From Loxodes magnus (Eukaryota; Ciliophora; Karyorelictea; Loxodida; Loxodidae): DNA of 64,000 nucleotides. The notes below the pieces were generated by a model. That model was not told where the DNA came from. It worked only from the letters and a program-made list of their open reading frames with translations, and ran no database searches. A program made the position numbers and the translations under genes. Location of the stretch: assembly GCA_946699065.1 (NCBI GenBank), contig CAMPDV010000431.1, positions 62,001-126,000 of the forward strand, read 5' to 3'. Within the stretch, counting starts at the first letter, position 1; every line of letters begins with the position of its first letter. Shown here piece by piece: positions 1 through 64,000 of the stretch.

Positions 1-396
1 TCAGTTCCAATTTTATTTTTAAACATCTCTATGCTTTTCTTATTTAAATTATTAAATAGTATAAGGATTGATTATATGTAGATAAGTTATATGAGATTAT
101 TTAATTTAAATATAAATTTGAGATAGAAGATTATTTGTTATATATCTGATAGATAATTTTTTATAATTTAAATATCTCAATTTAAAATTTATCTACAACG
201 TATTTCTCTTTATTAACTTCAACTAGTTCATTTTAAATAATCAGTTTTCTAAAGCCATTTCTTATTATGAATTTACAACTTAATTTAATTTCAGGCTATT
301 AATTTAATATTTTTTATAAGGATTCCTTCTTATTTAATGTCTACTTAAAAATAGACTTCGGCTAGTTCCATTATTTCTATTTAATAGTCTCTTTTG

Positions 397-466
397 AAAT
401 TAATTGTTCTAGATGTTTTAGAACTTCTTTAGATTTAATTTCTAATAGACCTAGAACAATTAATTT
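397..466. repeat. Imperfect inverted repeat
   Basis: A 16-bp sequence at 397-412 is repeated exactly in inverted orientation at 451-466, around a 38-nt spacer. The match extends outward with mismatches to about 30 bp. It could be a hairpin-forming MITE-like remnant. The flanking first 700 bases are AT-rich and I see no recognisable gene in them. Confidence 0.45.
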
Positions 467-699
467 TAAGAATCTATTTATTTTTATTAACTTCATTTTT
501 AGAATGTGCTAAATTTCTAGATTGATATTCAGTCTTAGGTTATGCCTTTGTTGATTTATACATCTAGATACTTTTAAATATATTTATAAGGAAAATCATA
601 GATAATTTATAAGCATTTCCAACTATTAAAATATAAAGCAAAAGAAAGAAATAATCCTTAGTTTTAATTTTGAATAAATCTAAAACAAAATACAAATAG

Positions 700-2410
700 G
701 GTTTTCTATCTTCTCGTTAATAGTAGTTAATAGATAAATCATTAATTAATGCTAGTAATCTGGCAAGAATACAAATACTTTATAATTATTCTCTTTATAA
801 AAAGATAAAACTTAATGATTATTTTAAGTGTTCAAAAACAACAATTTCTCTTTAATAATTAAAGGAAATCAATTAGTATGAAATATATAGTTCTAATTTA
901 ACTATAGAGACAAATTAAAAATAAAGAAGGAGTTTGAATAGAATAAATTACTTTGATTTACTCTGATTTATACAATCCAAGATTAATTTTATAGTTCTAC
1001 ACTATATAGATGAAATTATTCAAAATTATTTATCTTTTTTAAAACTACCTTTGTATTTTAGAACAAATTTATCAAGTCTGATGTTAAAGATAAGGCTAAT
1101 CTAGACTTATAGAATTAATTTACAAAAGGAAATAAATTTAAAATATTATATATTAACAATTAAATAGTGATGAATGAGCTAATAGGAGAAAATAGCTTTT
1201 GCTTATTATTTTTTTATTTAAAGTTTCTTCCATTGGATTGCTCTTTAGATCTTTGAGCAATAAATAGATGGGAAGAGATAATTATAATGTGAATACCTAT
1301 TTAACATGCTATTTGTTCAAGATAGCTCATAAACCTTTTATAATTGTATAATAATTATAAAATAATTTTCTTATATTATGTCTTGAAATTTTGTTCTTGA
1401 TAAACAAACATCAAGCTAAAATTGTTTTAATATCACTTTAAATCATGATAAAATGAAGATTGAAATCATGCCTCAGAATCCTGATTTCAAGTAATAAAAT
1501 AACCATAAAAATCATTTGATTCAAGAAAATAAAAGTTCGACGAATAAATCATAAAAGAAAAATTAAAAATAATGCTAAAAATCACTTTATTTTGTAAATA
1601 TTTATTTCATAAAATTTCTTGTAAAGAAGAAATATTTTCTTAACTCTTAATAAACTTGGTGAGAGTATACTTCTATGATTTAAATTTTTATATAAGATTG
1701 ATATAATGAAGCAACATAATCATTAAGACGTTTGACATACTTTCATTTTTTAAAGAAAAATTTTATTTTTTCACCAGAATCTTGCTTTAGACTTACTTCA
1801 TAATTGAATGTTAGTTGTTTTCCTGAAATTTTGATGTTTACATTATGCAAACAACCAAAATTATTATTTTTTTATACAACATATATATACCTTTGAGCCC
1901 CTACTCACTCAAATACTAATTAATTTAATATTTAGAGATTATTTTCCTTTTCTGAAATGGCTAGAGCTATGAGGGATTCTTAATAAAAATTAACTTAATA
2001 TGTTTATAAATGGAATATGCTGAATTTAGAGATTTAAAAGATTGCAATACTGCTAAATTATTATGTTTCTACACTTTTTAATTAACATTTCTCCTAATCT
2101 TCACTTAAATTTTTTTTTCCTTCTTAACATAATGGACTATTTATTCTTCTATCTCTCTATAGGTTGAATTTAATAATTAAAGGCACTAAATCTCTTGAGT
2201 CCTGGTAACATTGGCAAAATTAAAAATTCTTATAATTTCTCTAATGAGTTACTTAAAATTAATTTTATAAATTGTTGTAATTATTTCTTAGCTTCCTAAT
2301 TATTTCCTTCGCTTATAGATAAAAATCTCTTAATTGCTCTTTAAATATACTATTTATTATTCTTGCTCAACTAAAATTACCAAAATAAATTTTTACATTG
2401 TATATATATT
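700..2410 (-). CDS. Probable minus-strand coding region, unknown protein
   Basis: Read on the minus strand with TAA/TAG=Gln and TGA=Trp, one frame gives about 570 codons of protein-like sequence, including Gly, Pro, Cys, Trp and charged residues as well as the Ile/Lys/Asn that this base composition forces. The amino-terminal part is Gln/Lys/Leu rich and helical. The carboxy-terminal half has several hydrophobic stretches that may be membrane segments. No start codon is obvious at the upstream end and no domain was recognised. It may be a gene fragment next to the Gag-like ORF. Because every frame is open under this code, the call rests on composition only. Confidence 0.35.
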
Positions 2411-2463
2411 ACTAAATTAAAAAGTTTAAATTGGAGTTTAGTGAACTTGGAGGACTTTCAACC

Positions 2464-3171
2464 TCATTTCACAGGACCAGTTTGATAACCTGGCTGGACA
2501 GCTCCCTTCAGAACTTTTTCTTCAGTCGCCTTGGATTGTGTACCACTTCGGTTTGTAGATTTGACCTCCTGACGGATAAAATTAGTTACAGAATTATCGT
2601 TTAATCTTATCCTAATATTAGTACTATTATTTTTCTTATTATTTTCTATTCCAGTACTATTATTTAATTAATTTCAATTTCTAACATTGTCTATATTTAT
2701 GTGCAGTATTTTGCATACAAAACATCTTGGTTTATTCCTAATTCATTTCTTGTCTGGACTCCTCGGTAAATTAGTAGCTCCTTCTATGTCCATTGTATCT
2801 TGAATTGTCCTAACTTTGAATTCCTACTACTGTTGCTACTTGCTGTTCTCTTCAAGCACAGTTGTTCTCTGCTGCAGTAATCCCATTTCCCTGAAGAAAG
2901 TGTTTTGCTCTCGATCATAGACTTCCCAGAAGCTTTCTTTCCAATCCTTGAGCTCAGTAACTTGATTTTTTAGAGCTCTATTCTCTAATCGTAGCTTCTT
3001 TACTTCCTCCTTCAGGTCAGAGAATGCGATTAAAATTTATGCCTGTTCTTCCTGGAACTGTGGCATCGCAAACTCTCGCACGGCTGCTGCTTCTTGCGTC
3101 TCCAGCACCTTTCTAGGTCCTTCCTCTTCAGTTGGTGTCAACAGGGTAGCCTTTTGGCGCTTTTGTCCCAT
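2464..3171 (-). CDS. Gag-like coiled-coil protein of a retroelement
   Basis: A 236-codon ORF starts at ATG 3171 and runs to a TGA at 2464-2466, with a second in-frame TGA two codons later. The first 130 residues are charged (a Glu-rich run after a basic start) with a long predicted coiled coil (LKEEVKKLRLEN). A CFVCK...H pattern follows, resembling a degenerate zinc knuckle, then a Ser/Asn/Thr-rich tail. Two internal TGA codons fall where Trp is reasonable. Base composition is far less AT-biased than the surroundings, and Gln is mostly CAG/CAA instead of TAA/TAG, as expected for a recently arrived mobile element. No reverse transcriptase was found beside it. The Gag assignment is inference from architecture; any coiled-coil protein is the alternative. 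Confidence 0.55.
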
Positions 3172-3584
3172 CTTTTAGGTTGGCCTAGAAGTTCCTAGTT
3201 GAGTCTATATTCTTGAAGGTTTTGAGAAGAAGATTATTTCTAGGAAGAAGATGTGTGAGTTAAATATGAGGGTTCTTACTTTCTCTCCTCTTTTTAGGAG
3301 GTGGTATAAAAGCCTTTCTTGAGCCCTTCTACCATTTTTTCTCAATTTTTACATTTTTAAGTGTAAATTTATTTAGCCAACTTACTTGTTTTTGAGTAAT
3401 GAATTAAGTTGGACATGAATATTTTCAGCTATCAAATTCTGTTATAGTACTTACTCTTTATATTATATAATCTAATTTCTTAGAAGAGAATAAAATCCTT
3501 CAGTCAGTCCACATTTTTAGATTTAAATACATTTAAAATAAAATAAATTATTTAATTTAGCTTCTACTCAGTTAGACTTATAAA
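3172..3584. other. Intergenic region with TATA-like motif
   Basis: This is the upstream region of two divergently transcribed genes, the Gag-like ORF on the minus strand and Cys-rich copy 1 on the plus strand. It contains GGTATAAAAG near 3303 on the plus strand, which resembles a TATA box but lies 280 bp upstream of the nearest plus-strand ATG. Nothing else is recognised. Confidence 0.3.
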
Positions 3585-6500
3585 ATGGAACTGTAAATAA
3601 TAATTCTAACACTTTTTATCTGATTGCTTACTTTTAGAATGGTACAAACTCAAACCTCTGGCCTTGTTAAAATAACTTGAAACTATAAAGCATTTTGATA
3701 AGCTTAACCAGTAAAAACTTTACAATAATATGGGATAGAGTCGACTTAAAATAATTCTTCTTTTTCATTAACATTCTGAATTTATAATTATTGCCTGATA
3801 GAGGATAAAATAAGCTTTTTTTAAATATCTGAAAGTAATGCTACTTATTATAATAGCTTTAGCATATACAGCTAATAAACTCAGACTAAGGATTTAGTTA
3901 TATAAACTTTAGTAAATTTTACTTCTGCTAACTAAACTTACTATTATGCCGCGAATATTACTGTACCAAATTCTTGTAACTAATGAATGTTTATAGGAAT
4001 AAAATATTGAGAATAATAAGATTTATCAGGTAGAATTAATATTTGTAGTACTCAGTTTTAATATAAAGGATTATAATTAAGTTGTAATGATTCAAATATA
4101 TTAGAATAGTACTACTTTAAGTATTTCTCTAGCAATGCAAGGGTTTATATTTTGTCTTATAATTTAAGTGTTACTTAAATCCAATTATTATAGACCTTAT
4201 TTTGAGTTAAAAATTCAATAGGTATAGATTATTTCTTTACACAGGCTTTAATAAGAATACCTTGCTTATAAGTTTTTGGAAGCTATTGTAATGGACCTGA
4301 AGTAACAGACTGCTAAGATTATTAGTTTTATAATTTAACTGATAAAAATATTCCATATCAATCTTATAGAGGAAAAACAAATAATTAGATTTAAATGTAT
4401 GATGTAGATGCTAATTTACTTATAGCATATTCTAGAGATTAGTTTAGTTTCTCCACTTGAATTAAAAGTGACTGTTTAAATACAAATATTTAAATCATTT
4501 GACAAATCGAAAGTGCATATCTATGCTATTAAGCTAATTAAGTTTAGAACAATCAGCATAAATTTTAGATTAAATGGAGTTTTAGTAGTAATTTAACTTA
4601 AGCAATCTCTTTGTTTTAATCGTAAGAATTTTTAAGTTGCCAAAACTGAATATTCATAGGTATTTCAGTAAATATAACTAAAAAATATTTATAAGCAAGC
4701 ATTATTATTCCTTCTTATAATAAAATATCTAATTTTTCTCTATCTTATTCTTCAAATTGAGCAATTTATTTAAATTCAACTTAATAATTAGGAGGTAATA
4801 GTTTAAACAATTTTGAAGGGCTTATTTTATAACCTAGATTCTATCTATTTTATTCTAATCTCAGTTAAGATAATTTTACTAATATTGCTTTATCATAAAC
4901 TCCTTGCTTTCTAGAAACTAGTTGTGATACATGTTCATCACCAGAAATTTAAAATTGCTAAACCAACTTAAAATTTATAGAATTATCTGATAAGCCTCTT
5001 AAAGCTTTAGTACCTCAAGAGATATAAAATAAAACTTTTAATGATTTTGAATATAATCCTTAAATATACTCCTCAAATGTATGATCAATAAGCTTTTGAC
5101 TTAAAAATTTAGAATAAACTAACTAAGAATAAATTTTAGTTACAATAGCAAACTATTATTGAATAACAACATAGTATGATGAAGCTTAGCAAGATTAGTT
5201 AATTAGATTAAGAAACACTAGTCATTCTATTTTATAACTTAGTATTTCAACCGATAGAAGCACCTGATTCTTTCTTTCAATTACTTTCTAAAAATCCTAG
5301 AACAAAATCGAGATTTGCTCTATTGATTAAATAAAGCCAATAACTCTACTTTGTTAAAATTCTTATGCTGCAATTTAGCAAATTGATTAAGCATCACTTA
5401 TATAATGAAAAAATACTACAAATTTTAATGGTTCAATGCTATAGCCAAGATTTTATACCTACGATTAATAAATAAATTAAACTGATTGAATCTAAATAAT
5501 TACTTATGATAATCCATGTGTCTTGTTTAGCTAATTCGAATGCATTTCTCCTGATATAAAAGATGATTATCATCTTCCTTTTTTAAATTTCACTAAAAAC
5601 TAAACAGAAACTAATATAAGTAATTCAGATGATTCTATTTAATATACATTTTAAGATTTTAACTACGATCCTTCTAAATATTCCTCTTTAAGCTATAGTA
5701 TAAGTTTATGATTCTAAAATATATAATAAGTTTCAGGATAGAGAAGACAAAGAAATTTATAGTAAAATAAATAAAGAATAGTTTGCTAAATAACTAAGCT
5801 TTATTCTAAATCTATTACTATAGCAATAATACAATTAAATAACTCATTTTCAGAAATTTAAGTACTATTAATACCAAGTTCTAATTTCACTTACACTAAG
5901 TTAATAGAAAATTAGAAATGATACTTCCTTTCTATAAGTTTAAGATGACCTTAAGATATAACTATTTGCTTATAAAAGTATTAGTATAATGTTAATGTAG
6001 CTTGCGATTCTTTAAAGTCTAATTTTATTTAATTTGATAAGTGAAGTAAGATAATTCTAGGATCAAATGATTAATAAGATAACTTTAATGGATAAATTTG
6101 AGATTTTTAATTTTATATCTTCGATACTTTCTTAACTTTCTAAGATTCTTAATAAATATTTACTAATAATTGATGCTCTTAAAAGTGTTAGTGAAGTACA
6201 TGTAAGAGTCCTAATTTATAAAGTTGTACTCCATGTAATAAAACTTGTAAAGACTGTTTAGCTGAAGATATAAATAAATGTACTAGTTGCTTTGATGGTT
6301 ATTGACATGAGAGTAGTACTAATGCATGTAAACTATGCTCAGATTAAATATAAAATTGTTAAGCATGTGATTTCTAGGATAGCATAATTATTTGTAATAT
6401 TTGTAGTGGAGAGTATATTTTAGACTAAATATTAAATACATGTAAAGCTTGCTGAGACTTAATATAGAATTGTACTTAATGTACTTAAACTACTCAAATT

Positions 6501-8942
6501 ATTTGTAATAGTTGCTAATTAGATTATTTACTCTTAAATAATGAATGTATTGGATGCTCTTTTAATAATTGTTAGTAATGCAATAATGATTTTTCTAAAT
6601 GTATCTACTGCAAAGATGGTTATTTCCTAGATTAAAATAATAATTGTCAACCTTGCTCATTAATAGATCAGATGTGTATCAAATGCACAAACCAAGCTGA
6701 ATGTCTATAATGTTAATAGCCTCTTAAGGTATCTGGAAATTAATGCTTACCAAATTGTTTAAGCTACTAATAAGATTCTAACCACGATTAAGTATGTGAA
6801 AATTGCAGCAAAGTTATCCCTTCATGTAATGAATGTAATGAGAAAGGAGAATAATGCTTTAAGTGTTAAAACGAATATATAAATAAAGTAAAAGAATGTA
6901 CTAAATGTAGTGATGAAATTCCAAACTGTGCCACTTGTGAAGATAGTAAATGCATCCAGTGTAATCAAAATTTTCTATTATTGAAAGAAAAATGTGTTGA
7001 AAGTTGTCCTGTCGATACTTATATTTCATAATATCAAGAATGTAAAAAGTGCGATAGACTTTTTGATAATTGTGAGAAATGTAATAGAGAATAATGCATA
7101 TAATGTAAAGAATAATTTAAATTGGTTGAATAGTGTCCTACTTGTAATAATATATAATACTGCATTTAATGTTAAAAGTATATTACTTAAAATAATATCT
7201 GCATAAGTTAATGTGATCAAGGGTATTAAATCTGCTAATAATGCAAGGAAGGATTTTTTTTACAAAATTAAATGTGCCTAGATTAATCAAATAATTGAAA
7301 TAATGAAGAAAAATAGGAAATAGAGCAAGAATAAGAATTAGAAGAGTAAAGTGAGTAAAAAGAACAGGAACAAGAAGAGTAGAGTGACTAAAAAGAAGAA
7401 GAATAAGAACAAATTTAAGAACATGAATAAGAGCAAGAATGAGAAGAGTCGAGTGAATAAAACGAAGAAAGATGGGGTGATTAAAGTAATTTAGAAAATT
7501 ATAGTAAAGTTCCTAAAGATATGAACGACTTAAATTTAGCCTAGAATGAGGAAAAATTTATAAAATAAATTTAAATTTTTTGCTTAATAATAGCGACTAT
7601 AACTGCTGCAGCAGGATATTCTACTTTAGTTGCAAGTTAAGGATCCTCAGATTGCTGCTAATAGTTTTGGGTTGCTTAATGTTTAGACGAAATGATCAAA
7701 CTAACAGGCTTCATATCGGTGATGATGCCTAATGTTTTATAAGCTCTTTATATAGTAACTAAAGATTTGAAATAGATAATAATAGATTTACTTGGAGTTA
7801 ACTTGGATTCTAAAATAGAGTCTTAAGGAAAAATATGATATAACTTATAAATCTAAAGCATTAATTCCTCTACCTTTATTTCGAATGGGATCAGTGAACT
7901 GTTCGACGTTTGTATATGCTGTGCTATATTTTATATAATTTGAGAATTAAGAAATTTGGATAATAAATTAGGAAATTATATGAAAAGAATGTATGAAAAT
8001 TATAGATATTCAGCCTTTATAAGAACAGGTATGAATGTATCTTTAGGGTTAATGATTTCTATTTTATTATAGATTAGATTTTCAAGTCTGAAAGATTTAT
8101 ACGTTACTTTTAATACTTTTATCTCTTATTTCTTTTTAGTAAGTTATAATATACAGATTCTAATGATAGCTTTCTGTTATGTAGTATTCACTCAGATAAA
8201 AAAATATAAATAAGCAAATCTAGCAATACTAAAAGCTTAAGAAGTAACTATGGAACTAATATTAGAAAAGAGGTAAATAGAATAAAGATTCAACAGTTTA
8301 TTTTGTGAGCTTAAAGAAAATAATAAACCTGGAGCTTTATATTTCTATGCTATTTTTCTTATGAGAAGAGTAGTAGTTGTATTAATCATGATTATAGGTT
8401 AAGAATATCCAGAACTTTAAATATCAATGACTTTATTTTTATAGTTCATGTGGATTTCCTATTTGATAAAAACTAAACCATTGAAGCATTAATTTATACT
8501 TATAGTGACTATTATCAATGAAGTTTGAATTTTTATTTTGCTTCTCTAGTTTTCATTTTACATCCATCCAATTAGTAGTAGAATAGAAGATTTTGCATTT
8601 TCCGTTGTAATAGTTACTATGCTTTTATTACTGTTTAATTATCTTTTTGCTTTAGCTCTAATTATTTATAATTTTCATAAGTGGAGAAGAGAGTAAGCAA
8701 AAGTAAAGAATTTTTAAGTATAGAATGACTAAAATACTACATAGCACTAAATCCACAATACTCCTACTTCAAGGGATCAATACACAGATAAATTTCCTAA
8801 TGAATCAGTTTTAAAAGAGTAAAATAGCCAAACTCAAGTCTAGGAATTGCAAGGTGATAGGTTTTATAACCAAATTCAAATATAGGAAATGCAAAGCGAT
8901 AGATTATTTTTTAAGAAGAAAGAGGAAGATTGAGAGAAATGA
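3585..8942 (+). CDS. Large Cys-rich multi-pass membrane protein, copy 1
   Basis: A single 1,786-codon frame runs from ATG 3585 to TGA 8940-8942. Residues 1-24 form a signal peptide (MELQIIILTLFIWLLTFR). The ectodomain first carries a laminin-G/lectin-like region with FSTWIKSD and NWIFIG motifs. Residues about 870-1235 are furin/growth-factor-receptor-type CxxC repeats. A Glu/Gln-rich acidic linker covers about 1240-1330, several membrane segments lie between about 1330 and 1700, and a Gln-rich cytoplasmic tail ends the protein. Internal TGA codons, for example at 3621, 6303, 6453, 7296, 7941, 8526 and 8931, are all in this frame, and several align with Trp in copies 2 and 3. No introns are needed. 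Such proteins in ciliates are usually surface proteins of unknown ligand. The domain order is seen in the sequence; the function is not known. Confidence 0.9.
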
Positions 8943-9143
8943 AACCTTAACCTAAAGCTTTATATATAAGTATTTAAAATTAAAAATTTAAATTAATTTT
9001 AGGTTTTCTCTTATATATCCCTCATATATTTACAATTATTATTTTAGTAAATTTAATCCCAATCCATAAACATTGATCTTTAGATAATTTCATTTGGTTA
9101 TAAGTAAAAATAAAAAAATTAAATTTAAGAACTTAAGAAAGTC

Positions 9144-11078
9144 ATGGATAGTCATTAAGTAAATTATAATAGCCAAGCTCTTAATAATTAATCTTTTCAG
9201 TTTATATAAAGGAGCTTAATATTTTAAGATAACCTTTATAAAATTTATTTTCTAAAATATTATCTTATTAACTAGTTAAAAGTTGATAATATTAATAGAT
9301 ACAAAGTCTAATTTATTAAAATAATAGCTTAATAATCATAAATATAATTAAATTATTTTATTACTGAATCTAATATTTAATTATATATAATGAAAGAGAT
9401 TCTTAAAGAATAAAATAATCCTATTATAAAGTCTTTTAATAGAATAGACTTTAATTATAAACAGTTTCATAAAACCACTTTAGATATTAAGCTTTATATA
9501 TAAATTAAAGATATTTAATCTATCTAAGCAAACAAATAATATTTCTATCAATAACTTTTAAAATTCTATTCTTGCTATGAAATTTCAATATCTTTGAGTT
9601 ATTTTAACCAAATAATTCAGTTTAATAGGAGAGCTTTATTCTTTTTCTTTTTAACCTAAATTTATAAAATTTTTACATTTATATAAACTAAACTTAGTAA
9701 GTATTTGTGAAACAACTAAAGCAATATCAGATGGTTTTCTTTATGTTTGAGTTGAAAGTATTCTAATTTGGCAATTCTCCAAAAATTCTGGTGGTGGATC
9801 TTCTATTAAATGATTAACTTTAAAGCTAAGCTTTTCTAATAATAACTTTGATTTAAAATTTAATGAAAATTATACATTGGATCTTTGATTTTATATTTGA
9901 TTGATAGAAATGAATCTAGTAAAGATAAATTTTTACAGCTAAGAAGAGTATTTCTGCATTAAAATTCGAAATATCTACCTATTAAACTTCCAATTTTAAA
10001 CTACACTTTTTAATGATTAACTGCTACAAAATATTCTACAATGATCCTAATAAACTTTATTATCATATGATACTGCTATAAGTTAGATTTTATAGACTTA
10101 AATAGGATATTTTTGCTTAAAGTAGCTATATAATTGAATAGAAAATAGTAAATTATAAATAAATTTAGCTAATAAAATAAAGCAAGCTTGCTATTTAACT
10201 AATACAAAAATAGCAAAATGAGCGCTTTTGTTTTCTATCCTTTAAGATGTAATTTCATTAATGAGATTATAAGATGTCTTCTTTTCTCTAAAAAATTATA
10301 TTCTTAAAAATTTAAATATTACATAGCTTTTCAACTATAAACCTTCCTAAAGAAGAGTTATGACCATTTCTCATACAGAAGCTTGTTTATATCACTCTAA
10401 ATGTTTTTAAGTTATATTTCTATACTTTAAACAATGATCAAATGCTTAGAAATTTTAATTCTACTATCATGTATAGATCTTGTTGAAAGACTCAGTAGCA
10501 AAGCTCTATATAATTTCATGTAATATAAATTTGCATCTATAATTCAGTCGAAACTTAAAAGACAAAGCAAAAGCTGTGAAATAAGATTAAGAAATAGCAA
10601 AAGATAAATAATTTAATATATAACTGGGATTTAATCTACTATAGTATAGGAAAAAGATTAAGAATATGAGAATTAAAATAAAAATAAAAGAGAAATTGCT
10701 TTATATCATTTTTAGAAGGAACTAAATTAAGCTAGCATAAACAATAAATTTCATAGTTTAGAATCAGACTTAAAATCAGGAAATAAATAATCATTTGGGA
10801 GTAATAAGGATCTAAATAAAAGTAGAACAACAAATGTATTAAGAGAAAATATCTTTATTTAAAATATTTTATCCTTATAAAAGATTCTTTTAGTAAAAAT
10901 CTAACCATTACCACCTTCTAACAATTACCTTTAAGGATAAATTACATTTTTAATTTAATAACAAAATTAAAAGATAAATGAAGAAAGGCTGTATAAGTAA
11001 ACTAAGGCTGAACTTGATAAAAAGGCACAAAAATTGGGAAATATAATTTAATTAAATTTTAGCAAAATTTGTTAATGA
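9144..11078 (+). CDS. Probable plus-strand gene, unknown protein
   Basis: From ATG 9144 one frame gives 644 protein-like codons to TGA 11076-11078. The opening MDSHQVNYNSQALNNQ looks like a genuine start. The middle is Leu/Phe/Tyr-rich with possible membrane segments. The end is hydrophilic and probably helical (ERLYKQTKAELDKKAQ). Six internal TGA codons would be Trp. It follows copy 1 by 200 bp in the same direction, and an ATG in another frame begins one base after its stop, so it may be the first part of the next ORF, separated by an unrecognised intron or indel. No family was recognised. Confidence 0.4.
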
Positions 11079-11079
11079 A

Positions 11080-14000
11080 ATGAAAGAATAAATATATTTC
11101 TCTATTTATAGCTTTAAAAAAATTTAACTTGGTCTTTTAAAAATAACGAAAGAATTAATTTCCTAATTTAGAGAATATAATAGCTTAAGAATGTATGAGT
11201 ATGAATATCAATAGTTTAAATTATAAGAATTAATGTTAAGTCTAATACTTATATAATAATTTTCAGAAAATAAATTAATACTTATTTATACCTTACAATT
11301 AGATGAACACTTTTAAAATTAAATAGATTTTAAGTAAATTATAAAAAGCATATTATAAATATAAAAATAGAAAATATTAATTTCTTAGTAACAACAAAAA
11401 GATTACAAGTATAACTATGCTTAAGATTATACAATTGTTTAATTTATCTCTCCTAAAAGCTATTAGATAATTAATAAAATATTATATGAATAAAAAAGCT
11501 CTAAAATTCTTATAAATTAAATTATATCTCTAATTATAAATTTCTTGGCTATTCAATTTATATTTCAAAGATAATTAAAAATAAAATATTTTGCTTTTAC
11601 TAGGATTGATGTTCATTCTTAAGATTAATTAAGATTTAATAAATTTTAAATAAAGCTATAAATTCTTGATTGATATAAATGAGTTTTAATAATTGAATAT
11701 AAATTTCTAAAATTAAAGTTATTAAGATAAGAAAGTTAATTTATTTTTAAGTTTATTATATTTATCATTTTGACTATTATTAGCTTTATTAAATCTATTT
11801 TATTTTGTAAATTAAATTTATTTTATAAGAGATAAATACTTTTATAAATAAATGTTTGCTTGCAAAATTGATGTAAAGAAATTTATTAATAATATTCATC
11901 ATTACTAATTACTTTACTATTCTTTTAATTTAACCTAAACAAGAACATAACTCTATTATTTTATTCAATCAAGAAATTTTTTTTTCCTCTTCATAAATTT
12001 AATTAATACCATCAAATAGAAAAAGTTATTAACTAATAAGTTCAACTAAGAATTTTAATCTTCAATTAACTAAAAGATTTGTTGTGAACAAAACCCATAT
12101 ATCTTTTTAAGAATTATTTAATAGAAAATTAAAAGTTTTAAACAGCTATTGCTTTATCTTCTAAACTCTTTTAGATAGCCTTTTTAAGATAAAATGTAAA
12201 TCAATATACTTCCTAAGCTTTGATATTTTAAAAAAGACGAATAAAATACTATTAAAACCCTTTTTAATTGTTTATTTAAGAGATTAGGGATATATTTAAA
12301 AAATATACTAAATGATAGAAGAATTATAATAATAATTACTATTAGCTTATACCTAAAGATTTGAGCTAATATATTCTAGTATAAAGCTAAAAATAGTTAT
12401 ATAAATATAGTTAAAAATACCAACTTCAAGAAATATAAAGTTATATTTAGAATTAATAACCTTTAACTATTAAATTTGATAATAGAAATTTAAATAGATT
12501 TATTAAGAAATATAATTCTAATTCATTTATATATTATTATAAATATAGATAATTTAAGCAGAATTTCACTATCATTTTATTTTTATTATATTTATATTAT
12601 CATTGCTTTTATTTTTTCATATCTATAATTAAGAATAAATTGATAGTGATAATTTAATCTGAAACTAGCCTTTAATATCAATAAATTAGCCAATAATTCT
12701 CTTATAATTTAAAATATTGTTATTAAAAATATATAGACTTTGATAAATAATAAATATATCAAATATTATACATTATAGCTAATTTTAGATTCTTAATTCT
12801 ATTTTCAATTTATCTCTTATTATATAAGCTTTCTTTATTTTTTAGGGTTTAACACCATAATTTAACTTTGTAAATTAGAAAAAGCTATAAGCTGCTTGTT
12901 TAAATTATTATTTTTTAATTGTCTTAAAATAAGATAATAATAATAATTATAATTAATTAAAGTGATACCACCTTTCATTAGGATCATCACTGATATAATG
13001 TTTATAAATGTTAAAAAAAGTATTCTGGATATTAATAAAGAATAATTATTAGCATAATTTTAAATTTTAGATAATAATCTATTTTAGTATTTATGATACT
13101 TATTTATTTTAAACTATTACACTTTTTTAATTTTTTATCTCTGTATATCCTTATCATTGTTAAAATAGAAACTTCAATTCTTACTTTTAACAAGGAATAT
13201 AAAAATATTTATTAAATAAGCAGATACTTTTATAAGATAGAAAAGCTTTGGTATAAATAATAGTTATAATATAAAAGGAAATTATAATTTTATTTATTTA
13301 TTTAGTAAATGATATAGCTTATAACACATTTATTAGACTAAAATAACTAATCATAACTTTATCTTATATATTATTATTATAGCCTCTTTAACTTTAATAG
13401 GTTATTTAAGCAATTATAATTATATAGCATATCATCGTTTTTTGAAAATAATTGCCATTCTAATAAATTTGCTTTAGAAATTTCCCCACTTTATCAGCTT
13501 CTCGATTTTTAATTTAAATTTCCTCACTACTTCTTTTAATAATTGCATTAATGTAATATAATAAAGAATTATCTAAATAATAAATCAGAGGTCTAGTATT
13601 AAATAGTTATATAGATTACTCATATAGGCTAGACTAAATAACAATAATAATAAAAATAAAATAAATAATTGTAATTAAGCTAATGAAAGTATAAGATAAA
13701 AGTTTTTAAAAACAATTATAAAAAAATAATTGATAACTATATAAATTAGTTTTATATATCAATTTTCATAATTTAAGGAAGCTAGTAAGAAGTTTTTTCA
13801 TAATATTACACTCTATCTTTAGACATTAAGATTAGAAAGTTAAATAAAAATAAAAATAAAAATAAAAATTTTATAATTGTTTATGCTTGGAAGACTTAAT
13901 ATTTTAAATTTTAGTAGTTAACTAGGAAGGGTTAGAATCATAATTAATTGCAAAAAAAAGAAGAGCAAAATATAAAAAACTTAATAGATGCATCTTTTAT

Positions 14001-17000
14001 ACTTTCTAGACTTATTAGCAATAAATAAAAGGTTTTATATATTTCTTTTAAAATTATCAGATATCAGATCAAAAAATTTATATGATTAACAGAATTTCAA
14101 AGCTAATTTCTTTATTAATCTAATGGCATTATACAAAATATGAAAATCATATCTTAAGCAAGCTTCTATAAACTAGAAGATTATTTATATTGTAAATTAT
14201 TCAAAATTCTTCATATTTTATAAAATTTCTACATTATAAATTTATTCTATCATAAAATTTTTATCTAAATTAAGATTATACTAGTTATTAAGAAATGATA
14301 GGACATACTTTCTAATTTTATTTATAAAGCTAATTAATAATCTCTCAGTAAAAATATTATAGTTCCTATCTTCTATTTTTTCCCTATTATTTCATTTGGG
14401 TTGATAAGTTTAAAAAATTTTAACTTTCTTCTATTATAAAAATAATTTTGTTATTAAGTTTTTGAATTACTTAGCCATATAAAATAATTAAGCTTAATTT
14501 AACTGTATATCTAACTTTATTTTTGGAATTAATTATTCAATTCATAAAAATTTAAAATAATTAAATTAAAATAGTAAAGTGAGAGAGCTTTTAAGACTAG
14601 GAATTTTATAATTAGGTATTAAACTTAATTTTAATAATTTTATTTTCTGTTTTTCATGCATAAATATTTATTAGCAACTCTAAAGAACTTAAAGAAAAAA
14701 ATTTAATAGTTAATAAATTATGTATAATTATACTTAAAATTCTTTAAATTTCATTTAGATAAAATCTCATTTTAGTTATACCTTTTTTCTCTGTTTTTTC
14801 TCATAATTTACTTAAAACTAGATTTATTTTAGAATAGTTCAGATGACTATATTGTAAAAATAGATACAATCATTAATAGCTAACAATAATTAATAAAACT
14901 TTAGATATATCATTTATATTTGCATTTATGTAGTTTCCTAGTGTTTTTCATATTCATGCTTATTCTTAAGATATTATAATCTCTTAGTTTAGGAAATTTT
15001 TTTATGATTTTTTTTAAGTAAACAATTTAAATTGTTTTCATCTATAAATAACCAAATGCTTATTTCATTAACTATTAAGACTTAAATTTTATAAAATTAT
15101 TATTATTTTATTTTTATTTTTTTAATTCAAAATTTACCTTAACTCTTTTATTCATACTGCTTAGCTTTATCTTCTTATTTTCATTTTTATATTAAATTTT
15201 AATATTTTCTTTTATTCTTAAATTAATTATTTGAAATAAAATAAAGAAAGCTTTATTATAAAGATATAAGTATTTAAAACAATGTTCCCTAATAAAATTT
15301 CTTTCTTTATTCATCTATAATTATACTTTTTTTATTTTTAGATTTTTTATATTATTTTATAAATAATAAATTTTATTTAATTCCTAAATACTTTACAATA
15401 AATTTTTAGTCTATTAGTCTTTATTATATTTTAAATTATGAAATTTACTATTTAGTTTTATTTAACTTAGCTTTTTTATTAATAGTTAAAATTATATCTC
15501 TAGAAATTGAGATTTCTTCTTTAATATTCTAAATCATTTAGTTGTCTTACACTGTTTAAAATTAATTTTTGATGATAAATTAATTGAATAGTATTTATGC
15601 AATTTTGTTATAATATTCGAATTGCGTTTATCTGATTTTACAGTTCTAGCTTTTCCTTTTATTTCTTAGATTTAGTCTAAGATCCAAAATGATATGATGT
15701 AGAGATTTATAAAGTTTGAAAATGTTGTTATTTATTCTTTTAACTAAAATCCCTTCCAAAAAAACCAAATTTTAAATTAATATTAAGAGTTCATCGTTTA
15801 AAGTAAAGAAATAAAAACTTGAAGCATTTGGAATTATAAAACTTCTATACAGTATTTTTAATAATTATTCACTAGAATATTTTATACTTTTAAGATAATT
15901 AATCTATTAAAAGCTTATGAATATGCATATCATTGCTTAGTTAAAGAAAAAAATTTCATACCTCTATTAACGGATCAAATAGAAATCATATAATAAAAAA
16001 GCATAGAAGACTCAGAGTTCAGTTGATTATTTTTTAACTCATCAAATAGAGAAAAATAAGCTTTGTTTTATTAGCTAAATTTACTTAAATTATGATATAG
16101 AGTATACAATTATTTATATACCTGAATAAAATAAAAATTATAGAACTTTATAATTCTTTCATTTCAAATGCTACCAGATAACAATGAAGCGTAATTTAAA
16201 ATAAATTATAATTATTTTATAGCAAAATTTAAGACTTTAAAGCACATCAATCCAATCAGTTTAAACTGAAAGATATAAAATTATAACTTTTAATGTAGGC
16301 ATTCTCATTTAGAATTTATTTTTTAAAGTTCTTTCTGATATACCTACTATCTAATATAAGGCTAATGCATAATAAATTTTTTTGACTTAAAGCTTTTATT
16401 AAACTGGCTTTGTGATAGTAGTGTTTATATTTAAAATTAAAAAATATGAATAGTTATTTCATAAGCATATAATCAAATTTAGTAGTCATATCGCTCTATA
16501 GCTGATTATTGTTCGCATTTTAAAAGCAGCAAATTTCTAATTAAAAAAAATTTAGAATATTATGGAATTATTTGAAATAGCTGAGAAGATCAAAAAGTAA
16601 ATAAATCAACAGAAGATCCACCAAAAAAGCTTTAGAACTCTTAAAAAATAGTTATTATTCCGAAATAAAGTAAATTCAACTGGGAGCCTTATTTTTTCGC
16701 AATATATTTGTTAGCATATAAAAAATCCTAAAAGCTTATAAATTTGAGTTTATAGCAAAAGTATCTCTAAGATATGAAATTTTATAGTAGTAATACATTT
16801 TATAATTAATTGGTAGAATTATTATTTATTGGCTAAGCGTGATTAAGTATCTGAATTTTATTTATTAAGCTTATAAACTAAAGTGGCTTTATGTAACTGA
16901 TTATTAAAAAAGTCTATTCTGTAAATATACTTTTATAAGAGGATTATTTATCTTTAAGAATCTCTTTAAGTTTATATAATTAATTATTAGACTCATTTAT

Positions 17001-17390
17001 AAAATCGTTTATTTACAATAAGGGTTTGTTTTAAGGAAATGGTGCATTGTGTTTTAACTATATCATTATTAGGCTATCTTATAAATTAAAAATAGGAAAA
17101 TAAATTTAAAAATTAACTTAGAATAAAATACTTAAAAACAAATAAACGGATTAAAGGGCTTAGAGTTATAACAATTCTTATTTTGCCATTGTAATTAATT
17201 ATTTAAAATTTAATTAGCTTGGTTATTAACTTTTGCTTATAGCCTAAGGAAAGTATCTAAGCAATTATAATAAATTTTAAATTAAATTTGATTTACTAAA
17301 ATAGCAATTTTATTTTTCATACTTTGAGAGATAATAAAAAACTTAAAATATTGCTAACTTTATATCTAATCAGATTAAGTTAAAATATAT
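11080..17390 (+). CDS. Probable very large multi-pass membrane protein
   Basis: From ATG 11080 one frame stays protein-like for about 2,100 codons. It has Asn/Gln-rich helical stretches, several hydrophobic blocks at about 14.7-15.4 kb that look like clustered membrane segments, and a well-mixed hydrophilic region at about 15.95-16.75 kb. A segment at about 16,789-17,000 matches one at about 29,719-29,920 in residue pattern (LVELL..., FIK, MQL), including an in-frame TGA (Trp) conserved in both. The protein therefore has a paralogue in this window. The end is not defined: no TGA appears before the convergent copy 2 terminates at 17,402. A large ciliate membrane sensor or channel would fit, but nothing diagnostic was found. 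Confidence 0.4.
16789..17000 (+). repeat. Paralogous segment, member 1
   Basis: Nucleotide and protein similarity to about 29,719-29,920 is visible by eye (TTGGTAGAATTATT, later TTAAGAATCTCTTT). Because reading frame and the TGA at Trp positions are kept, this looks like related coding sequence, not a noncoding repeat. Confidence 0.5.
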
Positions 17391-17401
17391 GATATAATTT
17401 T

Positions 17402-20400
17402 TCATTTCTCTAAATCTTTCTCTCTCTTTCTCCAAAAAATATTATCACTTTGTATTTCCTAGATTTAAGTTTAATTATTTTACTCTCTAGAAACTGACTC
17501 ATTATGATGGCTATGTCTCTTTACTTCTTTTTTTATTCTTGAGGTAGGAATATTATGAACATCGATTTATGTAGTGCTTTGATCTTTCTTATCTTAGAAA
17601 TCCTAAACTTTGGTTTGCTCGCCTTTTTATCTTCACTACTTGAAAAGGTTATAAATAATCAGAGCTAAAGCAATAAGATAATTAAACAGTAATATAAGCA
17701 TAGTTACTACTACAATGAAAAAGGCAAAATCTTCTATTTTACTACTAAATGGATGGATGTAAAATGACAACTAGAGAAGCAAAATAAAAATCCATATTTC
17801 GTTGATAAGATTAACCACGAATATTAAAGAATGCTTCAAAGGTTTAAATTTTATCAAATAGGAAATTCACATGAACTATAAAAATAAAGTCATTGATATT
17901 TAAAGTTCTGGATATTCTTAACCTATAATCATGATTAATACAACTACTACTCTTCTCATAAGAAAAATAGCATAGAAATATAAAGCTCCAGGTTTATTAT
18001 TTTCTTTAAGCTCACAAAATAAACTGTTGAATCTTTATTCTATTTACCTCTTTGTTATTATTAACTCTTCATTAGTATCTTAATCCTTAAATATTGCTAG
18101 TGTAGCCTATTTATATTTCTTTATCTAAATGAATACTGTAAAACAGAAAGCTATCATTAGAATCTGTATATTATAACTTACTAAAAAGAAATATGAGATA
18201 AAAGTATTCATAGTAACGTATAAATTTTCTAGATTTGAAAATCTAATCTATAATAAAATAGAAATCATTAACCCTAAAGATACATTCATACCTGTTCTTA
18301 TAAGTGCTGAATATCTATAATTTTCATACATTCTTTTCATATAATTTCCTAATTTATTATCCAAATTTCTTAATTATCAAACTACGAAAAATATAACAAA
18401 GCATATACAAACATCGAACAGTTCACTGATCCCATTCGAAATAAAGGTAGAGGAATTAATGCTTTAGATTTATAAGTTATATCGTATTTTTCCTTAAGAC
18501 TCTATTTTAGAATCCAGGCTAACTCCAAGCAAATCTATTATTATCTATTTCAAATCTTTAGTTACTAAATAAAGAGCTTATAAAACATTAGGCATCATTA
18601 CTGATATGAAACCTGTTATTTTTATCATTTCATCTAAGCATTAAGCAACCCAAAATTATTAGCAGCAATCTGAGGATCCTTAACTTGCAACTAAAGTAGA
18701 ATATCCTGCTGCAACAGTTATAGAAGATACTATTAAACTAGTACTTTATAATGATTTTATAAAAGTTTCTTATTATTATGTTAAATTCAAGTCATTTATA
18801 TTCTTAGGAATTTTACTATAATTTTCTTAAATATTTAATTCATTTTCATGTTTTTCCTTTTGAGTTTCTTCGTTATTATTTTTTGTTTTATCATTACACT
18901 TTCCATTTTCTAATTTAAATCCTTCTTCACATTCTTCACATTCGTTAGAACTATTATCGCATTCTTATACACAAGTTTTGTTTAAAACTTGATTTTGTTT
19001 ACATTTTAAGCAATTTTCTATCTCACTACAACTTGGACACTACTCAGTAAATAAAAATCCTTATTTGCATTATGTGCATTCTTCTATACCACATTTCTCA
19101 CAATTTTCAAAAATCTAATCACATTATTTACATTCCCAATTTTTCTGAACGTAGCTTTCGAAAGGACAGATTTCAACACATTTCCCCTCCAATAATAGAA
19201 AGTTTTGATTGCACTAAATGCATTTACTATTATCACAAATAGCACAATTTTAAACTTCATCGCTACATTTGATACATTAACCTTCCTTATTTATAAATCC
19301 ATCCTAGCACTTAAAGCATTAATCTCCTTTCTCATTACATTCATCACAAAAAGGAATAATTTTGGTACAGTTTTCACATATTAAGTCTTAGTTAGAATCT
19401 TATTAATAATTTTAGCAATCTAGTAAGCATTAATTTTCTGATAGTTTATATGGAACTTTACATTGCTAACATTCAATTTAGTCTTAGCATTTAATACAAT
19501 TTTAATCTATTTATTAGCAAGATTCACAATTTTAGTTTTAGTTAATAAAAAATCCATCTTTACATTATATGCATTTAGTTAAAGTATTATCACACAATTA
19601 ACAGTTAGTTAAATTGCAATAAAAGCATTTGTTATATAATAGTAAGTAATTTTATTCGCAAGAAATGCAAGTAACTGCAGTATTACTTTAAGTGCAGCTA
19701 TTACAATTTTCAATAGTATTTTGACAAGTTTAGCATTAATTTTATTATTCATTTAAAAAATTTCCTTCTACACATTATTTACAAATAGGAACTTACTAGT
19801 TATAAAAACAAATTTTACAACTCTAAATTAAGTCTGAGCAAAGTTTACAAATATAAGAATTGCTTTAATATAAATATCCCTCATAACAACTAGTACAGTT
19901 ATTAATATCATCAGCTAAACAATCCTTACAAGTTTAATTACATTCAATGCAACTATTCATACTTGGACCTTTACATGTACTTCATTGGCAATTTAACTCA
20001 CAATCATTATTATTGAATATTGTTTAAAAATCTGTTTCTGTTACAAATGTATCAAAAATATAAAATCTAAAATCATAAATATTTCCTATGAAGTTATCTT
20101 CTTTTTAAATAGCTCCTAATATTATTTTGCTTTATTTATCAAATTAAATAAGTTCAAATTATCTAATAAAGGTAATTCCTTCTGGTAAATTTCTAAATTA
20201 CTATAATTAAATGCTAACTTCTTAATCTTTTAAGCTTATAGTTAGCAAATATCACTTCATATTTTCTATTTAGTGTATTTACTATTCATTTTATTTTAGA
20301 GCAGTTAAGTATACGTAAACATTTGAATATTAAGAATCTATTGCTTGTATGGCTACTATAATAGATTCCTTATATAATGAAATTATTTAACAGACTATTC

Positions 20401-22588
20401 TTTATTTATAGGTTTATAAGTTCCTTTATCTTATATCTTTTAAATTTGTTAATTATTCTGTATTTTAGAATCATAGTGATAAACTATACTACTAAGATGA
20501 ATATTTTAAAGGATCATAGCCTAAACTAGAAAATGTGTACTAACTAGCCTCTTATTAATCATCTATGAAAGTTTCTATTAATTTCTGAGTAAAGCTTATA
20601 AAATGATAATGCTAATCATCATATATATCAGGAGAACTACATTCAAATTAGCTAAATAAAGCACATGGATTTTCTAAGCTAATTAGTTGTATTCAATCAT
20701 CTTATGTTATTTCTTGATTATAGGTATAAAATCTTGGTTATATTATAAATCCACTAAAAATAGGAGTTTAAGTAAATGATAATATCTAAGTATAATAAAA
20801 TGAAAATAAACTATATTAAGATATTTACTATTTACAATTTAGTGTTTAAGGTTTTATTTAATCAGTATAGTAAATGGCTATAGTTTATAATTTTGAATTT
20901 AAGGTTAGCTATAGGAAGAATCATTTATCGATACTTATCCTAATATTTTGATTTAAAGTTATTTGTCCATTATAATAAAAGATAATATTCTGGGTATTTG
21001 AGAGTTAATCATATTATATTTTTAATTAGTATAAACTCCCTATTTAAACTAAATTTTCTTCTTAAATTGTAGTTCCTAAACTATAAAGCCAAAAGCTAAT
21101 AGATCAAATTTTTGAAGAATAAAGTAAAGGATTATATCCATAATTATCAAAAGATTTATCTTAAATATTTGATGAGTATTAAGCCACTAAAGAATATTCA
21201 GTTAGTTCTAAGAATTTTATATTAGTTTAGCTATACTAAACTTCAGGTGAGATGCAAGAATCATAACTAGTTTCAAGTAAACAAGGGGTTTATGAATTAG
21301 CTATTTAGATAAAGTCATTCTCATTTAGAAAAGTATTGAATAGATAGAATCTTGGCTATAAAATTAATCCTTCAAATTGATCTTAATTTTCTCCTCCTAA
21401 AATAAAATAAGAGCTAGATGATATTGTAATAGTTCATGAAACTTGATGCAAAATGCTAATTTAATCATTAGGAGATATAATAATAATTTAATTTATTTAG
21501 TCTTGTAATTAACTTGTAAAACCTATGAAAATTCAGTTTGAACAATTTACTAATGAACTTTGTTCGACAATAGTAATTGCATTTGAAAAATCTGTATCTG
21601 GATTTCATAAAATTTTAAATTTATGCTAATATGATTATATTTAAGTTGCTTTATAACATAAGAATTAAGAGTCTAATTATCATATTACTTGAAGTTCTTG
21701 ATTAATGCAATCATTTTTAATTCAAGTAGTGAAACTAAAAGAATTTAAGGAATAATCCAAAATATTTTAATTGTCTTTATCCTTTAATATTGCTTGCTGC
21801 TTTAATTTACCTTAAGTAGATAAAAAGGAAATGCTTTAATCAGCTAAGTTATAAAACTGAAAATTTTAACAGTCAGTAATTTCAGGTCCAATACAATAAC
21901 TCCCACAGAATTATAAGCAAGGAATTCTTTAAAGAGCTTCTGTAAATTAATAATCTATATATTATGAATTGCTAGTTCAAAATAAAGTCTATAAAAGTTA
22001 AATCTAAAAAGTAATGCCATCATACCCTTAATAATTTAATATATAAATATAGTCAGAATTTTCGAAGTATTTAAAAAAATATTCATCTAAAATTTAGGAA
22101 TCATTACAACTTCAATCAAACCCTTAAACCTAAAAATTAGTACTGCAAATCTTCAGCTAACCTTCTTATAATAGCGATTCTCAATATTTTATACCCACAA
22201 AATTTCATTTGTTGCAGGATTTCCCCAAACTATAATCCACTTTTCCATAAGTGTGGTTAAATGTAATAAATTTAAGAAACAATTCCTCATTCTAATGTTA
22301 GATTATGTTTATGTTAATTTATAAAGCCTTATCTTATCTGTATTAGTAAAATAAGATTAAATATAATTCATTATATACTATGCAAGGATGATAAAGTCAA
22401 AATGTTAATGAAAAAGATTATTAACTTTATTGAGTGTCAATTCCATATTCCTGAAAAGATTTAAAATCTTTAGTTTTATGATTCTAATAAAAGTTAGTGA
22501 GTTCAATAAAATCCTAGGATTATCCTTGCAGGATATTAGCAATAAATATTAAAGCAAACGGCAGGTATTATTTTGCCAAGGTAGCCAT
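17402..22588 (-). CDS. Large Cys-rich multi-pass membrane protein, copy 2
   Basis: ATG 22588 to TGA 17404-17402 is 1,729 codons on the minus strand. The amino terminus MATLAKQYLPFALIFIA is a signal peptide. The laminin-G-like segments (FTTWIKND, NCSNWIFIG), the CxxC repeats (about 18.9-20.0 kb) and the membrane region follow the order of copy 1. The acidic linker is much shorter than in copy 1. Where copy 1 has TGA at 8526, copy 2 has TGG (17794-17792). Where copy 1 has TGG at 8682, copy 2 has TGA (17635-17633). A TGA in the first membrane loop is shared. A short stretch near 17,520-17,585 matches copy 1 only in a shifted frame, indicating two compensating indels. It is convergent with copy 1, so the pair forms a tail-to-tail inverted duplication. 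Confidence 0.88.
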
Positions 22589-25500
22589 TATAAAAAACAA
22601 TGAAATAGTTGAATTAAAGCTTTAATTAGATAATTCTAATTTAAATAATAGTTTCATTTAATTTAAAATGCTTCTAGTCTTTCGTTGATAATAAATCAAA
22701 TGATATAACTTAAATTATAATATAATCTGCTTATCTTAAATAAACTTAAATACAAATTCCACTTATTTTTTATCTTGCTAAATAGATAAATCAATAAATC
22801 TCCCAAAGTTAAAATATAGTGTGTCTTTATTCCTAATAAAATGATAAAATGATCGCAAAAGTAGAACTTTATTATCTTAATTATTAAACAATTAGAGCTT
22901 TAAATATTAAGTTGATGTTATATATATAAAAAACTCTCTTTGGTTTATTAAGATTTAAAGTTTATTAAGTTAAATACAAATAAAAAGGTTTTAGTTTCAT
23001 ATAGCACCTATAGCCTTTATTTTAAATTAATTAATTTATCAAATCACCAGGCCAAATGAATCCTTAAATGAATGCTAAATCTATATAAAATTAAATATTT
23101 TGCCTTTGAGAAAATATTTCCGAATTTAAGCTTAAAAAATAAAATTTAAACTTGCTTACAGATAGTACAATAACTACTTTATAGCCTTAAATTAAGCATT
23201 AATACCTTGTAAATTTTTTTAATTAATAAATTAAAAAGTATACAGCTTTGAAATTAATTGTATCTAATTTAATTTTACTATCTCTTCCGTTTATATCTCT
23301 ATAATGTAATTTTTTTAATTGTGCAAACGCACATATTTTTTATTAGATACTCTATTCCCTGATATCATAAGTAGGCATTAAATCTTTATTTTATTCTTAA
23401 ATATGTATGAAGTCTTAAATATGAAATTGGGCCTAACTATTAAAAAAATTTCTAATGAATTTGAATTATAAAATTTAGCTAATATTCTAGTTATTTTAAT
23501 TCAGACGTTAAAAAAACTTCTGGAAAATTATTAAAGTGTAGAATAATTAATTCCTTACTTCTTTAATCTTATTTAAACTTTATCCCCTCTGAATGCTAGC
23601 ATTTAAATTTAGAAGCTTTGCACTAAAATTTAACTATTAATTTTTATTTTTAGCTTATGATTTCTAAACATAACTTGCAAAATAGCTTTTTTATCTTTTT
23701 TAAATTAGGGATCTTTAGCACTTTAATTAAAAGGACAACTATTTGATTAAGCATAGTCTAATATTTCTTTATTTTTAGAGTTTCACTAAATTAAATTATT
23801 ATTTGGATATTTTCTATCTAACTAACTTATTGTAGATATAAGCTGATTGAATTATCTATTGAAAAGTAACTGATGTAAGAATAGATAAATATTAATGAGT
23901 AAACTGCTATTTAGCTCTAAAGCTATATAAAAAATAAAAGAACAATAAACTAAGCTAATAATTAAAGATTATACCTCTATTTATAACTCTTAATAGGAAT
24001 ATTTATAAACATAATCATTCAAATCTTTTTTTAAAGAAAACATTTCCAGAAAAAGGATTCTATCATAATCTTGATTCTTAAGTTAGCTTTTAAGCAATTT
24101 GAAATAAGTTTCAGTTGATATGCTTAACATAGATAAATATAATGATCTTAAGCAAGGTTATTTAAACAATCACTTTAAAATTTTTTAAAATATAGCTTCA
24201 ACCTTTAAATTTATTTTGTTCAATATGCCCTTAAATTAATAAAAAACTAAAAACATAGTAAATAAATTCTGAATATAATAGAATTTAATTTTACAAGCAA
24301 AACTTTAAATTTTTCAGGTATTTAAATACAAATATAAAGCTAATAAACTAGCATAGCATCTATTTAATTTACAAATATTCAAATAAATTTGCTTAAATAT
24401 GCTTTATTTCATTTTTATTGGCTAGCTATATTAATTTTCTTATATCTAATGCTTTATGCTTTTGAACTACTAATAAATACTCTTTAATAGAAATAATTTC
24501 TAGGCATTGATATCTCTTGGTAAATCAGTAATTCTCTAATAATATTTACTTTTTTAACAATATTTTTAACTATAATTTCAAGGGAATAAATAAAATAGCC
24601 TTTGTTATTTATTCTATTAAATGTAAAAATAGAAAATTAATATGAATCTTAATAATTTTCTAAATTGTATCTCTGCTTATTTAGGGATAATTTCTAGTAA
24701 ATGCTTAATACTCTTAATTAATAAAGATAGAATATTCAAGAAATTTCTATTATACTTAAAATAAACTAAACTGAGCTCTCTAATTTTAAAACTTAAACTT
24801 TTAACTTTTTATAATAATCACTTTTGCTTTAGTTATGAGAATAATTAAAATTTTAATTTATCTATTTTATTAATAAAATAATTAATAAATGCAAAGAATA
24901 AGTTTCCAATTCATTATCTTTCAATATTTTTTTAAATAAATGTGTTTTTGTGATAACTAGTGATAGCTTCATTATCTTAAATGTAGATAAATTAAAAAAT
25001 TAAATTATAGAAAAAACAGACAGAAGTATGTAAATAAAGTTTTCTAAACTTCTATCTTTAATTTTAGATGAAATAAGCAATAATTCTTATTAACTAGTCA
25101 CTTTAAATTATTTAACTAAAATGCTGAGTTTAATAATCAAAATAATTATTAAAATTATAACTTTCGTGTATCATCTCTAGCATATTAATTAGGGATATCA
25201 TTATAAAATTTAAGTTTAAGTTAGTTTAAATAAACTTTTGCAACTTAATTCTAATTGAATGGTATCTAGATAAATCAATTAATTATACTATAAAGAATAA
25301 ATTTCTAATCTATCCATTTTAATTTACTTTATAGAAAAATAGATATACGAACTTTAAAATTTTTATTATAGCATACTTCAAACTTAGGTTTATGAAATTG
25401 ATAGCCAAATTTTTATGATTAGATACTTAATAATTTTGCATTAAAAGTAGCTCTTATTTAAAAAATTTTAGTAAACAATTCTTTTATTTAAGCAAGGTTA

Positions 25501-26149
25501 ACAATCTAATACATATTGTCTTTAGTTATATGATCAAATATCAGATTCATAATATAATCTATCATGTTTGTAACTGATAAAGAAAAAAGAAAGATGATCA
25601 AATTAGATTGAAAAGGAAGAATTTTATTTTAATTTAGACTTATATTTTACATCTCTTCCTAGCAAAATGTTTAATCTCAAAAGAGCAATATTATAATAAT
25701 TCCTAAATTTAACTAAAAGATAAAAATAACATTTTAATAAACTAAAAATTAAAGAAAAAATATCTCTAAATCATTTTAAATGATGAAATAGATTATTATA
25801 TCTTTTTATTAAATCAAATTAATAAATAGCAAATGTTAAAAATGTAGAAACTTCTAAGAATATTGTCATTTATAGAATTAAAATATTAAATAACAAAATA
25901 AAAATTATCTTAGCATAATTCAGACTGAAGTTATTATTTTAAAATTGTTTAAATTAGCAATAATTATTTTTAAATTTAGTGTATGCTATTTCTTTATGTT
26001 TAAATAATTATAATTAAGTTAATTCTTATAATACTAATAAAAAGTTAAATACCCTAGAAATATCTAGCTATATTTTACAAATTCAACACTTTTTTAATTT
26101 CCTTTTTCAATTTTTTTCTTTAGTTAAAAAAATCTGAATTTTTTATAGC
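22589..26149. other. AT-rich region, no secure gene
   Basis: This is very AT-rich. The part nearest 22,588 must contain the copy 2 promoter. A minus-strand stretch at about 24,350-24,600 reads as protein-like (ITDLPRDINAQKL). Plus-strand stretches near 25.6 kb may be the upstream part of the next gene. I could not fix starts, ends or families. Confidence 0.3.
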
Positions 26150-29100
26150 TTATAGAAAAGTAGACTGAATCTAAGATACCGCATTTAATAAAATTTTTCT
26201 TTAAAAAAATAATTAAAAGAAAAATTAAAAGGAATAAACTTGGATTTTAAGATAAAAGGATAGCATCAGGAACTAATTAATGAATTCTTTATATATAGAA
26301 AATAATGAATACTTAATAAACTAAAATAAAATATTAATATTCATAGAAAATTATATTTAACTAATTATTTTTAATTTCAGATAAAATTTAAAAGCTTTAA
26401 GTGGTATTTAACTTATGATCTCTTAAGCATCTAATTTAAGATTTAAACTAGCTTACCATAGATAGAGATTAAATGCTAGACTTAATTTATTATAATAATA
26501 AGTTAAAAAGGCTTTATCTTTTACTCAATAAATTTGTTGCTTATTATTCTAATTTTAATTTAAATCTTTAGAGTTATTGAGGAAATATAAATAAACTAAA
26601 TTTTCCTACTTAATGTAATTAAATTAAATTTTATGCTTAATTCTCTTTATCACATTTAATCATCTTTTTAAGATTTTACATTAAATTAATAAAAATAGAT
26701 AAAGATAATCTCTTTTATAAAGAAAAGAAGGTAAGCTTGTAGCAAATTAAGAAATATCTTATACACTTAATTATGTTTAGAACCTAAAAAAAATTATAAA
26801 AAATAATCCTCAAAAGCTAGATTATATCACTCATATAAATTTATCTTTCAAATATATTTTATATTTGTTATTTTCCTTCATGTGCTAAGTATAAGAGATT
26901 TAAATTAATGAATACATTCAAAATACCATAATAATAGTAGAAAGTAAATAAAAATATTAATATTTAGCTAAAAAATCTAATAATAATGGGAAACATTAAA
27001 AGAATATTTTCTTAGATTTAAAACATACAGATAATAAATATTTCACTGTAAGTAACATGAGAGATAGTTAAATTTTTTTAATAATAGGATTTATAAAAAT
27101 ATTTATTTGAACAAAAATTAAAGATTTTATTAATAGCACTCATTTATATTTTGATTATAGCTAAACTTAAAAATAATTGATTATAATTAAAATTATTTAA
27201 TCTAAATAATTTTATCAAAAGTATAATGTTTTTATTTTAAAGTCACTAATAATTTAGAAAAAAAGCTATTTTAATTTAGAATTTAAAAGTTGCTCTCTTT
27301 TATTAATTTAGTTTGAGAATCTTATAATTTATTTTATATTAGAGGCCTTTTAATATCTTTAAAGGGTATAAAAAGAATGAAATTCTTAGAATATCCAAGT
27401 TTAGATAAATTAAAATCCAGAAACTTAAAGAGTAAATTAAGGATAAAATGATTAAATATATAAAGTATAAGAGAAATTATTTTATTAGTCTTTACAATTG
27501 CTTAAAGATAAATTAACTACTATTAATCTCTAAATCAAATTAATTATTACTATAATTAGAAAAAAAATCATTATAATGATAAGCTTCTAGAGTTAATTTT
27601 TAACTTATTTAAGTTCTATTTCTCTTCATAATAATTTATTGATTAAAGATATTAATTTTATATTTAAAATTTATTTATTTGATATATTTTAGCTTTTCTC
27701 TATTTAATAATTTAGTTAATTTAAGTTTCTATAAGTAAATTATTATTTTCTATCTACTGGTTGTTGGTCTAAAATTCTAAGATTTATATGATATGATCCT
27801 TTTAAATTTAGTAGTTTGAAAGAGAAAAATTTTAATTTTTTCTTAAAGTATTTGTCTATTAAAATTATAGAGAGCCTCTAATTTAATTTTAGTTATTTTA
27901 ATTTAAAGTTATATCCTATAACCATAATTTTTATATTAAAAATTTACCAAATAACCTTTTAACTTCTATTATTTGATTATTTTAGCTTAATAGTCATATG
28001 GTATTATTTTTTTTAAGAATTATATATCTTATATTTATTATTTTTGCTTAGAATTTAGGCAAACTTTTTCAAGTCTACTAACTCTATGCAAAAATAATTT
28101 TAGAAAAATTTTGCCTGCTTATTCATATATTTTTTCAATTTTATAAGCTTCCAAAATATTTTTCATTCATAATATTAAAGTTTATTCTTACATTTAGAAG
28201 GTTATTTTACATTTTTATTTTTATATTTAATATTATATTAATTTCTTTTAGCCCTCTGAATAAAATTTCAATAGACACATTCTTCTAAAGAACTTATTTA
28301 TTTCTACATTTTTTAAGATTTCTAATAACTAAAGATTTTATCTTTAATTTTTTCTTCTAAGATATTTTTTTATGAAATATTTTTTAATAGATAGTAGATT
28401 TAGCTTAAAATTAAAATTATTATTATTATTAATTTCCAACTTTTTATAAAGAGTTGGTCAATCTAAAGTTAAAAGATTAAGCATCACTAGTATTTAAAAT
28501 GTCTTAATTTAAATGAAAAATGAGTTGAATCTCTTTATAATTTTAAGCTTATGTAATATTAGATTTTTAGCTCTCACTTTAGAGTAGATAAGTCAAAGAC
28601 TTTCTATTTAAACAACTCTTAATTTTTTTAATTTTGATGATATAACTTGCTATATTTTTTATAGTTAATTGCAAAGGATATTATTTTTATTTTTTAAGCT
28701 AAGTATTTCCATTTATGAGTTCAGCTTATATTAATAATATTTTCCAGGGAAATTAAATCAAAAAAAATTAATAAATTATTCCAATTTCCTTTCTCAACTA
28801 AAGAGGATGAATGCTATTTTTAATTTAAATATTTTAAAATAAAGAAAGAAAATATTTGAATGCAAACTTCATTAAATAAAAATTCATTAATGCTAAAATT
28901 TTGAATTTGTCTTTAATACTTAGAAATATTCTAGTTTTTTGGTCATAATCTTCCCTAAATTATATTTAAGACTCATAGTAAAAATTCTAAAATATCTGAG
29001 TATTAGATGAAATATTTTAGCCAATTAGATTTAATGACTTAAGCCAATATAAATTTATAGTAGTTAAGTGTTATTATTCAATCTATGTTCTTTTATAATA

Positions 29101-30102
29101 TTATGCTTATATCAATTAAAGAATCTTAGTAAAGGAAATATTTTAATGTATATAAGACTTTAAAATTTATAGAAAGACTTTTTTAAGTTAGTAGCTTCAT
29201 CCCTTAAATTCTTTCTTTTGGTGCTCTTCTAGGTAATTAATTTATATATTGGGTATTCTTGCTTTAAGTTTATAATTTCCCCATTTGCCTTAATAAGTTT
29301 TTTATTCTAATTATGAAATTAAAGACTTAAATTTAATTAGGTACTTATATTCTAGTTAATTATTTAACTATTAAGAGTGAATTATATAAAGATATTATTA
29401 TAATTTAATAATGTAAAGATAGTTAGTAATAGAGCTTTTATTTACACATTCATTTCCTGTCTAAATAAATTTACAAGGAATCGAGAAAAAATACTTTCAT
29501 ACAATTAAAGAAGAAAAAAGACTCTTATTGAGGGGAAAATTTCTTAATTTTCCTTAACTTGTATTATTTTAACATATGGTCTTCAAAGATATATAGAAAT
29601 TATGAAATAATAGCCTTTTTAAAACATGAATTAGAATATGATTACATAGTATGAGAACAATATAAAAATATACTAAATAAAATGATATAGAAGCTATTAA
29701 AATTTAATAGTAGGAATATAACTTTAAAACTTATTGGTAGAATTATTGATTATTGACTTAGTGTGATTAAATATCTATAATTTATTTATAAAATTTAATA
29801 TTCAAAGGGATTTAATGTAACTGTTTATTTATAAAATCTCTTAGAAAAATCAATTTTAATAAGAGTATTAATAACCTTAAGAATCTCTTTTAACTTATAT
29901 TAGATTCATCAATCAAGTACATATATAAACTAACTTTATCAGCGATAAATTAGTTTTAAATTAAAATCTTAGAAACTAAATCATAAATAGGCTAGATAAA
30001 GCAATGATAAAGCTTAGATCCTTTAAATTAATATTTTATATCAACATTCAAAATTTTAAAGTTAAAAAAATCTAAGAGAAAAAGGTTGAAATATAATGAT
30101 GA
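26150..30102 (+). CDS. Probable large membrane protein, relative of the 11-17 kb ORF
   Basis: One frame is protein-like from about 26.15 kb to a tandem TGA TGA at 30,097-30,102. The best part, from 28,450, contains hydrophobic segments alternating with charged loops. The segment at about 29,719-29,920 matches the end of the 11,080-17,390 ORF, with the same TGA-encoded Trp. The tandem TGA ending is the same termination style as the RING gene and the LINE fragment in this window. The true start was not found and may lie further upstream. Function unknown. Confidence 0.42.
29719..29920 (+). repeat. Paralogous segment, member 2
   Basis: This is the counterpart of 16,789-17,000. The same residue pattern (LVELL, FIK, MQL) and a TGA at the same Trp position show shared descent of the two large plus-strand genes. 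Confidence 0.5.
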
Positions 30103-31490
30103 GTTTCATACTCTTATTATATCCTGCTTGTGTAAATGTTTATAATTTAGTAGATTTAAAAGAAAAATCTAAATCTATCTTTATTGGTTAAATTTTTTAA
30201 TATGAAGCAATAATTAAAAATAAAGATATATATTTTAAATAATAAAATAAAAATAATTATATCTCTATTTTATTAAAGTGAACTATAAGAAACTTTAAGT
30301 TTATATAATAGACACCATTATCATCTTTTAAAAGCTTAATGTATTGGAATCCCAAATAAATAAAAGAGGGAATTATTTCTTTTTATAAATACACTAAAAA
30401 ATAGAAGATATAATTTTATCTTTCCTAGAGATTTATATAATTAGATTAATGAATAAAGCTATTTATTACAAAAATAGTAGTAAATGTATTTAGATTATAT
30501 TATATAATGGTTAAGAATTTATTTTAATATCTTTTTATGTCTAGTTGCTGTAATAGCTTAGTTTAAATAAAATCTCATAATAATTTAATTGTTTTATAAA
30601 CATTCTCTTAATTTGATTGTGCTAGCTATATATTCTTAAGATAGATATAAGAATATTATCTAAAATAGCTCTTTTAAATAAAAAAGTATAATTGCTTGTA
30701 TTATGAAGAAAAACTTAGTTATTAAATGAATAATTATAAAATAAATAATTATATTAAAGTTCCTTGCTTGCAAATTGTTTATTTAATTATTACTTAGAAG
30801 CAAACTTTAATTTATCTTATGGTAAGTTTAAATCTTTATACCTTATTAATTTAGGAATCTATTTTCTTTTATTAAATATTTGATATTAATTAATTACTAA
30901 AATAATCTTAATCCTAGCAGCTTATAGTTAGATATTAGAGCATGCTTATACAGTTAAAATATAAGTAATAAACTAATTTAGATAATAGAAAGCTGTAATA
31001 ATAATTTAAAATGTATTACTTAAGCAATAATAGCTATAATTAAATTAAAAGTATCTTAACTATTTAGTATGCTAAGAGATTTTTATTTCTTTTAAAAATT
31101 AAGTTAAATTGTGATTTCCTAGCACTTTATAATAAATTAAATTAGATTAAATTTAAGGTAAAACTTTATAATCGAATAACTTTATGTATTGAAGAACTAT
31201 TTATAAATATGAACCATTTTGAATAATTTATAATATAAACAATTATCTAATTTTTCTATTAACTTGCTTAAGAAATAAGATAGAGATTACTAAAAAGAAT
31301 GATGTAATTTAAAATTGTATTGCTTTAGATTAATGATAATTCTAAAATAAATAGCAGAGATAATAGCTTATTTATTAATAATAAAGCTAGAAATTTATTA
31401 GATATATTAGATAACCACTATTTATGCTAAGCCTTTCTTTTTTAATTTTGCATAATTTTGAAATATTTTAGATCTTTTCTTGTAAATTGA
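30096..31490 (+). CDS. Unidentified 464-residue protein
   Basis: ATG ATG at 30,096-30,101 opens a 464-codon frame ending in TGA 31,488-31,490. The start MMSFILLLYPACVNVYN resembles a signal or anchor sequence. The rest is helical and charged (LKRMMQFKIVLLQIND, NKARNLLDILDNHY), with few internal TGA. The double ATG overlaps the tandem TGA that ends the preceding frame. This may be coincidence, or it may mean the two frames belong to one gene joined by an undetected intron or indel. No family was recognised. Confidence 0.45.
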
Positions 31491-32072
31491 TAATCTTAAA
31501 ATATAAAGTTATGTTAATTTAAATAAGCAAAACCTTTGCTTTCTAGCTATTAACTTTAAATTATCTTCTCTTTTCATTTGGTCTCTCATCTCTGAGGTAT
31601 AGGTTTCGACATTATATATAAATGTTCTAAATAGAAAAATAAATTAAAAAGGCTAGCTTAGTAGAAAAGCTTAATAAAATAATTAAGTAGCATAATAATC
31701 CTTTAGAAAGCTACTAATTATACTAAAAGTATATCCTTCCTATTATAAGTAAAAGCATTATAAATAGATAACTATTATTAGTATACAAAAGCTATGATAG
31801 TAGCAATATTGATTGCATTAAAGTTCTAAATGATAGACTACATGAGTATAGATAGATAGTGTTAATATGATATGGATTAAAATGAATTAACTAATAGCTA
31901 AATGTTTAATTAAGTTAATATATGAATTATTAATTTAGAAAAGCTTCTAGCTTTAGACTAGTATAGTAACTATCTAATTATTAATAACTTATTATTTTCT
32001 TAAGGTTTTGTTTAGAATTAAACATAAATAGATTTAAACTATTTACTTTAATTCACTTTCATTATAATAAAT
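31491..32072. other. Intergenic, upstream of RING gene
   Basis: This is AT-rich sequence carrying the likely 5' flank of the RING gene. A slightly GC-richer patch lies at 31,575-31,615. No gene or repeat was recognised. Confidence 0.3.
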
Positions 32073-35000
32073 ATGGCTGAATCTAACAGGTGCAGCTCAT
32101 GCTTAGTTCATTTCGACTCTTAAATACGAATTCCCGTAACCCTTCCTTGTGGACATTAAGTATGTCAAATTTGTATTCTTGAAGAATACTAAAGAGAGGG
32201 TTCTAATCAGTGCCCAAAAAGAAACTGTAGAAAAGTTTCATTTAATGACCCAAAAAATTTAATAAGCTAAAAGGGCTAATCAAGCGAAAGTTAATAAGAA
32301 TACAAATAACTTCATCTTGAAGAAACTAAAATTGAACTATCTTATTAGCAAAAACCGAAACTAATAAAAGTTAAGATTTTAAGTGAAAATGAAGAAGAGA
32401 TAAGCTTAACAGTAGAGGAAGGAGAAACAATTGAATAACTGAAATAAAAAGTAGAAAGACTAGAAGGAATTGACGCTGATTTTTATGAACTTTATAGAGG
32501 ATAAGAAAAATTAGATAGTTAGCATAAAATAAATAAAATGGAGAATAAAGATGAAGTTTAGCTAGAATTAAAATTGAAGGCTTGTAATTAATATAAATTT
32601 AAGGAAGTGAGAAAATAAGATTTAGAAGGTAAAAAATAAAGATAGAAAGTAATTAATAAAAATTAGTTTTCGAGATAATGAAAAAAGAATATGGTAAATA
32701 ATATAATAATAGAATGTAAATAATAATAAAAATTAGAAAGTATTAAATAATCAAAAATAGGAGAAAGTAAGAAAATTTAAAAAAAGGCTAAAATGACTTC
32801 GAAAAAAGTTAGAAATAAATGTATAGGAGGTAAATTTTAAAAAAGTGTGTAATATATTTAACAAAAGTGCGTAATACTTTAAAAACTAGAAAGTAATAAA
32901 TAAAATTTAAGAATGTAATATAATAAAAAAGATTGTAAGAATACTAAGAAAGGGAGTAATAATTAAATATAGAATGTAAAAAATAAAAAAGATTGTAAAA
33001 TAATTATGTTAAGATGGTAATTTAACAAATCCAGAAAGTAAATTATTTAATATATAGAAAGTAAAAAAAACAAATAAAGGAGGTAAAAATTAAAATAAGA
33101 TGGTATTTATATTTAAAATAGAATGAAAGATATTTTAAATATTTATAGTGGGTAAGAAATTTTAAATATTTATAGTGGGTAAGAAATTTTAAATATTTAT
33201 AGAATGTAAGATATTTTAAATATTTATAGCGGGTAAGATATTTTAAATATTTATAGATTGTAAGATATTTTAAATATTTATAGCGGGTAAGATATTTTAA
33301 TTATTTATAGATAGTAAGATATTTTAAATATTTATAGTGAGTAAGATATTTTAAATATTTATAGTGAGTAAGATATTTTAAATATTTATAGTTAGTAAGA
33401 TATTTTAAATATTTATAGATTGTAAGATATTTTAAATATTTATAGATTGTAAGATATTTTAAATATTTATAGTGAGTAAGATATTTTAAATATTTATAGT
33501 GAGTAAGATATTTTAAATATTTATAGTTAGTAAGATATTTTAAATATTTATAGATTGTAAGATATTTTAAATATTTATAGATTGTAAGATATTTTAAATA
33601 TTTATAGTTGGTAAGATATTTTAAATTTTATAGAGAGTAAGATATTTTAAATATTTATAGTGAGTAAGATATTTTAAATATTTATAGAGAGTAAGATATT
33701 TTAAATATTTATAGATTGCAAGATATTTTAAATATTTATAGTGGGTAAGAAATTTTAAATATTTATAGAATGTAAGAAATTTTAAATATTTATAGAGAGT
33801 TAGATATTTTAAATATTTATAGTGGGTAAGAAATTTTAAATATTTATAGAATGTAAGATATTTTAAATATTTATAGAGAGTTAGATATTTTAAATATTTA
33901 TAGTGGGTAAGAAATTTTAAATATTTATAGTGAGTAGGATATTTTAAATATTTATAGAGAGTAAGATATTTTAAATATTTATAGAGAGTAAGATATTTTA
34001 AATATTTATAGCGAGTAATATATTCTAAATATTTATAGTGGGTAAGATATTTTAAATATTTATAGAGAGTAAGATATTTTAAATATTTATAGATAGTAAG
34101 ATATTTTAAATATTTATAGTGAGTAATATATTCTAAATATTTATAGTGGGTAAGATATTTTAAATATTTATAGAGAGTAAGATATTTTAAATATTTATAG
34201 TGAGTAAGATATTTTAAATATTTATAGTGGGTAAGATATTTTAAATATTTATAGAGAGTAAGATATTTTAAATATTTATAGTGAGTAAGATATTTTAAAT
34301 ATTTATAGTGGGTAAGATATTTTAATTATTTATAGATAGTAAGATATTTTAATTATTTATAGATAGTAAGATATTTTAAATATTTATAGGGAGTAAGATA
34401 TTTTAAATATTTATAGAATGTAAGATATTTTAAATATTTATAGCGGGTAAGATATTTTAAATATTTATAGATTGTAAGATATTTTAAATATTTATAGCGG
34501 GTAAGATATTTTAAATATTTATAGATTGTAAGATATTTTAAATATTTATAGCGGGTAAGATATTTTAAATATTTATAGCGGGTAAGATATTTTAAATATT
34601 TATAGATTGTAAGATATTTTAAATATTTATAGCGGGTAAGATATTTTAAATATTTATAGATTGTAAGATATTTTAAATATTTATAGTTGGTGAGATATTT
34701 TAAATATTTATAGTGAGTAAGATATTTTAAATATTTATAGATTGTAAGATATTTTAAATATTTATAGTGAGTAAGATATTTTAAATATTTATAGTTGGTA
34801 AGATATTTTAAATATTTATAGATTGTAAGATATTTTAAATATTTATAGCGGGTAAGATATTTTAAATATTTATAGCGGGTAAGATATTTTAAATATTTAT
34901 AGGGAGTAAGATATTTTAAATATTTATAGATTGTAAGATATTTTAAATATTTATAGCGGGTAAGATATTTTAAATATTTATAGATTGTAAGATATTTTAA

Positions 35001-37414
35001 ATATTTATAGTTGGTGAGATATTTTAAATTTTATAGAGAGTAAGATATTTTAAATATTTATAGTGAGTAAGATATTTTAAATATTTATAGTGAGTAAGAT
35101 ATTTTAAATATTTATAGTTGGTAAGATATTTTAAATATTTATAGATTGTAAGATATTTTAAATATTTATAGCGGGTAAGATATTTTAAATATTTATAGCG
35201 GGTAAGATATTTTAAATATTTATAGGGAGTAAGATATTTTAAATATTTATAGATTGTAAGATATTTTAAATATTTATAGCGGGTAAGATATTTTAAATAT
35301 TTATAGATTGTAAGATATTTTAAATATTTATAGTTGGTGAGATATTTTAAATATTTATAGTGAGTAAGATATTTTAAATATTTATAGATTGTAAGATATT
35401 TTAAATATTTATAGTGAGTAAGATATTTTAAATATTTATAGTTGGTAAGATATTTTAAATATTTATAGATTGTAAGATATTTTAAATATTTATAGCGGGT
35501 AAGATATTTTAAATATTTATAGAATGTAAGATATTTTAAATATTTATAGCGGGTAAGATATTTTAAATATTTATAGATTGTAAGATATTTTAAATATTTA
35601 TAGCGGGTAAGATATTTTAAATATTTATAGATTGTAAGATATTTTAAATATTTATAGCGGGTAAGATATTTTAAATATTTATAGAATGTAAGATATTTTA
35701 AATATTTATAGCGGGTAAGATATTTTAAATATTTATAGATTGTAAGATATTTTAAATATTTATAGCGGGTAAGATATTTTAAATATTTATAGATTGTAAG
35801 ATATTTTAAATATTTATAGCGGGTAAGATATTTTAAATATTTATAGTGGGTAAGAAATTTTAAATATTTATAGAATGTAAGATATTTTAAATATTTATAG
35901 CGGGTAAGATATTTTAAATATTTATAGATTGTAAGATATTTTAAATATTTATAGATTGTAAGATATTTTAAATATTTATAGCGGGTAAGATATTTTAAAT
36001 ATTTATAGATTGTAAGATATTTTAAATATTTATAGGGAGTAAGATATTTTAAATATTTATAGGGAGTAAGATATTTTAAATATTTATAGCGGGTAAGATA
36101 TTTTAAATATTTATAGATTGTAAGATATTTTAAATATTTATAGCGGGTAAGATATTTTAAATATTTATAGCGGGTAAGATATTTTAAATATTTATAGAAT
36201 GTAAGATATTTTAAATATTTATAGCGGGTAAGATATTTTAAATATTTATAGATTGTAAGATATTTTAAATATTTATAGCGGGTAAGATATTTTAAATATT
36301 TATAGATTGTAAGATATTTTAAATATTTATAGCGGGTAAGATATTTTAAATATTTATAGATTGTAAGATATTTTAAATATTTATAGCGGGTAAGATATTT
36401 TAAATATTTATAGATTGTAAGATATTTTAAATATTTATAGCGGGTAAGATATTTTAAATATTTATAGTGGGTAAGATATTTTAAATATTTATAGAATGTA
36501 AGATATTTTAAATATTTATAGCGGGTAAGATATTTTAAATATTTATAGATTGTAAGATATTTTAAATATTTATAGCGGGTAAGATATTTTAAATATTTAT
36601 AGGGAGTAAGATATTTTAAATATTTATAGGGAGTAAGATATTTTAAATATTTATAGTTGGTGAGATATTTTAAATATTTATAGTGAGTAAGATATTTTAA
36701 ATATTTATAGATTGTAAGATATTTTAAATATTTATAGTGAGTAAGATATTTTAAATATTTATAGTTGATAAGATATTTTATATATTTATAGATTGTAAGA
36801 TATTTTAAATATTTATAGAATGTAAATATTTTTTATTGACAGTTTGTATTTAAAAACTATTATAGTTGGTATTTTTTATTACTATAAGAGGGTATTAAAT
36901 TACCTCAGGCGGTAAGAATCTACTTCTGGTACCTTTTTAATTTTTGATTGTAAGAAATAATTATAAGATGGTTTTGATTTTATTGAAGCTAGTATTTGCT
37001 TATATGAGCTTGTATTATTTAACCTAAGTTAGTAATAAAATGATATAGAATGTAATATTATTAATATTTATAGGGGGTAATGATTGATTTGAAAAGAAAG
37101 TAATGCCTAAAATAATTGATTAAAGAATGTTATAGCAATGATTAATATTAGATTATTTATACTAGGTAGTTATTTTTCTATTTTAGGATGTAAATAATTT
37201 TATTATAAGTAAGTTTTTTATTATAGAGGGTAATTTTTTATATAAGCAGAGATGGAAAAAACATTTAACAGCTTTAAATATTTATCTTAAATTAATGTTT
37301 AATTATTAATTAATTTTTGATTTAGATACTTTAGTTATTTTAAAGTTACTAAGCATATTAGCATTATATTTTAAAATCTTTGCTAACTTTCTTGCCTTTT
37401 CACTTTATTGATGA
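32073..37414 (+). CDS. RING finger + ubiquitin-like protein with about 172 three-nt exons
   Basis: Exon 1 (32,073-32,606, 178 codons) encodes an N-terminal C3HC4-type RING finger (CSSC, CGHQVC, QICI, CPKR) and a ubiquitin-like fold at about residues 110-175 (VKILSENEEEISLTVEEGE, LKQKVERLEGID). An E3 ubiquitin ligase is therefore likely. From 32,607 the gene appears to run as phase-0 exons of 3 nt (plus one each of 27, 6 and 21 nt), separated by GT...AG segments of mostly 14-26 nt. The last exon is 37,247-37,411 (QRWKKHLTALNIY...), ending in tandem TGA TGA at 37,409-37,414. Spliced length would be about 423 codons. A TGA at 32,679 is read as Trp; if it is a stop, the protein is only the 202-residue RING-Ubl part. 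Exon 1 is certain; the downstream exon structure is inference from the periodic splice-site pattern. Confidence 0.72.
32607..37246 (+). other. Microexon/mini-intron array (about 176 introns)
   Basis: The pattern ...AG, three bases, GT... recurs with almost no exceptions. Upstream unique part: introns such as 32,607-32,625 (19 nt), 32,629-32,645 (17), 32,649-32,666 (18), 32,694-32,712 (19), 32,830-32,845 (16) and 33,061-33,079 (19), mostly separated by triplets AAG, AAA, AAT, GAG, TGT, TGC, ATT, GGA or ATG. Central part: the 27-bp array. Downstream unique part: introns at 36,822-36,842, 36,846-36,865, 36,869-36,888, 36,892-36,908, 36,971-36,988, 36,992-37,008, 37,012-37,028, 37,032-37,048, 37,052-37,073, 37,077-37,096, 37,169-37,186, 37,190-37,209, 37,213-37,226 (14 nt) and 37,230-37,246. 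Intron sizes vary and are mostly not multiples of three; exon sizes always are. Two longer ones (36,912-36,967 and 37,129-37,165) look like merged introns. Confidence 0.78.
33125..36842 (+). repeat. 27-bp tandem repeat: 24-nt intron-like core + variable triplet
   Basis: I counted 137 variable triplets from 33,149 to 36,821, joined by 136 cores. The span fits 136 units of 27 bp minus exactly two 1-nt deletions (near 33,625 and 35,030), both inside the core. The core begins GTAAGATATT and ends ATTTATAG. Triplet tally: ATT 34, CGG 32, TGA 17, TGG 11, AAT 10, AGA 10, TTG 9, GGA 7, ATA 4, TTA 2, CGA 1. Core variants are few: AAATTTT for ATATTTT, GTGAG, GTTAG, GTAGG, GTAAT, one GCAAG at 33,718 and one ATAAG at 36,768. 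Higher-order duplications of runs such as TTG-TGA-ATT-TGA-TTG-ATT-CGG-CGG-GGA are visible. The plus strand is nearly free of C. Confidence 0.95.
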
Positions 37415-38847
37415 AAAATTGATTCCTATTAAGGAGATGTTGGAATTAGTAATTAAGGTAATATTTTGATAATAGCTATAGTTTTTTAGCTGATGTATTA
37501 GATTTCTTGATAGTAGTTCTTTGATTTTGAAATAAGGTCTAGAAGTGTTAATTTGATATCCTTTCTATTAATGTTTAAAATAGGTTTAGTAATTTTTAAA
37601 GATAATATGTAATCTAATATAGTCTCTACAAAATGTGTGTTTATGAATTATAAAATAGTTAGTTTAAATAATAGTAAATAAGCATGTAGTTAGTTAGTTT
37701 GATTTAGTTATGGTTGTGTAATAAAGTGTTAAAGTATTACTGAGATATTGTTGCTGGTATTTTAAAAATTTGGAATAGATAACTATTTAATTTATAATCT
37801 ATGTAATAATATGATTAAAGCATATGTAAGAATTTAGCTTATATAATGATTGTTATTATAAACTACTACTTGAATATGATTAATTTGAATTACTAATATT
37901 ATAACACACAGTCTATACTTTATAACCCTATTTTATATTCTAATTAATATATTAACTACTTATTTTTACCTATTTATTAATATCCTCTATCTATATCTTC
38001 TATTTTATTTAATCTACTAATATTATTAGTAAGATTTCTCTAGTTTAATACTATTAAGATGTAGTCTACTCTTAAACTACTTTATTTACATATTTTATTA
38101 TTAACTTCTAATTTATGTCTATAATCAGAGTTATTTATTTCTATTATCATTTCAAATCTTAAGTACACTCTAAAATTATATTATATACAAAATTATTACT
38201 CTCTAGACATCAATCAAATCAGTTACCAACAAGTGTAATTGATAAGGACAACTAGAAAATGGTATTTTGATTTTAAAAGTATAATATAGCATAATATAAA
38301 AGTAAATATTATAAACAATATAAATAACTAATAATCTGTTCTAGCTAAGCCTTTATAAATATAATAACAAAACATATCCTTAATTCATTTCAAAACACTA
38401 TCATTTGCTTAATATATGCTAATAGCATTTCATTATCACTCAAAAACATTCTATCTAATAGAGTCAATTTTATATTACTATTCAATTAATCTTAATCTTT
38501 ACTAGTCAATCATAGATCAAAAACTTATTATCAACCTAAAAATTATTAATATTATCCAATAAAGCTCTTATCAAGCAAAAAGACTAACTATTTTAACTAT
38601 CAATTACGAAAAAGATATATATATCAAAAAATAACAAAAATCAAACCCTAAAATTCCAAGTTTCGGATTCAAACGAAAAAATGATAACATTTTTATAAAT
38701 CTTTAAGAAGATAAAGTAAGAAAATAAGCAATTAAAAAAGTAAATCAACTAAAAATCGGAAATGCAAAAATTAAACTTCCAACTAAAGTAAATAGAAGAT
38801 AGACTCAATAATTAAGATTAATTTAATAAATAAATAAATTTGATTAT
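37415..38847. other. Noncoding region with sharp strand-composition switch
   Basis: Downstream of the RING gene, 37,415-37,880 is T/G-rich with very few C, continuing the bias of the array. From about 37,900 to 38,760 the plus strand becomes C-rich and G-poor, with lines of 60 bases holding no G. No ORF or repeat is convincing here. The switch lies between the 3' end of the RING gene and the inverted-repeat element. Confidence 0.5.
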
Positions 38848-38881
38848 AGAGCGCATAGCACTCTCGTTGGTGCGCAGCTCT
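38848..38881 (-). repeat. Conserved stem-loop, member 1
   Basis: On the minus strand: AGAGC, one bulged base, a short GCG/CGC stem, CAC paired with GTG around an 8-nt loop, a CTA bulge, then GCTCT. The GC-rich hairpin stands out in an 80% AT background. Downstream TATAAT...AAATTTATTTATTTA is also conserved among members. Confidence 0.75.
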
Positions 38882-39317
38882 TTAAAAAATGTTTCATACT
38901 GACAAGAATGTTTGTTACTGATAGACCTTGTTCAATACTGGTATAATTATTCAGTACTGATAAAAATGTTCAATACTGATATAATTTAACAATACTCGTA
39001 ATCTTTAATACTTGCTGGAGGTACAAGGACATGGCAGGATTGTGTCTCATTGCCTCGCCAATGCAGAGGACGACATGTGTCAGATATGGGTACTTAAATT
39101 TCCCACCTCTGATGAAGCTCGCAATATTATTTCTTTTTAGTTCCAGAATTAAAAATAAACGAAGCCAAGCCAAGCTAGTGTCGAAGGTCTAAGAATCTTA
39201 TGTCTCGAAGTCAAACCAAAGCAGAGGAAGATATAAAGTCGATTATGGGTACTTAATTTCCCCAACCTCTGATGAAGATGACCTTGTTGTTCACCTTCGA
39301 ACAACTATGGTGGTTTT
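38848..39317 (-). repeat. Left terminal inverted repeat
   Basis: This is the inverted partner of 45,113-45,563. It contains an internal direct repeat (TATGGGTACTTAA... followed by CCTCTGATGAAG, at about 39,085 and 39,245). The outer end is stem-loop 38,848-38,881. A plus-strand frame through it is open but not convincing as a gene. Confidence 0.85.
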
Positions 39318-39808
39318 AAAAAATATAATTAATAATCTAGAAAAATTAAGTAATGCAGATCCTATGGATATTGAGAAAAATCTAAAAATAAATTAATTAT
39401 TTAGTAGATAAGAATATTGTGATGATGATTCTACAAGAAAAAAGAATATCTAATAAGGATATGCTAACAGTTTAAAATTAAGTAAATACTATAAGAAAAA
39501 AAATTTGAAGAAAACTGAGTTAAAATATTATACGCAAGATGATTAAACTTTTTTATGATAAAACTGTCAAGGAATGGAATTAATGAATCAATAATGGAAA
39601 TGAGCAATAAAATAATGAGGAAATATTTAAAGGAGCTATAGAACGTATAGAATTAGAAGAGGAAAAAAGGAATGATATTCAAGATGAAAATTTAACCGAA
39701 GATAAAAGAAGAACAAGAAATCTACGAGCGAATTCGCAAGAAAAAGCAGAACTTTTATAAGAGCAAATACAAGTGAATTAAAGAGGTCAACCTTAGAAGC
39801 ATAGTGCC
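39308..39808 (+). pseudogene. Charged ORF fragment inside element
   Basis: From ATG 39,308 a hydrophilic protein-like frame (DIEKNLKINQLFSRQEY) runs to about 39,530. A better frame then continues one base over (KEWNQWINNGNEQQ... to NSQEKAELLQEQIQVNQ), rich in Glu, Lys and Arg. This means an indel or a short intron. Family not recognised. Confidence 0.35.
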
Positions 39809-41150
39809 ATTATTATTTATTTTTTTTAATTATTTATATTAAAAAAATATTTTATAATTAAAAAATATAGATAAATTTTCGTATACTTATAATATATAAA
39901 AAACGATAATTTACATAACATCAAGTCATTTAAAAAATAATATTTAGCAATAAATAATAGTTAAATATTATTAAAATAAAAAAATTTATATCAGAAATTA
40001 TTTTAACAAAAATTATTATAAAATAGCAAAAAAATATAGATAAGTCAAAAACAAAAATATATCAAGTTTTTAATTAAGAGTAAACTAAAAAAACATAAAA
40101 ATTAAAAAAAATATTAAAATGAAATACGAAAAGAAAAAAATCGCAACTTCGATCCAAAAATTAAAAAAAAAATAAGCAAAAATTTGAAAAAATATTTAAA
40201 TACAGATAATCTGAAATAAAAAATTTAAAATTTTGATTATAAGAATCTAAAATTCCTTTAATTTATCAAAAAAAAATACCACACATTATATCAAAAAAAA
40301 AGAAAAAATTAAAAGATTAATTTATACAAAACTTTTAAACCTTTTAAGATAAAAGTCTTAATAAAAGTAAATTATAAAGAACTAAAAATAACATTTTTCA
40401 AAAGAATAAAATAAATTTTTAAAAACAAAAAAGAATTTTAAAAATAAATAGAAAAAAATAGTTAAATAGAAAAAAATCTAAAAGTAAAGTAAAGAACACG
40501 CCAAAAAACTTTTCTAATTAAAAGAAAATGAGATAAAAAGAGAATAAAAATAAAATAGAAATATATAAAAAAAGACAAAGAAAGATAAAATATGAAAAAA
40601 TTTGGAAAAATTTTATTTTTAATTTTGTTTTGAAAAATTTTTTCTTTAAAGTTTTATTTTTACATATAATTTTACTTACGTTCTTTTTTTCTATCTCATT
40701 TTTATTGTATTTATTTTAGTTAATTTATTATTTATTATCAATTACAAATAACTTTTCGTTTATTTATTGTTTTTAAGATAACTTTAAGTTATATTTAATT
40801 ATCTGGATAGAAACAATTTTTTTCTGAATCTTTTAAAGATTATAATCGATTAAAAAATTATATTTCAGGTTTTTTTAAGGGAAAATTCAAAAAAGTTTTT
40901 AAGTGATGCATAATCAATAAAATTATTCCCTTTTTAGAATTTGCATCAAAAATTTCTAAAAGAAGTCCTTTATTTAAAATTTTTTGATTATTTAATTAAT
41001 ATTTTGATTAAATTTTTATAATTTGGAACAAAATTTTAATATATGATCGAAAAAGATTTAGACTTATTGAAATGAATGATAAGATTTTTTATAAAAAGTG
41101 CTAAGTTTTAAACTATTTAGTAATTAAAAATTTTTATCATAATTCTCTTT
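39809..41150. other. A-rich stretch, nothing recognised
   Basis: The plus strand is extremely A-rich from about 39,830 to 40,600, then T-rich to about 41,100. There are runs of A/AAG/AAT but no consistent repeat unit or protein-like frame that I could defend. Confidence 0.4.
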
Positions 41151-42275
41151 ATGTTATTTTAAGTAAAAAACTCTAAAAAAAAATACTTTAATTATAAAGA
41201 TGATATAATATGTCAGGATTCAAATCAGGATTTTTCGCGGCTACAAAAAGGTAGGAGTTAACGACATCCTAGAGAAGCTAGGACCAAGAAAAGGGAACCA
41301 AAAAGGTTAACATCTAATCGAATCACCATTTTTGAAGAAAATCCTAGGAAATATACTAAAAGTAATATGCACTCGGAAGTCTCAAATCCCATCACAGAGT
41401 AGTAAATAAGACACGATTAGCCAATAAAAGTGGTGTTAGACCTCCAGAAGAGATCAAAAACTGAAGAAAGTTAAAAAGAGAATAATGAAAAAAGTTATAG
41501 TTGCAAACATACTATAATTGAAACAAATGCCCTAAAAAAAAGGCCTTCATGTATTTTGCAATGTTTCACAAGACCGGGACAATTAATCATAACACTAACA
41601 ATAGAAACAGAAAGAATTGGTCAACAAATTAGAAAAAATCGATGATAGACAGAAAAAATTACAGCGTTAAATTGACCTAAAAGAGAAAGGAAATGACTAA
41701 ATGATAATTGAAAGAGAAAAGAACTCAAGATTTAAACCTAAAAGAGAATCAAAAAGATACTATTATTGTAACTCTCGAATATATCTATGGAAAAGATGCT
41801 AGAAATTTCAAAACTTTAAATTAGAATACTGAAACTACTAGAAGCAGTTGGAAAATAAAAAGAAGATACAACAAAAACTAAAACTAAAAAGAAAAAGAAA
41901 AAGAAAAAGAAAAAGAGAAAGATTATATTGCATCAAATTTGGAAAAATATACAAGACTTAAGTTACCAATCATTATCTAGAAGAAAAAATACCTCAGTGA
42001 CAGTATGAATAACAAGATGAATATTTGTAGAGTCATATAAACTTTTATATTTAGCCTCTAGAGCAGTCGAGAGGTTGGTGGGAAAGAGGTTGAAATACCA
42101 ATAAGAGCTCCAAACATTTAATTTTGTATTTTTATATTAAGAAGATATTTTAAATATTAATTTTTCTTATCTAATAAATTTATGTTATTTATTATTTTAT
42201 TTTTTATTATAAAAAAATAAGAAAAATCTCTAAAATTTTAAAAAAGTATGTTTAAAAATAAGATAATATTTTTGA
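41151..42275 (+). CDS. Basic unknown protein of the element, frame disrupted
   Basis: ATG 41,151 opens a Lys/Arg/Gln-rich frame (LTSNRITIFEENPRKYTK; CILQCFTRPGQ). At about 41,600 the protein-like reading moves to another frame (DTIIVTLEYIYGKDARNFK; EVGGKEVEIPIRAPN). Either a short intron or an indel lies between. Codons are less AT-biased than nearby sequence. It may be a Gag/ORF1-type protein of the element. Exact end uncertain. Confidence 0.4.
41886..41921 (+). repeat. GAAAAA microsatellite within ORF
   Basis: About six tandem copies of a 6-bp unit (AAAAAG) encode alternating Lys-Glu in the downstream frame of the 41,151 ORF. Confidence 0.7.
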
Positions 42276-42359
42276 ACTTATCAGAAATAAATCTTTATAA
42301 ATTAAACATGTAAAAAGATAATAAGAATAATAATAATATTAAAAAAAAACTAAGAATAT

Positions 42360-42392
42360 AGAGCGCGTAGCACTACAATAGCGCGCAGCTCT
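42360..42392 (-). repeat. Conserved stem-loop, member 2
   Basis: Same fold as member 1. The inner stem is CGC paired with GTG, keeping pairing despite sequence change, and the loop differs (TATTGTA). This covariation suggests selection on structure. Confidence 0.7.
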
Positions 42393-42660
42393 TTAATTAA
42401 AGTTCTTAAAAGTTTAAAAACGTATTACATTACATTCTTTCCTGTGCTAGCATCCCTTGGAAATTCTTGTCTCCTATAGGGCCAATGTCAGAATGCTTCC
42501 CTAAAGAGAACTTAATCTCAGGCATCGTTCAACATATTGTTACTTGATGCCTCAGTCTTAACATCCTTGATTCCTGCCAAGATTCTTGTCCAGGTCTTCA
42601 CACAGGTACTTCCTAGTACCAGAGTTTCTATTAATCACAGTGGAAGGATTTCTTCTCCCT
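42360..42660 (-). mobile_element. Stem-loop-terminated short element A
   Basis: A GC-richer body of about 260 bp ends, on the minus strand, in the conserved stem-loop (42,360-42,392), here with G-U pairing replacing a G-C pair. The body matches 47,208-47,515 in blocks (AAGAATCTTGG, GATGC, GGAAGT). It looks like a short non-autonomous retroelement or a transcribed RNA family. Confidence 0.55.
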
Positions 42661-42874
42661 ATTTAAAATAAATCTAAATATTAGCAATAAATAATAAGAA
42701 AAATAATAGTAATTAAAAATATATAAAAATGCTAATAATATTAATAGTACATTAGTAATAATAAAATTAATAAAACATTAACAAAAATAGATTAATAATT
42801 AAATAAAAGCATAAAATAGTAATAAATCAATATAAATAATAATAATACCAAAATAATTAATAAATATTATTATA

Positions 42875-43070
42875 CAACGCGCAGCACCTCGTTGGCGATA
42901 GCTCTTTCAATAATAGTATTTAATATTTAAAAAAAGTGTTCTCGTACTTCTTGTTGTCATTCTAGCTGTTTAATGAGTCAATTCAATTTCTTCAAATGGG
43001 GAATCTGCCTATTAAAGATTATTTCCAATCTTGAGTCGAATGCTCGCGTCTTCTTGAATAAATTCGAATA
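42875..43070 (-). mobile_element. Degenerate stem-loop element B
   Basis: A decayed stem-loop (42,875-42,905) follows a 165-bp GC-richer body on the minus strand. The outer pairs are damaged. It abuts the start of the leucine-rich-repeat gene and may overlap its promoter. Confidence 0.45.
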
Positions 43071-43089
43071 AAATTAGAAATTAAGTCAT

Positions 43090-44810
43090 ATGAAGACTAT
43101 TCAGTCAAATTTTCATACTAACAGCAAGAAACCTCGGGGAAGTTAAAGCGTAAATAAGAATTTAATAAAAGAAAGATTTTTGCAAGATTACTGTTTAGAT
43201 TTAACTTTAAAAGCACTAAAAATATTTAGTTATGGAATTAATTAAGAAATGTTATTATAATACTTGAAATAAAAAGGAAACTCATTAGAAGAAATAAACA
43301 TTAACTCTAATGAGGATATTGATAAGTATATCGATTTTTGTCTTAATTTAAACAAAATTATCATTTATTAAATAAGAAATTCTTTAGACTAATACGAACT
43401 GAAGTTAAAAAACTTTAATCTTATTTGTTTAAATATTTATCAAAATTTATTAGCAGAAACAATATAAGGAATATTTTCTAAGTAGCATAATAAATTATAG
43501 CATATTTAGATTTATAATTTACATTAGTTTAATGATAATCACCTGATATCTTTAATGTAAAACTGTCCTAGTTTAAAATCTCTAGATTTGTGTTTATTAT
43601 ATGAACTTACTAATATATCTTTGAAGAAAATAGGAGATTATGGATAGAACTATAAAGAAATATCCTTTTAATTATGTTGAATAACTTTCTAATGAAACTC
43701 TTGGTTATATTTTAGAGAATTGTAGAAAAATAATAAGTTATTTCTTATTGGAATAGAAAATAAAATAAGACTCTACAATCTATGAGTTAAAACTGTAAGG
43801 AGTTAGAAAGCTTAGAATTGATATGTTGTTAAATGTAAGATGAGAATTGAATAAAGGAAATAGTTAAAATAAACGAATTAAAATAATTAAATCTTTTTGA
43901 AATTTAACTAAGCAATAAAGATATAGTACAAATAGTAACTAACTGTAAACATTTAAAATGATTAAGTCTTTTAGATTCAAAGGATGTTAAATAAGAAGGT
44001 TTTCCAATTTGTGATTAAGAAGGATAAGAATATTCTTTTTGAAGAAGTCTTAAATATTTAAATATTGAAAGAACATAAATAAGTGAATAATGGGCTAATT
44101 AGCTTAAATAAAAGTTCGCAAAAGTGACAATTCACCATAATGTTAAGAAAGATAGCAATTAGACTTGAAAGAGCAAATAATATTCTATTAAATTATAATA
44201 TATTAAATAATTCTAAATCACCTTATTCGAAATATCATAAAAATCAAATAAAATTAAAAAAATCTCTAAAATAATTTAAAATCTAATAAAAACTATTCTT
44301 ATTAAAAACAGATAAATGCTAAGCTTGCTTATAATTACATAAAAGAATAATAACCATTAATAAATATTTAATTTTTTAATTTTTAATGAATAACTAATAA
44401 GTTAATTAAGTCTTTAAGAAATTTCTCTTTATTACGACGAAGTTTCATAAAGTAAATAATAAATAAAATTAGAAATTTTAAGATTTTTTAATTAATCTTC
44501 TTATAACTTAAATTGGCTGAATTATTAAACAGAAAATGTTTCTTGTTTCTTATGATTTGCTAAGATGCTTTTATGATTTAATGTCTATACTTTTACTTAT
44601 TTAAAACTAAAATAATTTTAAGTCTAATGTTCACATTATACAGTTTATTTGATTTATTATGACGCTTGTAACAAAGAATCAATAAAACGTAGATAGATAG
44701 AAGACAGAAGAACAAGAGATAATGAAGAAGAAAATGATGAAGATATGGAACTAATAAAAGAAGAATTTTTATTACCTGAAGGCTTACTTGAAGAAATAGA
44801 CATGTATTGA
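43090..44810 (+). CDS. Leucine-rich-repeat protein with a 22-nt intron
   Basis: ATG 43,090 (MKTIQSNFHTNSKKPRG) opens a protein with LRRs of the F-box/RNI type: LISLMQNCPSLKSLDLC, LSNETLGYILENCRK, LKYLNIERTQIS. A GTAAG...AAAG intron at 43,835-43,856 (22 nt, phase 0) restores the LRR frame. A further +1 shift is needed at 43,675-43,680, where TGT TGA must become TGT GAA; this is an indel, a sequencing error or recoding. After the LRRs comes a helical region with two TGA-encoded Trp, then an acidic tail (NEEENDEDMELIKEEF) ending at TGA 44,808-44,810. The conserved stem-loop starts 12 bp after the stop, so it sits in the 3' UTR. The protein is probably cargo of the element. Confidence 0.65.
43835..43856 (+). 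other. 22-nt spliceosomal intron
   Basis: GTAAGATGAG...ATAAAG interrupts the LRR frame. Removing 22 nt joins MLLN to EIVKINELK in phase 0. It shows that introns of this size exist in this genome outside the microexon array. Confidence 0.65.
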
Positions 44811-44822
44811 AACATTTATTAA

Positions 44823-44855
44823 AGAGCTACGCACCAACGAGGTGCTACGCGCTCT
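44823..44855 (+). repeat. Conserved stem-loop, member 3
   Basis: It lies 12 bp after the LRR gene stop codon, with one A-C mismatch in the inner stem. It is followed by TATAATGAAATTTTTTTATT, as in the other members. It could act in 3'-end formation or in element RNA recognition. Confidence 0.7.
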
Positions 44856-45112
44856 ATAATGAAATTTTTTTATTTATATAAAATCATATTAAATGCTATA
44901 CTTAGATCTTAATTATATTTAAATAGTTATAAGTTAATTAGTTTCAAACACAAAGAAAATGTGAATAAAAATAAAGAAAGTAATAAGTTATATTTTAATT
45001 AATTTATTATTTACTAGCTAAAAGAATTTAATAAAAATAGATAATTATATTTTAACTATTAACTCAGTTACTTTAACATTATTTATTTTAAATTTATTTT
45101 ATTATATTTTTT

Positions 45113-45563
45113 AAAACAGCCATAGTTGTTCGAAGGTGAACAACAAGGTCATCTTCATCAGAGGTTGGGGAAGTTAAGTACCCATAATCGACTTTATATC
45201 TTCCTCTGCTTTGGTTTGACCTCGAGACATAAGATTCTTAGACCTTCGACACTAGCTTGGCTTGGCTTCGTTTATTTTTAATTCTGGAACTAAAAAGAAA
45301 TAATATTGCGAGCTTCATCAGAGGTGGGGAATTTAAGTACCCATAATTGACACATGTCGTCCTCTACTTTGGTGATGCAATGAGACACAAACCTGCCATG
45401 TCCTCGAATCTCCAGGAAGTATTAAAGATTACGAGTATTGTTAAATTATATCAGTATTGAACAAGGTCTATCAGTATCTGATAATTTTATCAGTAACAAA
45501 CATTCTTGTCAATATGAAACACTTATTAAAGAGCTGCGCACCAACGAGAGTGCTACGCGCTCT
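45113..45563 (+). repeat. Right terminal inverted repeat
   Basis: This is the inverted copy of 38,848-39,317, with scattered substitutions. The outer end is stem-loop 45,530-45,563. Confidence 0.85.
45530..45563 (+). repeat. Conserved stem-loop, member 4
   Basis: A perfect version of the fold (AGAGC/GCTCT, GCG/CGC, CAC/GTG) forms the right end of the 6.7-kb element. Confidence 0.75.
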
Positions 45564-46328
45564 ATAAAAAAATTTATTTATTTATATAAGGTATATTCTA
45601 GTTTGATTTAAAAAAATAATAATTAATAAATATTAAATACCTAGTTTTTTATTAAGATAGAAAAACTAGTAAGTAAAACAAACTTAGTAAGTTTACTTAA
45701 ATTAATCTTTTATTTATTTCTTGCTTATGATTTTTATTTGTAAGAACTTAATTTTGTGAAATAACTGAAGTTTAGTTTATGGAATTTGATATAAAATATA
45801 TATAATAATAATTAAGTAAAATAAACAAAGATAATAAAGACATACTTCTGTTGGAAAAACTTGCTTAAAAATATTTAGAAAATTAAAAAGGTAAATATGG
45901 CTCTAACACTTAGATTTAAATGTTAATATCTTTGTCTACTCTCTAAAAAGGTACATATATTAAATAAACTTTATTCCTTAAAATTTTATAAGAATCATCA
46001 TATATTAACTTTATATTAATCATTAAGGTAACTGTTCGCCTTCTGTTTTATATTAAATATTAATTTAAATATTAAAATTAACTTAGATTTAAAACAATAA
46101 TTTAATCATTTAAGTTACGTTAAATAAAATATTTTTATTTAAAGCAAATTATTATTTTGGGACTTTCTAAATATAACTATTTCATTAAAATAAAAATAAA
46201 CATTTTATAAATATCTTTTTAATTAATTAGCTAGGCATTAAATATTTAATTTTTTAATTTTTAATTTTGATCATAATTGAATTATCGTAGAAAAATTTAT
46301 GGCTTTTTAAAATAATAATAATAATAAT
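45564..46328. other. AT-rich, no gene seen
   Basis: This is AT-rich sequence between the element and the Gag-like gene. The frame of that gene can be read through here without a TGA, so its 3' end could lie in this stretch. Confidence 0.35.
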
Positions 46329-47123
46329 TTATTAAAATGACTTCACCTTTGTTTGGTTTTTCACGTATTAGTTTGCTATTTATTGCTTAAAATTAAGTTT
46401 CCTATCAAATTTTCTAGGATCTACACTGCTATGTTTCTTTATAATTTTAAGATTATTTTGCTTGGTTTTTCCAACAGGTCGAATCTCAGTCATTTTTATT
46501 GGAATTATTTACTGCCACTTAGATATAAGGAGCTTCTTTGTTTAATTGGAGTATTTTTCTCCCATAGATTAAACCTTCGTTTGTGCAGTATAGTCTAAAT
46601 ATATATTATCATTTATTTATATTATTTTCTTTTATTTTTATTAAAATTGGAAGCAATTTCTTACTTTATGTTCTAAATGTTTACAATACCAGCATATCAA
46701 TATTTTCCAATAGGGATATATTTAGTTACAGTTTGCTATTCTATTTCTATTGGGTCGTTTTGTATTAAGATAGTTCTGATTTACTTATTTTCGAATTTTA
46801 AATTTATCTTACTATTTATTCTGTCTGTAAAATTTTATCTTAAATTTGTCGTAAGTGCAGGTTTAGAACTAATTCAATCATAGTATTTTCCAATTTTAGA
46901 TTTTCCATAGATTTAATAATTTATTAGTTCTTTGATAAAGATCTTTAATAGCTTTTGCTAATCTTAATTCTCTATCTAAAGAAGGTAGAGATCACCGATT
47001 TCATCCTACTAAGTTTTATTAGGTTTTTTGGTGTAGCTTGTTATTTCTTAGGTGCCCTTTTATAATAAAGCCTTTATTTTTAACTATTACTTCAATCAAT
47101 ATTCTTTAGAGATTATGTCTCAT
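46329..47123 (-). CDS. Gag-like protein with CCHC zinc knuckle
   Basis: ATG 47,123 on the minus strand opens a basic protein (KNKGFIIKGHLRNNKLHQK, then LPSLDRELRLAKAIKDLY). A clear zinc knuckle of the form Cx2Cx4Hx4C follows (CWYCKHLEHKVRNC), then a Lys/Gln-rich tail. Two adjacent TGA-encoded Trp (VGWNRWS) precede a Ser-Leu-Pro motif. Knuckles of this type are typical of retroelement Gag/ORF1 proteins that bind RNA. The start lies 85 bp downstream, in the transcription direction, of a stem-loop element, so both may belong to one unit. No TGA defines the end; 46,329 is where protein-like sequence stops. Other CCHC proteins are possible. Confidence 0.6.
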
Positions 47124-47207
47124 TATTATATAGTTAGTAAACTTATATTCCTTTTGTATATTTTATTTTAAATCAAATATTTATGATAAATAATTAAACT
47201 AGATTAT

Positions 47208-47241
47208 AGAGCGCGTAGCACTCTCGATGGTGCGCAGCTCT
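47208..47241 (-). repeat. Conserved stem-loop, member 5
   Basis: Full pairing is kept; the loop reads CATCGAGA, one change from the commonest loop. It is followed, like the others, by TATAATC. Confidence 0.75.
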
Positions 47242-47515
47242 TTAAATTAATTTTATTTAAAATTAATAAAATTTCTCCTTGGAAGTTTCCTCATGTACTT
47301 CACTCCTTTGAAAATTCTGTCTTCTAATAGGGTATGGGTCTGAGTGATGCCCCAAGAGACCTAATCGTTTAGCATCTTTAAACTATCGTTACTCAATGCA
47401 TCTAGTTATTTCCTCTTGGCTCCTACCAAGATTCTTGCTTAGTTTATCGCTCCTGAAGAACTTCCTGGCACTATGAGTTAATTTAATCCGAGTTGGAAGA
47501 TTGGTCCTTCCTATT
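47208..47515 (-). mobile_element. Stem-loop-terminated short element C
   Basis: This is related to 42,360-42,660: the same order of blocks and a perfect stem-loop at its minus-strand 3' end (47,208-47,241). GC content is higher than the flanks. Confidence 0.55.
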
Positions 47516-47605
47516 TAAATTATATATATAGCATTTCAATAAATTATAAGTTTAGTATTTTTTTTATTTGATAAGTATTATAGAATATTCAAGTTTCGTT
47601 CACTC

Positions 47606-48060
47606 ATGGAGAAAACCTGACCTCCTAATAAAGAATTAAAATTAACTTTGGTAGAAGGTTCTAAATATAAGCAATAACATAAAAGATCCAGCTTTTTAAG
47701 ATCTTTATGCCTCTAATTTCTAACTTCAGTCGAAATATACTGAAAGACCAAAAACTTGAGAAATTTATATCTATTTGGAACAAGAAATTCAACCAGTCAA
47801 GATGAAAATTTTAAAATATCTTTAGGACAAACTGATTGAATAACTATAGATATAGAAAAATAATAAGAAAAAAGGAAATTACAAAGATGATTATTTTAAT
47901 GCCTAATTATAAGTTATTTAAAGACTTTTTTAATATTAGATAATAACTTTTTTTCGCAGAATACGAGGAGAGGTTGAGCAACTAAAAATAAAAAATTTGA
48001 AAAGAGTAATTGATAAAGAAATATTAAAGCTTATATAAACAAGTTTATATAAGAAATATT
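47606..48060 (+). CDS. Possible plus-strand ORF, unknown
   Basis: ATG 47,606 opens a protein-like stretch (MEKTWPPNKELKLTLVEG; LGQTDWITIDIEKQQEKRK) with TGA as Trp in several places. The quality of the reading falls after about 48,060 and no stop is clear. No family was recognised. Confidence 0.35.
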
Positions 48061-48429
48061 TTGGTAAATATTTTTATTATAAGAAATAATATAAATTAAT
48101 GCTAGTATAAATTAAATTAATATGCTTTATGTTAACAAAATACAATATACTCTAATTTTTTTCCATCTTTTTTTCATTTATATGATAATGAAAATTCTTT
48201 CAAATTAAGTTTAAAAAAGGAATTTTTAACATATTTTGATAAATTTATTTTAATATTTATTTCTCTTAAAAAGATTAATTAGATGTTTACTAAATGAAAT
48301 TAATACCAATATCTAAGTGTGAAAGAAATTAAATATATAAAAGTATATAAAAGTAGACACTAGTTACATATGATTATGGATAAATTGTCCTTAAAAAGCG
48401 GAAAGTAAGTTCAAATTTGATTTAATAAA

Positions 48430-50000
48430 TTAACTATTGATTATTAATTTCTAATAAATTTTGTCAAAAAATGATTTAACTTGATCTCTCTTTTACTAGA
48501 ATCATTAATTCTTTGGTATTCTAATTTTATTGTTGTTTATGAAATTTCTCTTACTGCTTGCGAAATTGTTTAAATCTTTCTTTCTATTCTTTTTCTTTAT
48601 TTCAGTCTTCTTTTTGTTCTGTTAGCAAGTTCATTTTTACTCTTTAAGGATTTTACATGATTTAAATTATTTTAATTTTTACATTTTACTTATTAACTTA
48701 TTAATTTTTTTTGCGTTATTTATGCCTTTCCATAACTTAATTTAATTTTCTCCTATAATTTACATTCTCTCGAGCAATTTATTAAACTCAGTTTGGTCCA
48801 AAGTTTTTTTATAATTTCCATTTATTAAAATATCAGTAATATTTTATAAGTTTTCCTTTTTTTTTGCTTAATATTCATTTTAATATATTACTCTGCTTAT
48901 AGTTTAACAGATGTTTACTCCTTATAAATACTCATAGAATTTCTTTTATTATTATTTAGATTTCAAATATAAGAAATTGATTAATTCTCTCTTCTATTAT
49001 TTTATTTGCAAGTTTAAATCTTTCATTTTAGAATTTCTTCAAATTTTCTTTTTTAATTAGTTATTCTCATGTTGAATCCTCACCACAATTTATAATAAAC
49101 TCCTTATTTTTTAACTTGATTCTGTGACTTTAATTTTTAATTATAGAATTCTGAGAGTGGATATTTTATTTCCTTTTAGAAACTTATACTAAAGTTATTA
49201 TTTTTTCAAATAGAAAAGGTATAATTTTTTTTTATTTGATGAAAAGTCTAATTAAGTTTCTGATTTTTTAGTAGCTTCAACATCATGATCCCATCCTGCA
49301 AGTAAATTTTCCTTACAGATAATAAAAAAGTTTATAAATTTTTCTATATTCTTCACATCATTCTTTGGCTTTATTTTTAAATGTGTTTTTGCTCCTATGT
49401 ATTTCTTAATATTTGATTTTAAAGTTCATCTTATTCTAGTAGTTCTGCCTTGTTTTATTGACGCAAAAATTGAAATTAATATTTTTAATTTTAACTTTCC
49501 TTCTTGTAAATAATATACAAATATTTAAATATAGCAATATCCTTATCTTTGAAGGAGGAAAAATCTTTTTACTAATCTTTTGTTTTATTTAACTAAAAAC
49601 TAGGAAATTTTATTTATTAATAATTAAAATTTTTAAGTTTATGCAATACTTCAAATATCTTCCAAATAACTAAGACATATAGTAAGTTAAATATATCTTT
49701 TGCATTTTGCTACTCTTCTCTTAATTTTAAGCAACCCTATAAACATGATAATATCTTTATAATATTTTAGCAATCTTGCTTATCTATGACAAAGGTAGAT
49801 TATTTAAATTTATAAGGTATAAATAATTCTACATTTGAGTCAAATATTAAAATTCAGAATTTTTTTCTTCATAATGATAAGAAATTAATTTATGCATTTT
49901 AGACTAAATAATCAAAAAGAAAAAAAGGCTAAGCAAAACTAAAAAGAAATAAAAACTCGGAAATTATGAGTCAAGATATTACTCACTTAAATTTAATAAA
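48430..50000 (-). CDS. Probable coiled-coil protein, unknown
   Basis: On the minus strand, from about 49,850 down to about 48,450, frames read as protein: an upstream part (FIPYKFKQSTFVIDKQD), then DVKNIEKFINFF and LLAGWDHDVEATKKSE, then long Lys/Gln/Glu helices (NNQLKKKIWRNSKMKD; LDQTEFNKLLERMQIIGEN). At least one frame change near 49,400 is needed, so a short intron or indel is likely. The helices suggest a structural or scaffolding protein. Start, end and function are not fixed. Confidence 0.42.
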
Positions 50001-50429
50001 GCTTTTCATAAATATATCACTAATGAACTTATTCTTAAAAATGCTTTTAGAAAGTTGGTATTATTATAAAGTAAACTATCTTAAAAAAACTCTAACAATG
50101 TCTAAAAAAATTCTAAGTAGAAAAGAATGAAAATAAAGTAGTATAACTAAAAATGGAAATAATGAAGTTAGTAGTCAGTAAAGATTACGTTTAAAAAAAT
50201 AAGTCATCAGAAGTTGTTACCTTTCTTCGCCATTAAAATCTAGCTAAAAAGAGTTTAAAAATAATCTGAAATCTAATCTTAGAACTTTTATAAATACAAG
50301 GAAAGAAATATAATATCAAGCTAAAGAAAATAACAGAAACTCTCTTTAAAAGATAATTAATCATTCAAACAGGAGAGAAAATCTAATTTCGAATGCTAAC
50401 CATAAATTACAAATAGATTAATAACCATT

Positions 50430-50810
50430 TCAATAGTAATAATCTCTATTACCTACATCACTTCCATATGAACTCTAACTATTATAATTATATGGATGCC
50501 AAAAATAATTTCCATCATAGTAACTGTAATAGTTGTAATTGTTAAAATTTGAACTTTGATCTGAATGTCCCTATGAATTATAATTACTTTAATAATTATC
50601 AGAATAATACTAAGTATATCCACCCCAATTTCCATTATCATTTTATCTCAAATTATATTCATTTCCATTCTAATAATTATAACTCCAATACTTTGACTTT
50701 TGTAACAATTACTAAGAATCTTCCTTTCTATTCAAAGCATCTTTCACACTAAACTTGTAACTTTCGAAACATGCTAATATATTTAAGATTATCAACACTT
50801 ATGCTATCAT
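50430..50810 (-). CDS. Small secreted Tyr/Asn/Gly-rich protein b
   Basis: ATG 50,810 gives a signal peptide (MIAQVLIILNILACFES), a short charged segment (KDALNRKEDSQQ), then a low-complexity Tyr/Asn/Ser/Gly/Gln region with aromatic spacing (NGNWGGYTQYY, NNYNYYSYYDGNYFW). It ends at TGA 50,432-50,430 (127 codons) if that TGA is a stop; a reading through it (WNGYQ) is possible. It follows protein a in the same direction after 207 bp and shares its composition, so the two are probably a tandem pair of extracellular-matrix or secretory-granule-like proteins. Confidence 0.58.
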
Positions 50811-51016
50811 TTTTTATTATTCTTCTTTTTCCTCCTACTTATATATATGCATAAGCATAGAGGTTTCCATTCCAGTTCTACTATTAAAAAAGTGGTTTTT
50901 TTCTGCTTATATGTTTATATACGTTTATTTATATTTTACAATCACCTTTTTTCTCTTTTATATACTTGATTTAAATTGATAACATGTTTTATAAATAAAA
51001 ATCATTAAAATAAATA

Positions 51017-51274
51017 TCATTCAGTCTTACTTTTAGTACTCTTCTTGCTCTTCTTCTGCAACCAAGTATAAAAATCATTTCCATAATAATTCCTATAGTT
51101 AGCATCGTTTTAGTTGTAATATGATCCGTAATTCCAATAATCATAATAGGGATAGTTCCAGTTTTAATATGCTCCTGAACTTTAAGAATTTCCATTTCTA
51201 TTATTATAAGCATTATCATATACATAAAATAAAAGAAGATAAAAGAGTTTCAATGATAAAGAATGCTTGGACAT
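51017..51274 (-). CDS. Small secreted Tyr/Asn-rich protein a
   Basis: ATG 51,274 gives MSKHSLSLKLFYLLLFYVYD, a signal peptide, followed by a Tyr/Asn/Gly/Trp-rich stretch (NWNYPYYDYWNYGSYY) and a basic end (QKKSKKSTKSKTE) before TGA 51,019-51,017 (85 residues). A second in-frame TGA follows four codons later. It is similar in plan to the neighbour at 50,430-50,810. Aromatic low-complexity secreted proteins of this sort can self-assemble; the function is inference. Confidence 0.62.
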
Positions 51275-52164
51275 TCTTGTAATTTTTATAACCTAGGTGA
51301 TAAATATTGCGAATGTGTCAAATATAAAAGATTTATATTTTTCTATCAATTTTCTCTCTCTTTTTCTTTCTCTGATTTTATCAAATTTCTTTTTTTCCAG
51401 CCTTTTTCTGGGTTTGAAGTGACTAACTTTAACTAAATTCGTATCAAAAGTATCTTATGTCGTTATTACTTAACTGTGAAGATTCTTTAATATTTGTTTT
51501 AAATTAATAGTCTTTGTCTCATTATTGTATTATATTACTAAGTAATCTTTCTAACTTTAATATCTTCGATATTAACCCTTCGCCTAGTTAAGTATTTTAA
51601 CTTGTCCTATAGTTAGATTTCATTCTTACAATAAAATAATTCGTTATCATTTAATTGTCATTGATACATAATAAAATAAGTAAATCACTTTAAATAAAAA
51701 GATCTAAGCGACGCTTTATATATTTAGGACTGGCTTTACATCATTATTGTTGCTATTATACTCTTAAATAATTAAAAAGTATTGTATTTATAAAAATAGA
51801 CACTTAAGTGTATTAAAGCCTATTTTCAATGAAGAGATCTTTAATTTATCTTAGTATTAATATCCATCTTGTGTAAGTTTAATAATCTACTAATTTAAAA
51901 AGCTTTAGAAAGTTATCTTTCATATAGTAGTATTTATTAACTTAATAGCTTCTATTATATATAATTAAACTAACTCTTATCTTATTAGCATTTACAGCTT
52001 GTAGATTTATGATCATTATTTATAGATATTCATTATCGATATTTTGCTTACCAAGTAATTATAGAGCTTCTCTAACTTCTTTAATTTCTAGCTGAAAAAA
52101 TCAATATACTATCATCTAAATTGAAGTACCTTAAGGTATTAAAACTATTAATTTAACTATCTTA
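51275..52164. other. No secure gene
   Basis: This holds the 5' flank of the secreted protein genes. A protein-like plus-strand reading builds up from about 52,080 into the kinase-like segment. Otherwise nothing was recognised. Confidence 0.3.
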
Positions 52165-52615
52165 GAATTTTCTTTCAGATTCGATAGAAGGTTGCAAATA
52201 TAAGATATAATGAGTAGAGGGGCATATTCATTAATATATTCTGCTACTGATACTAAAACTGGTAAATATGCAGCAATTTAGATACTAAAAGTTTTTAAAC
52301 ATAAGATACATGCTAAGAAGCTCTTAAAAGTACGAAAGATATTAAGACTTCTTAAGCATAGAAACATCTTAGTACTGTTGAGATATTAAACTATCTTAAG
52401 ACAAGGAATTAGCAGATTTCTATCTTTTCATATTTTAGCTAAATTAGTAAGAATAGATAGAGCTAATTATTAATCATGATAACTAATCGATAATTGATTA
52501 TAATAATTTGATATTCACGTGATGTTATCAAAAGAAATTAGTCCTAAAGTTTTAAACCCAAAATATGTTCTCAAGCAACTTTAAAGATTTTATTTAAGAA
52601 TTTTTGGTATGATTA
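52165..52615 (+). pseudogene. Decayed MAP-kinase-like catalytic domain
   Basis: The start (FRFDRRLQIQDIM, GAYSLIYSATDTKTGK) matches the Gly-rich loop of MAP kinases. The next motif reads AAIQ instead of AIK, because the Lys codon is now TAG (Gln here). The helix alpha-C and beta-4 region is recognisable (KILRLLKHRNI). After about 52,390 the match moves to another frame and back. The catalytic HRDLKP motif is reduced to VLNPKYVL and DFG to IFG. With the catalytic Lys, HRD and DFG all damaged, this cannot be an active kinase. It overlaps the antisense end of the large minus-strand ORF. Confidence 0.62.
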
Positions 52616-52680
52616 TTATATCTCTTAAACTTTTGATTTATTCAATCAAAATGATGAATTAATTTTATATTCTTCAGTCC

Positions 52681-52716
52681 TTGATTTAATTTAAGTTATG
52701 ACTTAAATTAAATCAA
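52681..52716. terminator. Perfect 16-bp palindrome between convergent ORFs
   Basis: Arms 52,681-52,696 and 52,701-52,716 are exactly complementary around the loop TATG. It lies between the end of the kinase-like sequence (+) and the end of the 56,100 ORF (-). A bidirectional 3'-end signal is inference; a small mobile-element footprint is the alternative. Confidence 0.5.
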
Positions 52717-52719
52717 AAT

Positions 52720-55700
52720 ATTTTTAAGGTCTATTTAATTAAGTGACTATATCTCTTTATTTTTTTGAAGAACTTTTTCAAAAATATCTCTGAGCTCTTA
52801 TAAATAACTAGGCATTAATAATTAAAAAATCTTATTATTTCATGTGATTTGTTTTTTTACTCTTGCTTATTATATTTCACTTCCTACCAATTTAGCCCTT
52901 TATTTTAGTTGCAGTCATTTAAAAATCGCTAAAACAGTTTATTATTATTTTTTTGCTTAAATTTAGCAAATTTTTCTACAATCTTTATTTTGTACTAGTT
53001 GGCATGCTTCCACCTTGCCAGAATGTTCTTATAGTAAACTGAGTATTTGATTTAGATTTTTTAGCAAGATATATTAGGAACTGTGATTTTTCTTTAAGTG
53101 GAATTTTGTAGATATTTATGCCCTTTCCTAATATAGTTTCAGATATCTTTTATCAGATAAACTCCCAAGCCCAACTAAGTTATTTAAAGTTGTTTTCTAC
53201 ATTTTTTCTTAATTTTATTTCTCAAGAATCTGAAATCAAAATTTCTAAGAATTACATAAACTTAACGTTCATTTAAGTTTGAATGCTAAAAGTTCCAATT
53301 CAGTTTACTTTACAAGGTCTTCTTCATATTTATATAAGAACTATTTTCAGTCGGTAAATGTTCTAAAGTAACCAATCTAACTTTTTAAAAACTATCAATA
53401 TTCATCCTAGCACTCAGTTCCATGAATCTGCTTTTTTAATTCTTCAGAATTGACTAAGAAGCTTATAATTTTTCCTTTCAAGTATTGCTATCTCTAGTAC
53501 TTGCTAAGCATTCTCTACTTTTTAAGAATTTAATGTGACTCAGTTAATTTAGTATTTGCGAGTAACTTTAGTTTTTTTAGAAATTTTGACTGTTATGAAA
53601 AATTCAGATTCTTCCTAAAACATCTTCAAGTTTGAAAAATTTTGGGCAAATTTCAATTTTTACTAAGATTAACCCTTCTTTAAGTCACGGAACTAGTTCT
53701 TCTTTGATTAAAATCTTCAGATCCTATCATTTTTTGCCTTTACTTATTTTTGGATTGAAATATAGTTCCAGAATTAATGTCTTTTGATACTCTTTATTAC
53801 TATAAATATTATACTTTTAAGGAGACTACTTTTTTTTGGAAATCAAAGGTAATTTAATCTTTGATTAATAGAAGCAAATACGATGAAGACATCTCTTGAT
53901 TTCCTAATTATATTTTAGCTCCAGCTATTTTACTTAGATTAGGTCTTTCTAGTATTTTTAATTTCAAAACTATCAGATGGACTATAGAATAAGAATCCTC
54001 TATCGATTTAATTATTTTAACTAGAAAGATTAATATTTCATCCCTTCTTTATTTTCTAATCTTTCCTTTTTGATATAGATTAATGTTTCTACGTAGTAAT
54101 TTGAATATTATCCATTTTATTTTCAAATGCTTAAAATTAACTAGAATTAAAAAAGTTATTAAGCTAGACTACATCTAAAGCAAATTTTTAGAGTAATATT
54201 AAAGTTAAGAGATAATTAAAGCTATTTAGTTGTATTACTATATATTTGAATAAAAAAGGATCTTAAAACTAAAGGAAGATTTTAGCTCTATAGAAATAAT
54301 AATCACCAATCTAGTTTTAATATTCTAAGTTTTACCCTTGTGTTTGTTATTCTAAATTTATAATTATTTCTTATTTTTATTTACATTTCTTCTTATGACC
54401 CAACCACATAAATAATTAAGGCTTAACTTGTATATTCCATTAATCAATCTTACATCCAAATTTAAGACACTATTTAAATACTATAGGTAAATAAATTTAT
54501 AATAGTTTGTTATATTAGTGATTATATCTATAATCTTATATTAAATTAATCTAGCTGTGTATCAAGCACAGTATTTCATATATTTTAAGATAACTTTCAC
54601 TAATGTAGTTCATTCAATTATTTTAATGGAAATATAGTTTAATAAGTAAAATATAATATGCTGTTAAAATAAATAGTAATGATAGTAATATAAGATATCT
54701 ATTGATTAAGATTAACTTAAGAAAGGAATATTTAGTTTATCAGTTACTTTTAAAATACTAAGCTTCTTAATATTAGTTATTTAACCTTAGTTAAGTTACA
54801 TATATAAGCTTACTAATGCTATTATTTTTAGCTTTAATTTTATTATTACTTTCCTTTATTTAGTTATAATACTTTATTATTTTAGCTAGAGACATTTCCT
54901 TATAATTAAATGCATCTAGTAGTTATAGATTGTTTAGTGCTTCTTTTATCTATTATTTATAAAGTTTGTATTTTAAAGATTGCTAAGAATAATGACTTAG
55001 ATATAGTTAAATTAAAAGTTTAGATTCTGGCATTTATCTTTTTTACATTTCTTCAGTTTTTGCAAGATCCATAGGTAAGTTTTATAATCCTAATTTAAAC
55101 TTAAGATATCTTAAATAATTTTGAGAAATCATTGTTAGAAATCCTTCAGTCACTTTCTATCAGTACATACTAACAAAATTATACTAGAGAAAATTAAAAT
55201 TGGCTTTCTAGATTGATTTAATTTTAGCTATCTTTTTCTATGTCTTAGTTCCTAAATTTTCTTACATTAAATATCTTTCTTTAAATTCTATTTTTATCTT
55301 TCTATTTATAGAATTGAAGGCTGTAGCTCATTTAATGGTCTTAAGTTAGCTTAATTTATTTATTTTTGCTAATTTTTCAATTATTTAATGAATTATTTCT
55401 TTTCTTTTTATGATGATTCCTCTATATCTCTAATTAAAATTCACATGATTATAACGCTTTCTATTTATTTAAACATCTTAGATTTTGTTTTATCGAATAT
55501 TTTTAGTGCTTTATACTTATTCTACTCAATTAATTATTTTTCTCTTTCAAGATAAAATAGCTTCCAATAGTTTCAGTAAATCCTTAAAGTCTTAAGATTT
55601 TAACTTTCTAATATATATTAATTTCTTTTAGATTTATGACTTCAACTTTCTTTTTCCGAATAGTTTCTCAGTTAGTTATGATGCAGATAAGATTTTAATT

Positions 55701-56100
55701 AAAATTGCATAGGTATTCATACTTTGATTGCTCCCAGTTAATGATTTCATACTTTTAACTAAAGTGAAATAGGAAGTTTTCTGTGTTAAACATATTTTTA
55801 ATCCCTGTATTTTTAGTAATCTTCTATAGCACTTTAGTTTGAAAAAGATCTTGAATTGTAAAGAAATCCCTATATAAACATAAACTATAAAGACAACTTT
55901 TAAATATCAACTCGTTGTTAAGGTATCGACTCTTCACAAAGTTTTAAAAATCCTTTTTTATATAAGTCTTTTCTATAATATGAGGTTTAATTTTCAGAAC
56001 AATTAACTTGCACAATGTTAAAGTTTCAGATTTGTATAGAAAATAATAGCAAATTTTTATTAATATCATTTACTTATAAATATTATTTCTTATTCTCCAT
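52720..56100 (-). CDS. Large unknown helical protein
   Basis: ATG 56,100 (MENKKQYLQVNDINKN) opens a frame whose first 310 codons are clearly protein-like (YYRKDLYKKGFLKLCEESIP; QSAIEDYQKYRDQ), ending in a charged coiled coil (IERQKQNLKKDIQCKKIQEL). Between about 55,100 and 54,650 another frame reads better (DLAKTEEMQKRQMPESK; QIKEALNNLQLLDAFN), so short introns or indels are likely. From about 54,000 the first frame is good again (LSKIAGAKIQLGNQEMSSS; EELKKQIHGTECQDE; FEKVLQKNKEIQS). TGA is needed as Trp in many places. The stop is not identified; 52,720 is set by the palindrome. No domain was recognised. Confidence 0.5.
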
Positions 56101-57639
56101 TTGTGGGTAATTCACATAAGTTTGCTAGTTTTACTTCGTTCTTTTACTTTTAAAAATAAATAATTTAATTTTAAACTTCTATTATAGAACTTATTCCCTT
56201 TATATATTATACGTAGTATTTTCAATACTGTTATCATATAATCTACATTTTAGATAAATCTCTAGTCATTGTTTATTTAGTAATCCTTTTATAAAAAGTA
56301 ACTTCTGCCTTGTTTTATACACTATTCGAACTTTTATTGTCGTTTTAACTTTAAAAATTTGATCTCAAACTACTTCTGTATCAATAGATTAATTTTTTAA
56401 TATCTTGCATTCAATTAAATGGCTACTACGAACAAGCTGCTTTTATTCAGAGATACAAAATTGCTGCTTATTTGTATTTTCAACTTCAGAACAGAAATTT
56501 TGATAGTTTTAAAAGCAAATATGAAGGTAATCTAATCTTTTGAAATATTTAAAAGAAAGTTCTGGAATTTAGATTAAAATTTAAGTATTAAGGAAATAAT
56601 TTCAAGGATGATTTTTTAGCAGCTAGTAATATAATATCTCTCTTTAATAAAAATGTTAAAATAAAAAGCTTCTAATTTGAATCGATATTTCATCTTATTT
56701 AAGTTTACTAATGCTATGCCTCTTTTCTCATCTTGCTTCTTCCCTCCTTCTTCTCTTCATATATATTTCTACAAATTGATTTTTTGTTTTCCTCTACCTT
56801 TTCCAAATATTTACCGCCTTTTTCTTAGTAAAATCCTGTTAAACTTTAAATTTATAGATCTATTCTGATTAATATTAAGGATAAATTATTAGCTCTAGTA
56901 TTTAGTAATAAGTCATTAATGTTTCTAAGTTTTTATAGGAAATTATCAGGAAAGATGGCTAAGTAGTTTCTAATAGTAACAAAGACACTATTGGTACTTT
57001 TAACTATTAATGCTATTTAAACTTAACTGTTTTTCTTCAAACATATTATGGGTTTTAGTTTCTGTAAACTCTTCTACAAAATAAAAAAATAAAGCATCGT
57101 AATTACTTTTATTTAAAATAAGATATTTTTCACTAATAATGAAAAAAAGGATTTAAATGCGAAAACTAAATTTTGAAAATATCTGCTCATTACATTGTTT
57201 CACAAATTTACTAGATAACATCAGCTTTATTAATATTACTCGATATGAAATATCGAAAATAAAATATTGTTTATTTATGTTGCAACTGAAAAACATTAGA
57301 ACAGAAATAAAAAAATGCTACTTAAAAAACATCTTTGATAGAAATAATTTAATATTAAATAAAATGATATATATCTTTATAAAATTTTAGAGATTTAATA
57401 AAGCTAGTAGAAGTAAACTAGGAATATGTTAAATAAAAATAAAAAGTGTAAAAATTTAAAAGTAATTAGGCTACACAAAATCTATTTTAATTTAAAGTTG
57501 CTGTATCTATCATTTATAAAAAATAGTCAATCTATACAAATTAAAGATTTGGAAAATAATAAACAATTTTAAGAATTAGGTACTAATTACTTAATTAAAT
57601 TAAAAAAAGAAAAATATTTCTATAATTTTAATAATTTTA
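56101..57639. other. AT-rich, nothing recognised
   Basis: This holds the probable promoter of the 56,100 minus-strand ORF. The rest is AT-rich without a defended gene, repeat or RNA. Confidence 0.35.
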
Positions 57640-57930
57640 TTTAAATTGTTTCGTGGCGCCAATTAGTCACCACTAAAAAGAAGTTTTAAAGTTACCTTTA
57701 TCTTGCTTGTTCCTAGTTCTAGGATTCTTGAGTCTTGCTCCTCTGATCTTTCATCTCCCACTATATTTTATTTTAACTCTATCTCCAAATTCTTCCAGTT
57801 CAAGGTTACTTTTCAATCTGTAGACTTCTCCATTTGTTCTACATCAGATCTGGTTCTTGCTCTTTCTTATTCTTTGCTAGATTTGTTTTTTCCATGTAAT
57901 TTTTTTACTTTACGAAACTAACCGCAGTTC
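57640..57930 (-). pseudogene. GC-richer coding fragment, unknown
   Basis: The minus strand of this less AT-biased patch reads as a hydrophilic protein (EVYRLKSNLELEEFGDRVK; KIRGARLKNPRTRNKQDKG), ending QWWLIGATK with one Trp from TGA. It abuts the LINE fragment in opposite orientation, so it may be part of another, nested element. Identity unknown. Confidence 0.35.
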
Positions 57931-57959
57931 TTCCATTTGTGCCATTTACTTTCCACAAA

Positions 57960-58381
57960 TTACTTATACTAAATTAAACAAATAGTATAGACGAGAAATT
58001 ATCAGTATATATAAACTTAGAATCTAAACTTATAATTTCCGTAAGGATCTTTAAGATCGTCATTACCCCATTGATAATCCCTTTTGTATGTGTGGAGAGT
58101 ATGAAACTTTCGAGCATATCTTTAAATGTATGTACTATTCTAATATAATGAATTGATTATCGGAAAAGATCGGAAATTATGACCTAAGGCGCCTTATACT
58201 ATACGATCAAGAATATCTAAATTCATTTTCAAGGTCTAAATTGGAGTATTTAGACTTATAGATCAAAATATTTCATAAGAAGCTAATGACAAGGAGATTT
58301 GAGATTCTAGAAATGGAGAAAGCAAAAAAGGAAGAAGCTAAAGATGAATAGAAAGAAGAACTAATTAAAGAAAAATGATGA
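57960..58381 (+). mobile_element. LINE-type ORF2, 3' end only
   Basis: The frame shows the C-terminal zinc-binding motif of non-LTR reverse transcriptases: CMCGEYETFEHIFKC, that is CxC then x7-H-x4-C. A charged Lys/Glu tail (EMEKAKKEEAKDEQKEE) follows, then tandem TGA TGA at 58,376-58,381. The polymerase and endonuclease domains are absent, so this is a 5'-truncated copy, as usual for LINEs. TAG/TAA as Gln and TGA as Trp are required, so the element has adapted to this genetic code. Confidence 0.65.
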
Positions 58382-59982
58382 GATGTAAACAAGATTAAAA
58401 AACAATTTAAAAACATCTACTAACGTCTATAATTGAAAGAAGCAATTCTTGCAATTAAAAACGTCAAAAAACTCTTTTAGTTTAAATTTAAATTTATACT
58501 TTATGTGTCTTTTATTAATTAGAAACATTTTTTATTTTTATCTGAATATTTTTATTTTTCTCTTTTTTGTGATAATTTTATATTTGTATCTAAAACTAGT
58601 TTAAAGGATGTATTAATGTAATATTTTTATAATAGTTTACTAAAGTAGTGAATCAAATATATATGAATTATTAATAAAGCATATTAAGGTATATAAATCA
58701 TTTAAAAGGGTATAATTATTAAAATAAATAGCTTAATTAATTTTTAGATCATTGCTAAACTTTTTCTTAGTTATAATTAACTTTTGCCATGTTTTATTAT
58801 TTATAACTAATTTCATACCTATAACTTTAATACCAGAACTTATACTTAAATTAATTTAGGGTATCTAGAAAAAATTAAAGATTCAAATGCAATTTATTAA
58901 AATAAAGCATAAGTAGCAGTAAATGAAAAAGGGTTCTTAAGATAAATAAATAAGCAATTATAAACAATCTAATGAATTCATTACTAATAGTAATAAATGC
59001 TTTAATAAGCAAATTATATTACACACATAAATCAAAAGTTTATAAAAGAAGAAAAAATAATAAAAGAGGAAATTATTATAAACATTTCCAAAGAAATGCT
59101 AATACAAATATTTAATGAAGATTAAAGTTAAAATATATGTAAATTATCCCAACTTTTTAGTAGAGAACTTAGCTCACTAGCTATCTTTAAAAATAAAGTA
59201 TCATAACTATTTAAATTTAAGATTAGTAGAAAATATTAAATAATAAATAATAGCAAGCTACTCACTAAACTTTTCGCTAATTTAATTTCAAATAATTAAA
59301 TAGTTGTATAGCTTAAATTTTTCTTTATTAAAATGATTACTATAAAATTAAAGAACTTCCCATTATTTCTAAAGAAAGTTTTTATATTTTATTTAATAAC
59401 CAAATCTTTATTAGGAGTTATCAAGTTAGGAAACTAATAGATTTTGAATGAAAAAATTAATGCTATCAAATGAAAATAAATTAGTTTGAAGGATCAAAGT
59501 AATGTAGAAGCCTGAGGCCTATTATCACTGAAGACATTACATTGACAAGTTGTAAAATATTCTATTTATTTTTAGATTAAGTTGGAGGAATTAATTATAA
59601 ACACTCAAAGTCTAAAGAATGGACATTCAAAGAAAGAGAATATCTGAAATCTATTGTTAGTGATCTATATAATTTAAGCTTTTTCTTATTCTAAATAATT
59701 ATATTTAATTTTTTTAATAATTGGTAAACATTTTTCTACATGATAGACATTTACTTATAGTCCTCAATTATACATAGGAGTATAACTGATAGAAATAATG
59801 ATTTGTGGATTTATAAATCTAAAAAGTATAAAAATTTGATTATATTTATTAAATAGAAGCACTTCTTAAATTAAAATATAATCTTTGAGATATAACTAAT
59901 AATTAAATTATTAAAAATTATTATATGAGCTTAGTCCATTAATCACTTTCATATAATTAAAAATAAAAGTTTATTTTAATTT
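58382..59982. other. AT-rich, possible coding hint only
   Basis: A plus-strand stretch at about 59,400-59,660 reads as protein-like (EKINAIKWKQISLKDQSN) but has no start, stop or family. A GC-richer patch with GAAGCCTGAGGCC lies at about 59,508. Nothing else was recognised. Confidence 0.3.
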
Positions 59983-62010
59983 TCAGATTTTTCCTTAAAG
60001 CTGTGATGTTTCTTCCATGGAAAAATTAAAAATATCAATGTCTAAATTTGAATACTGCTGCATAATATTGTTAATATTGCTGTTTGGTCCAATAATTTAA
60101 ATTTTTCGTTATTTGGAAGGACTTTCTCATGTACTTAAATTATTTTCAAATTTTTTAATTTTATGAAAATTTGTATTTTTCTAATTGAAAGAAATATTAA
60201 TATCAAACAGAATAAGATATTTCTATTTTATTTATTTTTCTAAAATTTCTATTTGTTATCTATTTGCATTTACCTCTTTCATTCGTTATATTTGTATATT
60301 AAATTTATTAAGCTTTTATATTAATTTCCTGTATTATTAGTATCTATTACAATTGAATAAAAATAAAAAATGTAAGTTCTATTAAACTCTAGAAAGCTTT
60401 TCTTATCTAAGATGTATTTATATTTTAATTAGTTTTAGCAAAATACTAGTTATTATTTCTAATTTAATAAATAATTTAGATTATTTATTTGAAAGCATTG
60501 ATATCTAACTTTTAATTTAGAAATAAAGTTTAATTATACTTATCAAAAGTTTCTACTTTAAAGTTAAAATCAAAAAGTGCTAATTAAGGTTTATTCAATT
60601 ATTTTATTTTTATTAGTACATATTAATTATTATTCTCATATCTTGGTTTAGTGCTTTAAAGCATTGATTGAGGTATAATTATTTTAATCTTGAATAAATC
60701 TAACTAGCACTTTTAAGAGTTAGAATAAAATAGATTATAAGATATACTAATGTAAAAGATCTGCTTCATAATAGTTTAGGAATTTTTATCTATTTCTTAG
60801 TTCTCTTTTACATATTTAATCTTGACTTTATACATTTTCTTTTTATCTATTTCTAAATTTTAATTTTCAATGATTATCTGTTATTTAAAATCATTTTATA
60901 CACCTCATCCACTTCTATGATTTATCTTGCTTATTCTATTTTCTATATTTTAGTCTGTCTTAATACATTATAGTTTAAAATAGAAATTAAAGCAACTTCT
61001 TATTAATTTAAATTAGATATCTTTTTATTAAATAAACAGCAACTACATTTTATTTAATTTATGGGTACCTTAAGCTAAAGAATTAATCATAAGTATACAT
61101 TAAGATATATTAATTACCTAGCTATATCAATATAGCATTTCAAATGTTCTATCATTTATAACTACCTAAAGATTGATTATTTTTATAATTAAAGTACTTT
61201 TATGAATTTATAAAATAATAAGCTTAAATGATGTTTAATTTTATAAGCTTTATTATTTATTTAGATTTATGTTTCTATAATTTTAGTGGTATTTATTAAA
61301 TTGCTTGCTCTATGTATAATTCCTTTTAATTTTAAATTTTTTTAACCTAAGTCATTTAATATTTTAAGCCTTTGTATTTATACCACTTTAAAATTCTACT
61401 ATCCAACTTTTAGATTATTACTAATAGTAGTTATTCTTACTTAATCCTAGCTTTTATCTTTATTTCGTTATTATAGCAATAACTTAAGCAAGTCTAATAG
61501 AATTTATGATTTCAAGTCTGATTAATATTTTTCTTTTTTATTTGCTTCTAAAATTTGTTTCTTTTTCAGAATTAGATTATTTATCTTTCCTGGTTTTCTT
61601 ATAAACTTTACTTATAACTTTTAAAATCTTAATTTAGTATGAGTTACTACATTTTCTTCAATTATGTTTTGATTTTTCTAAATTTATCTATTATTTTCAA
61701 TTCAGAAATCTTCAACTTATAGTTGTTACCGGCTATTTAATAGAATGGATCTTAAATGTTGCTGTTTAGTCTTTCGAATTCTAATTTCCAAAAGCTTTCT
61801 TAAATGATGTAAGCTTAGAGTGATAAGCAAAATTTCTAGTAAGATATTTTCATATAGTACAATGAATATGCCTCCTTTGGTATTTCAGCAATACAGAAAT
61901 TAAATTTCAATGTTTTTAAAAGATTTTCCGTATTAAAATATTTGTATTATATCTCTTCATCATTTACATATTTGGTGAATGTTAATTTTATTTTAATTAA
62001 GATTATCCAT
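59983..62010 (-). CDS. Unknown 675-residue helical protein
   Basis: ATG 62,010 (MDNLNQNKINIHQIC) opens a frame that stays protein-like to TGA 59,985-59,983, without a frame change. It has Leu-rich helices (LLEILLITLSLHHLRKLLE), Lys/Arg/Gln coiled-coil stretches (EVDEVYKMILNNRQSLKIK; QRMKEVNANRQQIEILEKQ) and a distinctive end (WESPSKQRKIQIIGPNSN; LDIDIFNFSMEETSQ). A tandem TGA TGA lies near codons 17-18; either it codes Trp-Trp or the true start is downstream. The acidic/aromatic tail resembles a short interaction motif. No family was recognised. Confidence 0.55.
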
Positions 62011-62807
62011 GCTGAATGACCGCCAAAATTATTATATAAGCACAGAAATACTTTAAAGAAATAACTTCACTAATAATAGTTAATTTTTTCAATAAGCTTT
62101 ATTGAAATCTCTTAAAAATAGGTAGCTCTATCTTTTTAAGATTTATAATTTGATTTAATTAAATTTAAAAGTTGAATAAATGGATTTAAGCAAGTAACAA
62201 AGGTTAAGAGTTTTGAATAAGTTTTATGAATAGCTTAAAACATTTCTTTATATAAACTATTAAATTATGTTGCTCAAGCATTTATATTGCTATATGCACT
62301 ACTAATAATTTAGTAAGAAAATAACCTTGCTTATGCTTTTCAATTACTTTATATCTATTTTTTATTTTTCGCTTGCTTATGCAAATTTTATTTAGATAAT
62401 TTATATTAAATTTTCAATAGCTTTATATCCTTAAAGTTTACCTTTCTTAAGAAACTTTAATAATTAAAAAAATTAAATTTAGATAATTTAATTTTAAGCA
62501 TTATTTCATAGTTGATATTTGAAGCTTCATAAATCACACAAAATTTTAATTTATTAAGATTCTGATGTTTTTCAGTTTACATGAACAAACAAAAATTATA
62601 ATTGAAGTCATTTCTCAACCTTACTTCGAATTAAATTTCTTGGCTAGCAATAAATATTTTATATTTGATTAAGCATTTGCTCTGACTGATATTAAGCATC
62701 TTATTTATTTTAATTTATGAACTAAGTTAAATTAACTATTGCTTAAAAAATAAAGCCTTTGCTTTAAATAAATCTATTTAACTTAATATTTTCTTTATCT
62801 ATATTAA
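62011..62807. promoter_or_regulatory. Divergent intergenic region
   Basis: This lies between the minus-strand 675-residue ORF and the plus-strand copy 3, so it should contain both 5' flanks. It is AT-rich and no specific element was recognised. Confidence 0.3.
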
Positions 62808-64000
62808 ATGGAGTTGCTTGTCTAACTTAATGAGTTATTTATTCTCATAATTATTTTAGGCATCTATGCTGTACAATCACTTAAGATTGAATATGTCTCC
62901 GATTATTATTTATCTAGCTAATGATAAAATTCAAGTTACTGAGGCAACAAAGTTTTATACTAAAACCTTTAATAATATGATCTTTCGTTAATGTTCTGAC
63001 TTAATCATAGAAGCTAAGTGAATACCAATTTATAAGTATTTTAATATAGAGAAGACTAATATATTCCTAGTGATAGACTTTCATTCTGATTTAAGCATAT
63101 AATGCTTTGAAAATAACAATTTGATTCTAATTATACAAACCATCGAATAATGTTGGACTGCTATTAAATGGAAGTTTTCGACTTTAACTAATTTAGCTAA
63201 TTTAATTTAGGAATTTAATGTAGTGAATGAGTATTAGTAGGTATAAAGTATTGAGAACTGAGTAATAAGTGAGGATTAAATGTATGCTACTCTAAGTTTG
63301 AAATATAAGGATTTAATTTAATTTGTAATAATACTTTTATTATAAATGATTCCTACTAATAAAAGACAACTTAAAGCTCAATATTGCTAAGAGATATCTA
63401 GTGAAATGAAGACTTATAAGTTGAAGCTAAGTATTTACAAGTTTTAATACTAAAAGACTAATTTTTGTAAAATGATGATTGGATCTATTCAATTTTAAAA
63501 AGAACTCCTTGCTTATAATTTTGTGCAAGTTATTGCACTGGCCCCGAAATAAGTGATTGCTAGGACTATCAGTTTTACAAATTATATGACTAAAGCATTC
63601 CTTATTTATCTACTAATGGAAAAAATAATAAGCCAATTTAATTGATAGACAATTATAATAATTATCTTTTAAAATACTCCTTAAATCAATTTAGCTTCTC
63701 TGCTTGAATCAAAAGTGATTGTACTAACGATGACATGCTGGCTATTTGATAAATTGATGTCTAGATCTTATGCTATTAAACTACTTAAATATAGCAAAAC
63801 TATCATAAATTTAAAATTTCATGGAGTTCTTCCTTAAATATTTATTAAGCATTAGAAATTTACGAAAAGTCAGATTTTATTGAATGTTCAAAGTGAATAT
63901 TCCTAGGCCTCTCAAATAATAGAGCTGAGAGTAAAATATAAATAGCAATTATTATTCCTTCCAACTGAAACTAAATTTATTTCAAGTAACATGCATATAA
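62808..64000 (+). CDS. Large Cys-rich membrane protein, copy 3 (cut by window end)
   Basis: ATG 62,808 gives MELLVQLNELFILIIILG, a signal peptide, and the frame continues in register to the edge. It matches copies 1 and 2 through the first laminin-G-like region: EWVLVGIKYWE, CASYCTGPEISDCQDYQF, FSAWIKSD and KWIFLGLS. The Trp codons in EW, AW and KW motifs are TGA, at the same places as in copies 1 and 2. Only the first 398 codons or so are in the window; the CxxC repeats and membrane region should lie beyond it. Confidence 0.85.

Follow-up and report, generated by a model that had tools for sequence, protein, structure and literature searches.

Architecture of the locus

The window analysed here, a 64-kb stretch of DNA from Loxodes magnus, contains a gene in which a long first exon is followed by a chain of very short putative exons and introns. 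Its parts are as follows.

32073..32583, forward strand: exon 1, 170 codons plus one base (T), with a RING finger and then a ubiquitin-like domain
32584..32603, forward strand: intron 1, 20 nt, GT...AG, followed by a 3-nt exon and GT
32604..32606, forward strand: first 3-nt exon, GAA; the T of exon 1 and GA form TGA, read as Trp
32607..33124, forward strand: upstream unique stretch, introns of 16–21 nt and exons of 3 nt, from the parse and the alignment of copies
32667..32693, forward strand: 27-nt exon in the upstream unique stretch
32761..32766, forward strand: probable 6-nt exon in the upstream unique stretch
32787..32807, forward strand: 21-nt exon in the upstream unique stretch
33125..36821, forward strand: core of about 137 27-bp units, each the 24-nt intron GTAAGATATTTTAAATATTTATAG plus a variable triplet
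36822..37246, forward strand: downstream unique stretch, introns mostly of 17–26 nt and mostly 3-nt exons, from the parse
37247..37319, forward strand: presumed last exon, with a phase-1 TGA at 37317–37319 as candidate stop

Exon 1 matches Pfam zf-C3HC4 (E 3.6e-6, 27.2 bits, above the cut-off of 21) and Pfam ubiquitin (E 2.5e-5, 24.4 bits, slightly below the cut-off of 25.4). The ubiquitin-like domain finishes about where the exon finishes, and most of the listed alignments of exon 1 to ubiquitin, among the PDB chains matched, stop at residues 166–173. By homology, exon 1 is shown to encode a RING-Ubl protein with a predicted E3 ligase-like role, and the Pfam matches bear out the original prediction that the chain is entered from an intact exon of this type. 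In the genome searched (705,730,643 bases), 151 matches to exon 1 were reported and the core unit was found at 27,016 places; judged by sequence, the gene is a member of a large RING-Ubl family. A protein search and one scan of viral contigs returned no homologue of exon 1 elsewhere at E 1e-3. Rfam and tRNA scans gave no match within the window, and no telomere repeats were seen by eye in the examined parts of eight contig ends near the gene.

The chain is marked by the motif AG-NNN-GT, which occurs 19 times in the upstream flank (32607–33126), where the rest of the window would predict 0.90, 16 times in the downstream flank (0.72 predicted on the same basis) and 135 times in the core. Spacers of 2, 4 or 5 nt between AG and GT are absent from all three regions, and a 1-nt spacer occurs 10 times in the core. 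The triplet spacing noted in the original prediction is thus real. When the window copy was parsed from 32584, with AG required at intron ends, 177 introns were obtained, 136 of them 24 nt long, together with 172–174 exons of 3 nt (the range is set by two ambiguous places) and a few longer exons (27, 21 and 33 nt, with a possible fourth of 6 nt). GT starts 174 of the 177 introns, the three other units beginning with GA (33125), GC (33718) and AT (36768). In the downstream stretch the parse contains one intron of 14 nt, one of 37 nt and one longer exon, which ends at 36949; the 3′ site at 36927–36928 is TG in the window copy and AG in 20 other aligned copies. TRF describes the core as a repeat of period 27 with 137.4 copies (33127–36832), and column entropy over 135 units is at most 0.29 bits in the intron versus 1.28–1.76 bits in the triplet. 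When core exons were allowed any length from 0 to 12 nt, 575 of the 579 obtained across 46 sequences had 3 nt.

The original prediction ended exon 1 at 32606 and placed the junctions in phase 0. It overlooked the intron at 32584–32603, which precedes its first intron; this moves the end of exon 1 back to 32583 and the junctions to phase 1. An early model of ours in which exon 1 ended at 32628 was also dropped. Intron 1 has 20 nt in all but one of the 37 copies (the diverged L013, with 21 nt), and the first junction reads T, then AG-GA.-GT, in 36 of 37 (the exception is L018).

The flank introns average 19.6 nt (n = 40, 38 of them ≤25 nt), which matches the RNA-seq introns of L. magnus (mean 19.3 nt, 93% ≤25 bp; PMC11441545). 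The introns of heterotrichs measure 15–16 nt. PMC11441545 also reports that intron lengths in multiples of three are a depleted class in L. magnus; the 24-nt core intron falls in this class, which counts against the reading that we prefer. Flank introns resemble the core monomer only at chance level (mean z 0.41, n = 38). The genome encodes the spliceosomal protein Prp8. Twenty-two full-length CCT/Cpn60 matches are unbroken, so the conserved genes of this genome do not typically contain single-codon chains.

Splice sites and exon length in related copies

The gene was compared among 37 copies, 34 of which are well aligned (all except L013, L050 and L052). The only indel in exon 1 is a single 3-nt deletion. 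The length of the 3-nt exons is kept in 646 of 646 cases in the 34 copies (701 of 703 in all 37), whereas 15 of 23 introns change length (20 of 23 in all 37). Of 28 distinct indels in the 34 copies, 25 lie inside introns, and 24 of these 25 are not multiples of three. G diversity in the same copies is 0.010 at splice sites versus 0.110 in the intron (10 sites) and 0.130 in the triplet, i.e. splice-site G bases show about tenfold less variation than other G bases. The downstream flank behaves alike in 20 copies (L013 left out), with 318 of 320 triplets 3 nt long and changes in 7 of 640 splice dinucleotides. In the upstream stretch, two copies carry a 1-nt indel in the 27- or 21-nt exon. Fixed exon length, variable introns and conserved splice-site G bases together point to selection for splicing: the comparison shows splice sites and exon length, and not intron length, to be under selection. 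From this selection we infer that the chain is spliced codon by codon, and the single-codon exons split by mini-introns that were originally proposed gain the backing of the related copies.

Array size ranges from 29 to about 137 units, with one array possibly of about 467. Six arrays that were compared have one 24-nt intron in common and unlike codons. Three of 16 full arrays are degraded (L012, L013 and L018), and that of L012 contains 23 non-GT starts.

Genetic code and reading frame

TAA and TAG occur at conserved Gln positions in CCT-zeta, and TGA is aligned to human Trp at three of four Prp8 sites in the genome, in agreement with the Gln and Trp readings of the karyorelict code (TAA/TAG = Gln, TGA = Trp or stop). 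Exon 1 was also scored with Pfam under Gln, Glu, Lys and Tyr readings of TAA/TAG, and the scores did not set Gln apart. With TGA as Trp, the first junction (T of exon 1 plus GA, hereafter T-GA) reads Trp, and the TGA at 32679–32681, once put forward as a possible stop, loses that role. A Tetrahymena-type code (code 6), with TGA as the only stop, was dropped because of the Trp positions in Prp8; TGA counts made under that assumption stay valid as codon counts.

In 13 intact arrays (1073 triplets), which are related so that their counts are not independent, TGA occurs 139 times in phase 0, 91 times in phase 2 and once in phase 1 (10.8%, 9.4% and 0.1% of codons, respectively). Shuffling of triplet order gave a mean of 14.4 phase-1 TGA codons, and none of 3000 shuffles gave one or fewer. 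For the window chain, phase 0 was rejected, with 18 TGA codons versus none in phase 1. The phase-1 peptides are alike at both ends of the chain, also in the diverged copy L013, and that of the downstream stretch ends in ...GTFLIFDYATFKWEK. The last exon had been described as closed by TGA TGA; a phase-1 TGA at 37317–37319 is a candidate stop, but a 1-nt deletion just 3′ of 37246 in 11 of 20 other copies makes this closure less firm. Phase-1 TGA is absent from 12 of 13 full arrays in which the segment 32584–32628 is unbroken, and at least one is present in all three in which it is broken (L011, L012 and L013). This association favoured a model in which 32584–32628 is kept unspliced, with T-GA looking like a stop; that model is now less likely, as 8 of 37 copies have indels that would break it and TGA is Trp, and with TGA as Trp the association needs no such model.

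The avoidance of TGA suggests that the tail is likely translated in phase 1. This is less secure than the splicing, because the triplets drift at the rate of the introns (0.057 versus 0.047 at AT sites, 0.154 versus 0.150 at GC sites). Phase-1 changes comprise 8 synonymous and 64 non-synonymous types, with no amino-acid constraint seen, and the would-be third codon position is the least variable base of the triplet. After controlling for base type, no selection on triplet content was detected in either direction. A codon-usage score favours phase 1 in three of six arrays, the window array not being among them.

Interpretation and relation to known systems

It is probable that the gene, a member of a large karyorelict ciliate family, has a RING-Ubl head followed by some 175 spliceosomal mini-introns, the exons between them being mostly single codons in phase 1. 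A chain that is spliced but untranslated, acting as a 3′ UTR or in RNA processing only, with the protein stopping at T-GA, would also fit the T-GA that 36 of the 37 copies have where exon 1 meets the first triplet, the end of the Ubl domain there, and the intron-like drift of triplets that show no amino-acid constraint. We consider this unlikely, since TGA is Trp at three of the four Prp8 sites, TGA avoidance is confined to phase 1, the upstream-stretch exons are multiples of three, and a 3′ UTR of several hundred nucleotides would be needed, against an L. magnus mean of 53 bp (PMC11441545). Splicing that takes out everything between 32584 and 37246 in one long intron or a few, the splice sites within being decoys, is very improbable: these inner sites are conserved, TGA avoidance runs through the core, and introns of at most 25 nt make up 93% of those in L. 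magnus (PMC11441545), although any number of exons could be skipped in frame, nearly all being multiples of three. We give hardly any credence to an ordinary unspliced 27-bp minisatellite, encoding nine-residue repeats or consisting of non-coding DNA with decayed edges; taken by itself the core is a clean tandem repeat, and every frame is open, as follows where TGA, TAA and TAG are all sense, but the flank introns vary freely while exon length and GT/AG are kept, and they are no closer to the core monomer than chance.

Schistosome micro-exon genes have exons of about 6–36 nt and introns of ordinary length. The 3-nt microexons of animals and plants occur, to our knowledge, singly or in small clusters, and we know of no chains of over a hundred. 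Both resemble the Loxodes chain in part, the former in short symmetrical exons whose skipping preserves the frame (PMC4350168), the latter in exon size (PMC8042270, PMC7821500, PMC8831610, PMC11162997, PMC12686416). The Tetrahymena LRR genes, as described in PMC6564038, likewise form tandem exon–intron arrays in a ciliate, with one intron phase throughout, a fixed exon length that is a multiple of three, and many paralogues of differing unit number, the differences being ascribed to unequal crossing over. Their exons are exactly 90 bp, in phase 2, with introns of about 120–257 bp, compared with 3 bp, phase 1 and 24 bp in Loxodes; the exon is their conserved part, whereas in Loxodes variable exons lie between uniform introns; and the LRR protein is unrelated to the RING-Ubl head, so that the Loxodes chain does not classify as a 90-bp LRR array. 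A literature search found no paper on tiny exons in Tetrahymena, and the main-text parts of PMC11441545 examined make no mention of serial single-codon exons. Introners and intron gain by tandem duplication (PMC4974935, PMC4457414) likewise yield near-identical intron copies in number, but in Loxodes each intron copy comes with a codon, at a constant 3-nt spacing, and the pattern has so far been seen in a single gene family.

In the preferred reading, the roughly 175 mini-introns would be removed from the 3′ part of the gene, and each phase-1 codon would combine one base of one triplet with two of the next. The mini-introns are presumably recognised as whole units, in which case exon definition would not be needed. 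Arrays would gain, lose and recombine whole 27-bp units, each worth one in-frame codon, which would place a paralogue-specific low-complexity tail on a conserved E3-like head. More tentatively, hundreds of paralogues may constitute a codon-cassette system that makes and remakes hypervariable E3 tails codon by codon, as a uniform 24-nt intron between codons would let crossing over or exon skipping join any codons in frame; no description of such a diversity-generating design was found in the literature searched. If cDNA confirms the chain, the spliceosome makes well over 100 cuts in a row on one transcript, each three bases from the next. Intron definition, the fidelity of splicing and the minimum size of an exon would all be put to an extreme test. 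Growth of the tandem repeat would then extend a protein by single codons without ever breaking the frame, and minisatellite mutation, intron gain and protein diversification would be tied together.

The probable exon chain and its first junction

In a copy of the RING-Ubl gene family, GT...AG stretches downstream of exon 1 alternate with spacers that are nearly all exactly 3 nt long:

32073–32583, + strand: exon 1, RING finger and ubiquitin-like domain
32584–37246, + strand: array of mini-introns and mostly three-base exons

The RING finger scored above its Pfam cut-off (27.2 bits) and the ubiquitin-like domain, which ends at about the end of exon 1, slightly below (24.4 bits; cut-off 25.4). 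In a model-free count, AG-N3-GT occurred 19 times in the upstream flank of the array (32607–33126), 135 times in its core of 27-bp units (about 33125–36821) and 16 times in the downstream flank (about 36822–37246), the numbers expected in the upstream and downstream flanks from the remainder of the window being 0.90 and 0.72; the chain of AG-NNN-GT with triplet spacers that had been predicted was thus borne out. AG–GT spacers of 2, 4 or 5 nt occurred in none of the three parts, and a 1-nt spacer occurred 10 times, in the core. A dynamic-programming parse that admitted exon lengths in multiples of three only gave 177 introns, 174 three-base exons and exons of 27, 21 and 33 nt; an earlier curated parse, with introns 1 and 2 added, gave 172 three-base exons and one exon of 6 nt, which sets a range of 172–174. 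With exon length left free (0–12 nt) in the core, 575 of 579 exons from 46 sequences were 3 nt long. Across 16 arrays a free-length parse mostly agreed with the multiples-of-three parse; it placed the boundaries of the 27-nt exon differently in the window and in family copies L009 and L012, and in most copies it called a candidate 14-nt exon close to the 3′ end, so the 3′ boundary of the gene is only provisional. The window intron at 36912–36928 ends in TG (AG in 20 of 20 other aligned copies), a splice site apparently lost from the window copy.

One base, T, is left over at the 3′ end of exon 1, and in every copy but L018 (36 of 37) the first three-base exon opens with GA, so the junction codon is TGA, which this code reads as tryptophan. 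By overlooking intron 1 the original prediction arrived at phase 0; the later junctions are in phase 1. Its chain of 3-nt exons stood, with coordinates corrected. As a mechanism, splicing of the mini-introns out of a chain of single-codon exons is likely.

Genetic code, introns and neighboring loci

In CCT-zeta, compared by eye, TAA and TAG sit on conserved glutamines, and three of four in-frame TGA codons of Prp8 lie at human tryptophans, the remaining one at a tyrosine; judged from these sequences, this is the karyorelict code. The part of the published Loxodes magnus study used here (PMC11441545) describes a 706 Mbp macronuclear assembly in which TGA near the mRNA end also serves as a stop and RNA-seq introns have a mean of 19.3 bp and a mode of 17 bp, with 93% at most 25 bp. 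The flank introns of the window array (n = 40) average 19.6 nt, and 38 of 40 are at most 25 nt. Twenty-two full-length matches to chaperonin PF00118 in the assembly, two of them with one TGA, run unbroken across the domain, so these conserved genes are without an intron within it. Other loci in the window are:

3838–8530, + strand: cysteine-rich gene
18377–22104, − strand: cysteine-rich gene related to the first
about 44,100–47,311: peptide-like string resembling SRWCAALQ that recurs in open frames

Because TGA is read as tryptophan here, the gene at 3838–8530, which contains in-frame TGA, is not necessarily a pseudogene. The string is probably a dispersed repeat.

Family size and constraint on splicing

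In the genome (705,730,643 bases, 7,843 contigs), exon 1 has at least 151 matches; as 150 of 2,830 first-look candidates were scored, the real total could be much higher. The 3′ flank has at least 40 matches (40 of 333 candidates scored). The core unit occurs at 13,475 + 13,541 exact places and a reversed control pattern at 0. At about 34 exact units per gene (16 full arrays), this suggests roughly 800 copies, an approximate number because arrays are not all alike and some sequence may be duplicated within the assembly. Estimated from coordinates, arrays contain 29 to 137 units (33 copies), with one outlier:

contig C894, about 73,000–86,800: family member (L098–L101) with an apparent array of about 467 units spanning roughly 12.6 kb

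Four 401-base samples across it were all array sequence, and L101 contains two 2-nt exons; it could be two genes or a misassembly. The same study (PMC11441545), in the part used, names misassembly of low-complexity repeats as the reason that its two assemblies differ, so array sizes warrant care. Seven contigs (C514, C1404, C6699, C1122, C4950, C500 and C156) end about 4.2 kb from a family copy; the ends of C514, C6699 and C1122 are alike in sequence and lack a telomere repeat. Such ends are likely repeat-bounded assembly ends.

In an alignment of 37 unique copies covering exon 1 plus the upstream stretch, 701 of 703 three-base exons kept their length (two were absent), as did the 27-, 6- and 21-nt exons in 36 of 37 copies each, and length varied at 20 of 23 introns. 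Splice dinucleotides were altered in 54 of 1,665 cases, 30 of them in L052. After L013 (old), L050 (large deletion) and L052 (most of the stretch lost) were set aside, all 646 three-base exons were constant in length, with 15 of 23 introns varying. Of the 28 distinct indels in these 34 copies, 25 are intronic, 24 of which have lengths not divisible by three, and the other three lie in exons: an in-frame deletion in exon 1 and one single-base indel each in the 27-nt and 21-nt exons. Across these 34, diversity at G was 0.010 at splice sites versus 0.110 in introns (10 sites), 0.130 in triplets and 0.085 in exon 1. By this pattern the copies are evidently under selection for splicing.

In L052, 2-nt and 4-nt exons a few units apart sum to six and together restore the frame. 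L012 and L049–L052 form a subfamily with intron 2 longer by 5 nt; its sole full array seen, L012, is long and degraded, with many introns starting GA for GT.

Proposed translation and turnover of the arrays

TGA was counted in 13 arrays (1,073 triplets; L012, L013 and L018 were left out of 16 as degraded). It occurred 139 times in phase 0 (10.8% of codons), 91 times in phase 2 (9.4%; an excess over the shuffle mean of 74.6) and once in phase 1 (0.1%; shuffle mean 14.4), a count of at most one being reached in 0 of 3,000 shuffles; TGG makes up 3.5% in phase 1. Since TGA is sense but near the mRNA end also a stop, its avoidance in phase 1 fits the expectation from translation; in phases 0 and 2, tryptophan would be a tenth of the protein. 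Phase-1 peptides are also alike at both array ends, the diverged L013 included. Against a translated tail, triplets evolve at the pace of introns, phase-1 changes comprise 8 synonymous versus 64 non-synonymous types, the least variable triplet base is the one that would be third in the codon, and a codon-usage score built on a small training set favors phase 1 in only three of six arrays (L009, L010 and L011). The arrays are related by descent (L018 to L019, L021 to L022), so array counts are not independent. Our reading is of a tail that keeps its frame and varies freely in sequence.

Three-base microexons are known from the literature, as far as it was covered; titles and abstract openings on clustered or consecutive microexons describe no chain like this one, and the literature searched on ciliate microexons and Loxodes introns (supplements and preprints lay outside the search) contains nothing similar. 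The nearest relative in kind, in the part of the source used (PMC6564038), is the Tetrahymena LRR arrays of 90-bp exons, likewise tandem exon-intron units in a single phase with many paralogues. In Tetrahymena conservation lies in the exon, and the introns are long; in the present arrays a uniform intron separates exons that are each a single variable codon.

The 24-nt intron consensus GTAAGATATTTTAAATATTTATAG is common to all six arrays examined, with divergence of 1.1 to 16%, and triplet entropy is about 1 to 2 bits per position regardless of array age. In the window array and L009–L013, triplets vary to about the same extent at 1% intron divergence (young) as at 16% (old). Arrays thus seem to start with like introns and unlike triplets. 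Between related arrays, differences take the form of whole units and of exchange. L028 matches the start of L025 over runs of 8 and 12 triplets and, with a shift, the end of L020 over runs of 13 and 12; the final four triplets of this last 12-triplet run come from the shared 3′ flank. Unequal crossing over within identical introns would produce such whole-unit changes and exchanges with the frame always kept.
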